From an uncultured bacterium (GTDB lineage Bacteria > Verrucomicrobiota > Lentisphaeria > Victivallales > UBA1829): a stretch of DNA of 64,000 nt. Below are positions 1 through 64,000 of the stretch, one piece after another. The stretch is taken from contig CACYZF010000005.1 of NCBI GenBank assembly GCA_902778895.1, positions 124,001 to 188,000 on the forward strand, read 5' to 3'. A program made the position numbers and the translations under genes. A model generated the notes under the pieces. That model was given only the letters and a program-made list of their open reading frames with translations, had not been told where the DNA came from and ran no database searches. How positions within the stretch are numbered: the first letter of the stretch is position 1; each line of letters starts with the position of its first letter.

Positions 1-768
1 CTTGATCGACATGAACCGGATGATGATGTGCGGCATCCCGAAGTAGCCGAGCCCCCACGCCAGCCCGGACACGATGTCGCGCCAGTCCGCGGCGGGATTC
101 CAGTAGGGGCTGGAGGAATCGATGGAATCGCCGAAGAAGTCCAGCATGAGGAAAGCGAACAGGGGGGCGAGCATCATCGCGCCGAGGATGAGAAGCCCCT
201 GGAAGAAGTCGGTCCAGCACACGGCGGAGAATCCGCCCAGGAACGTGTACCCCACGATGATGAACACGGCCAGGAACATCGCCGCCATCGGGTCCATGCC
301 GATGACCTTGTGGAACAGCGTGCCGCACGCCTTGATGCTGGACGCCGCGTAGACCGTGTACGCCAGCAGGAACACCACGGCGCAGATTACTTGCAACGCC
401 TTCGATTTCGCCAGAAACCGGTTCGAGAGGTACTGCGGGATCGTGATCGCGTCCCCGGCCACGATGGAGAACTTCCTCAGGCGCGGCGCTTCGATCAGCC
501 AGCTGGCCGTATAGCCCGCCACAAGCCCGACCGGGATCCAGATCTTGCCCAGCCCGAACGCATAGACCGAAGTCGGAAGCCCCATCAGCACCCATGCGCT
601 CATGTCCGACGCGCCCGCGGAAAGCGCCCCGACCCATGCGCCTATCCTGCGGTCGCCCAGGAAGAATGTCTTTTCGCCGCCCTTGCGGTCCTTGATAAAA
701 AAGTAAACTCCGATTCCGAGCATGCAGAGAAGGTAAAGGACAAATACGATGACTTCAGCAGGGTTCAT
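1..768 (-). CDS. putP: Sodium:solute symporter, PutP-like (3' end outside window)
   Basis: Integral membrane Na+/solute symporter of the SSS family, most like PutP, which imports proline. Only the first 256 residues are present and the frame runs off the window at base 1. The product begins MNPAEVIVFVLYLLCMLGIG (first transmembrane helix). It has the PutP hallmark SAGASDMSAWVLMGLP near residues 50-65, then further hydrophobic helices alternating with short loops, including the GGFSAVCWTDFFQG segment typical of the sodium-binding core. The ATG at 766-768 is the first in frame. A promoter at 859-887 lies about 90 bases upstream. It follows the bax1-like gene but probably has its own transcript. 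Family assignment is firm; proline as substrate is an inference from PutP-like motifs. Confidence 0.9.
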   Translation of the reverse strand, partial: MNPAEVIVFVLYLLCMLGIGVYFFIKDRKGGEKTFFLGDRRIGAWVGALSAGASDMSAWVLMGLPTSVYAFGLGKIWIPVGLVAGYTASWLIEAPRLRKFSIVAGDAITIPQYLSNRFLAKSKALQVICAVVFLLAYTVYAASSIKACGTLFHKVIGMDPMAAMFLAVFIIVGYTFLGGFSAVCWTDFFQGLLILGAMMLAPLFAFLMLDFFGDSIDSSSPYWNPAADWRDIVSGLAWGLGYFGMPHIIIRFMSIK

Positions 769-858
769 AGGGCTTGTTTCCGGGGAATATGATGTGTCAG
801 AAATAATGCGTGAGTACAGGGGAAAAACGAAAAAAGCGTCCGCCTGTTTTTTTATAGT

Positions 859-887
859 AATGTAATCCGGAAACGGCGGGGATTCAA
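859..887 (-). promoter_or_regulatory. Promoter for putP-like gene
   Basis: On the minus strand TTGAAT (882-887) and TACATT (859-864) are separated by 17 bases, a sigma70-type pair. The upstream edge overlaps the 12-bp inverted repeat at 886-924. Prediction by eye only. Confidence 0.5.
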
Positions 888-924
888 GCCGGAAAAAGCA
901 TTTTATCGGATATTTTTCCGGCTT
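886..924. repeat. Perfect 12-bp inverted repeat upstream of putP
   Basis: AAGCCGGAAAAA (886-897) and its exact complement (913-924) enclose a 15-base loop. It lies just after the bax1 stop and touches the -35 box of the putP promoter. No T-run follows the stem on either strand, so it is not a textbook terminator. It could be an operator for putP or a 3' stabilising hairpin for the upstream operon. Confidence 0.6.
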
Positions 925-953
925 TGTGTACATGGTTTCCGGTGGAAAGACGC

Positions 954-2171
954 TCAGGCGAGAGCGTCCAGCAGCTTCGAGACTTTGTCCACGCCGGGGA
1001 AATCCCGGAACAGGAATCCGTGCGTCTGGAAATAGTTGCTCGCCTCAAGGCGTTCCTTCAGCACGCCGTCCTTCTTCAGCAGGGCGCGGTCCACGCCGAG
1101 CAGGAGGTTGCGTTCCGGGTGCTCCTCGCACCAGGCGAGACGCTGTTCGAGCTGGCCCGCGTGCCACAGGTGGAAGAGCTCCATCGGGTATTCGCGGCCG
1201 GAGGCGTCGCGGAATATGAAATCGGGGAACAGTAAGGCCTGTCCGCCGAGCGGGATCCAGCCGGGCATATCGTCGAGCGTCCAGCCAGTCTGCGAGGTGC
1301 GGAAATAGTCGGAAAACATGCGGATCTCCTCCGGCTGATAGGCCACGAAGTTGGCGTAATGGCTCACGAGGCCGCTGGATTCGTCGAGTTTGAGCTTGCG
1401 GTAGTGTTCCTTCCACATGACCTCGGCGGCGATGCTCCATTGCGGGAGCTGACAGACCGCGGGGAAGAACGACGCGATCTGGAGACCGTATTTCGCGCTG
1501 TGCTCCAGCACGCTCGCGGGGCCGTCGAACGTGAGGCGGATCGCGTCCTTTCCGGTCATTTCGGCGGTGAAGAGCAGCCGGAAGAACTTCATGTAGCGGA
1601 AGAGGCGGCGCAGGAACGCCGGTTCCGGTTTCGCCGGGATCGTCACGGTCAGCTTCGAGGCGAAGAGCAGGAGCGACTGAACGAGCGAGACGTTGTAGCG
1701 TTCCGGCACCTCGCGAACCAGCATCTTCTTCATCGGCAGGAGACGTTCGCACTCCGGCAGGTCGCAGTAGATCCCCTGCGCGAACGTTTCGTGGGTATTC
1801 GGAACCGAGGCGAACACGGCGGTTCGGACGTCGTCGAGCGATTCGGGCGCGTTGCCCGAACGCAGCAGCGCGGCGGTCCCGCGGAAGAGTTCGACGCGGG
1901 CGGCGGGGTAGTCGCAGTCGGCAGGCAGGGAGAATTCGGCGCGGTCGCGCACGGTCTTGTGCAGTCCCTCTGCGAGTTTCTTGTCGCGGAACGCGGCGGC
2001 GAGCGCGGCGGCGGATTCGTCGAGTTCGGCTGCGGTCGCGCCCGTTCCCTCGCCGTAGAGCAGGATCAATGCCTTGGCGTAACGCAGGATCTCCGGGTCG
2101 TCCGTGCGGACGAACTGAGGTTTGATGGACTCGCCGGAGAGCCGGGCGCGGATGAGGTCCTTCGTGAGCAT
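954..2171 (-). CDS. DUF790 / Bax1-like nuclease, partner of XPB helicase
   Basis: A 405-residue protein of the DUF790 family. Its founding member Bax1 is a structure-specific nuclease that binds archaeal XPB in a nucleotide-excision-repair-like complex. The C-terminal third carries the nuclease signature FPDFIF...YPMELFHLW, that is PD at 316-317 and the acidic residue of MEL at 331, a PD-(D/E)xK-like arrangement. The N-terminal two thirds are helical and less recognisable. The start codon shares its A with the TGA of the helicase gene (TGATG at 2169-2173), so the two are translationally coupled, matching the known helicase-nuclease pairing. Likely role: incision of damaged DNA opened by the helicase. 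The third catalytic position is not obvious (QLEQRL instead of a clear lysine). Confidence 0.85.
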   Translation of the reverse strand: MLTKDLIRARLSGESIKPQFVRTDDPEILRYAKALILLYGEGTGATAAELDESAAALAAAFRDKKLAEGLHKTVRDRAEFSLPADCDYPAARVELFRGTAALLRSGNAPESLDDVRTAVFASVPNTHETFAQGIYCDLPECERLLPMKKMLVREVPERYNVSLVQSLLLFASKLTVTIPAKPEPAFLRRLFRYMKFFRLLFTAEMTGKDAIRLTFDGPASVLEHSAKYGLQIASFFPAVCQLPQWSIAAEVMWKEHYRKLKLDESSGLVSHYANFVAYQPEEIRMFSDYFRTSQTGWTLDDMPGWIPLGGQALLFPDFIFRDASGREYPMELFHLWHAGQLEQRLAWCEEHPERNLLLGVDRALLKKDGVLKERLEASNYFQTHGFLFRDFPGVDKVSKLLDALA

Positions 2172-3556
2172 CAGCGGTACCTCCGGGAATATGCGCTGTT
2201 CTTGCGGCGGCGGTCGCTCACGTTCATCTCGCTGGTGCCGTCGCTCACGAGTTCGTAGAGCACGGCTTCCTTTCCCTCGGCGCGGCGCAGGATGCGTCCG
2301 AGGCGCTGGACGTGTTCGCGCGTGCAGCCGCTGCCTGAGACCACGATGCCGATGTTGGCCTCCGGGACGTCCACGCCCTCGTTCAGCACCTTGCTTGTGA
2401 CAAGCACCGGATATTCGCCCTGCCGGAATCTCTCGAGGAAGTCCTTGCGTTCCGCCGCCTTGGTCTTGTGGGTCAGTACGGGCAGGCAGAGCGTTTCGCC
2501 GATGCGGTACGCTGTGTCGTTGTCCGCCGTGAACACGATCGTGCGCGCGGACGGGTTTTCGCGGATGATGCGCCAGACTTCGCGGAGCTTGGCCGAGCCG
2601 CAACGGGCGATGGCGCGCTGGCGGAGATACGCCTGATATGCCTCGCGTCCACCGGGCCGCCGGGCGCACAGCGCGATGAAGTCGCTCCAGGCGGAATTGT
2701 CCTGAAACCGGATGTTGTTGGCGCGCAGGAACGCCACATATTTGCCGTGGGCGGCGTTGTATTCGGCGGTCTCCTCCGGGGTGAGGCCGAGGCGGAGCCG
2801 GACGGTACGGTAGGGCGACAGCACGCCGCCTTCCAATTCGTTGATCTCGGTCCGGTACACCGGCTGGCCGATCAGGTCGCACATGACGGGGAACGTGTCC
2901 CCGGTGTCGGGCGTGGCGGAGAGCCCCAGGCGGTACGGCGCGAGGCAGAGCGAGGCGGAGAGGCGGTTCACTTCGCCGGGCAGATGGTGGCATTCGTCGT
3001 AGATCGCCAGCCCGAACTTGTTTCCGATCTGCGGCATGCGGAGCACGGCGGAATCGTAGGTGCTGACCGTGATCTGCCGGACGTCGCTGCTGCCGCCGCC
3101 GAGCATGCCGACCGGAACCTCGAAGGCGCGTTCGAGCTGGGACGCCCACTGGTGCAGCAGGTCGATCGTTGGCACCACGACCAGCGTGGACCGCCGGACG
3201 GCTGCGATCGCCAGGAACGCGAGGAACGTCTTGCCGGAGCCCGTGGGCATTGCCACGATGCCGCGGCATTTGGCGGCGAGCCAGGCGGACAGCGCGGCGC
3301 TCTGGTGGGGCATCGGTTTGAATTTCGTACGGAGCGGCGCGCCGAATACCGTGTAGTCGCGGGCGCGGTCATCGGGCTGGATCCCGCCCGCGTACAGACG
3401 CCGCATGATCGCCTCGTAGCGGCAGGCCTCCGCCCGCCATGCGCCGATGCGCGGGTCGTCGGTCACGAGGTCGATGACGAGTGCCGCGGCTTCGTGAGAG
3501 CCTTCCAGCACGATCGTACCTTCGTCGAATCTCAGGAGACAGCCGCTGTCCTTCAT
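2171..3556 (-). CDS. XPB/Ssl2-type superfamily 2 DNA helicase
   Basis: A 461-residue DNA-dependent ATPase/translocase of the XPB family. Helicase motifs in order: Walker A MPTGSGKT (103-110), motif Ia VVVPTIDLLHQW (about 127-137), DECHH box (187-191), SATP (213-216), the second RecA lobe with TSKVLNEGVDVPE, and motif VI QRLGRILRR (417-425). An N-terminal domain of about 80 residues precedes the first RecA lobe, as in XPB. I chose the ATG at 3556 because GGAGG lies 7 bases before it; the longer in-frame start at 3616 has no such site. It overlaps the small upstream ORF by ATGA and the nuclease gene by TGATG, so all three appear coupled. Likely acts with the Bax1-like nuclease in DNA repair. 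Confidence 0.9.
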   Translation of the reverse strand: MKDSGCLLRFDEGTIVLEGSHEAAALVIDLVTDDPRIGAWRAEACRYEAIMRRLYAGGIQPDDRARDYTVFGAPLRTKFKPMPHQSAALSAWLAAKCRGIVAMPTGSGKTFLAFLAIAAVRRSTLVVVPTIDLLHQWASQLERAFEVPVGMLGGGSSDVRQITVSTYDSAVLRMPQIGNKFGLAIYDECHHLPGEVNRLSASLCLAPYRLGLSATPDTGDTFPVMCDLIGQPVYRTEINELEGGVLSPYRTVRLRLGLTPEETAEYNAAHGKYVAFLRANNIRFQDNSAWSDFIALCARRPGGREAYQAYLRQRAIARCGSAKLREVWRIIRENPSARTIVFTADNDTAYRIGETLCLPVLTHKTKAAERKDFLERFRQGEYPVLVTSKVLNEGVDVPEANIGIVVSGSGCTREHVQRLGRILRRAEGKEAVLYELVSDGTSEMNVSDRRRKNSAYSRRYR

Positions 3557-3660
3557 GCCGCGGCCTCCGTCTGAGCGGGAAGCGGCCGGATCGCGGATAA
3601 AAAGAGAGGATCGCATACGGCGTTCCGCACGTCCGTCGCCGGATGTCTGAACACGGCCAT
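3553..3660 (-). CDS. Small ORF (35 aa) coupled to the XPB helicase gene
   Basis: An ATG at 3660 preceded by a strong AGGAAAGGA site (7-base spacer) opens a 36-codon frame whose TGA overlaps the helicase ATG (ATGA). The predicted peptide starts MAVFRHPATDVRNAVCDPLF and ends in an alanine-rich tail. It matches nothing I recognise. It sits 45 bases after the tyrS stop. It may be a real small protein, or a translated leader that delivers ribosomes to the helicase start. The evidence is the ribosome-binding site and the overlap only. Confidence 0.4.
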   Translation of the reverse strand: MAVFRHPATDVRNAVCDPLFLSAIRPLPAQTEAAA

Positions 3661-3705
3661 GAAGCGGTCCTTTCCTTCGGAAAAGCGGATGGGATTTGGG
3701 GGGGA

Positions 3706-4992
3706 TTACCCGATGACCACCCGCTTGAGGTTTTTCTTGCCGGCTTTCAGGATCAGGGCGCCGTCGGTGAAGTCGGCGGCCGAGACCACGCGGTCGATTC
3801 CGGCGATGCGTTCATCGCCGCAGTAGGCTCCGCCGCCCTGGATCAGACGGCGCGCCTCGCTGTTCGTCTTGCAGAGGCCTGCCTGGACGAGGAGTGTGAT
3901 GATGTTGATGCCCTCGGCGGGGAGTTCGAGGTTGAACGTCGGGAGGTCGGCGGCGGCGACGCGGCGGACGGCGGCGAGGTCGATCTTCGCGATCTCGCTG
4001 GAGGTCGGGATCGCGCCCGCCTCGTCGGCGAATCCGAACTTGGTGCCGGCGGCGCAGAAGACCTTTTCGGCCTCGGCCTTGCCGTGCGCGAGCGCGGTGG
4101 CCTCGTAGGCGAGGATTTCCTTGGCGCGGTTGATGTTGCCGCCGGGGGCACAGAGACGCTTGATCTCGTCGACCGGGAGCGCGGTGAATCCGAGCATGAG
4201 TTTTTCGACCTGCGAATCGTCGGTGTTGCGCCAGAACTGGTAGTAGTCGAACGTGCTGTAGCGTTCGGCGTCGAGCCAGACGGCCTGGCCGTTGGACTTG
4301 CCGAACTTCTTGCCGTCCTTGTCCATGAGGAGCGGCATCGTGAGGCCGTAGACGGAGTCCTGTTCGAGGCGGCGGACCAGTTCTGTGCCGCAGGTGATGT
4401 TCCCCCACTGGTCCTGACCGCCGAGCTGGAGGCGGCAGCCGTGGGTGCGGTAAAGGTGCAGGAAGTCGTAGCCCTGCAGGATCATGTAGTTGAACTCGAG
4501 GAACGAGACGCCGACCTCGGAATTGAGGCGCATCTGCACGGATTCCGCCTGGAGCATGCGGTTCACGCTGAACTTGGAGCCGATGTCGCGCAGGAAATCG
4601 AGGTACAGCATGCCGCCGAACCAGTCGGCGTTGTTCGTGAAGATCGCGTTGTCCACGGAGATGAACCGCTGGAGCTGGGACTTCAGGCACTCCACGTTGT
4701 TCGCCACAGTCTCCTTCGTGAGGATCGGACGTTCCGTGGACCTGCCGGACGGGTCGCCGACGAGGGCGGTCGCGCCGCCCACGAGCACGATCGGGGTATG
4801 GCCGCATTTCTGCATGATGCGCATCGCCATGACGGGGAGCAGATGTCCCACGTGGAGACTGTTGCCGGTCGGGTCGAATCCGACGTAGAAACGGACTTTT
4901 TCCTTGCCGAGAAGTTCGCGCACCTCGTCTTCGGCGGTGCACTGATAAACAAAGCCGCGTTCGCGCAGCACATCAAAGGCGTTCTGTTCCAT
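3706..4992 (-). CDS. tyrS: Tyrosyl-tRNA synthetase
   Basis: Charges tRNA-Tyr with tyrosine in the cytoplasm. The 428-residue length is normal for the bacterial TyrS type. Class I signatures are present: GFDPTGNSLHVGH (38-50, the HIGH box), the tyrosine-pocket segment GGQDQWGNIT (191-200) and KFGKS (229-233, the KMSKS box). The C terminus (about 360-428) is an S4-type RNA-binding domain (TNSEARRLIQGGGAYCGDERI). The start is well supported by the alignment of MEQNAFDVLRERGFVYQ with family N termini. A promoter lies at 5025-5053. The helicase/nuclease genes follow with small gaps and may be co-transcribed. Confidence 0.97.
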   Translation of the reverse strand: MEQNAFDVLRERGFVYQCTAEDEVRELLGKEKVRFYVGFDPTGNSLHVGHLLPVMAMRIMQKCGHTPIVLVGGATALVGDPSGRSTERPILTKETVANNVECLKSQLQRFISVDNAIFTNNADWFGGMLYLDFLRDIGSKFSVNRMLQAESVQMRLNSEVGVSFLEFNYMILQGYDFLHLYRTHGCRLQLGGQDQWGNITCGTELVRRLEQDSVYGLTMPLLMDKDGKKFGKSNGQAVWLDAERYSTFDYYQFWRNTDDSQVEKLMLGFTALPVDEIKRLCAPGGNINRAKEILAYEATALAHGKAEAEKVFCAAGTKFGFADEAGAIPTSSEIAKIDLAAVRRVAAADLPTFNLELPAEGINIITLLVQAGLCKTNSEARRLIQGGGAYCGDERIAGIDRVVSAADFTDGALILKAGKKNLKRVVIG

Positions 4993-5024
4993 AGTGGTTC
5001 CTTTCGAAATGGATATATCTATTT

Positions 5025-5053
5025 AATATAGCACGGATTCCGTCTTTCTGCAA
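5025..5053 (-). promoter_or_regulatory. Promoter for tyrS operon
   Basis: TTGCAG (5048-5053) and TATATT (5025-5030) with a 17-base spacer on the minus strand, about 35 bases before the tyrS ATG. It has the TATATT -10 box seen before many genes of this window. Confidence 0.65.
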
Positions 5054-5077
5054 TCCTTTTCCGGCGTTTTCCGGGCA

Positions 5078-5845
5078 TTATTCCGGCAGAATCACCGGAC
5101 GGCCCCCGCAATCGAAGCGGCGGAACGGGCAGCCGTAGACGGGCAGGAGGGTTTCGGGGGTGAGGACGTCCGATGGGTTGCCCGCGGCGGCGATGCGGCC
5201 GTCGTGGAGGAGCATCACGTATCCGGCGCAGTCGAGCGCGAGCTGGAGGTCGTGCGTGACGACCAGGATGCCGACCTCGGGCGCGAGGCGGCGGAGCAGG
5301 GACACGATCTTCCGCGTGACGGCGGGATCGGCGGCTGACGTAGGTTCGTCGAGCAGAAGCAGGCCCGGCGACCGCACGAGAGCCGCGGCCGTGAAGACGC
5401 GCTGGCGTTCCCCGCCCGACAGCGTTCCGCACAAACGCCCGCTCAAATCGGTCAGGTCCAGCAGTTCGAGCGTATGATTCAGACGTTCCGATTGTTCCGG
5501 CGAGAGAGAGCCGGAGAGACGCGACACGCCGGTCAGGCCCATCGCGACGGTCTCCCGGACGGTGTAGTCGGTGAGCGGCACGGCGACGTGCTGCTGGACG
5601 ACCGCCAGACGGCGGACGCGTTCCGCGGGGGACCATTCGGAAACCGGGCGTCCGTCGAGCATGACGGTGCCGGAATCGGGATTAAGGTAGCCGGAAAGCA
5701 GGCGCACGAGCGTGGACTTGCCGGAGCCGTTGCGTCCGAGCAGTGCGGCAATCCGGCCCGGCGCGATTTCGAGGGAAACGCCGTTCATGAGCGGTTCGCG
5801 CGATCCGGGATGCGTGTAAACGAGTTGTTCCGCGGTCAGTTTCAT
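5078..5845 (-). CDS. btuD: ABC transporter ATP-binding protein, BtuD/FecE-like (probable corrinoid uptake)
   Basis: Cytoplasmic ATPase of a class II (FecE/BtuD) importer, 255 residues. Walker A GRNGSGKS (37-44), Q-loop near VVQQHVAVP, signature LSGGERQRV (142-150), Walker B LLLLDEPTSAAD (162-173) and switch VVTHDL are all intact. The ATG at 5845 overlaps the permease stop (ATGA), so it is the last gene of btuF-btuC-btuD. These systems carry vitamin B12, haem or siderophores. Corrinoid is inferred from the position directly after two methionine-synthesis genes, one of them B12-dependent. The sequence alone does not exclude iron-siderophore uptake. Confidence 0.85.
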   Translation of the reverse strand: MKLTAEQLVYTHPGSREPLMNGVSLEIAPGRIAALLGRNGSGKSTLVRLLSGYLNPDSGTVMLDGRPVSEWSPAERVRRLAVVQQHVAVPLTDYTVRETVAMGLTGVSRLSGSLSPEQSERLNHTLELLDLTDLSGRLCGTLSGGERQRVFTAAALVRSPGLLLLDEPTSAADPAVTRKIVSLLRRLAPEVGILVVTHDLQLALDCAGYVMLLHDGRIAAAGNPSDVLTPETLLPVYGCPFRRFDCGGRPVILPE

Positions 5846-6804
5846 GATCCGGCGCGGCTCCTGTTCAAAAGCCAGAGGAAGACCGGACAGCCGACCGCCG
5901 CCGTGACCATGCCGACGGGGAGTTCGCGGACCGGCGAGACCACGCGTCCGAGGATGTCCGCCAGCATCAGGAAGACCGCTCCGGCGAGCGCGGCGGGGAT
6001 CAGGATCTTCCGGTGGGAGCCGCCATGCAGACGGCGCACGATGTGCGGCACCACGAGCCCGCAGAAGCCGATGATCCCGGCCATGGACACCGTGACCGCC
6101 GCAAGAAGCGAGGCGAGCGCGAGCAGGACGACTGTCATCAGAGGGGCGTTCACACCGTGGTTCCAGGCGTACTCCGGGCCGAACGTGAGCAGATCGACGT
6201 CGCCCGCTCGGAACAGCAGGAAGACCGTGGCGGCACAGAGCAGGACGGCGGCGGGCGCGAGCTGGCGCGCGGGATCCACGTTCTGCACGCTGCCGAGCAT
6301 CCACCACACCACGCCCGCCATGTCGCGCGAATGCGAAAACGTGATGAGGACCATGAGCAGGCTTGAGGCGAGCGTACCGATCATCACGCCGCCGAGGAGG
6401 AGTTCTTCCGCCGTGCGCCGGCGGACCGCCGCGAGAACAAGCAGATTCGCCGTCACCGCGCCGAGCAGGGCGAAGAGCGGCACGGACATGAACCCCCATG
6501 CGCTGAACCCGAGCAGGATCGCGCCCGCCGCGCCGAGTCCCGCGCCCCCGGAAACGCCAAGCAGATAGGGTTCCGCCAGCGAGTTGCGTAGCACGGCCTG
6601 GAAGATCAGCCCGGAAACCGCCAACGAAGCGCCGACGACGGCCGCCGCGGCGGTCCGGACGATGCGGAGTTCCACGATGGGATTCAGCGCGCCGTCCTGA
6701 ATGAATTCGGACAACGGGATGCGGGCGGCGCCGAACAGAACGCCGCACGCGGCGGCGGCCAATGCGGCTGCGAGGTAGATCAGGATGATGCGCGCGGTCT
6801 TCAT
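5842..6804 (-). CDS. btuC: FecCD/BtuC-family ABC permease (probable corrinoid uptake)
   Basis: A 320-residue inner-membrane permease with about ten hydrophobic helices. It begins MKTARIILIYLAAALAAAAC and carries FecCD-family landmarks: SLAVSGLIFQAVLRNSLAEP, the GVSGGAGLGAAGAILLG segment and the cytoplasmic-loop region GFCGLVVPHIVRRLHGGSHR that contacts the ATPase. It overlaps by ATGA with btuF upstream and btuD downstream, so the three subunits are made together. Substrate is probably a corrinoid, from the methionine-synthase context. Confidence 0.85.
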   Translation of the reverse strand: MKTARIILIYLAAALAAAACGVLFGAARIPLSEFIQDGALNPIVELRIVRTAAAAVVGASLAVSGLIFQAVLRNSLAEPYLLGVSGGAGLGAAGAILLGFSAWGFMSVPLFALLGAVTANLLVLAAVRRRTAEELLLGGVMIGTLASSLLMVLITFSHSRDMAGVVWWMLGSVQNVDPARQLAPAAVLLCAATVFLLFRAGDVDLLTFGPEYAWNHGVNAPLMTVVLLALASLLAAVTVSMAGIIGFCGLVVPHIVRRLHGGSHRKILIPAALAGAVFLMLADILGRVVSPVRELPVGMVTAAVGCPVFLWLLNRSRAGS

Positions 6805-7661
6805 GGCTGTGCGGCCCCGTAGGATTCTTTGTCCGCGAACATCGTTTCGAGGTCGGATTTCAGGTCCCTGATGCCGTCAAAGATGCGCGGACCGGGGCGG
6901 AGCAGCGCGGAGTCGTCGCGCGGGATCAGCACGTGTCCCTCGCGGATCGAGCGGATGCCGCTCCACGACGGATTCGATTTCCAGTCCTTGCCGTGCGCGA
7001 ACCAGACGATCACGTCAGGGTCCTCCTTCAGCACGAATTCGAGCGAGATGGACGGGTAGCCCTTTTCGGTTTTCACGATATTATCCAGCCCGGCGAGATG
7101 TCCGACGGCGTCGGGAAGGGAATCCGCGCCCGCGGTGAGGAGCGGACTGTCCCAAATCACATAGAGCGCGCGGAGCGGTTTCTTTTCGGAAGATTTGAGT
7201 TCGACTTCGAATCCCGCGATGCGTTCGGCGGTGCGCTTCAGTTCGGACTCCGCCTCGCGCGGGCAGTCCAGCAGTTTTCCCATGAGGGCGACCCATTCGC
7301 GGTAGTCGTCGAAATCGTCGCAGGGATGGAGTTCGACGGCGATCCCGGCCTGACGCAGCGCGTCCGCGTCCTTCGGGTTCACGAACTCGTTGGAGACGAC
7401 CAGCGCGGGCTTCATGGCGAGGATACGTTCGAGCTCGGGTTCGGCGAAATTGCCCGCAACCGGAAGTTTTTTCACGCTCTCCGGACAGTCGCACGCGGTG
7501 CTCCGGGCGATCAGACGGTCTTCCTGCCCAAGATGGCAGATCAGCTCGGTCAGCGCGGGCGAAAGCGAGACCACGCCGTCCGGCGCGGATTTCTGTTCGT
7601 CCGAGCAGCCGGTCAAGCACAGCAGGGCCAGGAACAGGACCAGGTTGAACAGGCTGCGCAT
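6801..7661 (-). CDS. btuF: Substrate-binding lipoprotein, BtuF-like
   Basis: A 286-residue lipoprotein that would capture the substrate (probably cobalamin) in the periplasm and deliver it to BtuC. The N terminus MRSLFNLVLFLALLCLTGC is a signal with lipobox and lipidated Cys at 19. The mature part matches the class III binding fold: GVVSLSPALTELICHLG, then VAGNFAEPELERILAMKPAL, a long connecting helix, and a second lobe with the usual PSISLEFVLKEDPDVIVWF segment. I chose the ATG at 7661 because GGAGGG stands 6 bases upstream; a longer frame exists. It lies 27 bases after the preceding methyltransferase stop and overlaps btuC by ATGA. Confidence 0.82.
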   Translation of the reverse strand: MRSLFNLVLFLALLCLTGCSDEQKSAPDGVVSLSPALTELICHLGQEDRLIARSTACDCPESVKKLPVAGNFAEPELERILAMKPALVVSNEFVNPKDADALRQAGIAVELHPCDDFDDYREWVALMGKLLDCPREAESELKRTAERIAGFEVELKSSEKKPLRALYVIWDSPLLTAGADSLPDAVGHLAGLDNIVKTEKGYPSISLEFVLKEDPDVIVWFAHGKDWKSNPSWSGIRSIREGHVLIPRDDSALLRPGPRIFDGIRDLKSDLETMFADKESYGAAQP

Positions 7662-7688
7662 GGCTGACCCTCCGGCGTTCAAAAAGAG

Positions 7689-9518
7689 TTACCGCTTCAT
7701 CACGGCGATGGCCGTCTGGACGTTGCCGAACGGCGCGCTCACGTGGATGCCGCGGACGGCGGTCCGGATGGCATCGACGGCCTCGCGGGCGATGGCGATG
7801 CCCTCCAGACGCTGTTCTTCGCGCGTTTCGGGGCGTGCCATGCGTTCCATCACGGAATCGGGGACGACCACGCCGGGCACCTCGTTCTTCATGAACTCGG
7901 CGTTGCGGAGGCTGGCGAGCGGCCAGATGCCGGCGATCACCGGGACGGAGCCGTCGGCGAGCTCGGGGACGGCTTCGATGAAGCGCAGGAGCGGGGCGGT
8001 GTCGAAGACCGGCTGGGTCACGACGGCCTCGGCTCCGGCGTCGATTTTCTCCCGGATGCGGCGGAGTTCGCGCTCCATGTCGATGGCGTTCGGGTCCGCC
8101 CCGACGAGGCAGAACGCGGCAGTCTGTTTGCCGATGGACTTGCCGCCGAAATCGACGCCGCGGTTCAGCGCGGCCTGCACCTTCACGGCGGCGATGGAGT
8201 CGAGGTCGAACACGCCGGATGCGAACGGGTAGTCGCCGAGCTTCGGCGGGTCGCCGGTGATGAACAGGATATTGCGGATGCCCATGGCGGCGCAGCCGAG
8301 CAGGTCGGCCTGAATGCCGATCACGTTCTTGTCGCGGCAGCAGCAGTGCAGGACGGTCTCGATGCCGACTTCCTGCTGGATCTTGATCGCGGTCACGATG
8401 GTGGAGACGCGGGAGCTGGCGCGCGGGCCGTCCGGGATGTTGATGACGTCGAATCCGGCCTCGGCGCAGACTTTCGCCTTGGCGATGGTGGTGTCGAGCA
8501 GGTAGCCCTGCGGCGGCACGATCTCGACCGCGTTCACCCACTTACCGGAGGCGAGCTTCGCGGCGAAGGAGCTTTTTTCGGCGGCGGGGACCGGATCCAG
8601 AAGCGGAACGGAGGGTTCGGACGGCGCGATCTCGACCACGTGGGCGTGTTTCGCGAGCGGGCTCACGCTGCGCGCCATGTCGGCGATGTGCTCGGGCGAG
8701 GTGCCGCAGCAGCCGCCGATGCCGCGTACGCCGAGCTGGGCGAAGCGCATGGCGTAGGTCGTGAAATACTCCGGACTGCACATGTAGAGCATGCGGTTGT
8801 CCACGCTGCGCGGACTGCCGGCGTTGGGCTGGGCGATCACGGGGAATTTTTTATCGATCAGCGGCAGGACAGTTTCGAGCGCGCGGAGCATCGAGCCGGG
8901 GCCGCTGCAGCAGTTGAGGCCGAATGCGACCGGCTGGACCGGGGATGCTGCGATGTGTTCCAGAATGGCGGAGACCGGTTCGCCTTTGGCAGTTTCCGCA
9001 TTCTCGTCCAGCGCGAAGCTGAGCACGAACGGCACGCCGTCCGCGAACGCGGCGGCTTTCAGCGCCAGGTCGAGGTCGGCGAGAGTGGCAAGCGTCTCGA
9101 ACATCAGGAAATCGGGCGCGGCCTTCGCGAGCACGGAGACCTGTTCGGTGAGGATTTCGAGCGGGTTGAGGTACGACGGGAGTTCGCCGACGGGGCCGAC
9201 GGACGCGGCGACCATGGCGTTATCTCCCGCCACCTCGCGCGCGAGCTTGACGGCAGCTTCGTTGATCGCGGCGGTCTGTTCGGCGAGGCCGAATTTCATG
9301 AGCTTGGCGCGGTTCGCACCGTAGGAGTTGGTCGTGAGGACCTCCGCTCCGGCGTCGAGGTACGCCGTATGGATGGCGCGGATCACGTCGGGCCGGGCGA
9401 GGCAGAGGTTTTCGAAGGAGAGGTTGACGAAGAAATTCCGCCGGTATATTTCGGTGCCCATCGCGCCGTCGAAGATCACGATGCGGTCGTGCAGGGCCTG
9501 CTGAAGAGTCTGTGACAT
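7689..9518 (-). CDS. Bifunctional homocysteine S-methyltransferase / methylenetetrahydrofolate reductase
   Basis: A 609-residue fusion like Bacillus YitJ. The N-terminal half is a Pfam S-methyl_trans domain: start FDGAMGTEIY, the zinc-ligand regions FGLNCCSGPG (about 200) and GGCCGTSPEHI (about 267). The C-terminal half is an FAD-dependent methylenetetrahydrofolate reductase, beginning about 310 with EIVPPQGY and containing DGPRASSR, CCCRDKN and ITGDPPKLGDYP. The pair would make 5-methyl-THF and transfer methyl to homocysteine, or feed methyl-THF to the neighbouring MetH. It has its own promoter (9598-9625) within the end of metH, and btuFCD follow it. MetF activity is likely. Whether the N-terminal half is active without B12 cannot be read from sequence. 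Confidence 0.92.
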   Translation of the reverse strand: MSQTLQQALHDRIVIFDGAMGTEIYRRNFFVNLSFENLCLARPDVIRAIHTAYLDAGAEVLTTNSYGANRAKLMKFGLAEQTAAINEAAVKLAREVAGDNAMVAASVGPVGELPSYLNPLEILTEQVSVLAKAAPDFLMFETLATLADLDLALKAAAFADGVPFVLSFALDENAETAKGEPVSAILEHIAASPVQPVAFGLNCCSGPGSMLRALETVLPLIDKKFPVIAQPNAGSPRSVDNRMLYMCSPEYFTTYAMRFAQLGVRGIGGCCGTSPEHIADMARSVSPLAKHAHVVEIAPSEPSVPLLDPVPAAEKSSFAAKLASGKWVNAVEIVPPQGYLLDTTIAKAKVCAEAGFDVINIPDGPRASSRVSTIVTAIKIQQEVGIETVLHCCCRDKNVIGIQADLLGCAAMGIRNILFITGDPPKLGDYPFASGVFDLDSIAAVKVQAALNRGVDFGGKSIGKQTAAFCLVGADPNAIDMERELRRIREKIDAGAEAVVTQPVFDTAPLLRFIEAVPELADGSVPVIAGIWPLASLRNAEFMKNEVPGVVVPDSVMERMARPETREEQRLEGIAIAREAVDAIRTAVRGIHVSAPFGNVQTAIAVMKR

Positions 9519-9597
9519 GAGGTGTTTCCGCTGGATTGAGGCGGGAGAACGGGATTCCGCGGCCGCCGTTTGTTCAATAATAAAAACTCAATCAAAT

Positions 9598-9625
9598 AAT
9601 ATGCCGTCTTTTTTCTATTTTTCAA
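9598..9625 (-). promoter_or_regulatory. Internal promoter for homocysteine methyltransferase-btuFCD
   Basis: TTGAAA (9620-9625) and CATATT (9598-9603) spaced by 16 bases on the minus strand. It overlaps the last codons of metH, suggesting the downstream genes can be expressed separately from metH. Confidence 0.5.
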
Positions 9626-12600
9626 GTCGTTTGGCGGGGAAAGTTGACTGCGACAGCAGGACTTTCATGCGCTCGACGGAGAATCCTCGGGCTTCGGCGA
9701 GCGCGGCGATCTGGTCGTCGCCGATCGGGCCGAGCGCACGGTAATCCGCCCTTGGATCGGGGATCACGAAGGCGCAGGTCGAGGAGGACGGCGACATCAT
9801 GAAATTCTCGGTGAGTTCCACAAATCTATCCTGAATGGGGAACAGGTCGAGCAGATGGAATATCTCGCGTTTGAGACTGTGGTCGGGCAGGACCGGATAA
9901 CCGGGCGCGGGCGCGATGCCGGACGGCGGATCGGACTCTTCCCGCCAGCCCCAGAAATACGTGGAAATCCAGTCGAAAAGGGCCGACGCGGCGGCGTCCG
10001 CCAGGAAGTTCGCGAGCGTGCAGTCGAGCAGAGAAACGTAGTCGTCGCCGGGCGTTTCCGGGACCGATACGGACACCACGAACATGCCGAGCCAGTCGCC
10101 GATGAAGTCCGCGAGGGAACGGCAGTCGCCGGTTTGGGCGCGCGGGAACGTGATGACCGCGTAGTCCCCGACGCCGTCCTCGCGCAGCGTCGCGTGGTGA
10201 CGTGTGGAAACCTTGAACGTGTTGCAGTCCAGGCGTTCCGCCGGGAAGATGCCTCCCCAGGACCAGATACTGAATTTTGCTTCGGCGAGGCGCTTTTTCG
10301 CGTCGTCGATGAGGTTTCCGGCGGCCTCGGACGGGGTTTTCCATGCACGGGCGAACGCATCCCAGTCGAGTCTGCCGGCGAGTTCGGATGCGGAGAAACC
10401 TCTCCCGAAGCTGCTGTCAAATCCATCAGGATCTTCCTGCACAACGCGCGGGACGGGGCAGAACGGTTTTTCACGGGAGGCTTTCGCGCAGGCTTCCGCG
10501 TAGGGGATGAGCTCGGGAACGGCGCGTTTCGCGGCCTTTCCTGTCAGTTCGTCGTAGAACCCGCGCAGGGATTCAAGGTAAGCGCCGCGTTTATCCGGGT
10601 TCATGAGCGTGTTCACCACGACCGCGGAATCGGAGGCGTCCGTGGTGTGGATGACCGGGCCGGAGTAGAGCGGCTGGAGTTTCAGCGCGGTGTGCAGCGC
10701 CGAGGTGGCGGCGCCGCCGACTAGGATCGGGATCTTCAGGCCGCGCCGCTCGAATTCGGCGACCGTGCGAGCCATTTCGTCGAGCGAGGGAGTGATAAGG
10801 CCGCTGAGGCCGACGAAATCGGCGTGCTCGCGTTCGGCGGCGTCGGCGATCTCGTTGGCCGGGATCATTACGCCGAGGTCGTGGATCGCGCAGTTGTTGC
10901 ACTGGAGTACGACCGACACGATGTTTTTGCCGATGTCGTGCACGTCGCCCTTGACTGTGGCGAACACGCCGACGGGGCATTTCGCGCCGGACGAGGCGGA
11001 TTTCGAGGCTTCGATCACGGGCATCAGCACGGCGACCGCGCGCTTCATCACGCGGGCGGTCTTCACGACCTGCGGCAGGAACATCTTGCCCGCGCCGAAC
11101 AGCTCGCCGGTCTTCCGCATGCCGTCCATGAGCGGGCCTTCGACGATTGCCATCGGGTCCGGGTACGCCGCGAGGGCTTCCGCCATGTCGGCGTCGACGA
11201 AGGAGTCGTCTCCTCGCACGAGCGAAGCGGCGATGCGTTCCGCGAGCGGGAGCGAACGCCATTCGGGGGCAGTTTCCGCGTCGGGTTTCGAGGTCGCGCC
11301 CGAGCTCTTCATGGACGCGGCGAGTTCGAGAAGGCGTTCCCCTGCGCCGGGCGAGGTGTTGAGCACGACCGCCTCGACGGCGTCGCGGAGGTCGGCGGGC
11401 AGCATGTCGTAGTTGCCGAGCTGGGCGGCGTTCACGATGCCCATGGTCAGGCCGGCGTCGATGGCGTGCTTCAGGAAAACGGTGTGGATCGCGCCGCGGA
11501 TGAGGTCGTTTCCGCGGAACGAGAATGAAACGTTGCTGATGCCGCCGCTGATGCCGCAGAGCGGGAAGCGCCGGTGGAGTTCGGCGACGGACCGGATGAA
11601 GTCGGCGGCGTAGTCGTCGTGTCCGGCGATCCCGGTCGCCACGGCGAATACGTTCGGGTCCAGCACGATGTCCTCCTCCGCGAATCCGGCCTGTTCGGTC
11701 AGGAGCTTCACGGAGCGCGAAAGCGTTTCGATGCGGCGTTCGTAGCGGTCCGCCTGGCCCTTCTCGTCGAACGCCATCACGAGGACGGCCGCGCCGAGGC
11801 GGCGGATCTCGCGGGCTTTCGCGAGGAACGGCTCTTCGCCTTCCTTGAGGGAGATCGAGTTCACGATGGCGCGTCCCTGCACGCAGCGGAGCGCGGTGCG
11901 GACGACCTCCCAGTTCGAGGAGTCGATCATGAACGGGACGGCGGCGATGTCGGGTTCGCCTGCGGCGTACAGCAGGAAGCGCTTCATGGCGGCGGGCGCG
12001 TCGAGCAGGGCGTCGTCCATGTTGACGTCGATGATGGCCGCGCCGTTTTCGATCTGGTGGCGCGCGATTGCCATCGCGCCGGGCATGTCGTCCGCCTTGA
12101 CGATGTTCAGGAACTTGCGGGACCCGGCCACGTTGGTGCGTTCGCCGATGTTGATGAAATTCTTGTCACGGGAGGCGGTGAACGCGTTGAGACCGGAGAG
12201 GCGCAGGAGACGCGGCTGAGGAGAGGGGACGCGCGGCTTCACGTCGTCGAGCGCCTTCGCGATGGCCGCGATGTGGGCGGGCGTCGTGCCGCAGCATCCG
12301 CCCGCGATGTTGAGCTGTCCGGCGTCCGCCAGCGAACGGATCACGGCGGCCATCTGGTCGGGCGTCTGGGTGTATTTCCCCTCGGCGTCGGGCAGTCCGG
12401 CGTTCGGGTGCGCGCTGACCAGGAAGGGGGATTTCGCCGCCATTTCGGCGATGTGCGGACGGAGTTCCTCCGCGCCGAGCGCGCAGTTGAAGCCGACGGA
12501 GAAAAGGCAGCGGGCATGGGAGACGGAGATCAGGAACGCCTCGGCGCACTGTCCGGAGAGCAGGCGTCCGCTGGCGTCGCTGAGCGTGGCGGAGACCATG

Positions 12601-13223
12601 ACCGGGACGTCGCGTCCGCGGGATGCCATGGCTTCCTCGGCGGCGAAGAGCGCGGCTTTGCAGTTCAGCGTGTCGAACACGGTTTCGATCAGGATGATGT
12701 CCGCCCCTGCGTCGAGCATCGCCTCCATGCATGTGCGGTAGGTCGCGGCAAGCTCGTCGAACGTGACGTCGCGGGCGGCGGGGTCCTCCACGTCGGACGA
12801 CATGCCGGCGGTGCGTCCGGTGGGACCGACGCTCCCCGCGACGAGGCGCGGTTTGGACGGATCGCGGGCGGTGAATTCGTCGGCGACTTCGCGTGCGTTG
12901 TGCGTCCCGGCGAACGCCAGGTCGTACACGCGGTCCTGCAGACCGTAGTCAAGCTGGGAGAAATAATTCGAGTTGAACGTGTTGGTCTCGATGATGTCCG
13001 CTCCGGCCTCAAGATAGGCGCGGTGCACGGATTTTACCAGGTCGGGACGCGTGATGTTCAGCACATCGTTGTCTCCGGTCAGCGGGACCGGATGCGACGC
13101 GAACTCCCCGCCGTTGAAATCCGCGGCGGTCGGGTGTCCGGCCTGAAGCATCGTGCCCATGGCGCCGTCCAGGACAAGTATTTTTTTCGCGGCGAGAGAT
13201 CGGATTTCCTGTATGGTGAGCAT
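9615..13223 (-). CDS. metH: Cobalamin-dependent methionine synthase
   Basis: Transfers the methyl of 5-methyl-THF to homocysteine through methylcobalamin. Full length (1202 residues) with all four MetH modules: homocysteine/zinc domain (LDGAMGTMLQ at the start, GGCCGTTPAH near 308), pterin domain (NIGERTNVAGSRKF onward), B12 domain with the DVHDIG cobalamin-histidine motif near 760, and a C-terminal AdoMet reactivation domain (APAPGYPVLPDHSLK). Two adjacent ATGs exist. The one at 13223 has a 6-base gap to GGAGG and is preferred to 13226 (3-base gap). The next genes encode a methyltransferase/MTHFR and a BtuFCD-like importer. No cobalamin or SAM riboswitch was seen in the 77 bases between the terminator at 13301 and the start. 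Confidence 0.97.
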   Translation of the reverse strand: MLTIQEIRSLAAKKILVLDGAMGTMLQAGHPTAADFNGGEFASHPVPLTGDNDVLNITRPDLVKSVHRAYLEAGADIIETNTFNSNYFSQLDYGLQDRVYDLAFAGTHNAREVADEFTARDPSKPRLVAGSVGPTGRTAGMSSDVEDPAARDVTFDELAATYRTCMEAMLDAGADIILIETVFDTLNCKAALFAAEEAMASRGRDVPVMVSATLSDASGRLLSGQCAEAFLISVSHARCLFSVGFNCALGAEELRPHIAEMAAKSPFLVSAHPNAGLPDAEGKYTQTPDQMAAVIRSLADAGQLNIAGGCCGTTPAHIAAIAKALDDVKPRVPSPQPRLLRLSGLNAFTASRDKNFINIGERTNVAGSRKFLNIVKADDMPGAMAIARHQIENGAAIIDVNMDDALLDAPAAMKRFLLYAAGEPDIAAVPFMIDSSNWEVVRTALRCVQGRAIVNSISLKEGEEPFLAKAREIRRLGAAVLVMAFDEKGQADRYERRIETLSRSVKLLTEQAGFAEEDIVLDPNVFAVATGIAGHDDYAADFIRSVAELHRRFPLCGISGGISNVSFSFRGNDLIRGAIHTVFLKHAIDAGLTMGIVNAAQLGNYDMLPADLRDAVEAVVLNTSPGAGERLLELAASMKSSGATSKPDAETAPEWRSLPLAERIAASLVRGDDSFVDADMAEALAAYPDPMAIVEGPLMDGMRKTGELFGAGKMFLPQVVKTARVMKRAVAVLMPVIEASKSASSGAKCPVGVFATVKGDVHDIGKNIVSVVLQCNNCAIHDLGVMIPANEIADAAEREHADFVGLSGLITPSLDEMARTVAEFERRGLKIPILVGGAATSALHTALKLQPLYSGPVIHTTDASDSAVVVNTLMNPDKRGAYLESLRGFYDELTGKAAKRAVPELIPYAEACAKASREKPFCPVPRVVQEDPDGFDSSFGRGFSASELAGRLDWDAFARAWKTPSEAAGNLIDDAKKRLAEAKFSIWSWGGIFPAERLDCNTFKVSTRHHATLREDGVGDYAVITFPRAQTGDCRSLADFIGDWLGMFVVSVSVPETPGDDYVSLLDCTLANFLADAAASALFDWISTYFWGWREESDPPSGIAPAPGYPVLPDHSLKREIFHLLDLFPIQDRFVELTENFMMSPSSSTCAFVIPDPRADYRALGPIGDDQIAALAEARGFSVERMKVLLSQSTFPAKRLEK

Positions 13224-13300
13224 CATGAGCCTCCGTTGGATTCAGTATTTCGTTATGTCAAACCCCGCGGGGAGTTAAGCCGGACAGAACCGTCTGCCGG

Positions 13301-13337
13301 TAAAAACAAAACGCCGGAAGCTCCGCAAGCCTCCGGC
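13301..13337 (-). terminator. Intrinsic terminator of the lipoprotein gene
   Basis: On the minus strand a stem with arms GCCGGAGGC/GCTTCCGGC (13313-13337, one mismatch region in the loop flank) is followed by GTTTTGTTTTT (13301-13312). It lies about 45 bases after the stop at 13384 and separates that gene from metH. Confidence 0.85.
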
Positions 13338-13383
13338 GGAAGAGAGCAGATTTGCGTTCTCCGGAAAAAGAACGTGGTGCGGT

Positions 13384-13995
13384 TCAGTCTTTCGACTTGA
13401 TCGAAATATCGTCCGGATCTGCGGGAGCCGGTTTGTCAAGCGGTTCCTGGCTGACCACGGATACGCCGTTTTTGTCCACAGTGCGGATGTCGGAAGTCTT
13501 TGCGTTTGCATCCGTAACGGGAACTGCCGGCAGATTGAGCACCTGGTCGTTGAGTTCGCGTGCGACATCCTGACGTTTGCGCTGGGTGGCTTCCTGTTCG
13601 ATGGCGGACTCTTCGGGATCCGGGAGCGGCTGGAGGTTGATCACGATGTTGCTCTCGGTGAACCGCCACGCGCCGTTGGTGAGAAGTCCCGTGGCAGGCA
13701 GGATGAAGATGCTTCCGAGCGCATCGAGCTTTCCGGTGGAGCTGAGTTCGCTGTCAGCGGCGTAGTAGGCGGTACGGTATCCAGGCTTGTACGCCGTGAT
13801 GAGGAGCGCGTCTCTGGTCGGCACTTCAATGTACATCGGCGAAAGCAGATGGTATTCCACGCCGTTCGCAATGACGGCGGCGTCACTCGGCGTGACCGTG
13901 ACGGCGACGATCTGTTCGCCGCGCGCAAAGAAGGAGCAACCGGAGGTGATTGTCATGACAAGAGCGGCAAACACAGCAAGGAACATGTATTTCAT
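13384..13995 (-). CDS. Predicted lipoprotein with PEGA-like domain
   Basis: A 203-residue envelope protein of unknown function. The signal MKYMFLAVFAALVMTITSGC ends in a lipobox cysteine at 20. The next 60 residues (VTVTPSDAAVIANGVEYHLL, then IEVPTRDALLITAYKPGYRT) follow the PEGA pattern of a short beta domain that displays a value and closes with a Y-K-P-G-Y turn. A charged C-terminal tail rich in Glu, Asp and Pro follows. It is a single-gene unit between a promoter (14042-14070) and a terminator (13301-13337), divergent from the U32 operon. PEGA domains are thought to bind or scaffold surface components; no enzyme motif is visible. Confidence 0.7.
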   Translation of the reverse strand: MKYMFLAVFAALVMTITSGCSFFARGEQIVAVTVTPSDAAVIANGVEYHLLSPMYIEVPTRDALLITAYKPGYRTAYYAADSELSSTGKLDALGSIFILPATGLLTNGAWRFTESNIVINLQPLPDPEESAIEQEATQRKRQDVARELNDQVLNLPAVPVTDANAKTSDIRTVDKNGVSVVSQEPLDKPAPADPDDISIKSKD

Positions 13996-14023
13996 TTTGA
14001 TGAAATCCTTTCTGGAATAAGAA

Positions 14024-14070
14024 AATGCGTAATCGCATTAAACTATAGCATAGAATTAGAGGGATTGCAA
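14024..14070 (-). promoter_or_regulatory. Promoter and leader palindrome of the lipoprotein gene
   Basis: TTGCAA (14065-14070) and TATAGT (14042-14047) with 17-base spacer. Just downstream in the leader is a palindrome AATGCG-TAAT-CGCATT (14024-14039) that could be an operator overlapping the transcription start. Confidence 0.6.
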
Positions 14071-14175
14071 GCAGGAAACATCTGTTTTCATGAAAAAAAA
14101 TGAATTTCCACGAAAGATCAGGGACAAAGCTTTCAGAAATCAACCTTTTTTCCTGCTTTTTTCGGGGAAACCAGC

Positions 14176-14203
14176 TTGACAAATGACGCGGCGGGGTTAC
14201 ATT
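14176..14203 (+). promoter_or_regulatory. Promoter for the U32/glycosyltransferase operon
   Basis: TTGACA (14176-14181) followed after 16 bases by TACATT (14198-14203), about 65 bases before the first gene. It is the only clear promoter between the divergent lipoprotein gene and this operon. Confidence 0.55.
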
Positions 14204-14268
14204 AAGGATGAAGAATAGAACGATACATCAATCATCCACACGCGTTTTATGCGGACCCTTTTATAAAA

Positions 14269-15429
14269 ATGAGCTCAAAAAAGATTGCCAGAACAAAATT
14301 CGCAGTCGGCCACTATCTGACGGAAAAACCGGACGACCCTGCATCTTTCGCCGAACTTGCGAAACGGTTTGCCCCCAGGCTTCGCGAGGTCTATTTCCCG
14401 TGGCCCGGCCTCTCGAACGCACGCGCCAAAGTCTATGACAAGCCGGACGATGAAGAACGCATTGTGGCCGACCTGAAATACTGTCGGGAACACGGCATGA
14501 AGCTGGACATCCTGGCAAATGCGACCTGCTATGCCGAGAAGTCGTTCACGGAGGATCAGCGGCTTCAGATCGTCGGGATCATCAAGCATCTGGACGAACT
14601 CGGCCTGTATCCTGAAATCGTCACGACCACGTCGCCTTACATCGCGAAAGTCTTCAAGCTGAATTTCCCCGATATTGAGGTCCGGGCGTCCGTGAACATG
14701 CGCCTGCGCAATACGCTCGCTCTGGAATATCTCGCGCCCCTCTACGACTCCTACTATATCTGCCGCGACGTTCAGCGCGATCTGCCGATGTTCCGGAAGA
14801 TGGCCGCCTGGTGCAGGGACCACGGCAAGAAACTGTGCATGCTGGCGAACAGCGGATGCGTGCGGAACTGCCCGTGGCAGGTCTTCCATGAGACGCTTCT
14901 TTCGCACGGATTCACGTTCTCGTTTCCCGAAATGGAATACCAGAATATCGACCTCGTGTGCAATAAGCTTTTTGCCCAGAAAAAGAAGCTGTCGGATTTC
15001 CTGCGGTGCACATGGATCCGTCCCGAAGACATTCATGTGTTCGAGCCGGAGCTTGAGACGATCAAGCTTTCGACCCGCGAGGCAAAGTTCCCGATGGAAA
15101 TCGCGGAAGCATACATCAACGCTTCCTACGACGGCAATCTGCTGCGTCTGATGGATCCCTATCATGGACTCGGATTCCGTCCGAACCGCGTCGACAACAA
15201 GTCGTTTCCGGCCGACTGGGTGACCAGCGGCATTGCCGGAAAATGCGCGGACAACTGCACGCACTGCGGAAAGTGCGAACAGGTCCTGGAGCAGATTTTG
15301 AAATATGATATCAAACCGGGTGCCCGTCTGGACGGTTTTTCCCTGGTGCACTCGTTCGATTTGCTGGCGCCGAAGAAAGAAAACAATTCGGAACTGGGGG
15401 TTGCGGGCAGGAAAGGAACAAAATCATGA
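14269..15429 (+). CDS. U32-peptidase-like Fe-S protein, paralogue 1
   Basis: A 386-residue protein resembling the U32 (COG0826) family, a TIM-barrel-type group that includes the Fe-S proteins UbiU/UbiV and TrhP/RlhA and has doubtful peptidase activity. Shared features with its two downstream paralogues: EVYFPWPGL near residue 40, a VRASVNMRL strand, then GCVRNCPW (Cys197, Cys201) and a C-terminal C-x3-C-x2-C-x2-C (326, 330, 333, 336), which looks like an iron-sulfur site. No signal peptide, so cytoplasmic. It ends ATGA with paralogue 2. No good Shine-Dalgarno precedes the ATG at 14269. Substrate unknown; the glycosyltransferase partners suggest a role in surface glycan synthesis. Confidence 0.75.
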   Translation: MSSKKIARTKFAVGHYLTEKPDDPASFAELAKRFAPRLREVYFPWPGLSNARAKVYDKPDDEERIVADLKYCREHGMKLDILANATCYAEKSFTEDQRLQIVGIIKHLDELGLYPEIVTTTSPYIAKVFKLNFPDIEVRASVNMRLRNTLALEYLAPLYDSYYICRDVQRDLPMFRKMAAWCRDHGKKLCMLANSGCVRNCPWQVFHETLLSHGFTFSFPEMEYQNIDLVCNKLFAQKKKLSDFLRCTWIRPEDIHVFEPELETIKLSTREAKFPMEIAEAYINASYDGNLLRLMDPYHGLGFRPNRVDNKSFPADWVTSGIAGKCADNCTHCGKCEQVLEQILKYDIKPGARLDGFSLVHSFDLLAPKKENNSELGVAGRKGTKS

Positions 15430-16595
15430 AATGGCCATCCTACCAATTGAGTCAGAAATCTGTTCCGGTCCAGAATCTGCGCCGGATTCAGCTCGGACGT
15501 CCCTCCTCTGACAAAAAACGCAGGTTCGCATTCGGTTATTTCTTTGGAAAACGGTCGGGCTTCTCCTTCCGCGATCTGGCCGAAAAGTATGCGCCGTTCC
15601 TGCAGGAAGTCTATTTCCCGTGGCCCGGACTGCTTTCCGCACGCGAGATCAAGGGCGATCCCCAGCCCCTCAGGAAACAGGTCATCGACGACATGCGGTT
15701 CTGCCGCTCGAAAGGGATGCGTCTGGACCTGCTGATTAACGCGACCTGTTACGGGGACAAGGCCCTGACCGCGGAACAGCGGCAGGACTACTACGCGAAC
15801 CTGAAGGAAATGGACCGGGAGGGCATCCTTCCGGAGATCATCACCACCACTTCGCCTTTTATCGCGGTCATCACGAAAAAGTTCAACGCGTCCATCGACC
15901 GCCGGGCGTCCGTGAACATGCGCCTGAACTCCACGCTCGCCATGGAATACGTGTCGGAGGAGTTTGATTCGTTCTATCTCTGCCGCGACCTCCAGCGCGA
16001 TCTGCCGACCGTGAAGATGTTTGCCGAATGGGCCAAAAAGAACGGCAAGAAGATCTGCATGCTGGCGAACAGCGGTTGTCTGCGCTACTGCCCGTGGCAG
16101 ACGTTCCACGAAACCCTGCTGTCGCACGATTTCGTGCATATTTTCAATGAATCGACGAAACTCAAGATGCCGACGACCCTGTGCGTCGGGCTTGTCCAGT
16201 CCAAGCAATATGAAGAGATCCTCCGCGGGTCCTGGATCCGCCCGGAAGACCTGCACCGGTACGATCCGTACGTTTCCGTCTTCAAGCTTTCCACGCGCGA
16301 GGCCGACCGCCCCGACCTGATCCTGAAGGCGTATACGTCCGGCGAATTCGATGGCGATCTGATTCAGCTGCTGGACCCGAACTATTCGTATTTCATCCGT
16401 CCGAACCTATTCGACAACAAGGCGTTTCCGAAGGAATGGAGCGAGGGGAAAATCGCCGGAAAATGCGCCATCGACTGCACGCATTGCGGGAAATGCACGG
16501 AAGTCCTGAAGCTCATCTACAAACGCGACCCGGACCTGCCGAATTTTTCCCAGTATTCTGTGCCGGACAAACCGCTTATCATGCCCGAGAGCTGA
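15426..16595 (+). CDS. U32-peptidase-like Fe-S protein, paralogue 2
   Basis: A 389-residue paralogue of the preceding protein, overlapping it by ATGA. It keeps EVYFPWPGL, ASVNMRLNSTLAMEY, GCLRYCPW (Cys218, Cys222), SWIRPEDLH and the C-terminal cluster CAIDCTHCGKC (347, 351, 354, 357). It differs by an N-terminal extension of about 20 residues (MKWPSYQLSQKSVPVQNLRR). The even spacing of the six cysteines in all three copies implies the same cofactor, probably [4Fe-4S]. Three diverged copies in one operon suggest a heteromeric complex, as UbiU-UbiV form a pair, or three related substrates. No function can be fixed from sequence. Confidence 0.75.
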   Translation: MKWPSYQLSQKSVPVQNLRRIQLGRPSSDKKRRFAFGYFFGKRSGFSFRDLAEKYAPFLQEVYFPWPGLLSAREIKGDPQPLRKQVIDDMRFCRSKGMRLDLLINATCYGDKALTAEQRQDYYANLKEMDREGILPEIITTTSPFIAVITKKFNASIDRRASVNMRLNSTLAMEYVSEEFDSFYLCRDLQRDLPTVKMFAEWAKKNGKKICMLANSGCLRYCPWQTFHETLLSHDFVHIFNESTKLKMPTTLCVGLVQSKQYEEILRGSWIRPEDLHRYDPYVSVFKLSTREADRPDLILKAYTSGEFDGDLIQLLDPNYSYFIRPNLFDNKAFPKEWSEGKIAGKCAIDCTHCGKCTEVLKLIYKRDPDLPNFSQYSVPDKPLIMPES

Positions 16596-16621
16596 TGCCC
16601 GGCTCTTTGAGAGGATTCCCC

Positions 16622-17701
16622 ATGAACAAGCAGACACAGCACGTCAGAAAGAAATTCGCGGTCGGACATTTCTTCGGCAACAGCAAATGCGATTTCCGGG
16701 ATGTTGCCGGACGCTATCAGGATTACATTCAGGAAGTGTTCTTTTCCTGGCCGGAGCTGAAAAATGCCCGAAGGATGGTCGGCGATACGGAAAAGCTGAA
16801 AGATATCGTCACCGAGGATATGCGCTGGGCGCGATCCAAAGGCTTTTCGCTCGACCTGCTCATCAACGCCATGTGCTACGGCGAGGAGGCGTTCACTGCG
16901 AAGCAGCACGCCCGCGTGATCGGTGCGCTGTCGGACATGGACAGCAGGGGCATCCTGCCGGAGACCGTCACGGTCATTTCGCCGTATCTGGCGCAGATCA
17001 TCAAGCACGATTTCCCGAAGATCGACATCCGGGCGTCCGTGAATGCGCGTGTGGACAGCATCATTTCCATGGAATACATGGCGCCGATGTTCGATTCCTA
17101 CTACATCAGCCGCGACCTTCAGCGCGATCTGCCCACGCTCCGGGCGTTCCGCAAATGGACGCGCGACCACGGCAAGAAGCTGTGCATGCTCGTGAACGGA
17201 AGCTGCCTGCGGAACTGCCCGTTCCATTTCTTCCACGAGACGATCAATTCGCATGGTCTGAGCCGGACCGTCGAGGAAACGAAGCGCACGGGCATCCAGC
17301 CGTCGCGTTGCATCAACATGTACATGAAGAAGCAGTACGAGGAGATCCTGCGTTCATCCTGGATCCGTCCGGAGGACCTGCATTATTATGAAGACGAGGT
17401 CGACGTGATCAAGCTTTCGACCCGGGCCGTCCCCGATCCGGAACGCATCATCCGCGCGTACTGCGAACGCAGCTACGACGGCAATCTGCTGGGGCTGCTC
17501 GATCCGGTTTACACGTACTTTTTCCGGCCGTACATCCTCGACAACAAACGTTTCCCGGCGGACTGGGCGGAGAGCGGCATCGGCGGCAAATGCGCGACCA
17601 GCTGCACGCATTGCGGACGCTGTACGGAGGTGTTGTCCAAAGTCATGGTCGTCGATCCTTCGTTCGGGAAGGTCAGAGCCGCGGATTATCATTTTGTCTG
17701 A
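16622..17701 (+). CDS. U32-peptidase-like Fe-S protein, paralogue 3
   Basis: A 359-residue third paralogue, the most diverged: EVFFSWPEL replaces EVYFPWPGL, and the internal motif is SCLRNCPF (Cys195, Cys199). The C-terminal cluster CATSCTHCGRC (324, 328, 331, 334) is intact. I take the ATG at 16622, 26 bases after the previous stop, because the alignment with the paralogues (KKFAVGHFFG) begins there. A longer frame reads back into paralogue 2. The glycosyltransferase genes follow 44 bases later. The shared HGKKLCMLVNG and SSWIRPEDLH segments show the same fold as copies 1 and 2. Confidence 0.75.
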   Translation: MNKQTQHVRKKFAVGHFFGNSKCDFRDVAGRYQDYIQEVFFSWPELKNARRMVGDTEKLKDIVTEDMRWARSKGFSLDLLINAMCYGEEAFTAKQHARVIGALSDMDSRGILPETVTVISPYLAQIIKHDFPKIDIRASVNARVDSIISMEYMAPMFDSYYISRDLQRDLPTLRAFRKWTRDHGKKLCMLVNGSCLRNCPFHFFHETINSHGLSRTVEETKRTGIQPSRCINMYMKKQYEEILRSSWIRPEDLHYYEDEVDVIKLSTRAVPDPERIIRAYCERSYDGNLLGLLDPVYTYFFRPYILDNKRFPADWAESGIGGKCATSCTHCGRCTEVLSKVMVVDPSFGKVRAADYHFV

Positions 17702-17745
17702 AGATGAAAGCATAAACAGGGCTTTCCGGAAGAACGATACTCTTT

Positions 17746-18822
17746 ATGAATGAGAATGACCTGAATCACACGCCGCTTTTCACCGTTGCTTTGGCCGGAT
17801 ATCAGACCGAGCCATATCTGCAGAAAGCTCTGGACTCCATCGCGAACCAGACATTCCGCGATTTCGAGGTGATCTGCTATGTGGAGGAGTGTACCGACCG
17901 TTCGCTGGAGATCTGCCGGGCTATGGCGGAACGCGATTCCCGCTTCAAGGTCGCGACCGGCCCGAAAAGCGGAAGCGGAGGTCCTTCGCGCAATTACGGG
18001 ATGGATCATGCTTCCGGGGAGTATATCGTGTTTGTGGATGGCGACGACTGGATTCTGGACAATATGCTGGAAAAACTGGCGCAGAAGCTTGCACAAACCG
18101 GTCCTCTTGATATTTTGGCCTTTGCCTGCGTCATAACGCAAAACGAAAATTTTGATCCGGTCAATGCCCCGAAACATACCAATTTTTCTGTTCAGGATTC
18201 CGGTATTGTGTTCTCCGGACCGGATGCCATCAGGCGTTCCGGCCGGAATGGCGGCAGATTCTTCGCATATTCGATCCTGAATGTTTATCGGACGGCTTTT
18301 CTGCAGGAAAACCATCTTCATCAGCCCAAGGGAATCCTCGAAGATTATGCATGGATGCCGCGCGTCTGGTATCAGGCGAAACGAATGGCGTATTTGGACG
18401 AGGTTTTTTATGTTTACCGGCGCAGGGCCGATTCGCTCACGACGGAGGCATCCGCCCGCGTTGTCTACAATATTGCGGAAATCGTTTTGCCGAGCTTGTT
18501 CGATCTGGCATTCGAGAATACGGTTCCTGAGGACATCCTCAGGATCTGGAGCAACCAGTGGTTTTCCATGCTTTACTGGTTCCTGTTTCACCCCGTCAGT
18601 TCCAGAAAAATAACGGACAAAGACAGACGAAATGCTTTGAACGCCCTGTTTGCAGAGAAAAGCAACAAGGAACGTTTTATGCATCTCATACAATATGCTT
18701 CCCGTCCGAAACGTTTTGCTTGTCCCCTGATTCTGCTTTCCGCAAAAGGGATTCAGTTCCCCGCCAAGGTGTTTTTCCGCAAGTTCTATTATCCGATGAT
18801 CGAAAGGAAAAACAGATCATGA
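17746..18822 (+). CDS. Family 2 glycosyltransferase
   Basis: A 358-residue GT-A fold enzyme that transfers a sugar from a nucleotide donor. The N-terminal domain has FTVALAGYQTEPYLQKALDS, QTFRDFEVICYVEECTDRS and the metal-binding DGDD (98-101) in VFVDGDDWIL. An acidic acceptor-side motif EDYAWMPRVWY follows near residue 205. No membrane helices, so it acts at the cytoplasmic face. The stop overlaps the next start by ATGA. It is a paralogue of the third transferase of this operon (20027-21112). Donor and acceptor are unknown. Confidence 0.85.
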   Translation: MNENDLNHTPLFTVALAGYQTEPYLQKALDSIANQTFRDFEVICYVEECTDRSLEICRAMAERDSRFKVATGPKSGSGGPSRNYGMDHASGEYIVFVDGDDWILDNMLEKLAQKLAQTGPLDILAFACVITQNENFDPVNAPKHTNFSVQDSGIVFSGPDAIRRSGRNGGRFFAYSILNVYRTAFLQENHLHQPKGILEDYAWMPRVWYQAKRMAYLDEVFYVYRRRADSLTTEASARVVYNIAEIVLPSLFDLAFENTVPEDILRIWSNQWFSMLYWFLFHPVSSRKITDKDRRNALNALFAEKSNKERFMHLIQYASRPKRFACPLILLSAKGIQFPAKVFFRKFYYPMIERKNRS

Positions 18823-20030
18823 AATCCGTTTGTTCCGTGGAATGCGGGAAAAAAGTCCTGGTTTACTATTATGAAATCCGATCAGAATTGGGCGGAAGCG
18901 AATATCTGCCGCTTCTTCTCGTCGCCGAACTTCAGCAAAGAGGATACTCCGTCACTCTGGCGCTGGCCTGGGAATCCCAACTGGAACCGGCGGCAAAGCG
19001 TTATCATGTTGATTTGGACGTCGAAAAAGTCAACGTGGTGACGACTAAACCGAAGAATCGCTTTCTGCAGAAATTGGATTCCATTCTGCCGTTTTACAGG
19101 GTCTGGCAACTGAAAAAACTGGCGAAACAGGCGGACATTTGCATTTCCGCGGCGAACATGATCGATTTCGGAAAGCCGGCCCATCATGTCGTCTATATCT
19201 TGAGGCTTTTCGGAGACAACGCCTTCTGTGATTTCTTCCAGCACAGACCGCCGCTCTCCGGGGTGCCCCGCCTCAAACGGCGAATCCGCACGGTGCTCGC
19301 CGAATCGATTCTGCGCCCGTTGCTTGGGGTGCGTTCGACAAGAAAGATCCTGGCCGACCAACGGGAACGCATCTACGTTCCCTCCCAATATGTCGCCGAC
19401 ACCATGCGCGCTTTTTACGGTCCGTTCAACTGCACGGTGTTCTATCCGCCCACATCGTTCGATATTCCTCCGATGGAAGTCGAACGCGACCCGATGCGCG
19501 TCATCTATTTGGGACGTATCCAGCAGGAAAAAGGCGTTTTGAATATCGTTGAGATCGTGAAACGGGCCCGGGAGCTTTCCGCCCTTGATATCCATCTGCA
19601 TCTTGCAGGCCCATTGACGCCGGGGGCTTATACGGAAAAGTTGAAACAGCTCGCCGCGGAAAAAACGTGGATTGAGCTGATCGACCCTGTCTACGGCAGG
19701 GAAAAAGCCGCATTCCTGCTCAGCGGAACCTATGCCATTCATGCGGAACGCGACGAGGCGTTCGGCATCTCAATCACGGAGTATCTGAAGGCCGGATGCA
19801 TCCCGATCGTTCCGGACGAAGGCGGCACCCCGGAAGTCGTCTGCAATCCCGCCCTGGTATATCATACGAACGAAGATGCTGCGCGGATCCTGACCCGTCT
19901 TCTCACCGATGAGGCATTCCGTCAGGAACAGCTGAACCGTTGTAAAGAACGTGCACAGGCATTTACTTTTGAATGTTATATGAAAACACAACACATAATC
20001 CTCGACCGGATACTGGAAGAGCCGCTATGA
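18819..20030 (+). CDS. GT4-type glycosyltransferase
   Basis: A 403-residue GT-B fold retaining glycosyltransferase (GT4/GT1 group). The N-terminal lobe opens KVLVYYYEIRSELGGSEYLP, where the Gly-Gly loop is typical. The C-terminal lobe has VIYLGRIQQEKGVLNIVEIV and the donor-binding E-x7-E motif in DEAFGISITEYLKAG (Glu313 and Glu321). The ATG at 18819 overlaps the previous stop, and the frame ends ATGA into the next gene. Between two GT2 enzymes, it would add one sugar to the same growing chain. Nucleotide-sugar specificity is not readable. Confidence 0.87.
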   Translation: MKSVCSVECGKKVLVYYYEIRSELGGSEYLPLLLVAELQQRGYSVTLALAWESQLEPAAKRYHVDLDVEKVNVVTTKPKNRFLQKLDSILPFYRVWQLKKLAKQADICISAANMIDFGKPAHHVVYILRLFGDNAFCDFFQHRPPLSGVPRLKRRIRTVLAESILRPLLGVRSTRKILADQRERIYVPSQYVADTMRAFYGPFNCTVFYPPTSFDIPPMEVERDPMRVIYLGRIQQEKGVLNIVEIVKRARELSALDIHLHLAGPLTPGAYTEKLKQLAAEKTWIELIDPVYGREKAAFLLSGTYAIHAERDEAFGISITEYLKAGCIPIVPDEGGTPEVVCNPALVYHTNEDAARILTRLLTDEAFRQEQLNRCKERAQAFTFECYMKTQHIILDRILEEPL

Positions 20031-21112
20031 AGCCTTTTTTCTCCTTTGTCGTTCCCTGCTGTGATGTCGAAGCGTATATTGAGGAATGTTTTCAATCCAT
20101 TCTGAGTCAGTCGTTTCAGGAATGGGAATGTATCCTCGGCATCGAAACTTCGAAAGACAGAACCGAGGAAATCATCCGCGAAAAGACTGCTGGAGATTCC
20201 CGGTTTAAAATTTTTACCAGTCCGCGTACAGGGTCGTGCTCCGCGTCCCGCAATACCGGGACCGACATGGCGCAGGGGGAATATATTATCTTCCTGGACA
20301 GCGACGACACCATTGCGGACGGCTGTCTGGAACGTCTCCATGAAAAGATCATGGCGAACCCCGGCGCCGACCTCTATCCGTGCGCGATTGTCGTAAACAA
20401 TGAGATCAACGGCAAAAGCGAACTCCGGGACAACTACGGTCAGGACGCGCCCGCGGAACTGACAGGTTCGGAGGCCGTTCTTTATCTGGATCGCCGTCTG
20501 CATGGCGATCTCTGCCCGATGCTCCAGCTGACCGTCCATCGCCGCGAATTCCTTGTGGATCATGACCTGAAATGCATCCGCGGCCTGCGGCATCAGGACA
20601 GCGAATTCTCCCCGCGGGCGCTTTATCTGGCCAAACGCGTCGTCCCGCTTCACGAACCTTACTACCTCTACCGAATCCGCCCGAATTCCGTCCAGACAAA
20701 GGCGAAAGGCGCGGACTATTTCATGAAGGACTGGTCCACCATCACGAAATCCCTGCTGGCCTTCTACGACAAAATCTCCCGTGAGGAAGGGTTCGACGCA
20801 CGTGTGGTCCAGTGCTGGAGCCGCCAGTGGATTTCCCGTATGAATTACATGTGGTTTTCGCAAAATGCGCAGAGAATGATTCCCCGCGAAAAACGTGTGG
20901 AATGGCTGAATTACATCTTTGAAGACGGTTTCGATTCCTATGACCGCATGATGAAATACAGTTCGTTCCCGCAGCGCGTTGCGGCATTCCATGTGCGGAT
21001 GTTCATCAAACATCCCTCGCTGCGATGGGCCGCCGAACTCTTTTTCCGCCTCTATTTTATGGTTTTACTCCGCAGACAGTCGGAGAGTCTTTCTACATCG
21101 ATTTCAAATTAA
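20027..21112 (+). CDS. Family 2 glycosyltransferase
   Basis: A 361-residue GT2 enzyme, paralogous to the 17746-18822 product. Motifs: FFSFVVPCCDVEAYIEECFQ, SQSFQEWECILGIETSKDRT and the DXD-type DSDD (91-94) in IIFLDSDDTI. A downstream GLRHQDSEFSPRALYLAKR segment corresponds to the acceptor-binding region. It is the last gene of the six-gene operon and is followed by two terminators. Paralogous first and third transferases suggest two similar linkages in one repeating unit. Substrates unknown. Confidence 0.85.
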   Translation: MKPFFSFVVPCCDVEAYIEECFQSILSQSFQEWECILGIETSKDRTEEIIREKTAGDSRFKIFTSPRTGSCSASRNTGTDMAQGEYIIFLDSDDTIADGCLERLHEKIMANPGADLYPCAIVVNNEINGKSELRDNYGQDAPAELTGSEAVLYLDRRLHGDLCPMLQLTVHRREFLVDHDLKCIRGLRHQDSEFSPRALYLAKRVVPLHEPYYLYRIRPNSVQTKAKGADYFMKDWSTITKSLLAFYDKISREEGFDARVVQCWSRQWISRMNYMWFSQNAQRMIPREKRVEWLNYIFEDGFDSYDRMMKYSSFPQRVAAFHVRMFIKHPSLRWAAELFFRLYFMVLLRRQSESLSTSISN

Positions 21113-21131
21113 GGGAGCTTTCTTCCCCGGC

Positions 21132-21186
21132 GAAAAAACGTCCGCTTCCGAACGGTGTATTCCGTGGAAGCGGACGAACTTTTTTT
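21132..21186. terminator. Bidirectional terminator between the GT operon and GH97 gene
   Basis: Arms GTCCGCTTCC (21140-21149) and GGAAGCGGAC (21166-21175) form a perfect 10-bp stem. A T-run follows on the plus strand (21180-21186) and the A-run before it (21133-21138) gives a T-run on the minus strand, so it can stop both converging transcripts. Confidence 0.85.
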
Positions 21187-21194
21187 AGCGATCG

Positions 21195-21219
21195 GCCTGC
21201 TTGTTCGGCAGGCTTTTTT
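21195..21219 (+). terminator. Second intrinsic terminator after the GT operon
   Basis: GCCTGC (21195-21200) pairs with GCAGGC (21208-21213), followed directly by TTTTTT (21214-21219). It is a back-up stop on the plus strand, 7 bases before the end of the convergent GH97 gene. Confidence 0.8.
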
Positions 21220-21226
21220 GCGGCGC

Positions 21227-23278
21227 TTACTTCTTGATGAAGCGGAAGGAGAAGCCGCCGCGGCCGATCATCCGGACGGTGATGACGTCGCCGGCTTTTG
21301 CCGTGCCTTCGGTGATGTCCCAGGCGCGCGGATCGTCGGGCTTCACGTCGCCGTTGACGAAGTAGCTGGAATCGACGTCCTTGCCGTCCGCGATCTTGCG
21401 GAAGGAATAAGTGTCGCCGGTCTTGCCGGGGACGACGAACTTGACTTCGCGCGTCTCGTTCTTGCCGTTGATGCCGCCGACGTACCAGGTGTCGCCTTTG
21501 CGGCGGCCGAGGATCACGAAGTCGCCCGGTTCGCCGCCGAGGTACTTGGTGTCGTCCCATGTGGTCGGGAGGCCGGCGATGAAATCCTTCACCTTTTCGG
21601 GGAGGGCGCGGAACGCGGACGGGCGGTCGGCCATGTGCTGGCAGGCGGATTCGAAGACGACCGGGAGCGCGAGTTCATGCGCGTGGGAGGTGAGGTGCTT
21701 GTGCTGGGAGTTGGTGAACGCGGTGGGGGTGTAGTCCATCGGGCCGACGGTGTTGCGCGTGAAGGGCAGCGTGGTGTTGTGTTCGGCCGCGGGTTCGGTC
21801 ATCATGGGGTGGTTGTTGTATTGTTCCGCGCCCCAGACGCCTTCCATGGACATGAGGTTGGGGTAGGTGCGGGACCAGCCGCGCGGGAGCGTGGCGCCGT
21901 GGAAGTTGACCATGATCTTGTGGGGAGCGGCGTCCTTCAGGATGTCGACGTAGTACTGCATCATGCTCTGCTTGTCGCTCTCGAAGAAGTCGATCTTCAC
22001 GCCCTTGACGGTCTTGTCGGTGAGCCAGGCGAATTCCTTTTCGCGCGTCTCATGGGTGTTGAAACGGTCGCGCGGGCCGCCGCCGACGTAGTTGTGCTTT
22101 CCGCCGGAGTTGTACCACAGCCAGACGCCGACGTTCTTCTCCTTGGCGAGCGCGAGGGCGTCGTCGATGTTGCCTCCGTTGCCCATCACGTCCCATTCCC
22201 AGTCGATCAGGACGTTCGGCCACTTCATTTCGGAGGCGAGCAGGATGTAGTCCTTGACGATCTGGTAGTCCTTGCTGCCGTGGTTGTATGCCCAGTAGAC
22301 CCAGGAGGCCACGCCGGGTGTGATCCAGGAGACGTCGTCCACCGCGCATTCGGGGGCGAGGTCGTCGATGAGCGTGGATTCCACGATGTCGGCGAGCGTG
22401 CCGATGATGACGCAGCGCCACGGGGATTTCCACGGGAGCGTGGTCGTCGGGTTGACCGCGCCCTGGTTCGCGCCTTCACCGGGATCGGGATAATGCGTGG
22501 TGAAGGTCACGCCGTTGTCTTTGACTTCGCTCTGCAGATAGGTGCCGCAGTAGGTGCCGTCGAACCAGGTCTCGGAGAGGAGGCCCCAAGTGGACTTGTC
22601 GGCGGAGTTGAAGAGAAGCGGATAGTTCCAGTTGCGGATGCGGTTGTTGTTGCCGCCGCGCCCGCCGCGGCCGCCCGGACCGCGATTGCCGCCGGGGCCG
22701 CCCTGCTGCTGGGGCTGGGGCTTGAGTTCATCGGCCGTGTACGCGAGATAGCGGTCTTCGTAGCTGGTCACGCGGCGCTGCATGCGGAAGCCGTCGGTCA
22801 GCGGGAACACGAACGACGTGGTCTCGCCCTGGAATTCGACGTCGCCGGAGCCGCCGATGTTGTAGCGGAACGCAAAGGAATCGCTGCCCGCGCGGACGAT
22901 GACGCCGATCTGGTTTTCGCCTTCGCCGAAGACGAGCGTCTTTTCGTTCATCCGGACGGTGCGTTCGGAGCGCTTGCCGTTGACCGCCGTGTACTTCTCG
23001 GTTACGAGCGCGACGTTGTTGCCGGAGGGGAGCTGCCCCTTGAGCTTGAGCTGCGAGAAATCGTAGTTCGCCTTGTTCGACTTCAGGCCGAGGCGGACCT
23101 GGAAGACTTCCTTCGCGTTGCGCTCCACGCGGAGCACGTTGCCCTCGTCGAGGTACACGCGGATCGTCTTGTCCGCGTCCGGGGAGGTCAGAAATGGATC
23201 GGCGGCGGAGCAGAGTCCGGCGGCGAGGAAGACCGCGGCGCAGGTGAGAGCCGCTTTCATGGAGAGACTGAACTTCAT
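21227..23278 (-). CDS. Secreted GH97 family alpha-glycosidase
   Basis: A 683-residue exported glycoside hydrolase of family 97, which includes SusB-like alpha-glucosidases and alpha-galactosidases. The signal peptide is MKFSLSMKAALTCAAVFLAA with cleavage near LCSA-A. Family landmarks: PWRCVIIG, YWEWD-like LIDWEWDVM, GVKIDFFESD, NFHGATLPRGWSRTYPNLMS and MEGVWGAEQYNNHP. The Asp of KIDFF (about 430) sits where retaining members have the nucleophile, so a retaining, galactosidase-like mechanism is more likely than the inverting SusB type; this is inference. A Gly/Pro/Gln-rich linker of about 25 residues near 190-215 interrupts the N-terminal domain. Single gene with its own promoter (23338-23365). 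Confidence 0.9.
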   Translation of the reverse strand: MKFSLSMKAALTCAAVFLAAGLCSAADPFLTSPDADKTIRVYLDEGNVLRVERNAKEVFQVRLGLKSNKANYDFSQLKLKGQLPSGNNVALVTEKYTAVNGKRSERTVRMNEKTLVFGEGENQIGVIVRAGSDSFAFRYNIGGSGDVEFQGETTSFVFPLTDGFRMQRRVTSYEDRYLAYTADELKPQPQQQGGPGGNRGPGGRGGRGGNNNRIRNWNYPLLFNSADKSTWGLLSETWFDGTYCGTYLQSEVKDNGVTFTTHYPDPGEGANQGAVNPTTTLPWKSPWRCVIIGTLADIVESTLIDDLAPECAVDDVSWITPGVASWVYWAYNHGSKDYQIVKDYILLASEMKWPNVLIDWEWDVMGNGGNIDDALALAKEKNVGVWLWYNSGGKHNYVGGGPRDRFNTHETREKEFAWLTDKTVKGVKIDFFESDKQSMMQYYVDILKDAAPHKIMVNFHGATLPRGWSRTYPNLMSMEGVWGAEQYNNHPMMTEPAAEHNTTLPFTRNTVGPMDYTPTAFTNSQHKHLTSHAHELALPVVFESACQHMADRPSAFRALPEKVKDFIAGLPTTWDDTKYLGGEPGDFVILGRRKGDTWYVGGINGKNETREVKFVVPGKTGDTYSFRKIADGKDVDSSYFVNGDVKPDDPRAWDITEGTAKAGDVITVRMIGRGGFSFRFIKK

Positions 23279-23337
23279 GGTCTGGGTTCCTGTATGTTTA
23301 AGGTGAAAAGTTAGGTCGAAGATTCCGAATCACTGAA

Positions 23338-23365
23338 AACATAGCACAAAAAGACGCTTTTTCAA
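23338..23365 (-). promoter_or_regulatory. Promoter for GH97 gene
   Basis: TTGAAA (23360-23365) and TATGTT (23338-23343) with 16-base spacer, about 60 bases before the ATG. Its upstream edge abuts the terminator palindrome at 23375-23411. Confidence 0.6.
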
Positions 23366-23411
23366 CAAAATAAAACGCGTTTTGAACGTTATTTTTACGT
23401 TAAAAACGCGT
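23366..23411 (-). terminator. AT-rich palindromic terminator of the accessory operon
   Basis: Arms ACGCGTTTT (23375-23383) / AAAACGCGT (23403-23411), continuing inward as AACGT/ACGTT with one mismatch, make a 14-bp stem. On the minus strand it is followed by TTTATTTTG. It lies about 37 bases after the stop at 23448. Because it touches the GH97 promoter it could also be an operator. Confidence 0.65.
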
Positions 23412-23447
23412 GATGCGCCGCCGGACCGCGACCGGACGGCGGGGATT

Positions 23448-23957
23448 TCAAAACGATACCGTAACCTGGAATTGTCTGACGGAAGGATTGTTCTCCGGTC
23501 GTTTGACCTCGACAATCCCTCCTGCATGAAAGGACAGATGCCCCGGATCGAAGGGGAAATCCAGCCGGTTGCCATCGGAATCTGGGGCAAAAACCGCGTG
23601 CAGATTCTTGCCGAACGCGGCGACCTGTTCCCGGTTTCCGCCGACAACGTAAGTGACTGCATACCATCGTTTCAGAAAAAAACCGAAGATGGCTTCGCTC
23701 CAGAATCTCGGCGGGTCAGGCATGGCGAGGCCGGGCATATTATTCCAAAGGACAAATCTTTTTTCATCCGCCACTCCCTGACGAACAAGATATTCGTGCA
23801 GACTGCGCAGAATCGTTTTCTCCGGCCCTTCGAGCTGATTCTGTCTTCGGCAGAGGAAAAGACAATCCGGGCAAAGCCCCTGTTCATGTCCGTGACGGAG
23901 CTTGACGCGCGGATTCGGGGTATATACCCTCCGGCAGATTTTGCATTGGGGCAACAT
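23448..23957 (-). CDS. Uncharacterised protein with N-terminal zinc-ribbon-like cysteines
   Basis: A 169-residue protein of unknown function. The N terminus MLPQCKICRRVYTPNPRVKL followed by GLCPDCLFLC gives two C-x2-C pairs (5/8 and about 29/32), a zinc-ribbon pattern. The rest holds aromatic stretches (FWSEAIFGFFLKRWYAVTYV) and a C-terminal beta-like region with no motif I recognise. It is the third gene of a unit with the pseudopilin-like and membrane proteins, 33 bases after the former. The ribosome-binding segment upstream (23967-23990) is 22/24 identical to that of the TIGR04076 gene (25591-25614). Could be a DNA- or RNA-binding regulator; not assignable. Confidence 0.55.
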   Translation of the reverse strand: MLPQCKICRRVYTPNPRVKLRHGHEQGLCPDCLFLCRRQNQLEGPEKTILRSLHEYLVRQGVADEKRFVLWNNMPGLAMPDPPRFWSEAIFGFFLKRWYAVTYVVGGNREQVAAFGKNLHAVFAPDSDGNRLDFPFDPGHLSFHAGGIVEVKRPENNPSVRQFQVTVSF

Positions 23958-23990
23958 GGTTCCGGTCTCCTTGGTGGTGTTTGATTCGGA

Positions 23991-24569
23991 TCAGAAACTG
24001 TAATCCGTGTAGGTCTTTTCGTAGCAGTAATCCCGGAACATCGGATCGTAGCTCCATGCCTTAGAATCGCTTCCATTGCCGATGCCGACGGAACCCTCAC
24101 CGCGGACGAACCATCCGGTATAAACACTGTGGTTATTGACGCCGTCGCAGGCGACGGGGGACAGCGCGGAGCTGCTGCCCTTGAGACCGTCGCACCAGTT
24201 GTAGGAAACATGGCCCGGAAGGCTTTGTCCCATTTTCGCGGCTTTGATGCGTTTGTTGCCAGGGCAGAGATAGGACTCCGGGAAGCACAGCAGGTCCGCT
24301 TCGCGGAGGAGTTCGAGACTTCTGCCGCTTTCGGCATCCAGCCACTTCGGCGCTCTGGTCCTGGATGTGGTCGGATACCAGTCGTCATAGCTCAGGGAAT
24401 ACTGAAAAAAAGCCTTGCCGATCTGGGCAAGATGACTGACGCAGTCCGCGTGTCTGGCTTTTCCCGACGGCCCATCGCAACAGCTCCCCATGTTGAACAC
24501 GGTATGCAGCGTGAATGCGAGCAAGGCGGCGGTCGCGATCGCGATGAAGAGCTCGTTTCGATTGTTCAT
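23991..24569 (-). CDS. Pseudopilin-like (DUF1559/H-X9-DG-type) protein
   Basis: A 192-residue protein anchored by one N-terminal helix (ELFIAIATAALLAFTLHTVF) and then CVSHLAQIGKAFFQYSLSYD, the pattern of the long alpha-1 helix and first loop in the pseudopilin-like DUF1559 family that is expanded in Planctomycetes and Lentisphaerota. It lacks the type IV prepilin cleavage motif (GFTLIE) usual for that group. There are several cysteines (CCDG, LCFPESYLCPG, WCDG), and a disulfide-bonded exported domain is likely. It starts 10 bases after the membrane-protein gene and is followed by the zinc-ribbon-like gene. Function unknown; possibly a cell-surface or secretion accessory. Confidence 0.6.
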   Translation of the reverse strand: MNNRNELFIAIATAALLAFTLHTVFNMGSCCDGPSGKARHADCVSHLAQIGKAFFQYSLSYDDWYPTTSRTRAPKWLDAESGRSLELLREADLLCFPESYLCPGNKRIKAAKMGQSLPGHVSYNWCDGLKGSSSALSPVACDGVNNHSVYTGWFVRGEGSVGIGNGSDSKAWSYDPMFRDYCYEKTYTDYSF

Positions 24570-24579
24570 GAGTGCGTCC

Positions 24580-24960
24580 TTATCCGCGGAATACCAAGGC
24601 GAGAACAGCTAAAACCAACACCCCCTGAAGGAGAGTGTTTGCGGCAAAAATGAAACAGGATATTCCCAGCGGCCGGGGCATGCGGGAGTTTTCAGCCAGC
24701 GCGATCATGTAGATGATGCCGAACAGCAGCAGAACAAGCGGGGAGAAAAGATAGAACCATCTAAGAACATCGGCTGCGGTGATTATGTTTGGCCTGCCGG
24801 AGCTGTAGGCCTCGGTAATCATGAACAAAGGAATCAGGAGCGTATGAACCGATGTCAGGATGCACAACGGCAGCATGCGCCCGCGGATTTCCCGAAACTC
24901 CTGAAAGCGAAGAAACAGGATAACCGTCACGATTCCATCTGCTATAATCGCCCAGATCAT
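24580..24960 (-). CDS. Small four-helix membrane protein of unknown function
   Basis: A 126-residue hydrophobic protein with four probable transmembrane helices: near 2-17, 30-50, 68-88 and 103-124. No catalytic motif is visible. Its ATG overlaps the stop of a 22-codon leader ORF (ATGA at 24957-24960). It is the first gene of a three-gene unit whose promoter lies in the duplicated leader segment at 24995-25080. Two-gene spacing to the pseudopilin-like protein (10 bases) suggests the products work together in the membrane. Confidence 0.6.
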   Translation of the reverse strand: MIWAIIADGIVTVILFLRFQEFREIRGRMLPLCILTSVHTLLIPLFMITEAYSSGRPNIITAADVLRWFYLFSPLVLLLFGIIYMIALAENSRMPRPLGISCFIFAANTLLQGVLVLAVLALVFRG

Positions 24961-25025
24961 ATCCTGTGTTTCCTGTGTTGTTGCTTCCCAAGTCCACGAA
25001 CACCCTCAACGACAACGAGCGGCAT
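24957..25025 (-). CDS. 22-aa leader ORF overlapping the membrane-protein gene
   Basis: ATG at 25025 opens a 23-codon frame, MPLVVVEGVRGLGKQQHRKH plus RI, whose TGA overlaps the next ATG (ATGA). It begins about 13 bases after the -10 box, so the transcript would be almost leaderless. The second copy of the same segment encodes the near-identical MPLVVVVGVRD in frame with the TIGR04076 gene. It may be a translational leader rather than a functional peptide. Confidence 0.35.
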   Translation of the reverse strand: MPLVVVEGVRGLGKQQHRKHRI

Positions 25026-25080
25026 TCGTTCTAACTCTACTTTATCACCCGTTCCGGGAAAAGTCAAGTCGCTTTCTTAC
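24995..25080. repeat. Duplicated promoter/leader segment, copy 1
   Basis: An 86-base segment about 90 percent identical to 25625-25710. The core CGACAACGAGCGGCATTCG and the following CTAACTCTACTTTATCAC are unchanged. Both copies contain a promoter and a leader start codon. Weaker similarity (ACTTTC, CAAAAC, GGATGC blocks) continues for about 45 bases past 25080. The remaining 25081-25265 holds only a 9-bp stem at 25160-25181, possibly a weak terminator for the TIGR04076 gene. Confidence 0.85.
25039..25067 (-). promoter_or_regulatory. Promoter in leader copy 1
   Basis: TTGACT (25062-25067) and TAAAGT (25039-25044), spacer 17. A small CCCG-GAA-CGGG palindrome lies in the spacer and might bind a regulator; copy 2 has lost its symmetry. 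Confidence 0.6.
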
Positions 25081-25265
25081 ATAATTGAGACTTTCGCAAC
25101 CCAAAACGGGATGCTGTCGGGCAGAGAAGTCCGACTGCCAGTTCACAATGCTGATTTTAAACTGGTCGAAATCGACCGGTTAAAGTCGAGCTGTTTATTT
25201 GAGTTTGAGGCGGCCGGTCTCCACCCCCATCCCACGGATTGCGGCGTCGGCTTCGTTTTCCCACG

Positions 25266-25583
25266 TCAGTATTCCGCGTCCTCGTCCATGGTCTCCAGCA
25301 GGAAGCTGACGGGGCGGAACCCGTCGTTGCAGGAGATCATGGCGGACTTCGGATTTTTCATCCAGCCGTCGTAGAAATTCTCGCCGCCGTGCGCGAGCGC
25401 GAGGACGAACGGGGAGACGGTGTCCCAGGCGCTGTCGCAGAACCCTTCCGGGCGCGCCCAGCCGTTGCAGACGAAGACCTGGCCGAGCTTCATGTCGCAG
25501 GCGTGTTCGATCGGGTTTTCGTACTGCGCGATCAGGTCGTCGTGCCGGACGATCTTCTTGGCCGTGATCCGGACTTTTTTCAT
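25266..25583 (-). CDS. TIGR04076 family protein
   Basis: A 105-residue protein that matches my memory of the TIGR04076 family: basic start MKKVRITAKKI, GLV-type FVCNGWARPEGFCDSAWDTV, then PFVLALAHGGENFYDGWM and the end SCNDGFRPVSFLLE. Function unknown in the family; conserved Cys and Trp residues hint at a redox or metal role. Start chosen at 25583 because AAGGAG stands 7 bases upstream; an in-frame extension from the leader ATG at 25655 would add 24 residues. Its promoter is leader copy 2 (25669-25697). It is the only gene on this short transcript. Confidence 0.7.
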   Translation of the reverse strand: MKKVRITAKKIVRHDDLIAQYENPIEHACDMKLGQVFVCNGWARPEGFCDSAWDTVSPFVLALAHGGENFYDGWMKNPKSAMISCNDGFRPVSFLLETMDEDAEY

Positions 25584-25624
25584 CGGTCGGCTCCTTGGTA
25601 GTGCTTGATTCGGAAAACATCGGT

Positions 25625-25710
25625 CACGAACACCCACAACGACAACGAGCGGCATTCGTTCTAACTCTACTTTATCACACGTTCCCGGAAAAATCAAGCC
25701 GCGTTCTTAC
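25625..25710. repeat. Duplicated promoter/leader segment, copy 2
   Basis: Second copy of the 24995-25080 segment, same orientation, offset 630 bases. Differences are scattered single substitutions, so the duplication is not brand new. It supplies the promoter for the TIGR04076 gene. The 106 bases between 25711 and the BRO-N stop at 25817 contain only decayed similarity to the flank of copy 1. Confidence 0.85.
25669..25697 (-). promoter_or_regulatory. Promoter in leader copy 2
   Basis: TTGATT (25692-25697) and TAAAGT (25669-25674), spacer 17, the counterpart of the promoter at 25039-25067. Confidence 0.6.
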
Positions 25711-25816
25711 CATGCTCGAAACTTTATTTCAACTTTCTCAACGCCAAAACAGGATGCCGCCGGAAACCAATGAATAGAGTTGCCCGTATTTTGATGCGAG
25801 CGGAAACCGCAGACGG

Positions 25817-26677
25817 TCAGGATTCTTTGTCTTCCTGTTCGATGACGTCGCCGCCGTCTTCGATCAGGCCGCCGCGGTCTGGGGTGCAGACGGGGATTCC
25901 GGTCTGGGCTTCGAGCTGTTTCCTGGCTTCTCCGGCGATGTCGCCGCCGCGTTTCGCGATCCGTGCGCTTTCCTCGAATCCACGCGGATTTTTCTGTTTG
26001 GAAAGCTCGGTGGCCGAAGCTTCCGCGAGCATGTTCAGGATGAGCTCCAAATTGCTCATGTTGTCGCGCAGATTTTCCTTACGGAGACCTTTCAGGTTTT
26101 TGTATTCCCGCGTTGTCATGCCGGACCATGCTTTGGAAATGATGTCCGTGAGAGATGCGTATTCAAATCCGCTGTGGACTCCGCTGCGATCCCACTCGTC
26201 GGTAAGTTCTTTCCTGACTTCAATCGTTTTCAGGCGCTGGTTGATCCAGCTCTCGGAATAACCTTTCCTTCTGTAGGTGTAAAGCGCACGGGAAATGGCC
26301 AGTTCCGGATCTTCGATTTCCTCCAGGCGTTCTTCTCCGACTTCAGCCAGCCACCGTTTGAACGGTTCGGCCTTGGGAGACGGGATGGACTGGATGATAC
26401 GCAGAATGCCTTTCGTGTCGGCGACATCGGTAAGACGCAATTTGCCGTCTTCCGCTGGAAGTTTCAACCTGTTACAAATTGTAACGGGTTCGCAACTTTC
26501 TTTGGATAAGCGGTTTTTGAGAACGCGCCAATAGGTTGAAGCCCGTTGTGTGTCCGGCTGGTCCGTCAGAATCCCGACGACGTCCACGACCGAATAAAAC
26601 CACGTTCCGGCTTCATCGTCCCAGACGGACCGGATGCGTTTGTGTTCAAACAGCTTGATGGCACTATGCTTCGTCAT
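25817..26677 (-). CDS. BRO-N domain protein (phage antirepressor / DinD-like)
   Basis: A 286-residue protein of the BRO-N group, which includes prophage antirepressors and DinD-like proteins. The N-terminal 100 residues (KHSAIKLFEHKRIRSVWDDE, WFYSVVDVVGILTD, YWRVLKNRLSKE) form the DNA-binding BRO-N fold. The C-terminal part (GFEYASLTDIISKAW, LTNLMLAEA-like LELILNMLAEASATELSKQK, NPRGFEESARIAKRGG) matches the companion domain found in many gut-bacterial copies. No other phage genes are nearby. It starts 25 bases after the DegT gene stop without a clear Shine-Dalgarno. Likely a mobile-element remnant or a free-standing regulator. Confidence 0.75.
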   Translation of the reverse strand: MTKHSAIKLFEHKRIRSVWDDEAGTWFYSVVDVVGILTDQPDTQRASTYWRVLKNRLSKESCEPVTICNRLKLPAEDGKLRLTDVADTKGILRIIQSIPSPKAEPFKRWLAEVGEERLEEIEDPELAISRALYTYRRKGYSESWINQRLKTIEVRKELTDEWDRSGVHSGFEYASLTDIISKAWSGMTTREYKNLKGLRKENLRDNMSNLELILNMLAEASATELSKQKNPRGFEESARIAKRGGDIAGEARKQLEAQTGIPVCTPDRGGLIEDGGDVIEQEDKES

Positions 26678-26702
26678 GATGTCAAAAGAAAAGTACGGGA
26701 GT

Positions 26703-27830
26703 TTACTTCTTCACCGTGTCGGCGATGACGCCGCAGATGCGGTCGATGTCCTCGGCCTTGAGGTAGGGGTGCATCGGCAGGGCGAAGATGTCGGCGGCGC
26801 ACGCCTCGGCGACGGGCATGTCGCCCTTCTTGTATCCGAGGTATTCGGTCGCGCCGAGCAGGTGCATCGGGATCGGGTAGTAACGCGCGGTCGGGACGTC
26901 GGCGGCCTTCAGGGCGGCCTGGATCTCGGCGAACTTCGGCGAACGCGGGCAGAACTGCGCGTAAACGGAGACGCAGCCTTCGGGGATGGTCTGGACGGAA
27001 ACGAGGTCCTTCAGTCCGGCGCGGTAGCGGTCGGCCACGACCTGGCGCATTTCGACTTCGCCGGGGAAGAGTTTGAGCTTGGCGAGGAGGACGGCGGCCT
27101 GGATCGTGTCGCAGCGGGCGTTCAGGCCCAGGCGGACGTTGTTGTAACGGTCCTCGGCGCTGCGGCCGTGGACGAGGATGGAGTACATCTTGTCGAAGAG
27201 GTCGTCGTCGTCCGTGAAGACCGCGCCGCCGTCGCCGTAGCAGCCGAGCGGCTTGGCGGGGAAGAAGCTGGTGCAGCCGATGGTGCCGAGCGAGGGTGCG
27301 CGTTTGCCGCTCGGGGCGACCGCGCCGAACGCCTGGCAGGCGTCCTCGATGATGGCGAGTCCGTGCGCGTCGGCGAGCGGCTTGATCGCCTTGTAGTCGG
27401 CGGTGAGGCCGAAGAGGTCGACGGGGATGATGGCCTTCGGTTTGAGCTTGCCTTCGCGTTCGACCTTCAGGATGGCTTCCTCGAGCTTCGCCGGGTCGAT
27501 GTTGTACGTGCCTTCATCGATGTCCGCGAAGACCGGGGTCGCGCCGACGAGCGCGATCGTCTCGACCGTGGCGAAGAACGTGAACGGGGTGGTGAAAACG
27601 GCGTCACCGGGGCCGATGCCGAGCGCCATCAGCGCCATCAGCAGGGCGTCCGTGCCGCTCGAGCACGCCAGCGCGTGCTTTACTCCGGCATATTCGGCGA
27701 GCTGTTTTTCCAGCTCGTTGATCTCGGCGCCGAGGATGTAGTGTCCGCTCTCCAGTACGCGGTCGATTCCAGCATGGATTTCGTCTCGGATCAGGCTGTA
27801 TTGATACTTCAGGTCAATGAACGGCAGCAT
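26703..27830 (-). CDS. DegT/DnrJ/EryC1/StrS family PLP-dependent sugar aminotransferase
   Basis: A 375-residue nucleotide-sugar aminotransferase. It would transfer an amino group to a keto-sugar for surface polysaccharide. Evidence: start MLPFIDLKYQYSLIRDEI, cofactor-binding CSSGTDALLMAL (57-68), EDACQAFGA (162-170) and the PLP lysine in FFPAKPLGCYGDGG (Lys193). The end PMHPYLKAEDIDRI is typical. The overall pattern is like WbpE and related UDP-3-keto-sugar aminotransferases, but the exact substrate is not decidable. The ATG at 27830 has GGAGGTG 6 bases before it, so the longer frame is rejected. Promoter at 27865-27893. The BRO-N gene follows. Confidence 0.88.
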   Translation of the reverse strand: MLPFIDLKYQYSLIRDEIHAGIDRVLESGHYILGAEINELEKQLAEYAGVKHALACSSGTDALLMALMALGIGPGDAVFTTPFTFFATVETIALVGATPVFADIDEGTYNIDPAKLEEAILKVEREGKLKPKAIIPVDLFGLTADYKAIKPLADAHGLAIIEDACQAFGAVAPSGKRAPSLGTIGCTSFFPAKPLGCYGDGGAVFTDDDDLFDKMYSILVHGRSAEDRYNNVRLGLNARCDTIQAAVLLAKLKLFPGEVEMRQVVADRYRAGLKDLVSVQTIPEGCVSVYAQFCPRSPKFAEIQAALKAADVPTARYYPIPMHLLGATEYLGYKKGDMPVAEACAADIFALPMHPYLKAEDIDRICGVIADTVKK

Positions 27831-27864
27831 AGTCGGCACCTCCGGGGTTGAATTGTTCTCTAAT

Positions 27865-27893
27865 AATATACACCCCGAACCCGTGAAAAACAA
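27865..27893 (-). promoter_or_regulatory. Promoter for DegT aminotransferase gene
   Basis: TTGTTT (27888-27893) and TATATT (27865-27870), spacer 17, 35 bases before the ATG. Confidence 0.65.
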
Positions 27894-27969
27894 GCTCCGG
27901 CGCGAGGAAAACGACACACAAGCCGCAGAGTTTTTTGCCGCGGATGCCGGCCCGCGAGATGCCGCGGGT

Positions 27970-29226
27970 TTACTGCAGGTTCATCGCTGTGGGCTGTGTG
28001 GAGCTCGGCGGATACACGGTCGGCACGGGGAGCGGGTCCTGACGGTCGATGCCGCCGACGCGGCGCGAGATCGGCCAGAAGACGAAGCAGGCGCGTCCGA
28101 TGATATTCTTCACGGGGAGCGGGCCCCAGTCGCGGCTGTCCAGACTGTTCGCGGTGTTGTCGCCGAGCGCGAAACAGCAGTCGTCGGGCACGGTGAACTC
28201 CATGTTTTCCTCCAGACGGCCCATGCCGAGATGCCCCTGGTAGCCGCCGATCCCGGAATACACCTTGCAGAACGCCGGGTTGAACCATTCCGCCGGGCGG
28301 AACGTGTTTTCGTTTTTCGGGCGGATGTACAGGTGTCCGTCCTGGATGCGGAGCGTGTCGCCGGGCAGTCCGGCGAGGCGTTTGATGTAGTAGTAGCCGG
28401 TCAGCGGCGTCCCGTGCGACGAGTAAAGTCCCTCGGTGTTGAACACGAACACCTCGCCGCGTTTCAGCGGCTTGAAGTGGATGGAGAGGCGGTCGACGAA
28501 AAGATGGTCGCCGGACGACAGCCAGCCGTCGAACACGGTTTCGCCCTGCCGGTACGTGCGCGTCCGCGGATCCTCCGGCAGATAGCGGAAGATGTTGTCG
28601 CGCGGCTCGTCGCCGGGCAGCAGGAAATCCTGTCCGCCGAAGCGCAGGATGGAGCCGGTGTGGTAGAAATCACCTGGATGCAGCAGGGACGGGATGAGTG
28701 AGAGCCACGGCCGGACGACCGGGACCGGGTCGGATTCCACCGTCGAATAATTGCGCGGCGCGACGATCTTCGCGTCGGACGCGCCGAGCGGGGTGAAGAA
28801 TTTCACGAGCTTGCTGCGGTACGGATCGGAGGCCTCGCGGTCGATGTAGTGGATGCCGAACAGCGTCGGCTGCATGCTGCTGGTCGGGATCTGGAACGGC
28901 TGGACGAACAGCGCGCGGAGTCCGAACGCCACGCCGAACGCCACGGCGAGCACGTCCAGCACGGAGCACATCCACGCCTTGAACGTCGTCCGCCCGGAAT
29001 ATTCGGCATATTCGCCGGAGACGGTTTTCAGCGCTTCGGCGCACGCGGCGGGATCGGGATTCGCCTTCGCCTCATCGGCGGCTTTCTCGAACTCCCTGAG
29101 CTGCGTCTTCTCCTCGTCCGACAGGATGTCGTCGTCCTCGGCCAGCGTGTGGCGCACGGACGAAACGATGTCGCGGTGGAGCTTGCGGTTGGCGCGTTTC
29201 AGCCAGAGTGTCTGAAGGAAGTTCAC
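27970..29226 (-). CDS. lepB: Signal peptidase I, enlarged form
   Basis: Type I signal peptidase that removes export signals at the outer face of the inner membrane. A charged N-terminal region of about 80 residues precedes one transmembrane helix (about 86-107). The serine box FQIPTSSMQPTL holds Ser117, the strand GDHLFVDRL is at 239-247, and the lysine box YYYIKRLAGLPGD holds Lys282. The ALGDNTANSLDSRDWG box closes the active site. At 418 residues it is longer than usual. About 100 extra residues sit between the serine box and the GDHLFVDRL strand. It starts 7 bases after lepA, the classic lepA-lepB pair. Confidence 0.95.
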   Translation of the reverse strand: MNFLQTLWLKRANRKLHRDIVSSVRHTLAEDDDILSDEEKTQLREFEKAADEAKANPDPAACAEALKTVSGEYAEYSGRTTFKAWMCSVLDVLAVAFGVAFGLRALFVQPFQIPTSSMQPTLFGIHYIDREASDPYRSKLVKFFTPLGASDAKIVAPRNYSTVESDPVPVVRPWLSLIPSLLHPGDFYHTGSILRFGGQDFLLPGDEPRDNIFRYLPEDPRTRTYRQGETVFDGWLSSGDHLFVDRLSIHFKPLKRGEVFVFNTEGLYSSHGTPLTGYYYIKRLAGLPGDTLRIQDGHLYIRPKNENTFRPAEWFNPAFCKVYSGIGGYQGHLGMGRLEENMEFTVPDDCCFALGDNTANSLDSRDWGPLPVKNIIGRACFVFWPISRRVGGIDRQDPLPVPTVYPPSSTQPTAMNLQ

Positions 29227-29233
29227 GGACGCC

Positions 29234-31042
29234 TCACTGTTCGTTGTTCTTCAGGACGGCGATGAACGCCTCCTGCGGGATGTTCACGCGGCCGATCTGC
29301 TTCATGCGCTTCTTGCCTTCCTTCTGTTTCTCCAGCAGTTTGCGCTTTCGGGTGATGTCGCCGCCGTAGCACTTCGCCAGCACGTTTTTCCTCAGCTGGC
29401 GGACGGTTTCGCGGGCGATGACCTTGCCGCCGACGGCGGCCTGGATGGCGATCTGGAACATCTGCGGCGGGATGACCTCGGCGAGGCGTTCGGCGATCTC
29501 GCGGCCGCGTGCGTAGGCGTGGTCGGAGTGGACGATGCTGGCGAAGGCGTCGACCGGTTCGCCGTTCACGAGGATGTCGAGCTTCACGAGATTTTCGGTC
29601 TGCCAGCCGGCGGGTTCGTAATCGAGGCTGCCGTAGCCGCGCGTGATGGATTTGAGGCGGTCGTGGAAGTCGATCAGGATCTCGTGCATAGGGATGCAGG
29701 CGGTGATCATCACGTGGTTGGCATCGATGCTCTCCGTGTTCGTGCAGATGCCGCGCTTGTTCATCACCAGGTTCATGATGTCGCCGATATACTCGGTGGG
29801 GGACATGATGTGGGCGTTGATGAGCGGCTCCTCAATGTGGTCGATCTCGGACGGGTCGGGCAGGTGCACCGGGTTGTCGATCTTCAGCATGTCGCCGTTG
29901 CGGAGGTACACGTGGTAGATCACGCTCGGATAGGTGGCGATGATGTCCATGTTGTACTCGCGGCGGAGGCGTTCCTGCACGATCTCCATGTGGAGGAGCC
30001 CGAGGAATCCGCAGCGGAACCCGAACCCGAGGGCGGCGGACGTTTCGGACTGGTAATGGAACGCCGGGTCGTTGAGCTGAAGCTTCGCCATGCTGAACTT
30101 GAGCTGTTCGTAGTCGGCGGTGTCGATGGGATAGATGCCGCTGAAGACCATCGGCTTCACGTCCTGGAATCCGGGCAGGGGCTCGGCGCAGGGCGCGGCG
30201 GCGTCGGTGATCGTGTCGCCCATCTTCGCGTCGGCGGGCGATTTCAGATTCGGGATGATGTAACCGACGTCTCCGGCTTCAAGCTCGGGCATGGGTTTCA
30301 TCTCGGGCGTGAAGACGCCGACTTCCTTGATCTCGCTTTCGAGGCCGGTGCTGAACATCTTCAGGCGGTTTCCGCGTGCCAGACTGCCGTTGAACATGCG
30401 GACGTACGTCACCACGCCCCGGTAGGCGTCGTAGATGGAGTCGAAGATCAGCGCGGCGGTCCCGTCCTCGGCGGGCTTCTTCGGCGGCGGAACGCGCTGC
30501 ACGATGGCCTCGAGCAGTTCCGGAACGCCGGTGCCGTCCTTCGCGGAGACCAGCAGGACTTCCTCGCGCGGGATCGCCAGAATCTCCTCGAGCTGGTTGT
30601 AGCACAGCGGCAGGTCGGCGGCGGCGAGGTCGATCTTGTTGATGATCGGGATGATGAAAAGGTTGTGGCGCATGGCGAGGTTCACGTTCGCGACGGTCTG
30701 CGCCTGCACGCCCTGGGTGGCGTCGAGCACGAGGATCGCGCCCTCGCAGGCGGCGAGCGAACGGCTCACCTCATAGGAAAAATCCACGTGGCCGGGAGTG
30801 TCGATGAGGTTCAGCTCGTATTCGTTTCCGTCGGAGGCGGTGAAGAGCATGCGCACGGGATGGGACTTGATGGTGATCCCGCGTTCCTGTTCCAGGTCCA
30901 TGGCGTCCAGAAGCTGGGCGTGGACGAGGTCGCGCTTTTCGACCGTATGGGTGATTTCGAGCATGCGGTCGGCGAGCGTCGACTTCCCGTGGTCGATATG
31001 CGCGATGATGGAGAAATTGCGGATGCGGGTCAGGTCATTCAT
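29234..31042 (-). CDS. lepA: Elongation factor 4 (LepA)
   Basis: Ribosome-associated translational GTPase, 602 residues, normal length. G1 AHIDHGKST (near 15), G2 ERGITIKS, G3 DTPGHVDFS, G4 NKIDL and G5 VSAKDG are intact. The C terminus carries the LepA-specific end (GGDITRKRKLLEKQKEGKKRM), which distinguishes it from EF-G. The start overlaps the debranching-enzyme stop by 8 bases (ATGAATGA), and lepB follows after 7 bases. No promoter was seen between the genes, so it is probably read from the lpxA promoter. Confidence 0.97.
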   Translation of the reverse strand: MNDLTRIRNFSIIAHIDHGKSTLADRMLEITHTVEKRDLVHAQLLDAMDLEQERGITIKSHPVRMLFTASDGNEYELNLIDTPGHVDFSYEVSRSLAACEGAILVLDATQGVQAQTVANVNLAMRHNLFIIPIINKIDLAAADLPLCYNQLEEILAIPREEVLLVSAKDGTGVPELLEAIVQRVPPPKKPAEDGTAALIFDSIYDAYRGVVTYVRMFNGSLARGNRLKMFSTGLESEIKEVGVFTPEMKPMPELEAGDVGYIIPNLKSPADAKMGDTITDAAAPCAEPLPGFQDVKPMVFSGIYPIDTADYEQLKFSMAKLQLNDPAFHYQSETSAALGFGFRCGFLGLLHMEIVQERLRREYNMDIIATYPSVIYHVYLRNGDMLKIDNPVHLPDPSEIDHIEEPLINAHIMSPTEYIGDIMNLVMNKRGICTNTESIDANHVMITACIPMHEILIDFHDRLKSITRGYGSLDYEPAGWQTENLVKLDILVNGEPVDAFASIVHSDHAYARGREIAERLAEVIPPQMFQIAIQAAVGGKVIARETVRQLRKNVLAKCYGGDITRKRKLLEKQKEGKKRMKQIGRVNIPQEAFIAVLKNNEQ

Positions 31043-34000
31043 GGTCTTTTTCTATGGATCTTGAAGCGGGGTGAAGGAGTTTCCAGACGCGATAGTATTC
31101 GGAGAGGCCCCAGGCCTGGGCGTCGCAGCCGCGCGGCTTGTGGGGATAATCGCCGTCCATGATCTCCGGCATGTGCATGATGCAGCCGTTGTCCAGCTGG
31201 ACCGCCATGGAGGAAAGCAGGCTGATCGCGGTGGCGCGTCCGAACCGTCCGTGCGTGATGTAGTACGCCTCCGGGAAGAGCGGCATCTGCCAGGTCCAGG
31301 CGGTGCCGTTGTGGTACGCGACCTTGCGGCGGGTGTCCTCGTCGCCGCAATAATGCCCCTGGTACGGGTGATTCGGATCGTTCAGCAGCTTGCCGTCCGC
31401 GCCGTAAATCGGGAGCGGATATTTGACCGGGCGGTCCGCCAGACTGCGGATGCCGCCGGGCACGAGGAGTTCGGAGGTGTTGAGGAGAATGATGCGGCGC
31501 AGTTTCTTGTCCTCGACCAGTCCCAGCGTGATCGCGAGCAACTGGTTCGGGCGGAGATGGTCGTCCGGTTCGGCCTTCGACGCCGGAGTACCCGGCTTGC
31601 AGTGGAGGCAGTCTGAGAGGAATCCCTCCTCCTTCAGCGGGAAGTATTTCAGGAACGATTCTTTGACGCGGGCGGCGAGTTCGGACCAGCGTGCGGCCTG
31701 CTTCTCGGGGAGCGATTCGGCGAGGAACCGCAGGGATGCGTACCAGAGCGCCTGAATCTCGACCGGATAGCCCTCGCGGGGCGTTCCGGCGGGGTAGTTC
31801 GTGTCCATCCAGGTGAAATGCGCCGGGCTGAAGATGAGGCCGCTTTCCGCGTCGCAGGCGATGCCGTTCGGCGTGCCCTTGACGAGCCCTTCGGCCAGCT
31901 CGACGAGCAGATCGAGCAGCGTTCCGCGGTCCTTGACCTTGGTCTTCAGGAAATCCTTATTGCCGAGCGCGACGCACATGTCGCGCACGCCGATGAAGAG
32001 CCACAGCGGAGCGTCCGAGGTGTCGCGGTTGCCGGTGTCGGTCCCCGCGATCATATTGCAGATGGTCCCGTCCTTCACGAGCGAGGCGAACTGAAGCAGA
32101 ATCTGCTTGACGTCCTCGTGGAACATGGGTTCTGTGATCAGGCCGCGGACGAAAATGAGCGTATCGCGTCCCCAGTCGAGGAACCACGGATAACCGGCGA
32201 TCACGGTCTTCAGGTTGCCGCGTTTGACGATGAACGCTTTCAGGCTGTTCAGCATGACGGTCTGCAGGTCGTCGGTCATCCGGTCATAGCACGGCTTTTC
32301 CTCCGGCACGGGCGAAATCTTCGGTTCGTCCTCGCTTGTCATGATCTGGCCGATCAGATGCAGCGTTTCGTTGCCGTTCAGGGAGCATTTGAAGTAACCG
32401 GGGCTGTACAGGTCGCAGTTCGGATCGAGGCCGCGTTCGGCTTCGTTTTCCTGATAATTCATGTAAGACCACTCGTCAGCACGGCGGAACGTGCCGCTTG
32501 AGGCCGTCATGCGGAAGATGCGGTCAGAGGCGGGCCTGAACACGAATCCGCGCGCGGATTCGGTCACGGCGGCGGGGAACGTGTCCTGCGGCCCCTCGGA
32601 CGCCTTTGTCAGGCAGTGGAAATTGCGGTCCTCGAGGTCGGGGCTGATGAGCAGCTGCACCGGCTCGCTGTCGTCGATCGTCTCGCCGGCCCCCGTGTAG
32701 GCGTACCGGAGGAACGACGCCCGGACGGCGTTCTTTTCCGGGATCATGGAAAGTTTGAGCATGAGGCCGACCACGCGGGCGTTTCCGACGGGGACCTTGA
32801 AGCCCCGCACGGCGCCGCCGTCGGACGCGATGTGGAACCGGTCGATCATTTCGCTGGTGATCTGCTGGCGTCTGGCACGGTAGATCATCCACATGCGGAA
32901 GCGCCGCCACATGATATGGCGGTCGACCGGGATCTCGGGATGAAGGTTCGCCAGCATGATCGCGTCATAACGGCTGAGCAGGCGTCCGGTCTCGATGCAG
33001 ACATGCACCGCGCCGCCGCGTCCGTTGGCCTGGAGGAACGTCCGTCCCTTCATGAAGAATTCGTCGCGGGTGAGGGAGACGACGGCCTTGTCGATGTCGC
33101 GCGGCATGAGCATCAGCACGGCGGTGTCGCGGCGGAGATCATTGCCTTCGGATACGAAAACGGCCACTCTCAGTTCGGTCGGCTTGTCCGGAGTGGGCAG
33201 CGGCGGCACGATGGAGACGAACCGTCCGTCCTTGCAGTGGATCGAACGCGCCGATGCGATCACGCGGTTGTCTTCGTTGCGAACGATGAAAAACCGGAAG
33301 CGCACGGGGGCGGCCACCAGGATCGAACGTCCCGGCGCGATGATGATCTCGCGGCGGATGTCGCTCGGCCAGTTCCAGACCACATAGGGGATTTCCGGCC
33401 GGTCGCTGAAGATATCCTGAAGGAACCCTTCGGGGGATTCGCGGAGACGGCGGGTAAGCGCCGGAATGTCGTCGTCGGCAAGGACCGGGGTCTTGCGTTT
33501 GGCGGTCAGCGCCGTGAGCACGAGCGCGGCGGCCTGCTGATCCTCCAGGTGGTCGTATTCCAGACGGTCTCCGGACGCGGCCTCTTCGATTTTCGGGATC
33601 CATTGCTGTTCCGGGCTCAGGCAGACGACCCGGCCGGGCGAAAGCGGCAGGCTCCATTTGTGGCCGCGTACGGAAAGGATGTCCAGACGGCGTCCGGAGA
33701 TGAGGTCGTACATTTTTTCCCGCGTGAACGTGGCATAGCTGGCATCCCATTCGGCGGTCACGGTACGGTCGCAGTTCAGGTTCATGGCGATGACGAGGAA
33801 GTGTTCCGCCTCACGGTTGGTGCGGATGATCACCACGGCGTCGGGCGAACCTGAGTCGATGCAGCGGATGAATGCGCCGTTGAAGAACGCCGGATGCAGG
33901 GCGAGGATGGTGTTGAGGCGGGCGATGAAGTCGATCTGGTTCGTTTCCGCGCCCCAGTTCAGCGCGCTGTCCTGATGCACGTCGACCTTCTCCTTCGCGA

Positions 34001-35360
34001 ACCACTCCACGCCGTTGGTGAATCCGAACGCGCCGCAGGAGGACGCCAGCGCGCTCAGCGCCGTGCGGAGTCTCGCATAGCGTTCGCCGGATGCGGCCAG
34101 ACGGTTGTTGTCGTGAGTCTCGGCGTAATGGATCATGATGCCGTTCGAGTAGGATTCGTTCCAGGCGTAGTTCAGGTAGCCTTCGATCTGGTCGCGGGAA
34201 TAGTTCTGGAACAGCTCGGAATACGCCCAGTCCATATTCGCGCGGTCGAGCAGCGCCTGCGTGACTTCCGGTGCGCCGCCGAGGCCTTCCAGCAGGAAGA
34301 CCGTGTCCGGAAATTCGCGGCGAACCGTGGCGATGATGTATTCCCACGCGGCCTCCGGGATCATGTATCCGGCGTCGCAGCGGAATCCGTCGACGCCGCG
34401 TCGGCACCAGGTCAGAAAGACGTTAGCCAGGTAGCTCCACAGGGGCGGATTCTTCTGGTCGAGTTCGATCAGGTCGCCCCATGTGACGCCCCACGCGCCG
34501 GGCGACACGTACGTGCCGTCTTCCTTGCGTACGAACCAGTCGGGATGCTCCTCCTGGAGCTTCGACGCCCAGCCGGTGTGGTTGATGGCGATATCGAGGA
34601 AGATGCAGGCATTTTTCCGGTGGACCGCGTCGACCAGCTCGTAGAACTGTTCCAGAGGCGACGCTTTCGTGTCGAACTCCGCCAGCGCGGGATCGACCGC
34701 GGTGAAGTCCTGCGAGGCGTACGGGCTGCCGAAACGTCCCATGCGGGCGTAGGTCGTGGGGACCGGATTGATCGGGAGCAGGTGGATGATGCGGCATTTC
34801 AGGCGGTCGATGATGTGGTCGAGTTCGCGGATGAGGCCGCGGAAGGTCCCACCGGGGGGGATCACGGAGTATCCGGCTTCGTCGAGCGAGGTGATGCCTT
34901 CCTGCGTTATGCCTTCCGGCAAGGCCGACGAAGGACGCGATTTGTTCGCGCCGAACTGGCGGACGAAGGCGCAGTAAACGGTGTTCGAGGCGCAGTAGTC
35001 GGCGGAGATCACGTTCAGGTGCAGGTTGTCGCCATTGGCCCAGGTCGTGTTGCCCTCTTCGTCCACGATGCCGCATTTGCACTCGAAATGGCCGACTTCG
35101 GACAGCGCCAGGCGGACGCGGAACGAATATTCGTCGGTCCGCTGCATCGGGATGTTGTTCCAGTCCTGCCCGATCTGGTTCAGTCTCTGTTCGGTGCGTC
35201 GGATGATCTCGTCGCGGTGAATGGCTGCGTTTCCGACGTTGGTGCAGAGGAACGCGCGTCCGGTGACGGGCTCGGAGCTGGTGAGTTCGAATTCGATGGT
35301 GTCTCCGCAGAACCGCTGGAGATGTTTTCCGGTCTCTGGGTATTGCGTCAGTTCAGGCAT
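31035..35360 (-). CDS. Giant bifunctional glycogen debranching enzyme (GH13 plus GDE-C/GH133)
   Basis: A 1441-residue cytoplasmic enzyme that would degrade or remodel glycogen. Residues about 100-560 form a GH13 alpha-amylase barrel: DIAINHTGW, nucleophile Asp329 in GFRCDAGY, acid/base Glu358 in LLEGLGG, and Asp417 in ETHDNNR. A middle beta-rich region follows. From about 1040 a GDE-C (amylo-1,6-glucosidase) domain begins with IAGYPWFLDWGRDTLIFVRG and continues with TWMDTNYPAGTPREGYPVEI and NGTAWTWQMPLFPEAY. This two-domain layout is that of eukaryotic-type debranching enzymes rather than bacterial GlgX. It starts 36 bases after a lipoprotein gene and overlaps lepA by 8 bases. Confidence 0.88.
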   Translation of the reverse strand: MPELTQYPETGKHLQRFCGDTIEFELTSSEPVTGRAFLCTNVGNAAIHRDEIIRRTEQRLNQIGQDWNNIPMQRTDEYSFRVRLALSEVGHFECKCGIVDEEGNTTWANGDNLHLNVISADYCASNTVYCAFVRQFGANKSRPSSALPEGITQEGITSLDEAGYSVIPPGGTFRGLIRELDHIIDRLKCRIIHLLPINPVPTTYARMGRFGSPYASQDFTAVDPALAEFDTKASPLEQFYELVDAVHRKNACIFLDIAINHTGWASKLQEEHPDWFVRKEDGTYVSPGAWGVTWGDLIELDQKNPPLWSYLANVFLTWCRRGVDGFRCDAGYMIPEAAWEYIIATVRREFPDTVFLLEGLGGAPEVTQALLDRANMDWAYSELFQNYSRDQIEGYLNYAWNESYSNGIMIHYAETHDNNRLAASGERYARLRTALSALASSCGAFGFTNGVEWFAKEKVDVHQDSALNWGAETNQIDFIARLNTILALHPAFFNGAFIRCIDSGSPDAVVIIRTNREAEHFLVIAMNLNCDRTVTAEWDASYATFTREKMYDLISGRRLDILSVRGHKWSLPLSPGRVVCLSPEQQWIPKIEEAASGDRLEYDHLEDQQAAALVLTALTAKRKTPVLADDDIPALTRRLRESPEGFLQDIFSDRPEIPYVVWNWPSDIRREIIIAPGRSILVAAPVRFRFFIVRNEDNRVIASARSIHCKDGRFVSIVPPLPTPDKPTELRVAVFVSEGNDLRRDTAVLMLMPRDIDKAVVSLTRDEFFMKGRTFLQANGRGGAVHVCIETGRLLSRYDAIMLANLHPEIPVDRHIMWRRFRMWMIYRARRQQITSEMIDRFHIASDGGAVRGFKVPVGNARVVGLMLKLSMIPEKNAVRASFLRYAYTGAGETIDDSEPVQLLISPDLEDRNFHCLTKASEGPQDTFPAAVTESARGFVFRPASDRIFRMTASSGTFRRADEWSYMNYQENEAERGLDPNCDLYSPGYFKCSLNGNETLHLIGQIMTSEDEPKISPVPEEKPCYDRMTDDLQTVMLNSLKAFIVKRGNLKTVIAGYPWFLDWGRDTLIFVRGLITEPMFHEDVKQILLQFASLVKDGTICNMIAGTDTGNRDTSDAPLWLFIGVRDMCVALGNKDFLKTKVKDRGTLLDLLVELAEGLVKGTPNGIACDAESGLIFSPAHFTWMDTNYPAGTPREGYPVEIQALWYASLRFLAESLPEKQAARWSELAARVKESFLKYFPLKEEGFLSDCLHCKPGTPASKAEPDDHLRPNQLLAITLGLVEDKKLRRIILLNTSELLVPGGIRSLADRPVKYPLPIYGADGKLLNDPNHPYQGHYCGDEDTRRKVAYHNGTAWTWQMPLFPEAYYITHGRFGRATAISLLSSMAVQLDNGCIMHMPEIMDGDYPHKPRGCDAQAWGLSEYYRVWKLLHPASRSIEKDHE

Positions 35361-35396
35361 AATCGCGTCTTTCGTTCGCCGCCGGGCGGCGCGTTT

Positions 35397-35981
35397 TCAT
35401 TCGATCTCGATGTCCTTCGTCTGCGGGAAGACCGTGATCTCGAATACATCGGATTTCGTCTGGAGCGTGTTCAGTGCGATCTGAGCACAAAGGGCGACGG
35501 TGTAGCGGGCCTTGCGTTTCGGCGGCTCGGCATGTTCCAGGAACGTCAGCGGCACGTCGATCAGGGCGCTGTTGTTCGGCTGCAGGACGAGGGCGGAGCG
35601 GCGCGGACGGGATCTCCGTGCCGTTTCGCCGGGCTTCACGTCGGGCCAGGCGAGCTTCCATTCATCTTCCTTGATCTCGCCGGATTTGCCCGGCTCGCAG
35701 AATGCGTAGTACAGGCGGATGTTGTCGGTCTCGTTCATGTACCATTCATCCACGGAGACGACCGCGACGTCCTGGTTTTTGAGCAGGAAGGTCATGACCT
35801 GATTCGGGACGCCGAGCGTGTAGTCGAGGCGCAGGTACCCGTGCTCCAGCGACATTTTCGCCGTGATCTTCTGGAAATACTTCGTCTCGTCGAATTCGTG
35901 CTGCACGCCCGGTTCGGCGGAGCATGCGCCGAGGATCAGGAGCGCCGCCAGGGCGAACAGAATTCGTGTCGTTTTCTTCAT
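35397..35981 (-). CDS. Predicted lipoprotein of unknown function
   Basis: A 194-residue lipoprotein: MKKTTRILFALAALLILGAC with lipobox cysteine at 20. The rest is a beta-rich domain (GYLRLDYTLGVPNQVMTFLL, ALVLQPNNSALIDVPLTFLE, VFEITVFPQ) with a short basic RRSRPRRS patch. No enzymatic motif. The start at 35981 is chosen because it opens the signal peptide; an extension to 36014 is possible. It lies between lpxA and the debranching enzyme with short gaps, so it is probably in the lpxA-lepB transcript. An envelope role is likely, but the specific job is unknown. Confidence 0.65.
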   Translation of the reverse strand: MKKTTRILFALAALLILGACSAEPGVQHEFDETKYFQKITAKMSLEHGYLRLDYTLGVPNQVMTFLLKNQDVAVVSVDEWYMNETDNIRLYYAFCEPGKSGEIKEDEWKLAWPDVKPGETARRSRPRRSALVLQPNNSALIDVPLTFLEHAEPPKRKARYTVALCAQIALNTLQTKSDVFEITVFPQTKDIEIE

Positions 35982-36055
35982 TTTCCGGTCGCTTTCTCCG
36001 GTCCCGGCCGCCATTCATGAGGCGGGGGGCACCGGCTGCATGGTTCCGGCGTGAA

Positions 36056-36898
36056 TCAGCCGCGGGGGGCCGTTGCGCCGGATTCGAGGGCGTCGCGCAC
36101 GTCGTCGTTCACGCCGGTGTACTTCGGGTTGCCGGGCATGATGCCGCGGTTCGACTGCTTGATGAAGTTCACGAACAGCTCGACTTCCGGGCAGTTCGGG
36201 ATCGTCTTTTCGATCTGCTCCAGCGCGTGCGGGCTGTTCAGCCCCTCGAAGAAGAACGTCTTGATCGCGCGGCGGATCGCCAGGCGGGCGTCCGGGGTGA
36301 TGTTCGCGCGGCGCAGGCCGATCGTGTTCGGTCCGCAGATGAAGTTCGTTTCGCGGAGCATGCAGAACGGGGGGATGTCCTGTCCGATCAGGCAGGTCGG
36401 ACCGATCATTGCCAGAGAGCCGATGCGGCAGAACTGGTGGACGAGGGCGAATCCGCTCATGACGGCGCCGTCACCGACCTGTACGTGGCCGGAAAGCGAG
36501 GTGTGGTTCGCGATGGTCACATGGTCCCCGATTACCACGTCGTGCGCCACATGCACGAACGCCATCAGCAGCACATGATTGCCGATGACGGTCTTCAGCT
36601 GTTCGAACGGCGGCCGGTGGATCGTGACGAATTCGCGGATGACCGTGTGGTGGCCGATCTCGCAGTAGGAGATGAGCCCGCGGTAGAAACGGTGGTCCTG
36701 CGGCTCCGCGCCGACGAGGGCGTTCATGTAGATGCAACAGTCGGAGCCGATGGTGGTGTAACGGCAGATCTTGACGTGGGCGTCGATATAGCAGTTGTCG
36801 CCGATTTTCACGTTGTCTTCAATGACGGCATACGGCCCGATTTCGACGTTTTTGCCGATCTGGGCGTCGGGAGATACGATCGCGGTGGGATGAATCAT
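36056..36898 (-). CDS. lpxA: UDP-N-acetylglucosamine acyltransferase
   Basis: First enzyme of lipid A synthesis, which adds a 3-hydroxyacyl chain to UDP-GlcNAc. The 280-residue protein is a left-handed beta-helix built of IG-type hexapeptides from MIHPTAIVSPDAQIGKNVEI onward. It has IREFVTIHR, the catalytic HVAHD (His119) and the LpxA C terminus with helices after ANITPDARLAIRR. Slightly longer than usual (about 262). The ATG at 36898 has AAGGA upstream; an earlier in-frame ATG is not needed. It stands apart from lpxD, fabZ and lpxB. Its presence implies an LPS-bearing outer membrane. Confidence 0.93.
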   Translation of the reverse strand: MIHPTAIVSPDAQIGKNVEIGPYAVIEDNVKIGDNCYIDAHVKICRYTTIGSDCCIYMNALVGAEPQDHRFYRGLISYCEIGHHTVIREFVTIHRPPFEQLKTVIGNHVLLMAFVHVAHDVVIGDHVTIANHTSLSGHVQVGDGAVMSGFALVHQFCRIGSLAMIGPTCLIGQDIPPFCMLRETNFICGPNTIGLRRANITPDARLAIRRAIKTFFFEGLNSPHALEQIEKTIPNCPEVELFVNFIKQSNRGIMPGNPKYTGVNDDVRDALESGATAPRG

Positions 36899-36937
36899 GA
36901 CTGGTCCTTTCGGGTTCCTGTAAAAAAATGCTCCCAT

Positions 36938-36966
36938 AATATACCCCGCCGCGCCCTGCTTATCAA
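36938..36966 (-). promoter_or_regulatory. Promoter for lpxA-lepB operon
   Basis: TTGATA (36961-36966) and TATATT (36938-36943), spacer 17, 40 bases before the lpxA ATG. No further promoter is apparent down to lepB. Confidence 0.65.
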
Positions 36967-36988
36967 GCGCATTTCTTATATTTAAAGC

Positions 36989-37021
36989 AAAAAACTTTCC
37001 CGCCGCTGCAGGAAGCGGAGG
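36989..37021 (-). terminator. Probable terminator of the manA-like/argS/GT operon
   Basis: On the minus strand an imperfect stem (about 37000-37007 with 37014-37021) is followed after five bases by TTTTTT (36989-36994). It lies 25 bases after the glycosyltransferase stop. The mismatch makes it moderate. Confidence 0.45.
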
Positions 37022-37045
37022 CGGAACAGGCAAGACAATGACCGT

Positions 37046-38635
37046 TTACATCCGTTTGAAACGGGACGGCCTCGCCCGGAACGCCGCCAGAAACGGGAAC
37101 AGGAACGGCGGACAGACGGCGAAGTACGGCAGGAATCCCAGAAACAGCGTCCACGGAAGCAGACGGCGGGATCTCAGTTTCAGCAGGGACAGCACGGGCA
37201 CGGCGGCAAAGGCCGCGAGCGGGACGGCGGTCCGGAGCATCGATTGTGTCCAGTTCGTGCAGACCGCGGGGACGAACGGCGACCAGTTCAGCCAGACGGC
37301 GGCCGGAACCAGGCACAGGAGGAGAACTGCGGCGGCGACGGCCCCCATCACGCGGAATTTGTTACCGCGCTGGAGCAGCAGCCCGGCCAGGGCGGGGATC
37401 ATCCACCAGATGTTCAGCGGCATGAACAGCGCCGTCGCCCAGCAGAAGAAGATCGCCGTCACAAAAAACAGCACGAATCCGCACGCCATGAACTTGAGGT
37501 AGAAAAACATCTGAAGGCAGAACCCGGCCAGCGCGAGCGATGCCGGATCGAGGTACGGGAAGAACATGTCGAGCTTGAGTCCGCGGTACACGGTCATGTT
37601 CAGCGCGCCGATCATGGATTCCGTCCCCCCTGACATGATGGAGCGGATCAGGCCCTCGCACGAAGCGGGCAGGAAAAGATCAAGCATGACCGTGGTCAGC
37701 AAACTCCACAGGAACGCCATTTTCCACGGCTGATACAGGCGCGCCGCCAGATACACCAGTCCGGCCGCGATCACGTAACCGAGGCGCGACGGTGCGAATT
37801 CGCCGAACGGGATTACGGCCAGGAGCATCGCCAGCAGGAACGCCCCCTGCGCGTATTTCACGTGGCGGACATGCTTCGCGTCGACGTCGGAGAGCGAGGC
37901 GACACGTTCCTGCATCGGCTTCACGCTGCGGAACCGCCATTCGTAGGCGGTCCAGATCGACAGCAGACCGTCGCGGAACCGGATCTTCTTGCCTTCGGAC
38001 GGTTTGCGCGGATCATAGGAGACCGGCACTTCGTAAGGATGAATGCCGAGGCGCAGGAGTTTCGCCGTGATCTCCGGCTCCCATTCGAATCCGTCGCCTT
38101 CCAGGTCTTCCGCCAGCGCCCGGAGCAGACTCCCGCGGAACGTCTTGTAGCAGGTCGCCTCGTCCGTGAGGTTCGCATTGAACATCAGATTGATCAGGAA
38201 CGTGAGGCTGAGCGCGCCGAGGTAGTAGCCCGGCGATGAGTAGATGCGGTTGCGGTTGCTTTCCTCGCGCGAGCCGTACACGACCTCGCATTCGCCGCTG
38301 AAGATCGGCGCGGCGCAGATGGCATAGTCGCGCGGGTCGTATTCCAGGTCGGCGTCCTGGATGATGACCGCTTCGCCGGTCGTGACCGGGATCGCGTGTT
38401 TCACGGCGGAACCTTTGCCGCCGTTCTCCTTGTCGATGCAGACGGCCTGCACCCCGGGATGCGATTCGATCCAGGCACGGATGAGCTCGGGCGAACGGTC
38501 CGTGGAACCGTCGTTCACGATCACGAGTTCCAACGACAGATCGTGCGTCTGCGCCGCCGCCACGCGGTCGAGCATGGATACGACGGTCCTTTCTTCATTG
38601 AAGACCGGGATCACGACGGACAGCAGATTCGGCAT
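37046..38635 (-). CDS. Membrane-anchored family 2 glycosyltransferase (DPM1/GtrB-like)
   Basis: A 529-residue protein. The N-terminal 230 residues are a GT2 domain of the dolichyl/undecaprenyl-phosphate sugar synthase type: LLSVVIPVFNEERTVVSMLD, VIVNDGSTDRS, QDADLEYDP (catalytic metal site), and DEATCYKTFRGSLL. The C-terminal half has about eight hydrophobic helices ending in the positively charged FRARPSRFKRM. It would load a sugar onto a lipid carrier or transfer it at the membrane. AAAGG stands 6 bases before the ATG. It begins 36 bases after argS and is last in the manA-like/argS unit. Confidence 0.85.
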   Translation of the reverse strand: MPNLLSVVIPVFNEERTVVSMLDRVAAAQTHDLSLELVIVNDGSTDRSPELIRAWIESHPGVQAVCIDKENGGKGSAVKHAIPVTTGEAVIIQDADLEYDPRDYAICAAPIFSGECEVVYGSREESNRNRIYSSPGYYLGALSLTFLINLMFNANLTDEATCYKTFRGSLLRALAEDLEGDGFEWEPEITAKLLRLGIHPYEVPVSYDPRKPSEGKKIRFRDGLLSIWTAYEWRFRSVKPMQERVASLSDVDAKHVRHVKYAQGAFLLAMLLAVIPFGEFAPSRLGYVIAAGLVYLAARLYQPWKMAFLWSLLTTVMLDLFLPASCEGLIRSIMSGGTESMIGALNMTVYRGLKLDMFFPYLDPASLALAGFCLQMFFYLKFMACGFVLFFVTAIFFCWATALFMPLNIWWMIPALAGLLLQRGNKFRVMGAVAAAVLLLCLVPAAVWLNWSPFVPAVCTNWTQSMLRTAVPLAAFAAVPVLSLLKLRSRRLLPWTLFLGFLPYFAVCPPFLFPFLAAFRARPSRFKRM

Positions 38636-38671
38636 GGCGGGCCTTTCGGACGGGGTGCGCGCCCCGGAGTG

Positions 38672-40465
38672 TTACATGGCGTCGGGGATGCCGATCGTTA
38701 GTGCGGCGAGGCCGTCCGCGAGGATGTCGCGCACGGCGAAGCAGAGCGCCAGGCGCATCGTGCGGACTGCGGGGTCGCCGGCGTTCAGCACCTGTTTTTC
38801 GCGGTAGAAGCGGTTGAAGAGTTTCGCCAGGTCGAGCAGATAGTTCACGAGGATGGAGCAGTCCATCTTGTCGGAGGAGGAGCGGATGGCGTCGGCGTAC
38901 CGCAGCGCGGCCACGGCGAGCGCCTTTTCTTCCGGCGAATCGGCGAGCGACCAGTCGACCGAAGCGGGATCGAACCCGATTCCGGCGTCGTTGCATTTCC
39001 GCACGATGGAGTTGATCCGAGCGCAGACGTACTGCACGTACGGGCCGGTGTCGCCCTCGAATTTCAGCGAAGCCTGCGGATCGAACATGATCGTGGTCTT
39101 CGGGTTGAACTTCAGCAGCATGAACTTCAGGGCGCCCATGCCGATGATCTCGCTGCGGGATTCCAGGTCGGCGGGCGGTTCCTCGCCTTCCTTCACGCGC
39201 TCCATCGAGGCGGCCTTCGCCAGAGAGTGCATCTCGTCGAAGAGATCGTCCGCGTCGACCACGGTGCCTTCGCGGCTCTTCATGCGGCCGGACGGCAGGT
39301 TGACCATGCCGTAGGAGAGGTGGAAGAGGCTGTCGGCCCAGGCGTACCCGAGGCGGCCGAGGATGGTGAAAAGCATGCGGAAATGCAGGTTCTGTTCGTC
39401 CCCGACGACCCAGATCATGGTGTCCGGATGGTGCTCCTCGTGCTTGAGGATCGTGGTGCCGATGTCCTGCGTGATGTAGACGCTGGTGCCGTCCTTGCGG
39501 AGGAGGACCTTTTCGCCGAGCTTGCCCAGGTCGACCGTGACCGCGCCGTCCGCGCGTTTGCCGAAGATGCCCTTCGCGAGCGCGTCGGCGATGATGTCCT
39601 TGCCGAGCAGATAGGTCTGGCTTTCGAGGTAGGTCTTGTCGAAATGCACGCCCATGCGGCGGTACGTCTCGTTGAACCCGTCGATGACCCACTTGTTCAT
39701 GATGGTCCACAGGGCGCGGACTTCGGGATCGCCCGCCTCCCACTTGCGGAGCATTTCCTGCGCCTGCCTGCCGAGTTCGGTTTCGAGGAAGAGATCGTCG
39801 GAGGACTTGTCGGCGAACTCGGGATGCGCGGCCTTCAGCTGTTTGACCTCGTCGGACAGCATCTGGTTGAACTTGACGTAGTAATTGCCGACGTAGTGGT
39901 CGCCCTTGATCCCGGCTTGTTCCGGCGTGACGCCGTTTCCGGTCAGCTTGTAGGCGAGCATGGATTTGCAGATGTGGATGCCGCGGTCGTTGATGAGGTT
40001 GACCGGCACCACGTCGTGTCCGGCGCGCGCCATCACGCTGGCGAGCGTCATGCCGATGCAGTTGTTGCGGACGTGGCCGAGGTGCTGCGGCTTGTTCGTG
40101 TTCGGCGCAGAGAACTCGATGAGGATTCTGCGGCGGGAGCCTTCCGGGAACGGCACGTCGGCGAGGAGCGACTTCACGTCCGAAACGGAATCGCGGAACA
40201 GCGCGGCGGGTTTGAGCATGATGTTCACGAACGCCTTGATCTTTTCGGCGGACACCACGTCCGGGTCCTTCATCAGGAGTTCGGCGGTCTCGGAGGCCAG
40301 CGCGTCCGGCGCGCTCTTCAGCGCCTTGGCGAGGCGGAAGCAGTTCACGGTCAGGTCGCCGTTCATGCCGGCGGGACACGGTTCCCACGGGATATCGAAC
40401 GAGGCATCAAGAGAACGCGAGGCGCGGAAGGATTCCGCCAGACGGGAAAGGCATTGGATTTTCAT
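38672..40465 (-). CDS. argS: Arginyl-tRNA synthetase
   Basis: Charges tRNA-Arg. The 597-residue class I enzyme has an N-terminal Add-1-type domain, then SAPNTNKPQHLGHVRNN with the HIGH-like HLGH (128-131), the arginine-pocket region, GRMKSREGTVV as the KMSKS counterpart, and a C-terminal anticodon-binding domain (DALP-like) from FEGDTGPYVQYVCARINSI onward. Length is normal. It sits between the manA-like gene and a membrane glycosyltransferase with gaps of 33 and 36 bases. No separate promoter is seen. Confidence 0.97.
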   Translation of the reverse strand: MKIQCLSRLAESFRASRSLDASFDIPWEPCPAGMNGDLTVNCFRLAKALKSAPDALASETAELLMKDPDVVSAEKIKAFVNIMLKPAALFRDSVSDVKSLLADVPFPEGSRRRILIEFSAPNTNKPQHLGHVRNNCIGMTLASVMARAGHDVVPVNLINDRGIHICKSMLAYKLTGNGVTPEQAGIKGDHYVGNYYVKFNQMLSDEVKQLKAAHPEFADKSSDDLFLETELGRQAQEMLRKWEAGDPEVRALWTIMNKWVIDGFNETYRRMGVHFDKTYLESQTYLLGKDIIADALAKGIFGKRADGAVTVDLGKLGEKVLLRKDGTSVYITQDIGTTILKHEEHHPDTMIWVVGDEQNLHFRMLFTILGRLGYAWADSLFHLSYGMVNLPSGRMKSREGTVVDADDLFDEMHSLAKAASMERVKEGEEPPADLESRSEIIGMGALKFMLLKFNPKTTIMFDPQASLKFEGDTGPYVQYVCARINSIVRKCNDAGIGFDPASVDWSLADSPEEKALAVAALRYADAIRSSSDKMDCSILVNYLLDLAKLFNRFYREKQVLNAGDPAVRTMRLALCFAVRDILADGLAALTIGIPDAM

Positions 40466-40498
40466 GAAGCAGACAAGAGGTTGATATGAAAAAATGAA

Positions 40499-41500
40499 TT
40501 AATGCGTTGTGCGGATCAGCGTGACCGGAGCGGACGGTTTCACGCGGATAACGTATTCGCCGAGCGCGGCGGGCAGCAGGGCGGTCATGCATCGCGGGAT
40601 GGTCGTTACCGTGCCGCGGACTTCCACGTCCACTGGGCCGCTGATGGCGGTCAGCAGGTGGAAACTGCGCGTGGAGCGGGTCGTGTCCGGCCAGTCTCCG
40701 GCGAGGCGGAGCTCGTCGCAATGGAACTGCGGACAGCGGTTGATGATCGCGTATTTGCGGTTGCGCATCGCGTTGTCGCTGACGCCCGTGATGCGGGCGG
40801 GGGTACGGTCGATGAAGTCGACGCAGGCGAGCCCTTCTTCCACATGGAGCTCCTGATCGGGATCGGAGATGCCCCAGTCGTTCAGCAGGAAGTCGCTGTT
40901 GCTGTTCTGCTGGATCTCAAGCACCAGGTTTCCCGGGTCGATGCAGTGGATGCGGCCGGCGTTGACGAAATACGCGTCGCCGTTCACGGCGTCGAAACTC
41001 TGAAGCACGTTTTCCACATCGGACGTGGGCAGCAGCTCCAGAAAACGGTGGCGCGTGGCGGTCGGACGGATGCCGACCATGATCTTCGAGCCGGGTTCGG
41101 CGTCCAGCACGTACCACATCTTCGTTTTCGGCTCCGCGCCGTTTCCGATCCGGCGTGCTGCATACTCGTCGGGATTCACCGTCAACGGGAGACGTTCGCC
41201 CGTGTCGAGAATCTTTACCATCAGCGGGAAACGCGCGGCGCGGGTCATGTCGCCGATCAGGTAGGACGGACCGATCATCGTGCAGAGTTCATGGATCGTC
41301 TTCCCGGCCAGCGGGCCGTTCGCGATCACGCTCTCGACGCCCTCGCGGTCGCAGATGTCCCATGCCTCGCCAAACCGGCCTTCCTCCGCGGGGAGTTCAC
41401 GGCCCAGGACACGCGCAAGTTTGCCGCCGCCCCAGGGAGTCCGGCGGTACATCGGTTCGAACAGCAGCGGATACAAATCGTCTTTGGAAAGAGTTGTCAT
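40499..41500 (-). CDS. Mannose-6-phosphate isomerase-like protein lacking metal ligands
   Basis: A 333-residue cupin protein clearly related to class I phosphomannose isomerase: GRFGEAWDICDREGVESVI, ARFPLMVKILDTGERLPLTV, KMWYVLDAEPGSKIMVG and GDAYFVNAGRIHCID. In the family four metal ligands are expected (Gln and His of the QVHP motif, Glu of GKTE, and the His of AGTVHA). Here they read Thr107, Asn109, Lys127 and His185, so three of four are replaced. Either the enzyme is inactive, uses another metal geometry, or does a different reaction (sugar binding, regulation). It heads the unit with argS and a glycosyltransferase. Promoter at 41543-41570. Confidence 0.8.
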   Translation of the reverse strand: MTTLSKDDLYPLLFEPMYRRTPWGGGKLARVLGRELPAEEGRFGEAWDICDREGVESVIANGPLAGKTIHELCTMIGPSYLIGDMTRAARFPLMVKILDTGERLPLTVNPDEYAARRIGNGAEPKTKMWYVLDAEPGSKIMVGIRPTATRHRFLELLPTSDVENVLQSFDAVNGDAYFVNAGRIHCIDPGNLVLEIQQNSNSDFLLNDWGISDPDQELHVEEGLACVDFIDRTPARITGVSDNAMRNRKYAIINRCPQFHCDELRLAGDWPDTTRSTRSFHLLTAISGPVDVEVRGTVTTIPRCMTALLPAALGEYVIRVKPSAPVTLIRTTH

Positions 41501-41542
41501 CGGCGGATCATCCGTTCACATTGTTTAACATTTTGCCAATAC

Positions 41543-41570
41543 AATATACTACACGAACCGGAAATAACAA
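41543..41570 (-). promoter_or_regulatory. Promoter for manA-like/argS operon
   Basis: TTGTTA (41565-41570) and TATATT (41543-41548), spacer 16, about 40 bases before the ATG. The rest of 41571-41669 holds a T7/A7 palindrome and no gene. Confidence 0.65.
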
Positions 41571-41669
41571 CCTGAACGGCGCGTTTTTTTCGAAAAAAAG
41601 CGTGTGCCGCGCCGGATGTCCGGGCGGGAAGACCGGAGGAAAAACGTGCCGTTATCGCGTTTCGTCCGC

Positions 41670-43817
41670 TCAAACGTGCTTCATGCGCCCGAAGAGGTTG
41701 CCGTATTTCTTCAGGTTCAGCGACTCGACGAACGACGCGATCTTGGTCGTGGTGGAGCACGGGTCGATGGAGGCGTCCATGCAGTCGCCTTCCAGCGCCA
41801 GCATCGGCATGCCGATCTCTTCAAGCTCTTCGCGCAGGAGCTTCGTGAACGGGCGGTCGGCGAGGCTGCAGCGGCCGAATCCGTGCGTGTACAGGATGCA
41901 GCCGGTGAACTTCGCCTTGGCGGAAAGGTCCTTCACATATTTTACGCGCAGTTTCGGGTCCAGGAATCCGGTCGTGAGGAGCTTCCGGGCGAGCGATTCG
42001 TACGGATGCTTCGGGTCGAGCGGAGCCCAGCCGACGTAGTTGGTCTCCTCAAACACGATCGGGGCGTTGCATACGGTCTCGATATAGTCGAGGTGCTTGG
42101 AGTCGTAGAAGGGCGGCAGATGAAGCCAGAGCAGGCGGTGGGTATCGTCGATGGAATAGCGTTTCTCCGCCCATTCCTTTTTCTGCAGCAGTTCCTCGTA
42201 GTAGGTCTTCTGGATATTGACGAGTTCCTGCGTGCCCCACAGCTGGCTGAAGATGACGGCGTTGTAGACCGCCTCCGAGCCGCGGATCAGCGGCGGCGAG
42301 GTCCAGCGCAGTTCGTTGCATTTGCGCGAGTAGTCGGCCGCGAGATTGGAGAGCACGCAAGCCTCTTCCAGACGTGCCGGGTCGAGCTTGCGTCCGAGCG
42401 CTTGTTCCATCTGTTCCACGGACTGGCGCAGGCCGTCGGCGATCTGCCCGACCGCGTTGGTGTTCGTCAGGTTGATCGGGGTGTGCAGGGAGTAGAACCG
42501 GTCCTCGAAGCCGTACGTGCGCGCGAGGTCGGCGAAGATGCGTTCGCCCTGCTGGCACGGCTGGCTGGTGGAGACCGCGAAATCGGGCGTCTTCAGCGGC
42601 AGCCCCTCCAGCATGCGCAGGAAGGAGCAGGTCTGCTGGTCGAATCCCTTGCGTGCGGCGATGTCGAGCGCGGCCTTCACGCGTTTCGAGCTGCGTCCGA
42701 ACAGCGCGGCGTACGTTTCCAGCGTCAGGATGCGCGCGCCGAACGCGTTCAGTATCTCTGTCGGGAAGAAGAGGTTGCGCCAGATGGTCGGCTTATCCTT
42801 GTCGCCGAAGAGGAACGCGCGTTTGTTGCTGGCAACGCGCATGGAGACAGATTTCTGGCGGGTGGGCTCGTACTGGACGGGATCCGGGTCGAGCTTGCCG
42901 CGGAGTTTGCTGTATTCGAGCGCGAGGACGGCCGCGCCGAGCGCGCCCATGACGTTGTGGAATTCCGGGATGATGATCTCGCACCCGGTGATCTCCTTCA
43001 TGAAGTACGCCACGGCATGGTTCGAGGCCACGCCGCCCTGGAACAGGATCGGATGCGAGGGATCGTGGTGCATGAGCATCTGGCCGACGCCGTTCAGGAT
43101 CGTGCGCGCCTGCGCCCGGCATGCTCCGGCGAGCAGATCGCCCATCGGGATGCGGTTTTTGAACTTGTTGATGGACGTGGCGGAGAGCACGGCGCAGACG
43201 GAGCTGAACTCGGTCTTTGCGTCGTAGTTCACCTTATCCGCCATTTCCTCGACCGGGATGCCGAGCTTGGCGGCGACGCTGTCGAGGTAGCTTCCGGTGC
43301 CCGCGGCGCACACGCCGGACATCATGGACACCCACATGCCCATCTTGTGGTTGAAGACCATGCACTTGCTGTCCTGGCCGCCGCAGTCGATGATCGCGTC
43401 CACGTTCGGATAGTAGCGTTTCGCCCCGGCGACGTGCGCGGAGACTTCGCTGACCTGAAAATCGTACGGGATGAAGCGTTTCGTGTCCTCGACGATCTGG
43501 CTGCCCGTCACGACCGTGCAGGCGATGTCCCCGGCATGGATGCCGCTTTCAGCCGCGGCCTTCGCAACCTCGGCGGTCGTTTCGCACGCGATGTTTCCGG
43601 CGTTCAGCCCTGCCTCGGAAAAGAATGTGGCCAATGTCTTTTTCAGCGCGCCCATGTTGCAGCGTCCGCAGGAAGTGCAGCGGCCCGTGCAGGAAAGCTG
43701 ACCGGAATCCACCGGCTTTGTGCGCTGGTAGGTCGTATGGACCACGCGCCCCTTGTCGGTGATGACGACGGCTTTGAAAGTCGTGGAGCCGATATCGATC
43801 CCGAGGTAATATTTCAT
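41670..43817 (-). CDS. Single-chain ATPase activase fused to 2-hydroxyacyl-CoA dehydratase-type Fe-S protein
   Basis: A 715-residue fusion. Residues 1-320 are a BadF/BcrA/HgdC-type activase: GIDIGSTTFKAVVI, DCGGQDSKCM, and the bridging-cluster cysteines Cys170 (GVCAAGTGSYLD) and Cys208 (SVCAVLSATS). The rest is an HgdB/BcrB-like dehydratase subunit with many cysteines (PCQQGERIF, GCILYTHGFGRCS, LEGDCMDASIDPC). Activases normally form a separate homodimer that passes electrons, with ATP hydrolysis, to the second component. Joining both is unusual. A four-cysteine C-x3-C-x2-C-x2-C (43, 47, 50, 53) is inserted after the first ATPase strands. Substrate unknown: dehydration of a hydroxyacyl-CoA, or reduction of a small molecule as in double-cubane cluster proteins. 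Single gene with own promoter. Confidence 0.8.
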   Translation of the reverse strand: MKYYLGIDIGSTTFKAVVITDKGRVVHTTYQRTKPVDSGQLSCTGRCTSCGRCNMGALKKTLATFFSEAGLNAGNIACETTAEVAKAAAESGIHAGDIACTVVTGSQIVEDTKRFIPYDFQVSEVSAHVAGAKRYYPNVDAIIDCGGQDSKCMVFNHKMGMWVSMMSGVCAAGTGSYLDSVAAKLGIPVEEMADKVNYDAKTEFSSVCAVLSATSINKFKNRIPMGDLLAGACRAQARTILNGVGQMLMHHDPSHPILFQGGVASNHAVAYFMKEITGCEIIIPEFHNVMGALGAAVLALEYSKLRGKLDPDPVQYEPTRQKSVSMRVASNKRAFLFGDKDKPTIWRNLFFPTEILNAFGARILTLETYAALFGRSSKRVKAALDIAARKGFDQQTCSFLRMLEGLPLKTPDFAVSTSQPCQQGERIFADLARTYGFEDRFYSLHTPINLTNTNAVGQIADGLRQSVEQMEQALGRKLDPARLEEACVLSNLAADYSRKCNELRWTSPPLIRGSEAVYNAVIFSQLWGTQELVNIQKTYYEELLQKKEWAEKRYSIDDTHRLLWLHLPPFYDSKHLDYIETVCNAPIVFEETNYVGWAPLDPKHPYESLARKLLTTGFLDPKLRVKYVKDLSAKAKFTGCILYTHGFGRCSLADRPFTKLLREELEEIGMPMLALEGDCMDASIDPCSTTTKIASFVESLNLKKYGNLFGRMKHV

Positions 43818-43865
43818 CGATGGTACCCAAAACAGTTTTGTGACTGGATAAAAAATTATCTATAT

Positions 43866-43894
43866 AATATACCCCTTTTTCGCGCCTTTTCCAA
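43866..43894 (-). promoter_or_regulatory. Promoter for activase-dehydratase fusion
   Basis: TTGGAA (43889-43894) and TATATT (43866-43871), spacer 17, about 48 bases before the ATG. Confidence 0.65.
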
Positions 43895-43916
43895 TCGAAA
43901 ACGAAAAATAAAAGAC

Positions 43917-44095
43917 AATTCAGGGAGGGGAGGGCAAGCCCTCCACGGCGGATGTGTCCGGCTCCGCTCGGACACAAGGGCAAACCCTTGACTGCGGTAG
44001 TGCGCGGCTTACGCTCCGGCACGATAGGGCGAATAAGGCCGATAAGACAAAATGAGGCGGACAGGGGAAATCCGCCCTATCCGCCTTAGAATCCC
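43917..44095. repeat. Composite hairpin repeat, copy A
   Basis: An intergenic array of short inverted repeats: GGAGGGCAAGCCCTCC (43928-43943), a GTGTCCG/CGGACAC stem (43954-43975), AAGGGCAAACCCTT (43976-43989), a GTGC.../...GCAC stem (44000-44022) and a GGCGGA/TCCGCC stem (44057-44076). It is related over about 135 bases to copy B (45927-46173), in the same orientation. It ends 15 bases before the FG-GAP stop. It looks like a REP/BIME-type mosaic, not a protein-coding or CRISPR sequence. Most of the 292 bases between flanking genes is this repeat. Confidence 0.75.
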
Positions 44096-44109
44096 TATTT
44101 TGTGCGGTC

Positions 44110-45744
44110 CTATGCGAGGACGTGAATGATGCTCTGGTCGTTTATGCCGATTTCACTGTAATTGACCCCGGCCGACCACCGGGACATGTCGCCGCCGGCA
44201 TAGGTGCCCATCATCTCGGTCGAGATCTGGCGTACCAGCAGGTCGTCTTTGCCGTCGCCGTCGGAGTCGAATGCGCCCACAATGCCCCAGTCGGAACCGT
44301 CGATCTGGCCGAGCGACGTCCACGCGTCGGCGTTTCCGTCCGCGAGCAGGACCACGCAGTTCAGTCCCTCGTTGAACAGCACGATGTCGTCCTTGCCGTC
44401 GCCCGCGAAATCGCCGACCGCGCCGAATTCCCAGCCGGACCAGTTCAGGCCGCCCAGGCTCGTCAGCGTGCCGTCCAGGTCGACCGAGTAGAACTGTCCG
44501 CCGTACAGCGACATCAGCACGGAATCCTTGCCGTCGCCGTCGAAGTCGCCGCATCCGAGCATCGTCCAGTTCGCATCGAACCAGCCCGCGATCCCGGTCC
44601 AGTTGTCCGTGCCGTCCGTCCAGACGCCCAGCGCGCCGAGCTCCTGCGCGTGCCACACGACCGACGGCGCGTCCGAACCCGTCAGGTTTCCGGCCTTGTA
44701 CTTCCAGTCGATGCCGTCCGGGTTGTTCAGCGTGCCGATCTCATGCCAGCCGTCCGCATTATAACTGATTCCGATACTTTTCGTATTTCCTCTGGAATCC
44801 ATGGTACTGATGGATTCCATCTGAACACCGCTTTCCGCGTTTCTCCAGAGCGTGGAAATCTGAATGTCGCTCTTCGGCAGGGGCCAGTGATCTCCCTGTG
44901 CCTGGAATTCCTTATATGCCGCGAAAGATTCCCCGTAGGACAGGTCGTCGATGGTCGGTTCCCTGTATTGGGATTTCGGAATCAACTGGATAACGCCGCC
45001 GGGCAAAGTCTGGCGAAGAGCGACGATCTCGCATGAAAGGTCCAGCCAGTTTTCCCTGAGAAACGCGAGATTCTGCGAGATGGACGATTCCGGTATTTCC
45101 TCCTGAACCTTTGCTTTCGCACTATTATACAGCGTACAGAACTGCCGGTACGTCATCTGGGAAATATCCAGGACAGCTTCGAACGGGGGAATGGAGACAA
45201 GGTCCTCAATCGGAACTATCAATTCCTCAGGTATCTTCAGGATAACATCTTCCTTAGAAATTATCAAATACTCTGGTGTCTTCAGCAAATCGGGATTGAT
45301 TTTCAGGACGACTCTTTCCTCCCCGTTTAGCGATACCGTAATGATTCCATCATCCATCGGCGGGATGATCTCGGATTCAGGAATTGCTCCAATATAGTTT
45401 TTTGACCATGCCCCTCCATTCTGTTCGGTGTTGACAGTTCCGTTTTCCTCCGTGTCAGTGATACTCTCTTTCAACATTTCAACAATCTCTGTTTGTTCGT
45501 CTTCGCCGAAAGAAGACAGGAGACCGCGCAGAATATCATTGTATTCTTTTGATCCGGGTTCAACACGCCTCATTCCGTTATTGTTCATTACTTCTTCCAA
45601 GTCCAGCGATAACGTAATGATTCCATCATCCATCGGCGGGATGATCTCGGATTCAGGAATTGCTCCAATATAGTTTTTTGACCATGCCCCTCCAACCTCT
45701 TCGGTGTTGATAATTTTGTTTTTCTCTTCGATGGTTTCGCTCAT
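44110..45744 (-). CDS. FG-GAP/VCBS repeat protein with duplicated N-terminal segment
   Basis: A 544-residue acidic protein. The C-terminal 200 residues contain at least three beta-propeller blades with calcium-binding loops DFDGDGKD, DFAGDGKD and DSDGDGKD, each followed by a Trp-rich strand, as in FG-GAP/VCBS proteins that sit on the cell surface. The N-terminal 150 residues carry the 27-residue segment starting GGAWSKNYIGAIPES at 18 and again at 110, with no signal peptide, so how it would be exported is unclear. The gene is bracketed by hairpin repeats A and B between conserved housekeeping genes, suggesting a mobile or recently inserted cassette. No catalytic motif is visible. Confidence 0.75.
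   Translation of the reverse strand: MSETIEEKNKIINTEEVGGAWSKNYIGAIPESEIIPPMDDGIITLSLDLEEVMNNNGMRRVEPGSKEYNDILRGLLSSFGEDEQTEIVEMLKESITDTEENGTVNTEQNGGAWSKNYIGAIPESEIIPPMDDGIITVSLNGEERVVLKINPDLLKTPEYLIISKEDVILKIPEELIVPIEDLVSIPPFEAVLDISQMTYRQFCTLYNSAKAKVQEEIPESSISQNLAFLRENWLDLSCEIVALRQTLPGGVIQLIPKSQYREPTIDDLSYGESFAAYKEFQAQGDHWPLPKSDIQISTLWRNAESGVQMESISTMDSRGNTKSIGISYNADGWHEIGTLNNPDGIDWKYKAGNLTGSDAPSVVWHAQELGALGVWTDGTDNWTGIAGWFDANWTMLGCGDFDGDGKDSVLMSLYGGQFYSVDLDGTLTSLGGLNWSGWEFGAVGDFAGDGKDDIVLFNEGLNCVVLLADGNADAWTSLGQIDGSDWGIVGAFDSDGDGKDDLLVRQISTEMMGTYAGGDMSRWSAGVNYSEIGINDQSIIHVLA
45329..45418. repeat. Internal 90-bp duplication in FG-GAP gene, copy 1
   Basis: Identical to 45605-45694 except for one base (45336 C, 45612 A). 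The offset of 276 bases is a multiple of three, so the frame is kept and residues 110-136 repeat residues 18-44. Near-perfect DNA identity points to a recent duplication or gene conversion. Confidence 0.95.
45605..45694. repeat. Internal 90-bp duplication in FG-GAP gene, copy 2
   Basis: Partner of 45329-45418, encoding residues 18-44 of the FG-GAP protein. Confidence 0.95.
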
Positions 45745-45825
45745 TTTCGGTCTCGCTTTCCCACCTCAAATCGAGGCGACTGAAAAAGGTTGTGATACCG
45801 TGTTGTTCTCATATTCCAAATATCC

Positions 45826-45853
45826 AATATAACACGAAAAATCGACATGTCAA
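45826..45853 (-). promoter_or_regulatory. Promoter for FG-GAP gene
   Basis: TTGACA (45848-45853) and TATATT (45826-45831), spacer 16, about 80 bases before the ATG. The -35 box is the consensus. Confidence 0.7.
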
Positions 45854-45926
45854 GGACTTATGTCATTTTTTTTTTTTTTGAAAACAGGTTAATACCTAAA
45901 ATATAAAAACGATTAACCTAAAAATT

Positions 45927-46173
45927 GAGGGAGGCAAAGCCTCCATCAAGTAGTGCCGTGCTACGCGACGGCACACACGGAGTATGCCAGGTAGTGCCGG
46001 GCTAACGCTCGGACACAAGGGCAAACCCTTGACTGCGGCAGTGCGCGGCTATCGCTCGCGCACGGGAAGGCAAATAATGCCATAAGGTAAAAGAAATAGG
46101 TCGGACAGGGGAAATACGCCCTATCCGCCCTATTAGCCTTATTCTGTAGGCACTGTGGAGGACTTGTCCTCCC
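45927..46173. repeat. Composite hairpin repeat, copy B
   Basis: Second array of short hairpins, upstream of the FG-GAP gene and after the prfB stop. It starts with GGAGGCAAAGCCTCC (45930-45944), contains the blocks CGGACACAAGGGCAAACCCT and TGACTGCGG shared with copy A, the GACAGGGGAAAT...CGCCCTATCCGCC block, and ends with GGAGGACTTGTCCTCC (46157-46172), which could stop prfB transcripts. The centres of the GGAGG...CCTCC hairpins vary while pairing is kept. The rest of 45745-45926 is promoter and an AT-rich stretch. Confidence 0.75.
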
Positions 46174-46174
46174 C

Positions 46175-47266
46175 TTAATGGCGCTCGCGGAGCCAGGCTT
46201 CGACGAACTGGTCCAGGTCGCCGTCGAGCACGGCGGCTGTGTTGCCGGTCTCGACGCCGGTGCGGAGGTCCTTCACCATCTGGTACGGCTGAAGCACGTA
46301 GGAACGGATCTGGTTGCCCCAGGAGTTGTCGGTCTTCTCGCCGGAGATCTGCGCCGCCTGCTGACGGCGTTTTTCCTCTTCGAGTTCGTACAGGCGCGCT
46401 TTCAGCATCTGCATCGCCATCGCGCGGTTCTTGTGCTGGGAGCGTTCCACCTGACAGGACACGACCACGCCGGTCGGAAGGTGGGTGATGCGGACGGCGC
46501 TGTCCGTACGGTTCACGTACTGGCCGCCCGCGCCGGACGCACGGTAGGTGTCGACGCGGAGGTCTTTTTCGTCGATCTCGATGTCGATCTCGTCCTCGAT
46601 CTCGGGGAACGCGTCGACGGAGGCGAACGACGTGTGGCGGCGGGCGTTGGCGTCGAACGGGGAGATGCGGACGAGGCGGTGCACGCCGCGTTCGGCGCGC
46701 ATGTAGCCGTAGACGAATTCGCCTGTGACTTTCAGGACGGCGCTCTTGATGCCGGCTTCGTCGCCGGGCTGCATGTCGATGATCTCGTCCTGGAATCCGC
46801 GGCGTTCGAACCAGCGGCGGTACATGCGGAGCAGGATGCTGGCCCAGTCGCAGGACTCGGTGCCGCCCGCGCCCGCGTGGATGTACACGAAGCTGTTGCA
46901 GCGGTCGAACTTGCCGGAGAGGAAGCTAACGATCTCGAGCTTGGAAAGTCCGGCTTCGAGCTTGGTCCAGGCGTCGTCGGATTCTTCCAGGAACGACGGA
47001 TCCTCCTCGGCGAGTTCGGCGATCGCGAGGAAGTCGTCCGCTTCGCGTTTGAGCTTGTTGTACGGTTCCACGATGTTCTTGCAGGAGGAGAGTTTCTGGA
47101 CGGTCGCCTGCGCCTTCTCCTTGTCATCCCAGAAATCGTTCTGCGCCATGGTCTTTTCGATCTCGGCGATCTGCGCCAGCGTCTCGTCCACGTGCAGGTA
47201 GTTCGACAGCTTCGACAGGCGCTCCGTCAGGTCCGCGCCGTGAGCTTTGATCTCGTCAATGGTCAT
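46175..47266 (-). CDS. prfB: Peptide chain release factor 2, no programmed frameshift
   Basis: Terminates translation at UGA and UAA. The 363-residue protein has the RF2 anticodon-like tripeptide SPF (202-204) in RLVRISPFDANARRHTSF and the catalytic GGQ (247-249) in ASGAGGQYVNRTDSAVRI. The usual His after GGQ is Tyr here. Many bacterial prfB genes need a +1 frameshift near codon 25 (CTTTGA site). Here the frame is continuous through that region (SKLSNYLHVDE) with no in-frame UGA, so this autoregulation is absent. GGAG precedes the ATG by 7 bases. Last gene after eda. Confidence 0.96.
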   Translation of the reverse strand: MTIDEIKAHGADLTERLSKLSNYLHVDETLAQIAEIEKTMAQNDFWDDKEKAQATVQKLSSCKNIVEPYNKLKREADDFLAIAELAEEDPSFLEESDDAWTKLEAGLSKLEIVSFLSGKFDRCNSFVYIHAGAGGTESCDWASILLRMYRRWFERRGFQDEIIDMQPGDEAGIKSAVLKVTGEFVYGYMRAERGVHRLVRISPFDANARRHTSFASVDAFPEIEDEIDIEIDEKDLRVDTYRASGAGGQYVNRTDSAVRITHLPTGVVVSCQVERSQHKNRAMAMQMLKARLYELEEEKRRQQAAQISGEKTDNSWGNQIRSYVLQPYQMVKDLRTGVETGNTAAVLDGDLDQFVEAWLRERH

Positions 47267-47284
47267 TCGTCGTCTCCAGAGGGA

Positions 47285-47947
47285 TTATGCCAGACTGCGC
47301 ACGAGCGCGACGGCGTCGGCGACTGCCTGTCCGATGGCATCCCAGTTCCCGGCGCGCATGTCGGCGGTCTTGCCGAGCCAGGTGCCGCCGACGGCCGCGA
47401 TCTCCGGGACCGTCAGGTATTCCGCCGCGTTCGCGCTCGTCACGCCGCCGGTGGGCATGAAGCGGACGCCGAGGTGCTTATAGGGCGCGATCAGGGACTT
47501 CAGGAACTTCACGCCGCCCGCGGCTTCCGCCGGGAAATACTTCAGGAAACGGCATCCCAGCTCCATGGCCTGTTCCGCCTCGGACGGGGTGCACACGCCC
47601 GGCGCGAACGGGAATCCGCACTTCACGGCTTCCTTCACGACGGTCGGGTTGAAGCCCGGCGCGACGGCGAACTTCGCGCCCGCCTCGAACGCCCGGTGCA
47701 GGTCGCGCACGTTCAGCACGGTGCCCGCGCCCAGGTAGAGGCCGGGGAACTCCTTCGCGGCCGCGCGGATCACGCTCTCCGCGGCTTCGGTGCGGAACGT
47801 GATTTCGGCCGCCGGGAGCTGTTTCTCCTGGAGGACCGAGCACATTTTGAGGCCGTCTTCGAGGTTGTCGAGGACCAGGACCGGGACGATCCGGATCGCG
47901 CTCAGACGGTCAAGAGCGGCTTTGACGTTCTGCTGAAAAAGTTCCAT
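47285..47947 (-). CDS. eda: 2-keto-3-deoxy-6-phosphogluconate / 4-hydroxy-2-oxoglutarate aldolase
   Basis: Class I aldolase that cleaves KDPG to pyruvate and glyceraldehyde-3-phosphate (Entner-Doudoroff or uronate breakdown). At 220 residues the length is normal. AAEITFRT holds Glu48 and Arg52, GAGTVLN is the phosphate loop, and LKYFPAEAAGG holds the Schiff-base Lys136 (usually KFFPA). A phosphate-binding end PTGGV also fits. It lies between clpX (61-base gap) and prfB (18-base gap) with no other sugar-acid genes nearby, so the physiological pathway is not evident. Confidence 0.92.
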   Translation of the reverse strand: MELFQQNVKAALDRLSAIRIVPVLVLDNLEDGLKMCSVLQEKQLPAAEITFRTEAAESVIRAAAKEFPGLYLGAGTVLNVRDLHRAFEAGAKFAVAPGFNPTVVKEAVKCGFPFAPGVCTPSEAEQAMELGCRFLKYFPAEAAGGVKFLKSLIAPYKHLGVRFMPTGGVTSANAAEYLTVPEIAAVGGTWLGKTADMRAGNWDAIGQAVADAVALVRSLA

Positions 47948-48008
47948 GGTTGTTTGCCTTTCCTGTATGTGAATTGTTTGTTGTTGCGTTTTCCGAGGAG
48001 CGGTCCGT

Positions 48009-49343
48009 TCATTTCTTCTTCAGGACGAGCTTCGCCGGAGCGCCGTTCACGGTCTCGGCCGTGATGATGCATTCCTTCACGTCCTGACGCGACGGCACGT
48101 CGTACATCACGTCCAGCATGATGTCCTCCATGATGGACCGCAGACCGCGCGCGCCCGTGCCTTTTTCGTAGGCTTTTTTCGCGAGCGCGGCGATGGCGTC
48201 GTCCGTGAAAGACAGGTTCACGCCTTCCATTTCCATGAGAGTCGTATACTGGCGCACGATCGAGTTCTTCGGCTCGGTCAGGATGCGTTTCAGCGCTTCT
48301 TCGTCGAGCGGGGTGAGCGCGGCCGTGACGGGCATGCGGCCCATGAACTCGGGGATCATGCCGAAATGCACGAAATCCTCCGGTTCGACGGCGGACAGCG
48401 GCGATTCGAGCAGGAGCTTGTTCTCCGTCTCGGTGCGCTTGTCCTCCTCGCTGGCGTTCTCCGTGCCCTGCGTGAAGCCGAGCACGTGACGGCCCACGCG
48501 GCGCTGGACGATCTTATCCAAGCCGACGAACGCGCCGCCGCAGATGAAGAGGATGTTCGAGGTGTCGACGTGCAGGTATTCCTGCTGAGGATGCTTGCGG
48601 CCACCCTTCGGCGGGACGTTGGAGATCGTGCCTTCGAGGATCTTCAGGAGGGCCTGCTGCACGCCTTCGCCGGAAACGTCGCGCGTGATGGAGACGTTCT
48701 GGCTCTTCTTCGCGATCTTGTCGATCTCATCGATGTAGATGATGCCGACCTGCGCGCGGTCGAGGTCGTAGTCGGCGGCCTGCACGAGACGCAGGATGAT
48801 GTTTTCGACGTCCTCGCCTACGTACCCAGCTTCCGTCAGGGTCGTGGCGTCGGTGATGCAGAACGGCACGTCGAGCATCTTCGCGAGGGTGCGTGCGATG
48901 AGCGTCTTGCCGCTGCCGGTGGGGCCGATCAGCAGGACGTTGCTCTTGTCCAAGTCGACGTCGGAGGCGTCGTAGAGATTTTTCGATTTCAGGCGGTTGT
49001 AGTGGTTGTGCACGGCCACGGACAGGATTTTCTTCGCCTGTTCCTGACCGATCACATAACGGTCGAGCTCGGCCTTGATGTCGGCGGGCGTCGGGACTTT
49101 CAGATTGTCTACGAACGACGGCAGACGGCCGGATTTCGCGGCGGAGTCTTCGAATCCGTCATCTTCCTCCGGGGACGGGGCGGATTTCTGCCCCGGTCCG
49201 GGGAACCCGTTGCGAGTGAACAGCGTTTCGCAGATGGACACGCAGTTGCGGCAGATGGAAGCGCCGCTCGGGCCGGTCAGCAGGCCGCCCTTCACTTCGC
49301 TTTCCTGACGGCCGCAGAAAGAACAGCGATCGGGTTTCTTCAT
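48009..49343 (-). CDS. clpX: ATP-dependent Clp protease ATP-binding subunit ClpX
   Basis: AAA+ unfoldase that feeds substrates to ClpP. The 444-residue protein starts with a zinc-binding domain (CSFCGRQES then ICRNCV, four cysteines), then Walker A GPTGSGKT in the [18 protein letters not shown] segment, the pore loop [10 protein letters not shown], Walker [14 protein letters not shown] and the sensor/arginine end with [17 protein letters not shown]. The linker between zinc domain and AAA+ module is somewhat long and acidic ([12 protein letters not shown]). It begins 3 bases after clpP, so the two are co-translated. Confidence 0.97.
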
Positions 49344-49346
49344 GGA

Positions 49347-49982
49347 TCAGTTCCCCTTGACTTTGAGGGCGGCGACGTCCGCGCGGGGCGGCAGGACATG
49401 GTCGACGAGGCCATAGGCCACGGCTTCCTCGGCGGACATGAAGTAGTCGCGCTCGGTGTCGCGTTCGATCTTCTTCAGCGTCTGGCCGGAGTGCTTCGCC
49501 AGGATGGTGTTCAGCGCGGCCTTCGTGCGCAGGATCTCCTTCGTGTGGATCTCGATGTCCGTCGCCTGGCCTTCGGCGCCGCCGAGGACCTGGTGGATCA
49601 TGATGCGCGCGGACGGCAGGGCGTAGCGTTTGCCCTGCGTGCCGGCGGCGAGCAGCACGGCGGCCATCGACGCGGCCTGGCCCATGCAGAACGTGCAGAC
49701 GTCGCACGGGAGCGACTGGATCGTGTCGTAGATGGCGAGACCGGCGGTCACCACGCCGCCCGGGGAGTTGATGTAAATGGAGATGTCCTTCTTCGGATCC
49801 TCGCTCTTCAGGAAGAGGAGTTCCGCCACGACCAGGTTCGCGATGGCGTCGTCGATGGGGTCGCCGAGCAGGATGATGCGGTCGCGGAGCAGCCGGGAAT
49901 AGATGTCGTAGGAACGTTCGCCGCTTCCGGTCTGTTCGACGACGATCGGCACGAGGGTGTTGCGGATTCCGGTCGGTTTCAT
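49347..49982 (-). CDS. clpP: ATP-dependent Clp protease proteolytic subunit
   Basis: Serine protease ring of the ClpXP machine, 211 residues from the chosen start. Catalytic Ser105 is in [16 protein letters not shown], His130 in PSARIMIHQ, and the Asp in the [11 protein letters not shown] segment. The axial-loop residues [20 protein letters not shown] are conserved. I use the ATG at 49982, where AAGGAG stands 9 bases upstream. The longer frame to 50021 would place that site inside the coding region. The gene follows tig after a hairpin-rich spacer and is tightly followed by clpX. Confidence 0.96.
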
Positions 49983-50095
49983 GGTTGTCATCTCCTTGTC
50001 TTCGTTTTGATTCTCTGTCAAAAACGCACGGCCTTCGTGCTTCTTTCGACGCGCAAAGGCCGGTCATTCTGCTGGCGGGAATGGCCAGACTTTGA

Positions 50096-50159
50096 GGCGC
50101 TTCCGGGATGGAAGCGCCATTTATGGTACGCGCCGGGAGGGATATGTATCCCTCGGGCG
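50096..50159. other. Two strong hairpins between tig and clpP
   Basis: GGCGCTTCC (50096-50104) pairs with 50110-50118 (9 bp, 5-base loop). GAGGGATA (50137-50144) pairs with TATCCCTC (50147-50154), extended by CGCC/GGGCG. Neither has a T-run on the minus strand, so they look like mRNA processing or attenuation structures that tune clpP relative to tig rather than full terminators. Confidence 0.6.
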
Positions 50160-50172
50160 TTCTGTTCGTTTT

Positions 50173-51501
50173 TTACTTCGCGGCAGCTTTCATGCGGCGT
50201 TCCGCGAGCACGCCGAGAGTCTTCTCCACGAGGAGCTCGATCTCAAGCTCATTGAGACGGCCGGTGCGCTGGAGGATTTCGGCGAGGCGGGCGGGTTCCA
50301 TACGGGTCTGCTGCGCCATGTTCTGGATGGCCTGGGCGACTTCCTGTTCGGAGAGCTTGACTTCTTCCTTCTTCGCGATCTTACGCATGATGAAGTTCTT
50401 GCGGAGCTGTTCGGAGGCTTTCTTCTTCGCCTCGTCCATATGCTGGTCCTTCTCGGTTTCGAACTTTTCGAGGGCTTCCTTGTCCTGTCCGACGGCGTAC
50501 TGAAGCAGCTTGTATTCGTTGTCGGTGGCGGTCTCGAGAGACTTCTTCGGCAAATCGAACTGCGGGGCCTTTTCGAGGATGGCGGCCTGGATGGATTCCA
50601 TCGTCTTGGAGCGGGTCATGATCTCGGCCTGACGGGCGGCGAGGTCGTGGTAGAACTTGCCCAGCTCTTCGGCGGACTTGAACTCCATCTTCTCGGCGAG
50701 CTTCGCCATGTCTTCGATCGGTTCGCGGCGCTGGCCGTCATGGACTTTCATCTTGTAGGTGACCTTCTTGCCGCGGAGGGCTTCCTCGCGCCAGTCGGCG
50801 GGGAAATCGGCCGTGAAGGAGCGTTCTTCGCCGACGGTCGCGCCGGTCATGGCGGCGTTCACGCCGGGGATCATTTCCTGACCGATCAGGTAGATCCAGG
50901 CGGAATCGTTCTTGACCGCGCGCTTCAGGGAATCGGAGGCGTCTTCGGGGAGCGCGAAATCGCTCTCGTAGGAGACGTGGAGCATGTCGCCTTCCTTGGC
51001 GGCGTCGGTTATGGGCACGAAGCTGCTGTACTGGGCCTTGGCGCGTTCGATGAGGTCTTCCTCGATCTTGGCGGCGTCTTCGGAAGCCGCGACTTCGCCG
51101 AGGTCCTTGTAGTCCGGGAGCTCGAATTCGGGCGCGATCTCGAAATCGCACTTCATCGCGAATTCCTTGCCTTCTTCGAGCGTTCCTTCCGGCTCGAGCT
51201 TGCTGTAGGAGATGATGTCGAGCTCGTCGGCCTTCTTGGAGAGCAGATCGTACGCGGCGACCTGAATCAGACGTCCGGCTTCTTCGTCGACGTAGCCTTT
51301 ATAGCGGGCCTTCACCATGGCGAGCGGAGCCTTGCCGGGACGGAATCCGGGGATCTGGGCCTTGCGGGCGACTGCCTTCGCCGCGTTCAGGAAGAGATCG
51401 GCGGAAGCTTCCGCGGGGAGCACGAATTTCGCGTCGCGTCCGCAGACGTCGGTGTCGGTGATGGTGAGGGTGAATTGTTCTTTCCAGCTGGGATTGGACA
51501 T
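50173..51501 (-). CDS. tig: Trigger factor
   Basis: Ribosome-bound chaperone and peptidyl-prolyl isomerase. The 442 residues show the ribosome-docking motif GFRPGKAP near residue 47, a central FKBP-like domain (GDMLHVSYESDFALPEDA, TADFPADW), and a long helical C-terminal chaperone domain rich in Lys/Glu. I start at 51501 (MSNPSWKEQFTLTITDTD); the extension to 51576 looks non-coding and overlaps the leader. The order tig-clpP-clpX is widely conserved. Promoter at 51605-51633. Confidence 0.95.
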   Translation of the reverse strand: MSNPSWKEQFTLTITDTDVCGRDAKFVLPAEASADLFLNAAKAVARKAQIPGFRPGKAPLAMVKARYKGYVDEEAGRLIQVAAYDLLSKKADELDIISYSKLEPEGTLEEGKEFAMKCDFEIAPEFELPDYKDLGEVAASEDAAKIEEDLIERAKAQYSSFVPITDAAKEGDMLHVSYESDFALPEDASDSLKRAVKNDSAWIYLIGQEMIPGVNAAMTGATVGEERSFTADFPADWREEALRGKKVTYKMKVHDGQRREPIEDMAKLAEKMEFKSAEELGKFYHDLAARQAEIMTRSKTMESIQAAILEKAPQFDLPKKSLETATDNEYKLLQYAVGQDKEALEKFETEKDQHMDEAKKKASEQLRKNFIMRKIAKKEEVKLSEQEVAQAIQNMAQQTRMEPARLAEILQRTGRLNELEIELLVEKTLGVLAERRMKAAAK

Positions 51502-51604
51502 GATTGTCTTGCCTTCGTGATTGGTTATCTGAATGTTTTGTCGGTATCGGATTGGATTGTCTTTCCGTGGATGCACGGGCGTTCACAGAAAGATTTGAGT
51601 ATGT

Positions 51605-51633
51605 AATATACACCCTTTCTTCCTGATTTTCAA
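51605..51633 (-). promoter_or_regulatory. Promoter for tig-clpP-clpX operon
   Basis: TTGAAA (51628-51633) and TATATT (51605-51610), spacer 17. It leaves a leader of about 95 bases before the tig ATG. Confidence 0.7.
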
Positions 51634-51656
51634 TCCGCTTTCCAGCTTTTTTCTTA

Positions 51657-52520
51657 TTATTTCGACCGCAGCCGCGCCGCGACGAACGACACCGCGAACA
51701 TCGCGCACGCCAGCAGGACGATCGCCGCGCCCGCGGGCACGTTCGCCCACGGCTGCGCCGAGATCAGCAGACCGCCCGCGCAGCTGATGTAGCTGAAGAC
51801 CAGCGACAGGAAGAACAGCTGGCGCGAATTGCGCGCGAAATTCCGCGCGGTCGCCGCCGGGACGATCAGAACGGCCGTCACCAGCAGGACGCCCACAGCG
51901 CGCACGCACAGGATCACCACCAGCGACAGCAGCGCCGCGAAAAGATACTGGTACACGAGCACATTGATCCGGTGTACCCCGGCGATCTGTTCGTTCACGG
52001 AGATATGGAGCATGCGGTTCCAGGCAAAGAACTGGAACGCCAGGAACGCGACGAGCAGGGCCCCCAGAAGCGCGATCTCATAGTCGTCGATCGTGAGGAT
52101 GTCGCCGTACAGGAACATGTTCACGCCGCGCGACGCCTCGCGGTTCCGGCTCACGATCGCGAGCCCGAACGCCACTACGGCGGAGAAGATGATGCCGATC
52201 ACTGTGTCCGTGGAAAGGCGGCTCCCGCGCCGCAGAAACATGATGAAGAGGCCGATCACGAGCGCCAGGCCCGGCATCGTGAATTCGACCGGGAGTGAGC
52301 AGATCAGTCCGAGCGCGACGCCGGCGAACGCCGAGTGTCCGATGGCGTCGGAGAAGAACGACATGCGGGAGTTCACGACCTGCACGCCGGAGAGCGCGGC
52401 CAGCGGGGCGATCAGAAGCAGACCGAGCATTGCGCGGCGCATGAATTCCGGTCCCATGCAGTCCAGCGGGAACAGCATGGCGGCGAGGTCGGACAGCCGG
52501 AGGACAAGTTCATTCAGCAT
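51657..52520 (-). CDS. znuB: Zinc ABC transporter permease
   Basis: A 287-residue inner-membrane permease of the ABC-3 (ZnuB/MntB) family with about eight helices. Family landmarks include MRRAMLGLLLIAPLAALSGV, the SFFSDAIGHSAFAGVALG segment and GVLLVTAVLIVPAATARNF. The ATG at 52520 has GGAGG 6 bases upstream and lies within the end of the ATPase gene (11-base overlap). Third gene of znuA-znuC-znuB. Zinc rather than manganese is inferred from the His-rich regions in both partner proteins. Confidence 0.9.
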   Translation of the reverse strand: MLNELVLRLSDLAAMLFPLDCMGPEFMRRAMLGLLLIAPLAALSGVQVVNSRMSFFSDAIGHSAFAGVALGLICSLPVEFTMPGLALVIGLFIMFLRRGSRLSTDTVIGIIFSAVVAFGLAIVSRNREASRGVNMFLYGDILTIDDYEIALLGALLVAFLAFQFFAWNRMLHISVNEQIAGVHRINVLVYQYLFAALLSLVVILCVRAVGVLLVTAVLIVPAATARNFARNSRQLFFLSLVFSYISCAGGLLISAQPWANVPAGAAIVLLACAMFAVSFVAARLRSK

Positions 52521-53430
52521 GGGCGGCCTCCGTTCCGTGGTCGTGAGTATGATCGTGCGCATGATCGTGGCCGCAGGAACACCCGTGCGCGCCGTCGACA
52601 TGGCAGTGGTCGTGCAGGTGCAGATGCTCGTTGCGGAGCGGGCAGTTTTCAGGGCATTCGCGCACGTCCCGCGGGATGCCGTGGATATCGGGGAGACCGA
52701 GGTGCAGGCCGAACGTCTCGGACAGCACCTGATGGGTTAGCGCCATGCGCGGTTCGCCCTCGCCGAAGACTTTGTGGTTCAGGCAGATCACATGGTCGGC
52801 GTGCGCGGTCACGGTCGCGAGGTCGTGGCTGATCATGATCTGCGTGAATCCGCGTTTTTCGCGGACGCGCCGCAGAAGTTCGCAGCAGATCAGCCCGCCC
52901 TTGAAATCGACCCCGGAGGTCGGTTCGTCCAGGATCAGGATATCGGGTTCCTGAAGCAGCGCCTGCGCCAGCAGGACGCGCTGGATCTCGCCGCCGGAGA
53001 GCGCGCCGAACGCATGGTCGGCCAGGGCGGTGCATTCGACCTCGTCCAGATAGCGCATGATGCGTTTCACATGGCGCTTGGAGTGCCCCAGGAAAAGCGG
53101 CATGCGCTGAAGCCCGGAGAGCAGATAGTCCATGACGGTCATCGGAATGTCGCGGTCGAACTCGAGGCGCTGCGGCACGAATCCGAACCGCGGCCTCCGT
53201 CCGGCTTCGTCAAGTCCGGGAAACAGCACTTTTCCGGTATGTTTGATCTGGCCGAGGATCGCAAGCGTGAGCGTGGTCTTGCCCGCGCCGTTCGGGCCGA
53301 CGATGGCCGTGAACTTGCCGCGCGGGACATGCGCGCACACGTCGTCCAGGATGCGGTTTTCGCCGAGGGTCAGGCCGACATGTTCGAACCGGACCGCGTC
53401 GGCGGGTGCTGTTTCCGCGAGTGAGGTCAT
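52510..53430 (-). CDS. znuC: Zinc ABC transporter ATP-binding protein with His-rich tail
   Basis: A 306-residue ATPase: Walker A GPNGAGKT, Q-loop FGFVPQRLEFDRD, signature LSGGEIQRVLLAQAL, Walker B ILILDEPTSGVD and switch His in MISHDL. The C terminus is unusual: about 40 residues rich in His, Asp and Cys (HLHLHDHCHVDGAHGCSCGH onward), a likely cytoplasmic zinc-binding segment that could sense or buffer zinc and gate the pump. It overlaps znuA upstream by ATGA and znuB downstream by 11 bases. Confidence 0.92.
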   Translation of the reverse strand: MTSLAETAPADAVRFEHVGLTLGENRILDDVCAHVPRGKFTAIVGPNGAGKTTLTLAILGQIKHTGKVLFPGLDEAGRRPRFGFVPQRLEFDRDIPMTVMDYLLSGLQRMPLFLGHSKRHVKRIMRYLDEVECTALADHAFGALSGGEIQRVLLAQALLQEPDILILDEPTSGVDFKGGLICCELLRRVREKRGFTQIMISHDLATVTAHADHVICLNHKVFGEGEPRMALTHQVLSETFGLHLGLPDIHGIPRDVRECPENCPLRNEHLHLHDHCHVDGAHGCSCGHDHAHDHTHDHGTEAAHAE

Positions 53431-54443
53431 TCCGCAAGCGCTTTCTTCATGATTTCGAGGTTGTTGTGCATTATGTCGAAATAATATCCGACGGGCGGAT
53501 CGGCCGGGCCGGACGCCACGGGGTCGATCTTCACGACGGCGGCTCCGGTCTCCTTGCCGATGAGCTTTGCGAGTTCGTCCGGGTACTGCGGCTCGGTGAA
53601 GATGACCTTCACGCCGTGCTCCTTGAATTCCTTCGTCATGGCCGTGATCTCGGCGGGCGAGGGGGGCGTTTCGGGATCGGCGAAGATCGCGAGCGGCGTC
53701 TCGAATCCGCAGTCGCGCAGAAGGTAATCGAAGACGTTGTGCTGGGCGGCGACGTGCTTGTCCGCGTACGGCTCGAGCTGCGCCTTGAATTCGTCTCCGA
53801 GGATCTGAAGCCGTTTGTCAAGCTTGGCGGCGTTTTCGCGGAATTTGTTCGCGTGGAGAATGTCGGTCTTTGCGAGTTCGTCGGCAATGGTCGCGACGAT
53901 CTTCCGCGCCTCGTACGGGCTGGCGAAGAAGTGGCCGTTTTCGCCGTGATGATGGTGGTGATGACCTTCCGCCTCGTGTTCGTGGTCTTCCTCACCGTCA
54001 TGCTCCTCATGTTCGTCATGGTCATCTTCGGCGTCGTGATCGTCATCATCGTCGCCGATCACTTCGATCCCCGCGCCGGTATCGATCACCTCGATGCCTT
54101 TGCCGGCGCTCAGCGCCGCCTCGCAGATGTGGTCGTCGAGGCCCGCACCGTTCTTGAACAGCAGGAGCGGCTTGCGGGCGGCGGAGAGCTTCATGAGGTC
54201 GTTCGGGGTCAGGACGTAATCGTGGGGGCATCCGGCATCCGGCGGGGTCAGCAGTTCGACCTCGATTCCGGTCCCGTCTACGACTTCGCGGGTCAGCACC
54301 CAGATCGGGTATGTGGTCGCGGCGACGCCGTAACCTTCCTGAGATGTGGTTTGCACCGTCGTACGGATCCTGTCGGGCAGGATAAACAGCACGGCGCACA
54401 GCGCGATGAGCGCGAGCAGAAAGCTGATGGTGAATATTTTCAT
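53427..54443 (-). CDS. znuA: Zinc-binding periplasmic protein (cluster A-I)
   Basis: A 338-residue substrate-binding protein with an N-terminal hydrophobic signal/anchor (MKIFTISFLLALIALCAVLF). Metal-site histidines are recognisable in CPHDYVLTP, GHFFASP and HNVFDYLL. Between the first and second lies the Asp/Glu/His-rich loop (about 130-165, ending in six consecutive His) typical of zinc-specific members. The EPQYPDELAKLIG segment fits the family C-terminal lobe. First gene of znuACB, downstream of a 7-6-7 palindrome that probably binds a Zur/Fur-type repressor. Confidence 0.9.
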   Translation of the reverse strand: MKIFTISFLLALIALCAVLFILPDRIRTTVQTTSQEGYGVAATTYPIWVLTREVVDGTGIEVELLTPPDAGCPHDYVLTPNDLMKLSAARKPLLLFKNGAGLDDHICEAALSAGKGIEVIDTGAGIEVIGDDDDDHDAEDDHDEHEEHDGEEDHEHEAEGHHHHHHGENGHFFASPYEARKIVATIADELAKTDILHANKFRENAAKLDKRLQILGDEFKAQLEPYADKHVAAQHNVFDYLLRDCGFETPLAIFADPETPPSPAEITAMTKEFKEHGVKVIFTEPQYPDELAKLIGKETGAAVVKIDPVASGPADPPVGYYFDIMHNNLEIMKKALAE

Positions 54444-54483
54444 TTTGTCGGAACTCCTTTTTTTCCTTTCGCGGTAAATCAGT

Positions 54484-54503
54484 TTGTATGGGGTAATACA
54501 AAT
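54484..54503 (-). promoter_or_regulatory. Candidate Zur-type operator upstream of znuA
   Basis: TTTGTAT-GGGGTA-ATACAAA is a perfect 7-bp inverted repeat with a 6-base centre, about 40 bases before the znuA ATG. A TATAGT -10-like box is at 54518-54523 on the minus strand with TTGC about 16 bases further upstream, so the palindrome would lie just downstream of the transcription start. The length and position fit a metal-dependent Fur-family repressor site. Repressor identity is inferred from the genes it precedes. Confidence 0.6.
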
Positions 54504-54613
54504 AAGCGAATCAATTACTATACACGAAAAAACGAAAAAAGCAAGTGTTCAGCCTCAGTTCCTCCTCGTGCCCGAACGCAGCCGGGCTCTGTTTCAGGGG
54601 AGACCGTGTCTCT

Positions 54614-56920
54614 TTACGCGGCGGGGGCCGCGGCCTTGTTTTGTCCCTCGAGCATCTGTGTTTTCATGAGCTTCTGGACTTTCTCCAGATTCTTCTTGCC
54701 GAATTCGTCATCCGGCACGATGATCAGCAGATGCTTGCACTGTTCCTCCGCCAGCATGTATCTCTGGTTCGCGATGCTGTTCTCAATGACATGATGCATG
54801 CAGTCAGCCCAGAGCTCGATGACGTCCTTGCGGTAGTGCACTGTGAGCCTCGGGAAATTAAGGGCGCCCACGGCATCCTCGAAACGCTTCGCCTCGGACA
54901 GCCTTTTGGCATAGATGAATGCCGGAAGTATGGATTGTTTCTCCAGCTCGAACGCTTCCTCCGCGGTTTCCAACGCCTTCTGTTCGTCGCCCCTGGCATG
55001 ATAAAGCTCCGAAAGGTTCACAAGGATCAGCGGCGGAGTGTGATAAGTCTTCAGGACCGCGTTGTATTTCTTTTCCGCCTCGTCAAGCCGGTCTTTGTCG
55101 CACAGGCGGTTTGCCGCGTAGAACGTGAATTCCGGGTTGTCGGTTGGGGTCGAGGCGAGCATATCCAGAGCCTCTTTTTCCTTGGACTCGTCCTCCGTCG
55201 CGAGCATGGCCGCGGCGCGGAAGAATTTTCCATAATGCTCCAGCTTGCCGTCTTTCACGGTATCGAGCTTGTCCGCCATGGACAACAGATCCTCCTGACG
55301 CTTGTTCTTTTCGCAGAATCGGAAATACTGGGCCAGCAGCTCCAGGTCGAACTCGGACTGTTCCAAAAGCTTCTGGAATATCTCCTCAGCCTCGTCACGA
55401 CGTCCGAGCTGGTCCAGCGCCAGCATTTGCAGGGTCAGGACTCCGCGGTCGGGTTCCTGATCTGCTTCTTCCAACGCTTCCAGCATCTGTTCGATGATAG
55501 ACATCGCCTGTTCCGCTTTTCCGTTGAGGATCAGGTATTCGGCGGCGATCCGCTGAAGTATGGCGTCGTCGGGGAATTGTTCCAGCGCGGTCATCAGGTC
55601 CTCCTCGTTAGCCAGCCCCTTCTTATACCTGTCCAGGAGGATGATTTCCGTAAGCATCGGATTTCCATGCAGATAGCCGGACAGTATTTTCGCCAGATCG
55701 GCCATCTGCGACGGGTCGTTCCGGATCTCAGTCTTCTTCATCTCTTCGGAAAGATAATCCAGGCAGATGAGCAGGGCGCGGTTGTGCAGATCGTAGAACG
55801 GTGCTGCGGAGAATATCTCCTGCGCCACGGTCCGGATTTCATTGAACGATTTGCTCATCATCGCCACACGCAGGCGGATGAAACGCGATAACGGGGAGTT
55901 GACAAGTTTTCCTGATTTGCGGACTGCCGCGGCGAGTTTCGCCTCATCGTTTTCCAGAAAAGCGATCAGGACCTCGCAATAATTCGCCAGAATCGGCAGG
56001 GAACCGGGTTTCCGCTGCAGTTCCTTCTCCAGCGTTTTGAGTTCGTCCAGTTTTCCCTCAAAGACGCAGCACTCCGCTTCCAGCAGGTAAAGATTGATGT
56101 CGTCAATGGTCTTCAGGTACGGTTCCACCACGTCCAATGTGTCGCCGAACCGGTATTTGGAAAAGTAATAATCCGCCAGAAGCGGCGTTCCTGCGAAATA
56201 ATTGATCTCCACGAGTTTTTTCAGCATAGTTTCATATTCCGCATCATTTCCGTTCTGCAGTTCCGCGCGGCGGATGGCGATGTAAAGCGCTTCGAACCGG
56301 ACCAGGGGATCTTCCGACTCCATTGCCTTGTCCAGATACTTTTTGCGATCGGCCTCGGACATGTTGACATAATTTGCCATAAATTCCGCCATGTATCCCA
56401 TTTCGCTCTTATGGAACGTTTCCGGATCGGCTTCTGTTGCTTTTTTGTAAGCGTCGTCTCCGTCTTTCTGATAACCGGAGCGGTAGGAGGAAATCACATA
56501 CAGATATAAATCCCGGTCGGCAAGAGGTTCGTTCATTTTTGCCTGCCGTCCCAGAATATTGTGCAGAAGCGGATAGCTTGCGGCTTGCGTCGCGCTGGTC
56601 AGCATGTTCTCGCGGTATTCCGGTTTCAGCGGGTTCAGGGAGCTGGCCGTCTGCCACATCTGCGCCTCCATCCCCGCGTTGCCGAATTCATGGTAAATAT
56701 TTGCCAGCGCCACGAATTCCGCTTCGGCGTTCGGGTCCTGCCTGGTATAGAGGCGCAGAAGACGCTCCGCCAGCACGTATTCCTTTTTTTCGTACGCGGT
56801 CATCGCCGCATGGCGCAGCCGGGTACGCCGGACCGCCTTCACCCCGAAATATCCGCACGCCAGAAGACATGCGAGAAGTATGAACCCCAGCACGATCAGC
56901 GCGATGATTTTCCGGTTCAT
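54614..56920 (-). CDS. TPR-repeat membrane-anchored protein, paralogue 1
   Basis: A 768-residue protein with one N-terminal transmembrane helix (KIIALIVLGFILLACLLACG) followed by many degenerate tetratricopeptide repeats, for example YEKKEYVLAERLLRLYTRQD and KKYNAVLKTYHTPPLILVNL. A C-terminal repeat ends QRYMLAEEQCKHLLIIVPDD and an Ala/Pro tail follows. It is a full-length paralogue of 59659-61971; both share the WADCMHH/WTDIMHH block and the ending. TPR domains scaffold proteins, here probably in the periplasm. The upstream neighbour encodes a P-L-P-tail sorted protein, as for paralogue 2, so a role in handling those surface proteins is plausible but unproven. No promoter is seen in 56921-57049. 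Confidence 0.75.
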   Translation of the reverse strand: MNRKIIALIVLGFILLACLLACGYFGVKAVRRTRLRHAAMTAYEKKEYVLAERLLRLYTRQDPNAEAEFVALANIYHEFGNAGMEAQMWQTASSLNPLKPEYRENMLTSATQAASYPLLHNILGRQAKMNEPLADRDLYLYVISSYRSGYQKDGDDAYKKATEADPETFHKSEMGYMAEFMANYVNMSEADRKKYLDKAMESEDPLVRFEALYIAIRRAELQNGNDAEYETMLKKLVEINYFAGTPLLADYYFSKYRFGDTLDVVEPYLKTIDDINLYLLEAECCVFEGKLDELKTLEKELQRKPGSLPILANYCEVLIAFLENDEAKLAAAVRKSGKLVNSPLSRFIRLRVAMMSKSFNEIRTVAQEIFSAAPFYDLHNRALLICLDYLSEEMKKTEIRNDPSQMADLAKILSGYLHGNPMLTEIILLDRYKKGLANEEDLMTALEQFPDDAILQRIAAEYLILNGKAEQAMSIIEQMLEALEEADQEPDRGVLTLQMLALDQLGRRDEAEEIFQKLLEQSEFDLELLAQYFRFCEKNKRQEDLLSMADKLDTVKDGKLEHYGKFFRAAAMLATEDESKEKEALDMLASTPTDNPEFTFYAANRLCDKDRLDEAEKKYNAVLKTYHTPPLILVNLSELYHARGDEQKALETAEEAFELEKQSILPAFIYAKRLSEAKRFEDAVGALNFPRLTVHYRKDVIELWADCMHHVIENSIANQRYMLAEEQCKHLLIIVPDDEFGKKNLEKVQKLMKTQMLEGQNKAAAPAA

Positions 56921-57049
56921 GACAGTCTCATCTTTCCTGTTTGTTCACATTTTGTTTCTTGTTTCGGGTATCCGCGTTCCGATCTTACCCGCGGATCTAT
57001 CTTCGATCCATGATTCCCCGTTTCAGGCCGGCGGTAGGGCATGCCGGAT

Positions 57050-57088
57050 AAAAACAACAGGCAGTCCGTCCGGGGAAACGGGACGGAC
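57050..57088 (-). terminator. Terminator after the start-less sorted-protein gene
   Basis: GTCCGTCC (57064-57071) pairs with GGACGGAC (57081-57088). On the minus strand the stem is followed by TGCCTGTTGTTTTTATCC. It separates the sorted-protein genes from the TPR paralogue 1 gene. Confidence 0.7.
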
Positions 57089-57199
57089 CGTCTGCATTGG
57101 AAGCCATTTCCTCCTTCCGGAGAATCCTGCCTCGTGGTCTGTCAAATGATTCCGTTTCGGGGATGGCCGGTGAAGGCATCCCCGATCAGGTTTCAGAAT

Positions 57200-57916
57200 T
57201 CAGGCATTTTCCTGCTTGCGGTTGCGGTACATCACCAGCGCGGCGCCGAAGCCGAGCGCGATGAGGAGCGTCACGACCGGAGCCGGAAGCGGGGCGCCCA
57301 TGGTTTCGTCGCCTCCGTTGGGGTTTGTGTCGCTGCCGATATAAGTAGCATCGATCAGAAGCGCCGCCTTGATGTCACCCCCGTTCTGGAAGTAAAGCAC
57401 GCTGTGGGGGGTGTTGTAGTGGAACTTGGAGCCGTTTGTCGCAGGATCGTTTTCAGCACTGTTCACAATTTGATTCGGGGATCCGTTCCGGCCTAAGATG
57501 CCGATCTGGTCATAAACCTTTTCGTCGAATGCGACCTTGAACTCATACACATTGGGAGTGCTGTGTCCGCCGATATCGCTGAAAAGGCTCGTGTATTGCG
57601 CGCTTTCCTCGGTAGACAGCAGTCTTCCGTTGGCGGCGGGTTCCGACAGTGCCAGTCCGGAAAGCACATCCCAGCCTTCCGCGCCGGTCTTGTGAGCGAC
57701 TACATAGTAAGCGTATCCGCTGAGTGTGTCGGCCGTGCCATTCTTGTACATCAGGATGATATCCAGCGAGTTATTGCCGGAGGTCGTCCAGGCACCGGGA
57801 ACAGTGGTGTTTTTAATGAACTGGGGGGCGTTGTAATCGCCCTTGGAAATCGAGTCGGCAGAAGCGATGCTGGCGGTGAGGAAGAGGGCGGCGGTGAGAA
57901 GAAGATTATGAAGTTT
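57200..57916 (-). pseudogene. P-L-P-tail sorted exoprotein with destroyed start codon
   Basis: Open frame of 238 residues: hydrophobic signal (NLLLTAALFLTASIASA), a Gly/Asn/Thr-rich exoprotein body, and the C-terminal tail MGAPLPAPVVTLLIALGFGA with basic end RNRKQ. Compared with the neighbouring paralogue (58066-58809, starting ATG AAA CTT), the start reads ATAG AAA CTT: one extra base at 57918 converts ATG to a frame ending TAG, and the ribosome site is degraded. The first downstream in-frame ATG (57751) would skip the signal peptide. Possible readings: a recent pseudogene, use of a rare start, or a sequencing error. The rest of the frame is intact, which argues for a young lesion. Confidence 0.7.
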
Positions 57917-57948
57917 CTATAGTAGATGATCTTTCTTTGTGTTTCGTT

Positions 57949-58008
57949 CCGGCGTTTTTCGCCGGGGCTTCCGGTTTTGTTTTATGGTTTGTTGTGATTG
58001 CCGGAAGC
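57949..58008 (-). other. Conserved leader RNA structure, copy 1
   Basis: On the minus strand an outer stem GCTTCCGG/CCGGAAGC (57967-57974 with 58001-58008) precedes a compact hairpin CCGGCG-AAAAA-CGCCGG (57949-57965), just before the ribosome site of the start-less gene. The same layout occurs before the 58066-58809 gene. Confidence 0.55.
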
Positions 58009-58065
58009 GGTTTCAGAGCGTTGTTTTTTGAACAGATAGGAGGTTCACTTCAGGATGAGCGAAAC

Positions 58066-58809
58066 TCAGGCCTTCGCCTGCTTGTGCTTACGGTACATCA
58101 CCAGTGCGCCGCCGAATGCGAGCGCGATGAGGAGCGTCACGACCGGAGCCGGAAGCGGAGCGCCCATGGTGCCTTTCGATTCCGAACCATGAATTCCGAA
58201 AAAGACACGGTGTCCATTGCCGGTGTCAAGCGCCGCGAGCGGCATAAGCTGCCTGGTCAGGTCCCAGTTGTAGTTGTTCTGGTAAAATACCAGTTGATCC
58301 ACAACAGGGACGCCATCCCCGTATGCACCCATATACTTGGTGGTATTGGATCTGACGGAGCCATTGACATCGTCCATGTAGAGCTCGATTTCGTCGCCTT
58401 CCGTGAACGTTCCCAGCTTATAGGCATAACGGGTGATCTGATTGTCGTTCCAGGGAGACTTTACGGTCTCGATCGCAATCGGAGTGGCATCGACTCCCAG
58501 TTCCATGACATTACCTGTATTGATCTTGCTCGGATCCTTGGAGTCTACATAGTAATAGCCATAATGGTTGATGCCCTTTTGCGTCAAATTGTCTTCCTGG
58601 TGAGAATCGCCGATATTATCAATCCAGTCGGAGAGATAAATATCACCGGTTCCTCCTGTGATGCGAATCGTGTAGAATGAATCCTGATTCTGTCCCGGAG
58701 GATTGTATTGGTCATAGCCAGTCCTGACGACTTCATACGTGAACGCGGCAAACACGGGTGTTGCTGCGAATGTCAGTGCTGCGATGACGAGAAGATTGCG
58801 AAGTTTCAT
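58066..58809 (-). CDS. Exported protein with P-L-P (PEP-CTERM-like) sorting tail
   Basis: A 247-residue secreted protein. Signal peptide MKLRNLLVIAALTFAATPVFA, then a beta-rich, Asn/Gly/Tyr/Asp-rich body (DSFYTIRITGGTGDIYLSDW), and the tail GTMGAPLPAPVVTLLIALAF closed by YRKHKQAKA. The tripartite tail (P-L-P motif, one helix, basic end) is the arrangement of PEP-CTERM sorting signals recognised by exosortases in EPS-producing Gram-negatives. The proline motif variant differs from canonical VPEP. AAGGA stands 8 bases before the ATG. Paralogous to the preceding-numbered frame 57200-57916 in signal, leader and tail, though the bodies differ. Function of the body unknown. Confidence 0.8.
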   Translation of the reverse strand: MKLRNLLVIAALTFAATPVFAAFTYEVVRTGYDQYNPPGQNQDSFYTIRITGGTGDIYLSDWIDNIGDSHQEDNLTQKGINHYGYYYVDSKDPSKINTGNVMELGVDATPIAIETVKSPWNDNQITRYAYKLGTFTEGDEIELYMDDVNGSVRSNTTKYMGAYGDGVPVVDQLVFYQNNYNWDLTRQLMPLAALDTGNGHRVFFGIHGSESKGTMGAPLPAPVVTLLIALAFGGALVMYRKHKQAKA

Positions 58810-58836
58810 GGAAGAAATCCTTCTTTGTGTTCGATT

Positions 58837-58899
58837 CCGGCTTTTCAGCCGGGGCTTCCCTTCCGGTTTTGCTTACGTTTTGTCGGGCATTTGCCGGAA
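58837..58899 (-). other. Conserved leader RNA structure, copy 2
   Basis: Hairpin CCGGCT-GAAA-AGCCGG (58837-58852) with an outer stem TTCCGG/CCGGAA (58861-58866 with 58894-58899). Compared with copy 1 the closing pair changes from G-C to T-A on both arms, a compensatory substitution. About 90 bases of the surrounding leader are also alike. Confidence 0.55.
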
Positions 58900-58999
58900 G
58901 CGGTTTCGGGGCTTCGATAAAGAGAACCCGGCTCGCGACGCCCCGAGGGCCGCAGCCTCAGATTTCCGACGTCGCCGTTCGGCGTGCCGGGATCCCGCC

Positions 59000-59467
59000 T
59001 CATTCCCGCTGACAGAATAAATCTGGTCCTGGGGAGATCGTGTGAATGGTGCTAGGCGGATACAAGTACGAAATCTGCATGCGGAGAAAACGCGCCGGGA
59101 AAACGAACACGCCTTCCGCCGGATGTTCTGTTTGCGCCGAACGGCGGCTGTTCCGGAATTTCCGGGCGAGTCCGAACGCCGTGCCGAGGAGAAGGGAGAT
59201 CCGCACGCCGGGGAGCGGCTGCCCGTGAACGGTGTTGATGCCGAGTTCGCGGTGCAGGAATTCCGAAGCGGCGGATTTGATGGAGCGGGTGAAGAGGAAC
59301 AGCGGAGCGGCAACTTCATCCTGAGCGGCGGATTCCGCCTCGGCGGATTCCGCGGACACGGCGTATTCCCCCGCTTTGGACGCGTCAAACACATCCACGG
59401 CAAGCGTCTCGAACGAGAAGCCCGCCGCGAGCAGGAAGATTACCAGAATTGTCAGAATCTGTTTCAT
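59000..59467 (-). CDS. Exported protein with internal P-L-P tail-like segment
   Basis: A 155-residue protein: signal MKQILTILVIFLLAAGFSFE, an Ala/Glu/Ser-rich stretch, then INTVHGQPLPGVRISLLLGT followed by AFGLARKFRNSRR. This matches the tail of the 62108 protein (FGHPLPGGVQIALIAG), but instead of ending there the frame continues for about 45 residues. Either the tail is no longer a sorting signal, or a stop codon/frame has been lost. The start at 59467 is chosen for the signal peptide; an upstream ATG at 59491 is possible. Promoter at 59506-59533. Body too short to assign a function. Confidence 0.55.
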   Translation of the reverse strand: MKQILTILVIFLLAAGFSFETLAVDVFDASKAGEYAVSAESAEAESAAQDEVAAPLFLFTRSIKSAASEFLHRELGINTVHGQPLPGVRISLLLGTAFGLARKFRNSRRSAQTEHPAEGVFVFPARFLRMQISYLYPPSTIHTISPGPDLFCQRE

Positions 59468-59505
59468 GAAGCGCTGGTCTCCAGTTCCCATGGTTTGCTA
59501 TAATT

Positions 59506-59533
59506 AATATACACCCGCGAGCCGCTTTTTCAA
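59506..59533 (-). promoter_or_regulatory. Promoter for the 59000-59467 gene
   Basis: TTGAAA (59528-59533) and TATATT (59506-59511), spacer 16. The stretch AAGCGG following TTGAAA is shared with the promoter at 63095-63123. Confidence 0.65.
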
Positions 59534-59658
59534 ATCCATCTAATTAAAAAGCAAGTTTTTTTTGAAAAAAACCAAAAAAGAGTAATCGGCAGAGAAGAGA
59601 AACAATTTCGTTCGTTGTATCATGAACAATTGCCGTGACTTTCATGAACGAAAGCTCT

Positions 59659-61971
59659 TTATTGCGCAGGTGTGGCGAGCAGCGGCGATTCGTTCCGTTT
59701 TCCCGAACTTCGCTGCCCGAGTTTTTTCCGGGCCTTTTCCAGGTTTTCTTTAGCGGAAGCATCATCCGGTTCGAAGATGAGCAGATGTTTGCACTGTTCT
59801 TCCGCCTGCATGAATCTCTGGTTCGCGATGCTGTCTTCGATGGCGTGGTGCATGATGTCCGTCCAAAGCTCTTTGACCTCATTCGGCAACTCGATTTTGC
59901 GATTCGGGATTTTGAGGACCTTTTCCGCGTCCTGATACTGTCCGTTTTCCGCGAGCATTTTCGCATAGACGAACTGGCCGATTGGGGAGTCCCGGTTCAT
60001 TTCCCATGCCTGTTTCGCATAGGAAAGGGCTTCCGCCTTCATTCCCTTCGCCAGATAGACCTCGGAGATATTGGCGAAGACCAACTGTTTGTCGGGATAT
60101 TTGTCAACCAACGTGAGGTAGCGGGAAAGAGCCTCGTCCAGTACATCGTATGTACTGAACAGGTCTGCCGCACGAAGCGCAAAGTCCGGATGGTCCGTCT
60201 TTGCCGTTTTGAGCAGGGAAAGAGCCTCGTCCTTCTTCCCCTGAAGAAGCAGCGCTTCCGCCCGGAAGAACGGGGTCAGCGCCTTCAGCTCCGGCACTTC
60301 CGAGGCGCCAAGACGGTCCGCCATCGCCGACAGTTCCTCCATGCGTTCATGGTCAATGCAGAACCTGAGATAACGGTAAAGAAGCCGCCGGTTCATTTCG
60401 TTGTTCTCGACTAGAGCGGCGAATTCCTTCGCGGCTTCGTCGACTCTTCCTGCAAGCTCCAACGCAAGCATGTGCAGAAGATCGAGTGTGATGGAACGCT
60501 CCTCTATCTCCAGAGCATAGAATCGTTCGATGTAATCGAGGCACTGTTCCGGATTGCCATTGAAAAGCTCGAATTCGGCGGCGACCTGAAGGAGATACGG
60601 ATCCTGTGGAAACGCTTCCAGTTTTTCCTGAAGGACCTGCCGAGTCAGCACATTCCGATCCATTTGGTCGGTAATCATGATGCGCATCAATAATGGATCC
60701 GTTTTATTGGGATCGGAAATCAGTTGGGCGATTTTGATGATCCGAGGATCTTCGGCAAAATTCGGATTCTCCTCGATCTTGCTCCACAGATAGTGTTGGA
60801 CTGCGGAACGAGCTCTTTCCCGCAGGTCACAGAACGGCGGATTCTTCATGATCGTTTCGACCAGAGAGACGATCTTTTCTTCATTGTCGTTGTTGAGAGC
60901 GACTTGAAGATTCATCAAGTTGGCGAGGTCCGTCTGCGCGGCGCCGCCCACTTCCATCAGGTGTCTGGCGAAGTCGTCGTCGTTCTGACTGAAATCGTAC
61001 AGCGCCTCGAAATAAGCCGTCTGTATCCTGTATTTCTGTCCCAGGGAACGGAAATGCTCGATCAGCGGCTTCAGCTTCTCCGGATGTGCGCCATACACGC
61101 AACTTTCCGCATAAAGAATGGACAGCAAAAGATTCTCAATATCCGCCAGATAGGGCTCGGCGATCTCAATCACGGAATCGAATTTCATCCGGGAAAAGTA
61201 GTAGTTCACCAAAAGCGGCGTTGCGGCGAACCTGTTCAGTTCGACCGCCTGCTTTAACAGCGATTCCTTCTGTTCCTGGATGGATTCCAAATTATCGCCG
61301 GAAATTGCAAGAGACGCAATGCGAAGCAGAATGGACTCCAGTCGGACGAAAGGATCGTTCGACTGGATGCCGTTGTCAATAAAAGTCGTGCGTTCGTCAT
61401 CGGTATGTTTGCCGATTGTTACAAGGAACTCCGTAAAACGGCCGAGATCGTCTTTCTGGAAAGACATCGGATCCGCCTTGTGGATACGTTCATAATATTT
61501 TTCCGCCTCTTTGACGTGGTTCGTCATGACCGCGCTGATGAGGTACAGCATCATTTCCTTCGGAGCCAGTTTCGCATTCAGAACGGCCTTGCGGCTCAGG
61601 GACGAGTAAAGATGGTCGAAGTTGCGGGCATTCACGGCGCATCCGGTATAATTGTCCCAGTATTCCGGCTTCAGCGGATTCAGCGCGCTGGCCTTGTACC
61701 AGCAACGCATCTCCTCGCCCGTATTGCCCAGATGATGGTAGACCTGTGCCAGCCGGACGAAATCCTCCTCACTGTCGGGATCCTTGCCGACATATTCGTT
61801 CAAAAGATTTTCCGCTTTCTTCCAGTCTTCCGCGGCAAACGCTTTCCGCGCTTCCGAGCGCAAATGGCTTCGGCGCATCGTCTTGATCCCGAAATACCCC
61901 AGGAATCCGAGGCACGAGAGCAGAACGACCGATATCAGGACAATAACAAGAATGAATCTGGTCTTTTTCAT
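59659..61971 (-). CDS. TPR-repeat membrane-anchored protein, paralogue 2
   Basis: A 770-residue paralogue of 54614-56920. N-terminal helix FILVIVLISVVLLSCLGFLG, then FGIKTMRRSHLRSEARKAFA (FGVKAVRRTRLRHAAMTAYE in paralogue 1), repeated TPR helices throughout, and a C-terminal repeat QRFMQAEEQCKHLLIFEPDD. Length and repeat layout are the same, so the gene arose by duplication together with its sorted-protein neighbours. GGGAG stands 4 bases before the ATG. It lies just downstream of the 62108 sorted protein. Probable periplasmic scaffold facing the inner membrane; partners unknown. Confidence 0.75.
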   Translation of the reverse strand: MKKTRFILVIVLISVVLLSCLGFLGYFGIKTMRRSHLRSEARKAFAAEDWKKAENLLNEYVGKDPDSEEDFVRLAQVYHHLGNTGEEMRCWYKASALNPLKPEYWDNYTGCAVNARNFDHLYSSLSRKAVLNAKLAPKEMMLYLISAVMTNHVKEAEKYYERIHKADPMSFQKDDLGRFTEFLVTIGKHTDDERTTFIDNGIQSNDPFVRLESILLRIASLAISGDNLESIQEQKESLLKQAVELNRFAATPLLVNYYFSRMKFDSVIEIAEPYLADIENLLLSILYAESCVYGAHPEKLKPLIEHFRSLGQKYRIQTAYFEALYDFSQNDDDFARHLMEVGGAAQTDLANLMNLQVALNNDNEEKIVSLVETIMKNPPFCDLRERARSAVQHYLWSKIEENPNFAEDPRIIKIAQLISDPNKTDPLLMRIMITDQMDRNVLTRQVLQEKLEAFPQDPYLLQVAAEFELFNGNPEQCLDYIERFYALEIEERSITLDLLHMLALELAGRVDEAAKEFAALVENNEMNRRLLYRYLRFCIDHERMEELSAMADRLGASEVPELKALTPFFRAEALLLQGKKDEALSLLKTAKTDHPDFALRAADLFSTYDVLDEALSRYLTLVDKYPDKQLVFANISEVYLAKGMKAEALSYAKQAWEMNRDSPIGQFVYAKMLAENGQYQDAEKVLKIPNRKIELPNEVKELWTDIMHHAIEDSIANQRFMQAEEQCKHLLIFEPDDASAKENLEKARKKLGQRSSGKRNESPLLATPAQ

Positions 61972-62027
61972 TTTTCTCCCGGGGCGGCATCATGAAGGCG
62001 ACTTCCCGATGCCAGGTTGCATGGTTC

Positions 62028-62060
62028 AAAAAAAGCCCCGGTCAGTTTCCCAACCGGGGC
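62028..62060 (-). terminator. Intrinsic terminator after the 62108 sorted-protein gene
   Basis: GCCCCGGT (62035-62042) pairs with ACCGGGGC (62053-62060). On the minus strand it is followed directly by TTTTTTT (62028-62034). Strong, with the gene stop 48 bases upstream. Confidence 0.9.
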
Positions 62061-62107
62061 GGATTTCATGGATGACTGTTCGAAAGAACACGATCTCCGT
62101 GAACAGT

Positions 62108-62995
62108 TCAGGCAACAGCGGATTTTCTGCGGCGGATGTACCAGAACCCGAGTCCGAATAGTCCGGCGATCAGAGCGATCTGAACCCCACCGGGAAGCGG
62201 ATGACCGAAAACGGTATTATTGGCATTAACAGTGTACAAGCCAAAAGCTGCGCCATTTAAACCTACAAGAGGCATATATTTTTTGGAATTAAACTCGTCA
62301 AAGGCTCCAAAGTCTCCGTTCAGGTAAGCCGCCATCAATTTATCTACAGAAAGTTGATAGTTGGCTTCATAACCCGTGTTCGACCAAACTCCGTCTGCAA
62401 CAGGCGCCCCTTCAGCACTCAGAAAGATTTCATACTCATTTCCGGCCTCAAATTTACCAAGATAATAGGTGTTGCGGACAATATCATAGGGAACCGCATC
62501 AGAACCTTCATAAGTTCTTTTAATAGTTTCAGAATCAGTAGGAGTTCCTAAACTGTGAACCTCGCCTTTATATCCACTAGAACCCTCAACAGCAACATCC
62601 GTATCAGAATTCATGACAACATCATCTGTCTTGCCTGTATAGGTGCGATATCCAATTAAATTAACCTTTCGATCCTTCAGGGCTGTACCTTCATCCAGAG
62701 GGATACTGTCAATGTTGTTTGGAGCTTGCACATCGCTAATAAAGTCATAAATATAAACATCAATGTCTTTAACAGCATAGATTTTGAGTTTTGTTGCGGT
62801 CGGTCTGATAACTTTGTAACTTCCATAATCGTATACGTTGTCCACCGGGGTAACGTTATAGGCGTATTCATACTTCTTCGTATACTGGTTTTGCTCCTTA
62901 TCCAAAAATTCCGCTTCTGTATACGTGGTTGCAGCGGACGCGGTCATGGCCGTAAGCGCAAGCGCGGCGGTGAGGATGGGAAGAATGTGTTTCAT
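62108..62995 (-). CDS. Exported protein with P-L-P-G-G (PEP-CTERM-like) sorting tail
   Basis: A 295-residue secreted protein: signal MKHILPILTAALALTAMTAS, a beta-rich body, and a C-terminal tail FGHPLPGGVQIALIAGLFGL with IRRRKSAVA. Body features are Tyr/Asp/Val-rich strands such as YAYNVTPVDNVYDYGSYKVI and KMYDLI-free repeats with no known domain. The codon use in the body looks more AT-rich than in neighbours, consistent with a fast-evolving or acquired exoprotein. AGGA stands 5 bases before the ATG. Own promoter (63095-63123) and terminator. Paired with TPR paralogue 2 downstream. Confidence 0.8.
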   Translation of the reverse strand: MKHILPILTAALALTAMTASAATTYTEAEFLDKEQNQYTKKYEYAYNVTPVDNVYDYGSYKVIRPTATKLKIYAVKDIDVYIYDFISDVQAPNNIDSIPLDEGTALKDRKVNLIGYRTYTGKTDDVVMNSDTDVAVEGSSGYKGEVHSLGTPTDSETIKRTYEGSDAVPYDIVRNTYYLGKFEAGNEYEIFLSAEGAPVADGVWSNTGYEANYQLSVDKLMAAYLNGDFGAFDEFNSKKYMPLVGLNGAAFGLYTVNANNTVFGHPLPGGVQIALIAGLFGLGFWYIRRRKSAVA

Positions 62996-63094
62996 GTGGT
63001 TCCTGTCTCGTTTCTGTCCAGCTCATTTGAAGCCGAACGGTTGTAAATTTTTCCCCTCTTAGAACGTCCAGGGATGATTCATTTTATGCGATTT

Positions 63095-63123
63095 AATATA
63101 GTTCGTTCGGACCGCTTTTTCAA
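63095..63123 (-). promoter_or_regulatory. Promoter for the 62108 sorted-protein gene
   Basis: TTGAAA (63118-63123) and TATATT (63095-63100), spacer 17, about 100 bases before the ATG. Confidence 0.65.
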
Positions 63124-63325
63124 GCTTTTTTTTTTCCGTTTTTCCCGTTTTTTTGAAAAAAAGATTGTTCCTTTAGCGGATAAAAGTCTTTGTTTGAAAA
63201 GTAATTAACCTCAATCGGTGATGACGACAGTCGTCCGTCACGCTCAATCGATTCTTTTATCTTTTCCGCCGTCCGAAAAGCTAACCCGGATGCGCCGGAC
63301 ATGTTTTTCCCGAAATGCAGCCGAT
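63124..63325. other. AT-rich intergenic stretch without a convincing gene
   Basis: A poly-T/poly-A tract (63124-63166) precedes a stretch with a weak GTG-started frame (to 63329) that overlaps the AmmeMemo stop. No ribosome site, motif or terminator was clear enough to call. With the promoter and leader at 62996-63123 it makes up the 330 bases between genes. Confidence 0.4.
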
Positions 63326-64000
63326 TCACTCGTGGAAGACGATCGCCTCGAACACAGTGAACGACGCACCCTCGCGCCAGGCGTCCGGCGGGAGCCCTGC
63401 CTTCATCGCGAGGTTGGTCAGCGTCTCCCCGATGTCCCAGCCCTGTTCCGGCGCGACCTGCGGCAGGAAGACCGCGGAGCGTCCGTTTTTGGAGAGCGTC
63501 ATACCGTGGCGCCCGATCACGATGTCGCGCCAGGAGGCGACGGGGACGGCGGGCGTGAGGGCGGATATCTCGATTTCGACGTCCGCGAATTCCTGCGCAG
63601 TGAGCGGGAGGAACCTCGGATCGCGGAAAGCGGCGTCGACGGCGCGTCCGAGGACGACTTTCCAGAGCGGGCGGTACGGCTGGATCTCGCCGATGCAGCC
63701 GCGCAACCGGTGGTTCTGTTTGAGGGTAAGCGTCACGAACGCGCCCATGTTCTTGCGGAGCGCGGGGGACAGCGCCGCCTGGTTCACGTTGAGCGCGTCC
63801 GCCGTCGGGACCATGCGTGTGTTCAGCGCGTACTGGATGGCGCGGCGGGCGAGATCGAGCAGGAACGACTTGTCCGAAGCGGAAAGCGTGCCGGAATCCG
63901 CTCCGGCTGTGGCTTCGGTCCGTTCCGGCGCGGGCGGGAACCCGGCATGGAATCCGATGGAGCAGTAGCAGACGAACCGTGAGAAGTCGCGGGATTCGTC
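63326..64000 (-). CDS. AmmeMemoRadiSam system protein B-A fusion, N terminus outside window
   Basis: The visible 224 residues begin in the end of a Memo-like (system B) domain, DESRDFSRFVCYCSIGFHAG, and after a Pro/Thr/Ala-rich linker continue into a complete AMMECR1 (system A) domain: FLLDLARRAIQYALNTRMVP, then LRGCIGEI, DAAFRDPRFLPL, VEIEISALTP and PEQGWDIGETLTNLAMKAGL. The LRGCIG motif is the AMMECR1 hallmark. These two domains normally occur with a radical SAM protein in the AmmeMemoRadiSam system, whose function is unknown. The partner is probably outside the window. The frame is open to base 64000, so the true start is not seen. Confidence 0.85.
   Translation of the reverse strand, partial: DESRDFSRFVCYCSIGFHAGFPPAPERTEATAGADSGTLSASDKSFLLDLARRAIQYALNTRMVPTADALNVNQAALSPALRKNMGAFVTLTLKQNHRLRGCIGEIQPYRPLWKVVLGRAVDAAFRDPRFLPLTAQEFADVEIEISALTPAVPVASWRDIVIGRHGMTLSKNGRSAVFLPQVAPEQGWDIGETLTNLAMKAGLPPDAWREGASFTVFEAIVFHE

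Follow-up and report, generated by a model that had tools for sequence, protein, structure and literature searches.

What might unite three tandem paralogues with conserved cysteines and the three glycosyltransferase (GT) genes that follow them in the genome of a rumen Lentisphaeria bacterium? The sequence-only reading of this locus, which lies in a window of 64,000 nucleotides (the whole stretch of DNA analysed), likened the paralogues to U32 proteins and proposed a three-part Fe-S complex that carries out an anaerobic oxidation or hydroxylation in the making of a surface glycan. As a whole, that interpretation is partly supported: of the three outcomes named in advance as refuting it, two did not arise (loss of the cysteines, a peptidase lacking a cluster site), and one, homologues occurring singly, did arise outside the genus. 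To our knowledge, the reactions of U32 oxidases are among the few O2-free oxygen insertions described, and quinone and RNA are their only substrates known so far.

Organization of the operon

One tight operon on the + strand carries three U32-branch paralogues, here designated A, B and C (46-48% pairwise identity), and after them the genes for a GT2, a GT4 and a second GT2 enzyme. The features are as follows:

14176..14203, + strand: possible sigma-70-type promoter, TTGACA-16-TACATT, upstream of A (consensus scan)
14269..15429, + strand: gene A, U32-branch protein (ORF, 386 aa; family alignment; AF2 model)
15426..16595, + strand: gene B, paralogue of A (ORF, 389 aa; own clade in the tree)
16622..17701, + strand: gene C, third paralogue, placed by the tree as sister of A (94/75) (ORF, 359 aa; AF2 model)
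17746..18822, + strand: glycosyltransferase family 2 (PF00535, E 1.4e-22)
18819..20030, + strand: glycosyltransferase family 4 type (PF00534, E 1.9e-17)
20027..21112, + strand: second glycosyltransferase family 2 (PF00535, E 7.2e-27)
21161..21214, + strand: two hairpins with T runs, likely terminator (hairpins at 21161-21174 and 21194-21214)
21227-23278, - strand: convergent GH97 gene, adjoining the hairpins (ORF)

The ORFs and the Pfam matches (E 1e-22, 2e-17 and 7e-27 in round figures) agree with the three tandem paralogues and GT2/GT4/GT2 order described earlier. ATGA overlaps, also reported previously, are present at three junctions (A/B, GT2/GT4 and GT4/GT2), while 26 nt separate B from C and 44 nt separate C from the first GT2 gene. 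The two T-tailed hairpins 3′ of the last GT2 gene fit the terminator assigned there and likely function as such; hairpin and T-tail matches in the region number 15, versus 9.1 expected from the scan. The promoter is a possible one only, promoter-like matches occurring at chance frequency in the region (4 found versus 4.0 expected in a simple consensus scan).

Relationship to the U32 oxidases

None of the three proteins matches the Pfam (PF01136) or NCBIfam U32 models, a PDB sequence search with A1 returned chance matches only, and plasmid searches gave no match. The family profile A3 can nevertheless be connected to U32: direct comparison gave Prob 84.7 and E 6.7e-6, and 13 of its 41 members match PF01136 at E<=0.1. 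The stronger connection runs through T4-like phage U32 proteins, which align with A3 over their full length (321 columns, Prob 99.9, E 3.4e-32 by hhalign) and, in a further profile comparison, with U32s of the UbiU/TrhP/RlhA type (Prob 96.8, E 2.3e-10). These phage relatives exceed the Pfam cut-off of 22.4 bits (47.6, 40.0 and 28.3 bits), as does a distant family member, L077 (27.5 bits versus 22.4).

AF2 modelling points the same way. For A (pTM 0.75) and for C (pLDDT 84, pTM 0.86) the predicted structure has the TIM-barrel fold of the U32 domain, and in PDB structure comparison the U32 protein 5d88 ranks ahead of all other barrels for both, with E 1.3e-8 and 4.8e-10, respectively. On the strength of the phage profile bridge (E 3e-32 and 2e-10) and the two models matching 5d88, we place A, B and C in a distant, undescribed branch of the U32 superfamily (IPR001539); the U32-likeness first noticed in the sequence is upheld in this way, though not by any Pfam or NCBIfam score. 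That the resemblance is structural only, with scaffold clusters or zinc sites in a barrel that carries out no oxidation, would accord with the lack of U32 model matches and with the poor modelling of residues 197-239 in A. We regard this as very unlikely given the two bridge E-values, the repeated 5d88 match, and residues K266 and R270, which occupy the U32 KIEGR position, together with C197 and C231, all of them invariant or nearly so in bacterial and phage members alike.

Four cysteines, at positions 87, 197, 201 and 231 of A, are conserved without exception in 41 diverse family members, and C326-x3-C330-x2-C333-x2-C336 is near-invariant at the C-terminus. C190, which gives the trio a C190-x6-C197 spacing, is found in all three paralogues but in only 43 of 66 members. 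The conservation reported earlier therefore holds; the count of six does not, more than six cysteines being common to the paralogues. Cysteines 87, 197, 201 and 231 are predicted to form a core cluster site and the C-terminal motif a second one, that is, two Fe-S clusters per subunit. A plain peptidase can be ruled out from these conserved cysteines, which are those of an Fe-S type family. We also rejected a radical SAM reading of C-x3-C-x2-C, since the motif is C-terminal, after the barrel, and no radical SAM profile was among the Pfam and NCBIfam matches.

With UbiU/UbiV, TrhP (P1/P2) and RlhA the trio shares the TIM-barrel U32 fold, remote homology and the presence of conserved cysteines. 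It differs in lacking a Pfam U32 score, in having three copies beside GTs, and in the cysteines themselves: the canonical motif CX6CX15CX3/4C is not conserved in the A/B/C family, its place being taken by the four residues above, and the C-terminal motif is an addition absent from published U32 motifs. UbiV likewise departs from the four-cysteine motif, its first cysteine lying upstream. The closest organizational parallels are tandem paralogues acting as pairs: UbiU-UbiV is a heterodimer with one [4Fe-4S] cluster in each subunit (PMC6747719), and TrhP1 and TrhP2 are both required (PMC6599085).

We tentatively propose, as the best though still doubtful reading of the locus, that A and B, with or without C, form a heteromeric U32-branch Fe-S oxidoreductase which hydroxylates a precursor for the GT2/GT4/GT2 enzymes. 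We infer that each protein would bind clusters at both sites and act independently of O2, and that A and B, joined by C where present, would most likely assemble as UbiU and UbiV do (TrhP1-TrhP2 is suggestive too); the three-part complex suggested earlier would be one form of this. The heteromer would add a hydroxyl group to the precursor, or perform a related C-O redox step, the oxygen donor probably being prephenate, and in species having the GTs these would then glycosylate the product. The divergence of the family from the canonical U32 motif counts against this hydroxylate-glycosylate reading.

Conservation and genomic context in bacteria

Ten loci of the genus were compared. A and B are present in all ten and C in six. 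Each of the three paralogues has a clade of its own, and A and B already occur together in the more distant genome G076; they have therefore been kept, not merely duplicated, which favours the proposal. The full GT set is found in six of the ten loci, with variable gene order. It is missing from the close sister species L001, although its A-C proteins are 88-93% identical, and also from L007 and L008, and sequence divergence is faster in the GTs than in A and C. These features of the GTs weigh against a hydroxylate-glycosylate pathway. GT linkage is thus a loose, genus-level feature, and it is the one feature that suggests a surface-glycan role.

Outside the genus (gene calls in high-GC loci were made with a codon model), the expectation that the trio and GTs would recur as a syntenic block across anaerobes failed. 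Homologues there are mostly scattered singly, whereas A plus B is constant within the genus, and among the loci sampled no linked GT set comparable to the trio's was found, a further point against the proposal. Of the Verrucomicrobiota/Lentisphaerota genomes sampled, roughly one in four has a U32-branch gene. These single-gene relatives belong to the same family (about 31-42% identity) and have the same cysteines, but the gene is usually in one copy and is accompanied by an RdhA/QueG-like partner and an IclR or LacI regulator instead of paralogues and GTs. Two loci outside the genus favour the proposal: in L053 a UDP-sugar pyrophosphorylase gene lies on one side and a GT4 gene two genes on along the other, and in L055 an O-methyltransferase gene comes next.

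The association with the partner also counts against our proposal. Outside the trio's clade, 22 of 23 sampled loci encode an RdhA/QueG-like protein, and all 22 of these match the reductive dehalogenase model TIGR02486. A U32-branch gene occurs in 28/28 genomes with a close member of the partner family versus 45/195 overall (p ~2e-22 with kinship disregarded); of 38 such U32 genes, 34 lie within 3 kb of the partner. With IclR and LacI regulators, rhamnosidase GH106, DUF4838/GH67N and an EamA transporter as other neighbours, most of these loci look catabolic. The trio could accordingly have kept an ancestral redox function in a pathway that degrades a plant or host compound anaerobically, the duplicated U32 copies having replaced the RdhA/QueG-like partner and the GTs being unrelated passengers, as their dispensability in sister species would allow. 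We consider this rather unlikely. No partner is present in the loci of the trio's clade (39 rows, support 100/99), and six same-genus genomes contain no close copies of it, save one distant match; moreover, the GTs share the operon with ATGA overlaps here and lie 3′ of the trio in several sisters.

Phage relatives and a possible role for prephenate

Homologues of the family were found in 218 phage records, sited in the locus for arabinosyl-5-hydroxycytosine DNA modification. The U32 "peptidases" of T4-like phages (RB69p050, EcS1, 92A1, Thanatos) are about 20-24% identical to the trio family and share its WIRPED, FK-x2-R and C-terminal four-cysteine motifs, and they too lie alongside a sugar-transfer pathway. 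Unlike the trio they are single-copy, with chorismate mutase and thymidylate synthase (TS)-family genes nearby and phage DNA as the final acceptor. The TS-family gene is that of 5-hodCMP synthase, to which the phage 5-hydroxy-dCMP is credited (PMC13390438); genes for the sugar of the arabinosylated base are also close by. We have thus withdrawn the phage U32 gene as "the" cytosine hydroxylase; its role there is at most putative, and this tells against our reading of the trio. The phage locus still offers an example in which oxygen insertion precedes glycosylation (PMC13390438).

In four of the five phages inspected (EcS1, Thanatos-2, 92A1 and PM2), chorismate mutase is encoded 1-3 genes downstream of the U32 gene, which hints at prephenate-dependent hydroxylation and indirectly strengthens the case for an anaerobic hydroxylation by the trio. 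The trio's genome encodes chorismate mutase and chorismate synthase, a prerequisite for the use of prephenate; against the proposal, no chorismate mutase gene adjoins bacterial family members in the genomes checked. An anaerobic bacterial "hydroxylate, then glycosylate" pathway in full, with a two-cluster U32-branch heteromer, prephenate oxygen, GT2/GT4/GT2 decoration and an enzyme from the same branch as that of T4-like phages, is in our judgement improbable. The family, with its different cysteine set and probable second cluster, occurs in three contexts: in Verrucomicrobiota/Lentisphaerota as paralogue trios with GTs and as single genes with RdhA/QueG-like partners, and in phages alongside chorismate mutase. 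Each leads to a testable guess at the substrate, and together they suggest that U32 chemistry extends well beyond RNA and ubiquinone.

The phage context could also be taken to mean that the trio is an O2-independent base hydroxylase acting on tRNA, rRNA or DNA, as TrhP and RlhA are and the phage relatives may be. The characterised U32 oxidases use RNA or quinone precursors, and the nearest family of known locus is the phage type in its DNA-modification region. We think this unlikely as well. RNA work is probably covered by the canonical U32 gene of ~770 codons (RlhA-like in length) that 10 of 13 genus genomes carry besides the trio. PF01136 has no match in the trio's own genome; since canonical gene and trio coexist in those ten, this may be an assembly gap, and replacement of the canonical U32 by the trio is not supported. 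In addition, GT2 and GT4 types are better suited to lipid, protein or polysaccharide acceptors, and the number of trio-family copies varies from 2 to 5 among sister species.

The six-gene array and its conservation

Six genes form a head-to-tail array at 14269-21112 (+) of the window, whose source genome is a Lentisphaeria assembly of 3.24 Mb (completeness 94%, tool estimate) with close relatives from rumen samples. As the sequence-only reading described, three paralogues (A, B and C) precede three glycosyltransferase (GT) genes, with ATGA overlaps at several junctions.

13384-13995 (-): 203-aa gene, divergent, 5′ border
14269-15429 (+): A
15426-16595 (+): B
16622-17701 (+): C
17746-18822 (+): GT2
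18819-20030 (+): GT4
20027-21112 (+): GT2
21227-23278 (-): GH97 gene, convergent, 3′ border

The overlaps join A to B and all three GT genes to one another; B and C are spaced by 26 nt, and C and the first GT by 44 nt. Two hairpins with T runs at the 3′ end of the unit fit the tandem terminators proposed in that reading. The proposed promoter at 14176 is a promoter-like site with a frequency no better than chance in the scan used here. Elsewhere in the window, a FecCD-type permease, a Peripla_BP_2 binding protein, a fused homocysteine methyltransferase/MTHFR gene and a 1203-aa MetH-like gene lie in a row at 5842-13226 (-), which looks like cobalamin uptake and methionine synthesis, and 25817-26677 (-) encodes a protein with a BRO-N domain (PF02498), a domain often of phage origin.

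The A/B/C family occurs in 12 of 13 genomes of the genus, in two to five copies; no fourth copy was found in the source genome. Of ten genus loci examined closely, all carry A and B and six carry C. One locus (L006) has a single GT and three (L001, L007, L008) have none, and gene order differs between GT-bearing loci (L004, L009). Conservation is higher for A and C (about 86-88%) than for the GTs (about 62-79%). The closest relative, L001 (A 92%, C 93% identical), has a GH97 gene directly 3′ of C with no GT between. In the tree, A, B and C are separate, well supported clades, with C sister to A, and a more distant genome (G076) already holds both A and B.

Assignment to U32 and the conserved cysteines

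A, B and C share 46-48% pairwise identity and gave no significant match in Pfam or NCBIfam, the sole hint there being weak ferredoxin matches in A and C that cover their C-terminal cysteines. Compared directly with E. coli UbiU, UbiV, TrhP, RlhA and relatives, the family profile scored Prob 84.7 (E 6.7e-6, 138 columns). In profile comparisons, phage homologues from viral contigs match both the A/B/C family (E 3.4e-32 over 321 columns) and canonical U32s (E 2.3e-10), and several pass the Pfam U32 cut-off. The structure prediction that the sequence-only reading had proposed was run singly on A (pTM 0.75) and C (pLDDT 84, pTM 0.86); the best solved match of both AlphaFold models is the U32 protein 5d88 (E 1.3e-8 and 4.8e-10), the next-best barrels following at about 2e-5. 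The phage bridge and the 5d88 matches place A, B and C, by profile and predicted fold, in a distant branch of U32; with the conserved cysteines, they bear out the U32-like Fe-S type first suggested.

Relatives at E<=1e-3 were found in 47 genomes of a phylum sample (n=195). C87, C197 and C201 (numbering of A) are present in 66/66 aligned members, and C231 is likewise invariant in a second alignment (n=41). The motif C326-x3-C330-x2-C333-x2-C336 is kept in 59 to 61 of the 66, and is invariant in a bacterial-phage alignment of 16 members. The conserved set is thus a core four plus a C-terminal four, and not the six matching cysteines originally listed. UbiV carries one [4Fe-4S] on C39, C180, C193 and C197 (PMC6747719); by analogy, the core four are likely ligands of a predicted barrel cluster, and the conserved C-terminal four would carry a second predicted cluster. 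The published U32 pattern CX6CX15CX3/4C is not kept in this branch, and published U32 motifs, unlike this branch, lack the C-terminal four-cysteine motif.

Relatives outside the genus and a putative function

Outside the genus, U32-branch members are mostly single genes. The sequence-only reading saw the genes correctly, and its interpretation is partly supported: the proteins are of the U32 Fe-S type, but a trio-plus-GT block is conserved only loosely and within one genus (all three GT types in 6/10 loci). Of 23 loci sampled outside one clade, 22 also hold a protein of 300-350 aa with the cysteine site C-x2-C-x2-C-x3-C, often as three tandem copies. No Pfam model claims this Fe-S family; each of the 22 aligned copies matches TIGR02486 (reductive dehalogenase) and, weakly, QueG, and the relatives with solved structures are reductive dehalogenases and QueG (hence RdhA/QueG-like).

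L048-L051, L054, L056, L058-L061, L063-L068, L070-L076: partner with a single U32-branch gene; Lentisphaerota and Verrucomicrobiota

A U32-branch gene is present in 28/28 genomes with a close partner copy, versus 45/195 overall (p about 2e-22 without correction for kinship). Of the 38 U32-branch genes of those 28 genomes, 34 lie <=3 kb from the partner. IclR and LacI regulators, a rhamnosidase, DUF4838 and EamA also occur in the neighbourhood. The partner is absent from the trio-containing clade (39 rows, support 100/99), where neighbours vary: UDP-sugar pyrophosphorylase and GT4 (L053), O-methyltransferase (L055) or DegT aminotransferase (L057).

Most likely, the predicted two-cluster proteins would act as a heteromer that, independently of O2, adds a hydroxyl group or makes a related C-O redox step, and the GTs, where present, would build on its product. 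The strongest counter-evidence to hydroxylation followed by glycosylation is the GT-free sister species, together with the RdhA/QueG-like context of most relatives; that context favours a redox function in catabolism for the whole family.

Two further arrangements were observed. The more distant U32-branch gene at L077:4693-7710 has a methyltransferase and a type III polyketide synthase downstream, and L078 repeats this three-gene layout (neighbours matched by similarity only). Tandem gene pairs weakly like the U32 branch (E 1e-10 and 1e-5) occur at L079:9478-11600 and L080:9362-11498, in two genomes of another lineage; the L079 gene, when scanned, had no Pfam match.

Phage homologues

A U32-branch homologue is found in 218 phage records, including RB69 and Thanatos. 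In RB69, EcS1, 92A1 and Thanatos-2 it lies beside sugar genes and a thymidylate synthase (TS)/dCMP-hydroxymethylase-like gene. The phage genes carry the annotation "peptidase", with a TS-family gene close by.

Loci with the U32-like gene, T4-like phages of the arabinosyl-5-hydroxycytosine kind:
L132:6004-8373
L133:3824-7391
L134:6001-8212
L135:3504-5668
L136:3498-6681

Arabinosyl-5-hydroxycytosine is a base in the DNA of such phages, and prephenate is the product of chorismate mutase. The latter is encoded one to three genes downstream of the U32 gene in 4/5 inspected phages (EcS1, E 5e-12; Thanatos-2, 8e-8; PM2, 3e-12; 92A1, by similarity), with none in that position in RB69; the bacterial source genome encodes both chorismate mutase and chorismate synthase. 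Prephenate is the oxygen donor in anaerobic ubiquinone hydroxylation and is required by RNA-modifying U32 proteins (PMC11574389). The phage hydroxyl has been attributed to a TS-family 5-hodCMP synthase (PMC13390438), and the Thanatos authors offered no hypothesis for its origin (PMC12838424). We infer that the phage U32 protein is a likely partner in the cytosine hydroxyl step, and the chorismate mutase neighbours suggest that the oxygen of the base comes from prephenate. Lee et al. 2025 may already cover this U32/prephenate link. Two viral contigs (L084:5971-7104 and L086:5998-7017) hold further diverged U32-branch members with no Pfam U32 match.

Follow-up and report, generated by a model that had tools for sequence, protein, structure and literature searches.

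An activase and an HGD-D domain encoded by a single gene

The window analyzed here is a 64,000-nt stretch of contig CACYZF010000005.1 from an uncultured bacterium of the order Victivallales. Its minus strand contains an ORF at positions 41670-43817 that starts with ATG and encodes 715 residues, and which both the list of ORFs and the domain matches identify as a genuine gene. Its layout is as follows.

41670..43817, minus strand: fused activase-HGD-D protein, whole gene, 715 aa (ORF, Pfam, full-length homologues)
42921..43805, minus strand: activase domain (ASKHA ATPase, BcrAD_BadFG), residues 5-299 (Pfam; VIA Z score of 27.5 to 4ehu_B over residues 2-306)
41718..42773, minus strand: HGD-D catalytic domain, residues 349-700 (Pfam; VIA Z scores of 37.1 to HadB 3o3m_A and 36.7 to BzdO 8s02_C)
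43536..43601, minus strand: activase insert of about 22 residues (approximately residues 73-94), present in the genus of the window only (alignment; pLDDT below 50 for residues 77-92)

Pfam places residues 5-299 among the activases (BcrAD_BadFG, PF01869; 94.9 bits for a cut-off of 31.5) and residues 349-700 in the HGD-D family (PF06050; 148.3 bits for a cut-off of 28.4), the latter with a HadB/BzdO fold, while the TIGR00241 match (116.2) falls slightly below its own cut-off of 125.4. The occurrence of both Pfam domains in one 715-aa ORF confirms the claim of an earlier note on this DNA that the activase and its Fe-S partner form one polypeptide. The single-chain form is also found in most homologues, as open frames of approximately 690-750 aa.

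An AlphaFold2 model of the fused protein, computed with 26 aligned homologues (mean pLDDT of 82.3, pTM of 0.84), was compared with solved structures using VIA. The N-terminal half resembles the activase 4ehu_B (rmsd of 2.4 over 252 aligned residues), and the HGD-D half resembles HadB (rmsd of 2.5 over 372 aligned residues) and BzdO (rmsd of 2.7 over 381 aligned residues). The match of this half to the double-cubane protein 7yzm_A is poorer (Z score of 30.4, rmsd of 3.1, 363 aligned residues).

Antisense to the fused gene lies a 795-aa open frame (window positions 41604-43991, plus strand). Such frames recur opposite the fused gene in high-GC loci and resemble composition shadows; antisense shadow ORFs also dominated a first clustering of gene neighbourhoods.

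A four-cysteine insertion specific to the fused proteins

Conservation was evaluated on 140 full-length ORFs, from which identical and own-genome copies were removed to give 99 proteins including the query, all at least 55% identical to it. These form 65 clusters at 90% identity, with a lowest pairwise identity of 52% between representatives, and were aligned as stop-to-stop translations, in which a few residues may precede the true start. Loci L138 and L139, which match only from about residue 150, past the motif described below, were not counted, and none of L053-L060 and L141-L150 is a full-length fused protein. ORFs of 650-717 aa at L141, L143 and L144 were considered as further fusions and rejected, as Pfam finds in them a C-terminal activase match only. 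Across the 99 proteins, 162 of the 715 positions are invariant, including cysteines 43, 47, 50, 53, 170, 208, 233, 397, 421, 650, 679 and 687; C487 occurs in 96 of them and the remaining eight of the 21 cysteines are variable. Two cysteine groups lie in the activase.

43659..43691, minus strand: C43-x3-C47-x2-C50-x2-C53, inserted in the activase after strand 25-32 and before helix 54-68 (conservation, alignment, predicted secondary structure)
43194..43310, minus strand: C170 and C208, predicted dimer-interface [4Fe-4S] cysteines of the activase (invariance; caaGtG and ssxC motifs of 4eht and 1hux)

The earlier note had reported an extra four-cysteine motif at residues 43-53, inside the ATPase domain, and it is present as described, within the activase span. 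Conservation of these cysteines in homologues, the check set beforehand on which this proposal was to stand or fall, was found in 99 of 99 distinct full-length proteins. Shuffling the protein 20,000 times produced the pattern C-x3-C-x2-C-x2-C in 5 cases, and the model is of modest confidence around it (block mean pLDDT of 61-75 for residues 41-60). All seven unfused activases of the same order have a deletion at this place and keep C170 and C208, and the motif is missing from all 16 other activase ORFs of the phylum, a set that includes most ORFs of these seven loci and four proteins with two activase domains and DUF2229 (L145-L148). Alignments with solved activases likewise show a gap at the motif position, of 14 residues for 9gai_C and nine for 7yyl_E. 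Judging from these alignments, the four-cysteine site is a conserved feature specific to the fused proteins. It probably accommodates an extra metal cluster in the ATPase; alternatively, four cysteines so closely spaced could bind zinc.

C170 and C208 are cysteines in all 99 fused homologues and in all seven unfused activases, which gives the fused protein the two-cysteine signature of activases. C233, together with C679 and C687 of the second half, is invariant in the fused family and has no counterpart in unfused relatives; going by sequence conservation, these three might make up a further metal site or complete one.

Distribution of the fused family

Among 80 related genomes, 56 contain a match to the protein and 56 a match to PF06050. 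Three (G036, G051 and G065) carry unfused proteins only, so that the fused gene is present in 53, of which G013, G016 and G032 show it in pieces only. Of 387 genomes sampled from the phylum, 88 have a match at E ≤ 1e-20 and 67 a full-length one; eight of the latter belong to other orders of the class and three to one family outside it. The best 80 of 488 relatives in a scan of named genomes are mostly labelled Lentisphaeria or Victivallales, and also include a Kiritimatiellae set and one Bacteroidaceae bin. In a quick, midpoint-rooted tree of 50 rows, the reading of which is limited by two long branches, six Kiritimatiellia-labelled rows fall on one side of a branch (98), grouping with gut Victivallales rows and the query. 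In this survey, centred on its own phylum, the fused family is thus seen in Lentisphaeria and Kiritimatiellae-type genomes, and its hosts are gut and sediment bacteria of a little-studied group. A PHROGs search with the protein gave no match, and none of the 35 records with activase-like matches in a plasmid collection covers 80% of the protein.

Some relatives (L163-L168 and L053-L058) have a further, separate cluster of HGD-D proteins and an unfused activase, with double-cubane-type cysteines.

A catalytic half with conserved active-site residues and altered thioester-contact positions

The residues of interest in the HGD-D half were located by profile alignment.

42555..42629, minus strand: C397 and C421, first two ligands of the predicted catalytic [4Fe-4S] (BzdO C95 and C128), invariant in 99/99
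41868..41870, minus strand: C650, third ligand of the predicted catalytic [4Fe-4S] (BzdO C380), invariant in 99/99
42717..42719, minus strand: E367, aligned with BzdO Glu65 (catalytic acid/base), invariant in 99/99
41757..41783, minus strand: C679 and C687 (GDCxDxxxDPC), two additional cysteines that do not vary in the fused family (99/99; non-cysteine in 8/8 unfused HGD-D proteins of the order)

PMC11971306 gives C95, C128 and C380 as ligands of the catalytic [4Fe-4S] of BzdO and Glu65 as the catalytic acid/base, and the fused protein retains all four as C397, C421, C650 and E367, that is, the three-cysteine site and glutamate of 2-hydroxyacyl-CoA dehydratases. In BzdO, the thioester oxygen is contacted by Tyr97, Gln274 and Tyr298 (PMC11971306). 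At these positions the profile alignment places Phe399, Leu567 and Glu591, each found in 99 of 99 fused proteins, the pairing of Glu591 with Tyr298 being counted beyond the end of the printed alignment and the least certain of the three. These altered contact residues suggest a different substrate, and we concur with the earlier note in leaving its identity open.

The ligands of the double cubane of BzdN are Cys36, Cys73, Cys100, Cys263, Cys293 and Cys327 (PMC11971306). Three of these six [8Fe-9S] cysteine positions are non-cysteine in the fused proteins, whereas unfused HGD-D proteins of the same order carry cysteines of this double-cubane type. The benzoyl-CoA reductase models all score below their cut-offs (TIGR02259, 57.7 against 578; TIGR03192, 43.5 against 380.2; TIGR02261, 35.8 against 312.85; TIGR03191, 24.1 against 448.6).

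A missing second subunit and an adjoining cupin

The genome of the window has one PF06050 match and one PF01869 match, both of which are the fused gene itself, and thus lacks matches for two subunits plus a separate activator. The fused protein is the sole HGD-D protein in 48 of the 53 genomes that carry its gene, additional ones being found in G013, G044, G053, G059 and G063. In known dehydratases the activator, itself a homodimer, delivers an electron first to the cluster in one subunit, from where it moves on to the catalytic cluster in another, different subunit (PMC8473912). Since most genomes have no other HGD-D protein, a homodimer is the simplest assembly, from which the usual relay subunit is missing. 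We infer that the four-cysteine site is for this reason a sensible candidate for the place where electrons enter or are relayed; a relay via the second catalytic domain of the homodimer would require no extra cluster.

Counting by hand from gene coordinates, we found a Cupin_2 protein of 115-121 aa encoded downstream of the fused gene, on the same strand and at a gap of at most about 112 nt, in 24 of 53 genomes. We quote this number rather than the 51 of 144 loci obtained by tblastn because many of those loci represent one genome twice or are bordered by little sequence. Residues H56, H58, E63 and H97 of the cupin are invariant in A3 and correspond to the His/Glu metal-site pattern of cupins. 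One of these 24 genomes, G019, encodes an in-frame activase-HGD-D-cupin fusion of 816 aa (L041:3635-6082, minus strand; also L106), which may be an assembly error. In the genome of the window the cupin is encoded elsewhere (G000:C3:136764-137111, 50% identity). Co-occurrence is moderate: of the 53 genomes with the fused gene 47 also have the cupin, as do 18 of the 27 that lack the gene; as it also occurs in the latter, the link is supportive and not strict. The adjoining small cupin and the fused enzyme probably serve one and the same step or pathway.

A profile search of the window's own genome found no match to the class I or class III CoA-transferases (PF01144 and PF02515), which argues against classical 2-hydroxyacyl-CoA fermentation, CoA ligases being a possible alternative. 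The neighbours scanned in the window are a phosphomannose-isomerase-like gene, prfB, a KDPG aldolase, a glycosyltransferase and a 544-aa protein; none fits a CoA-ester fermentation pathway, and an operon of that kind was rejected.

Directly downstream of the fused gene, the phosphomannose-isomerase-like gene (window positions 40499-41500, minus strand) has a weak Pfam match (E of 4.2e-6), and its homologues adjoin the fused gene in the same genus. Its product presumably has a cupin fold. Upstream, the 544-aa protein (window positions 44110-45744, minus strand) contains internal repeats and has no Pfam or NCBIfam match.

Proposed mechanism and alternatives

The protein is a conserved, single-chain variant of the 2-hydroxyacyl-CoA dehydratase/benzoyl-CoA reductase/DCCP kind and probably forms a homodimer. 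We propose, with a confidence evenly divided between belief and doubt, that it is a self-contained, homo-oligomeric, single-chain ATP-driven radical dehydratase or reductase ("archerase") with an added Fe-S site in its ATPase. The chain would form a homodimer in which the two activase halves share one [4Fe-4S], held by C170 and C208 from each chain. ATP turnover would drive one low-potential electron into an open-sided [4Fe-4S] at C397, C421 and C650, and thereby start radical chemistry, of the ketyl or the reductive type, on a substrate that need not be a CoA ester. The four-cysteine site would bind an additional [4Fe-4S], most likely accepting electrons from ferredoxin or flavodoxin, or relaying them, the relay subunit having been lost. 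A bolder version, which we advance tentatively and consider rather unlikely as a whole, holds that this second [4Fe-4S] of the ATPase itself does the work of the relay subunit that was lost, and that electron entry, ATP-driven firing and catalysis all take place in one homodimer with about five [4Fe-4S] clusters (20 Fe), acting on a substrate new to the family and perhaps not a CoA ester.

The alternative that survives best, although we find it doubtful, is an ordinary 2-hydroxyacyl-CoA dehydratase with activator and catalytic subunit merely fused, the four cysteines forming a zinc site or structural knot that stabilises the ATPase. HadB is indeed the best fold match, the catalytic cysteine triad and glutamate are retained, and four cysteines within 11 residues suit zinc too; yet an ordinary enzyme sits poorly with the second HGD-D subunit missing from 48 of 53 genomes, the want of a PF01144 or PF02515 match in its own genome, a score of 47.2 against the cut-off of 750 for the HadB model NF052455, and invariant Phe399, Leu567 and Glu591 (the last mapping being the least certain) where BzdO has its thioester contacts. 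More improbable still is that the four-cysteine site serves as a cluster-loading or redox-sensing element controlling the firing of the activase, with no role in electron relay. Its invariance and its location within the activase would suit such a role, as would the oxygen sensitivity of the activase cluster in known systems (PMC8473912), but unfused activases manage without the motif. The suggestion of the earlier note that the protein is a fused double-cubane protein reducing small molecules was rejected as highly improbable: membership of the HGD-D family, an NF040772 match (E of 1.4e-8) and an expected homodimer, as in DCCP, speak for it, but that match reaches 34.2 bits for a cut-off of 350, the cysteines of the distal cubane are replaced by Asn348 (99/99) and two deletions, and the HGD-D half is closer in fold to the single-cubane HadB and BzdO.

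To our knowledge, the coupling of ATP hydrolysis to electrons outside the usual redox range of biology is limited to a handful of enzyme systems, which are difficult to study as their components tend to meet for short periods only. With all components in one chain from one gene, and possibly with an added cluster, the electron path, the ATP stoichiometry and the minimal parts would become measurable in a single protein. If the proposed archerase is real, Lentisphaeria and Kiritimatiellae-type bacteria of the gut and subsurface would also turn out to carry out a reaction not known so far. Titles and abstract starts in the open-access literature yielded no paper on a fused activase-HGD-D protein with this motif, and nothing under the spelling C-x3-C-x2-C-x2-C; an earlier mention in the double-cubane papers is possible.

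Comparison with known systems

Four known systems offer points of comparison. The proteins with two activase domains and DUF2229 (two PF01869 matches and PF09989; L145-L148) come from the same phylum and are likewise single chains in which activase domains are fused to a partner, but they have DUF2229 and a second activase domain in place of any HGD-D match, and no four-cysteine motif. DCCP with DCCP-R (6eno, 7yyl) shares an ATP activase and a single type of HGD-D subunit per system; unlike it, the fused protein lacks the distal cubane cysteines, has its activase fused and adds the four-cysteine insertion. With the class I benzoyl-CoA reductases BzdNOPQ and MbdONPQ (8s02, 9gai), the aligned and conserved C95, C128, C380 and Glu65 are held in common, whereas the fused protein has no BzdN-like double-cubane subunit, scores far below the benzoyl-CoA reductase cut-offs and carries Gly (85/99) or Ala (14/99) at the His131 position. 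HadBC and its activator (3o3m, 4eht) share the activase fold and cysteine pair as well as a HadB-type domain with three cysteines and a glutamate (HadB position 55). As described in PMC8473912, that system consists of a separate activator and two different HGD-D subunits, whereas the fused protein is one chain that has no second subunit in most genomes and carries four extra cysteines in addition to C233, C679 and C687.
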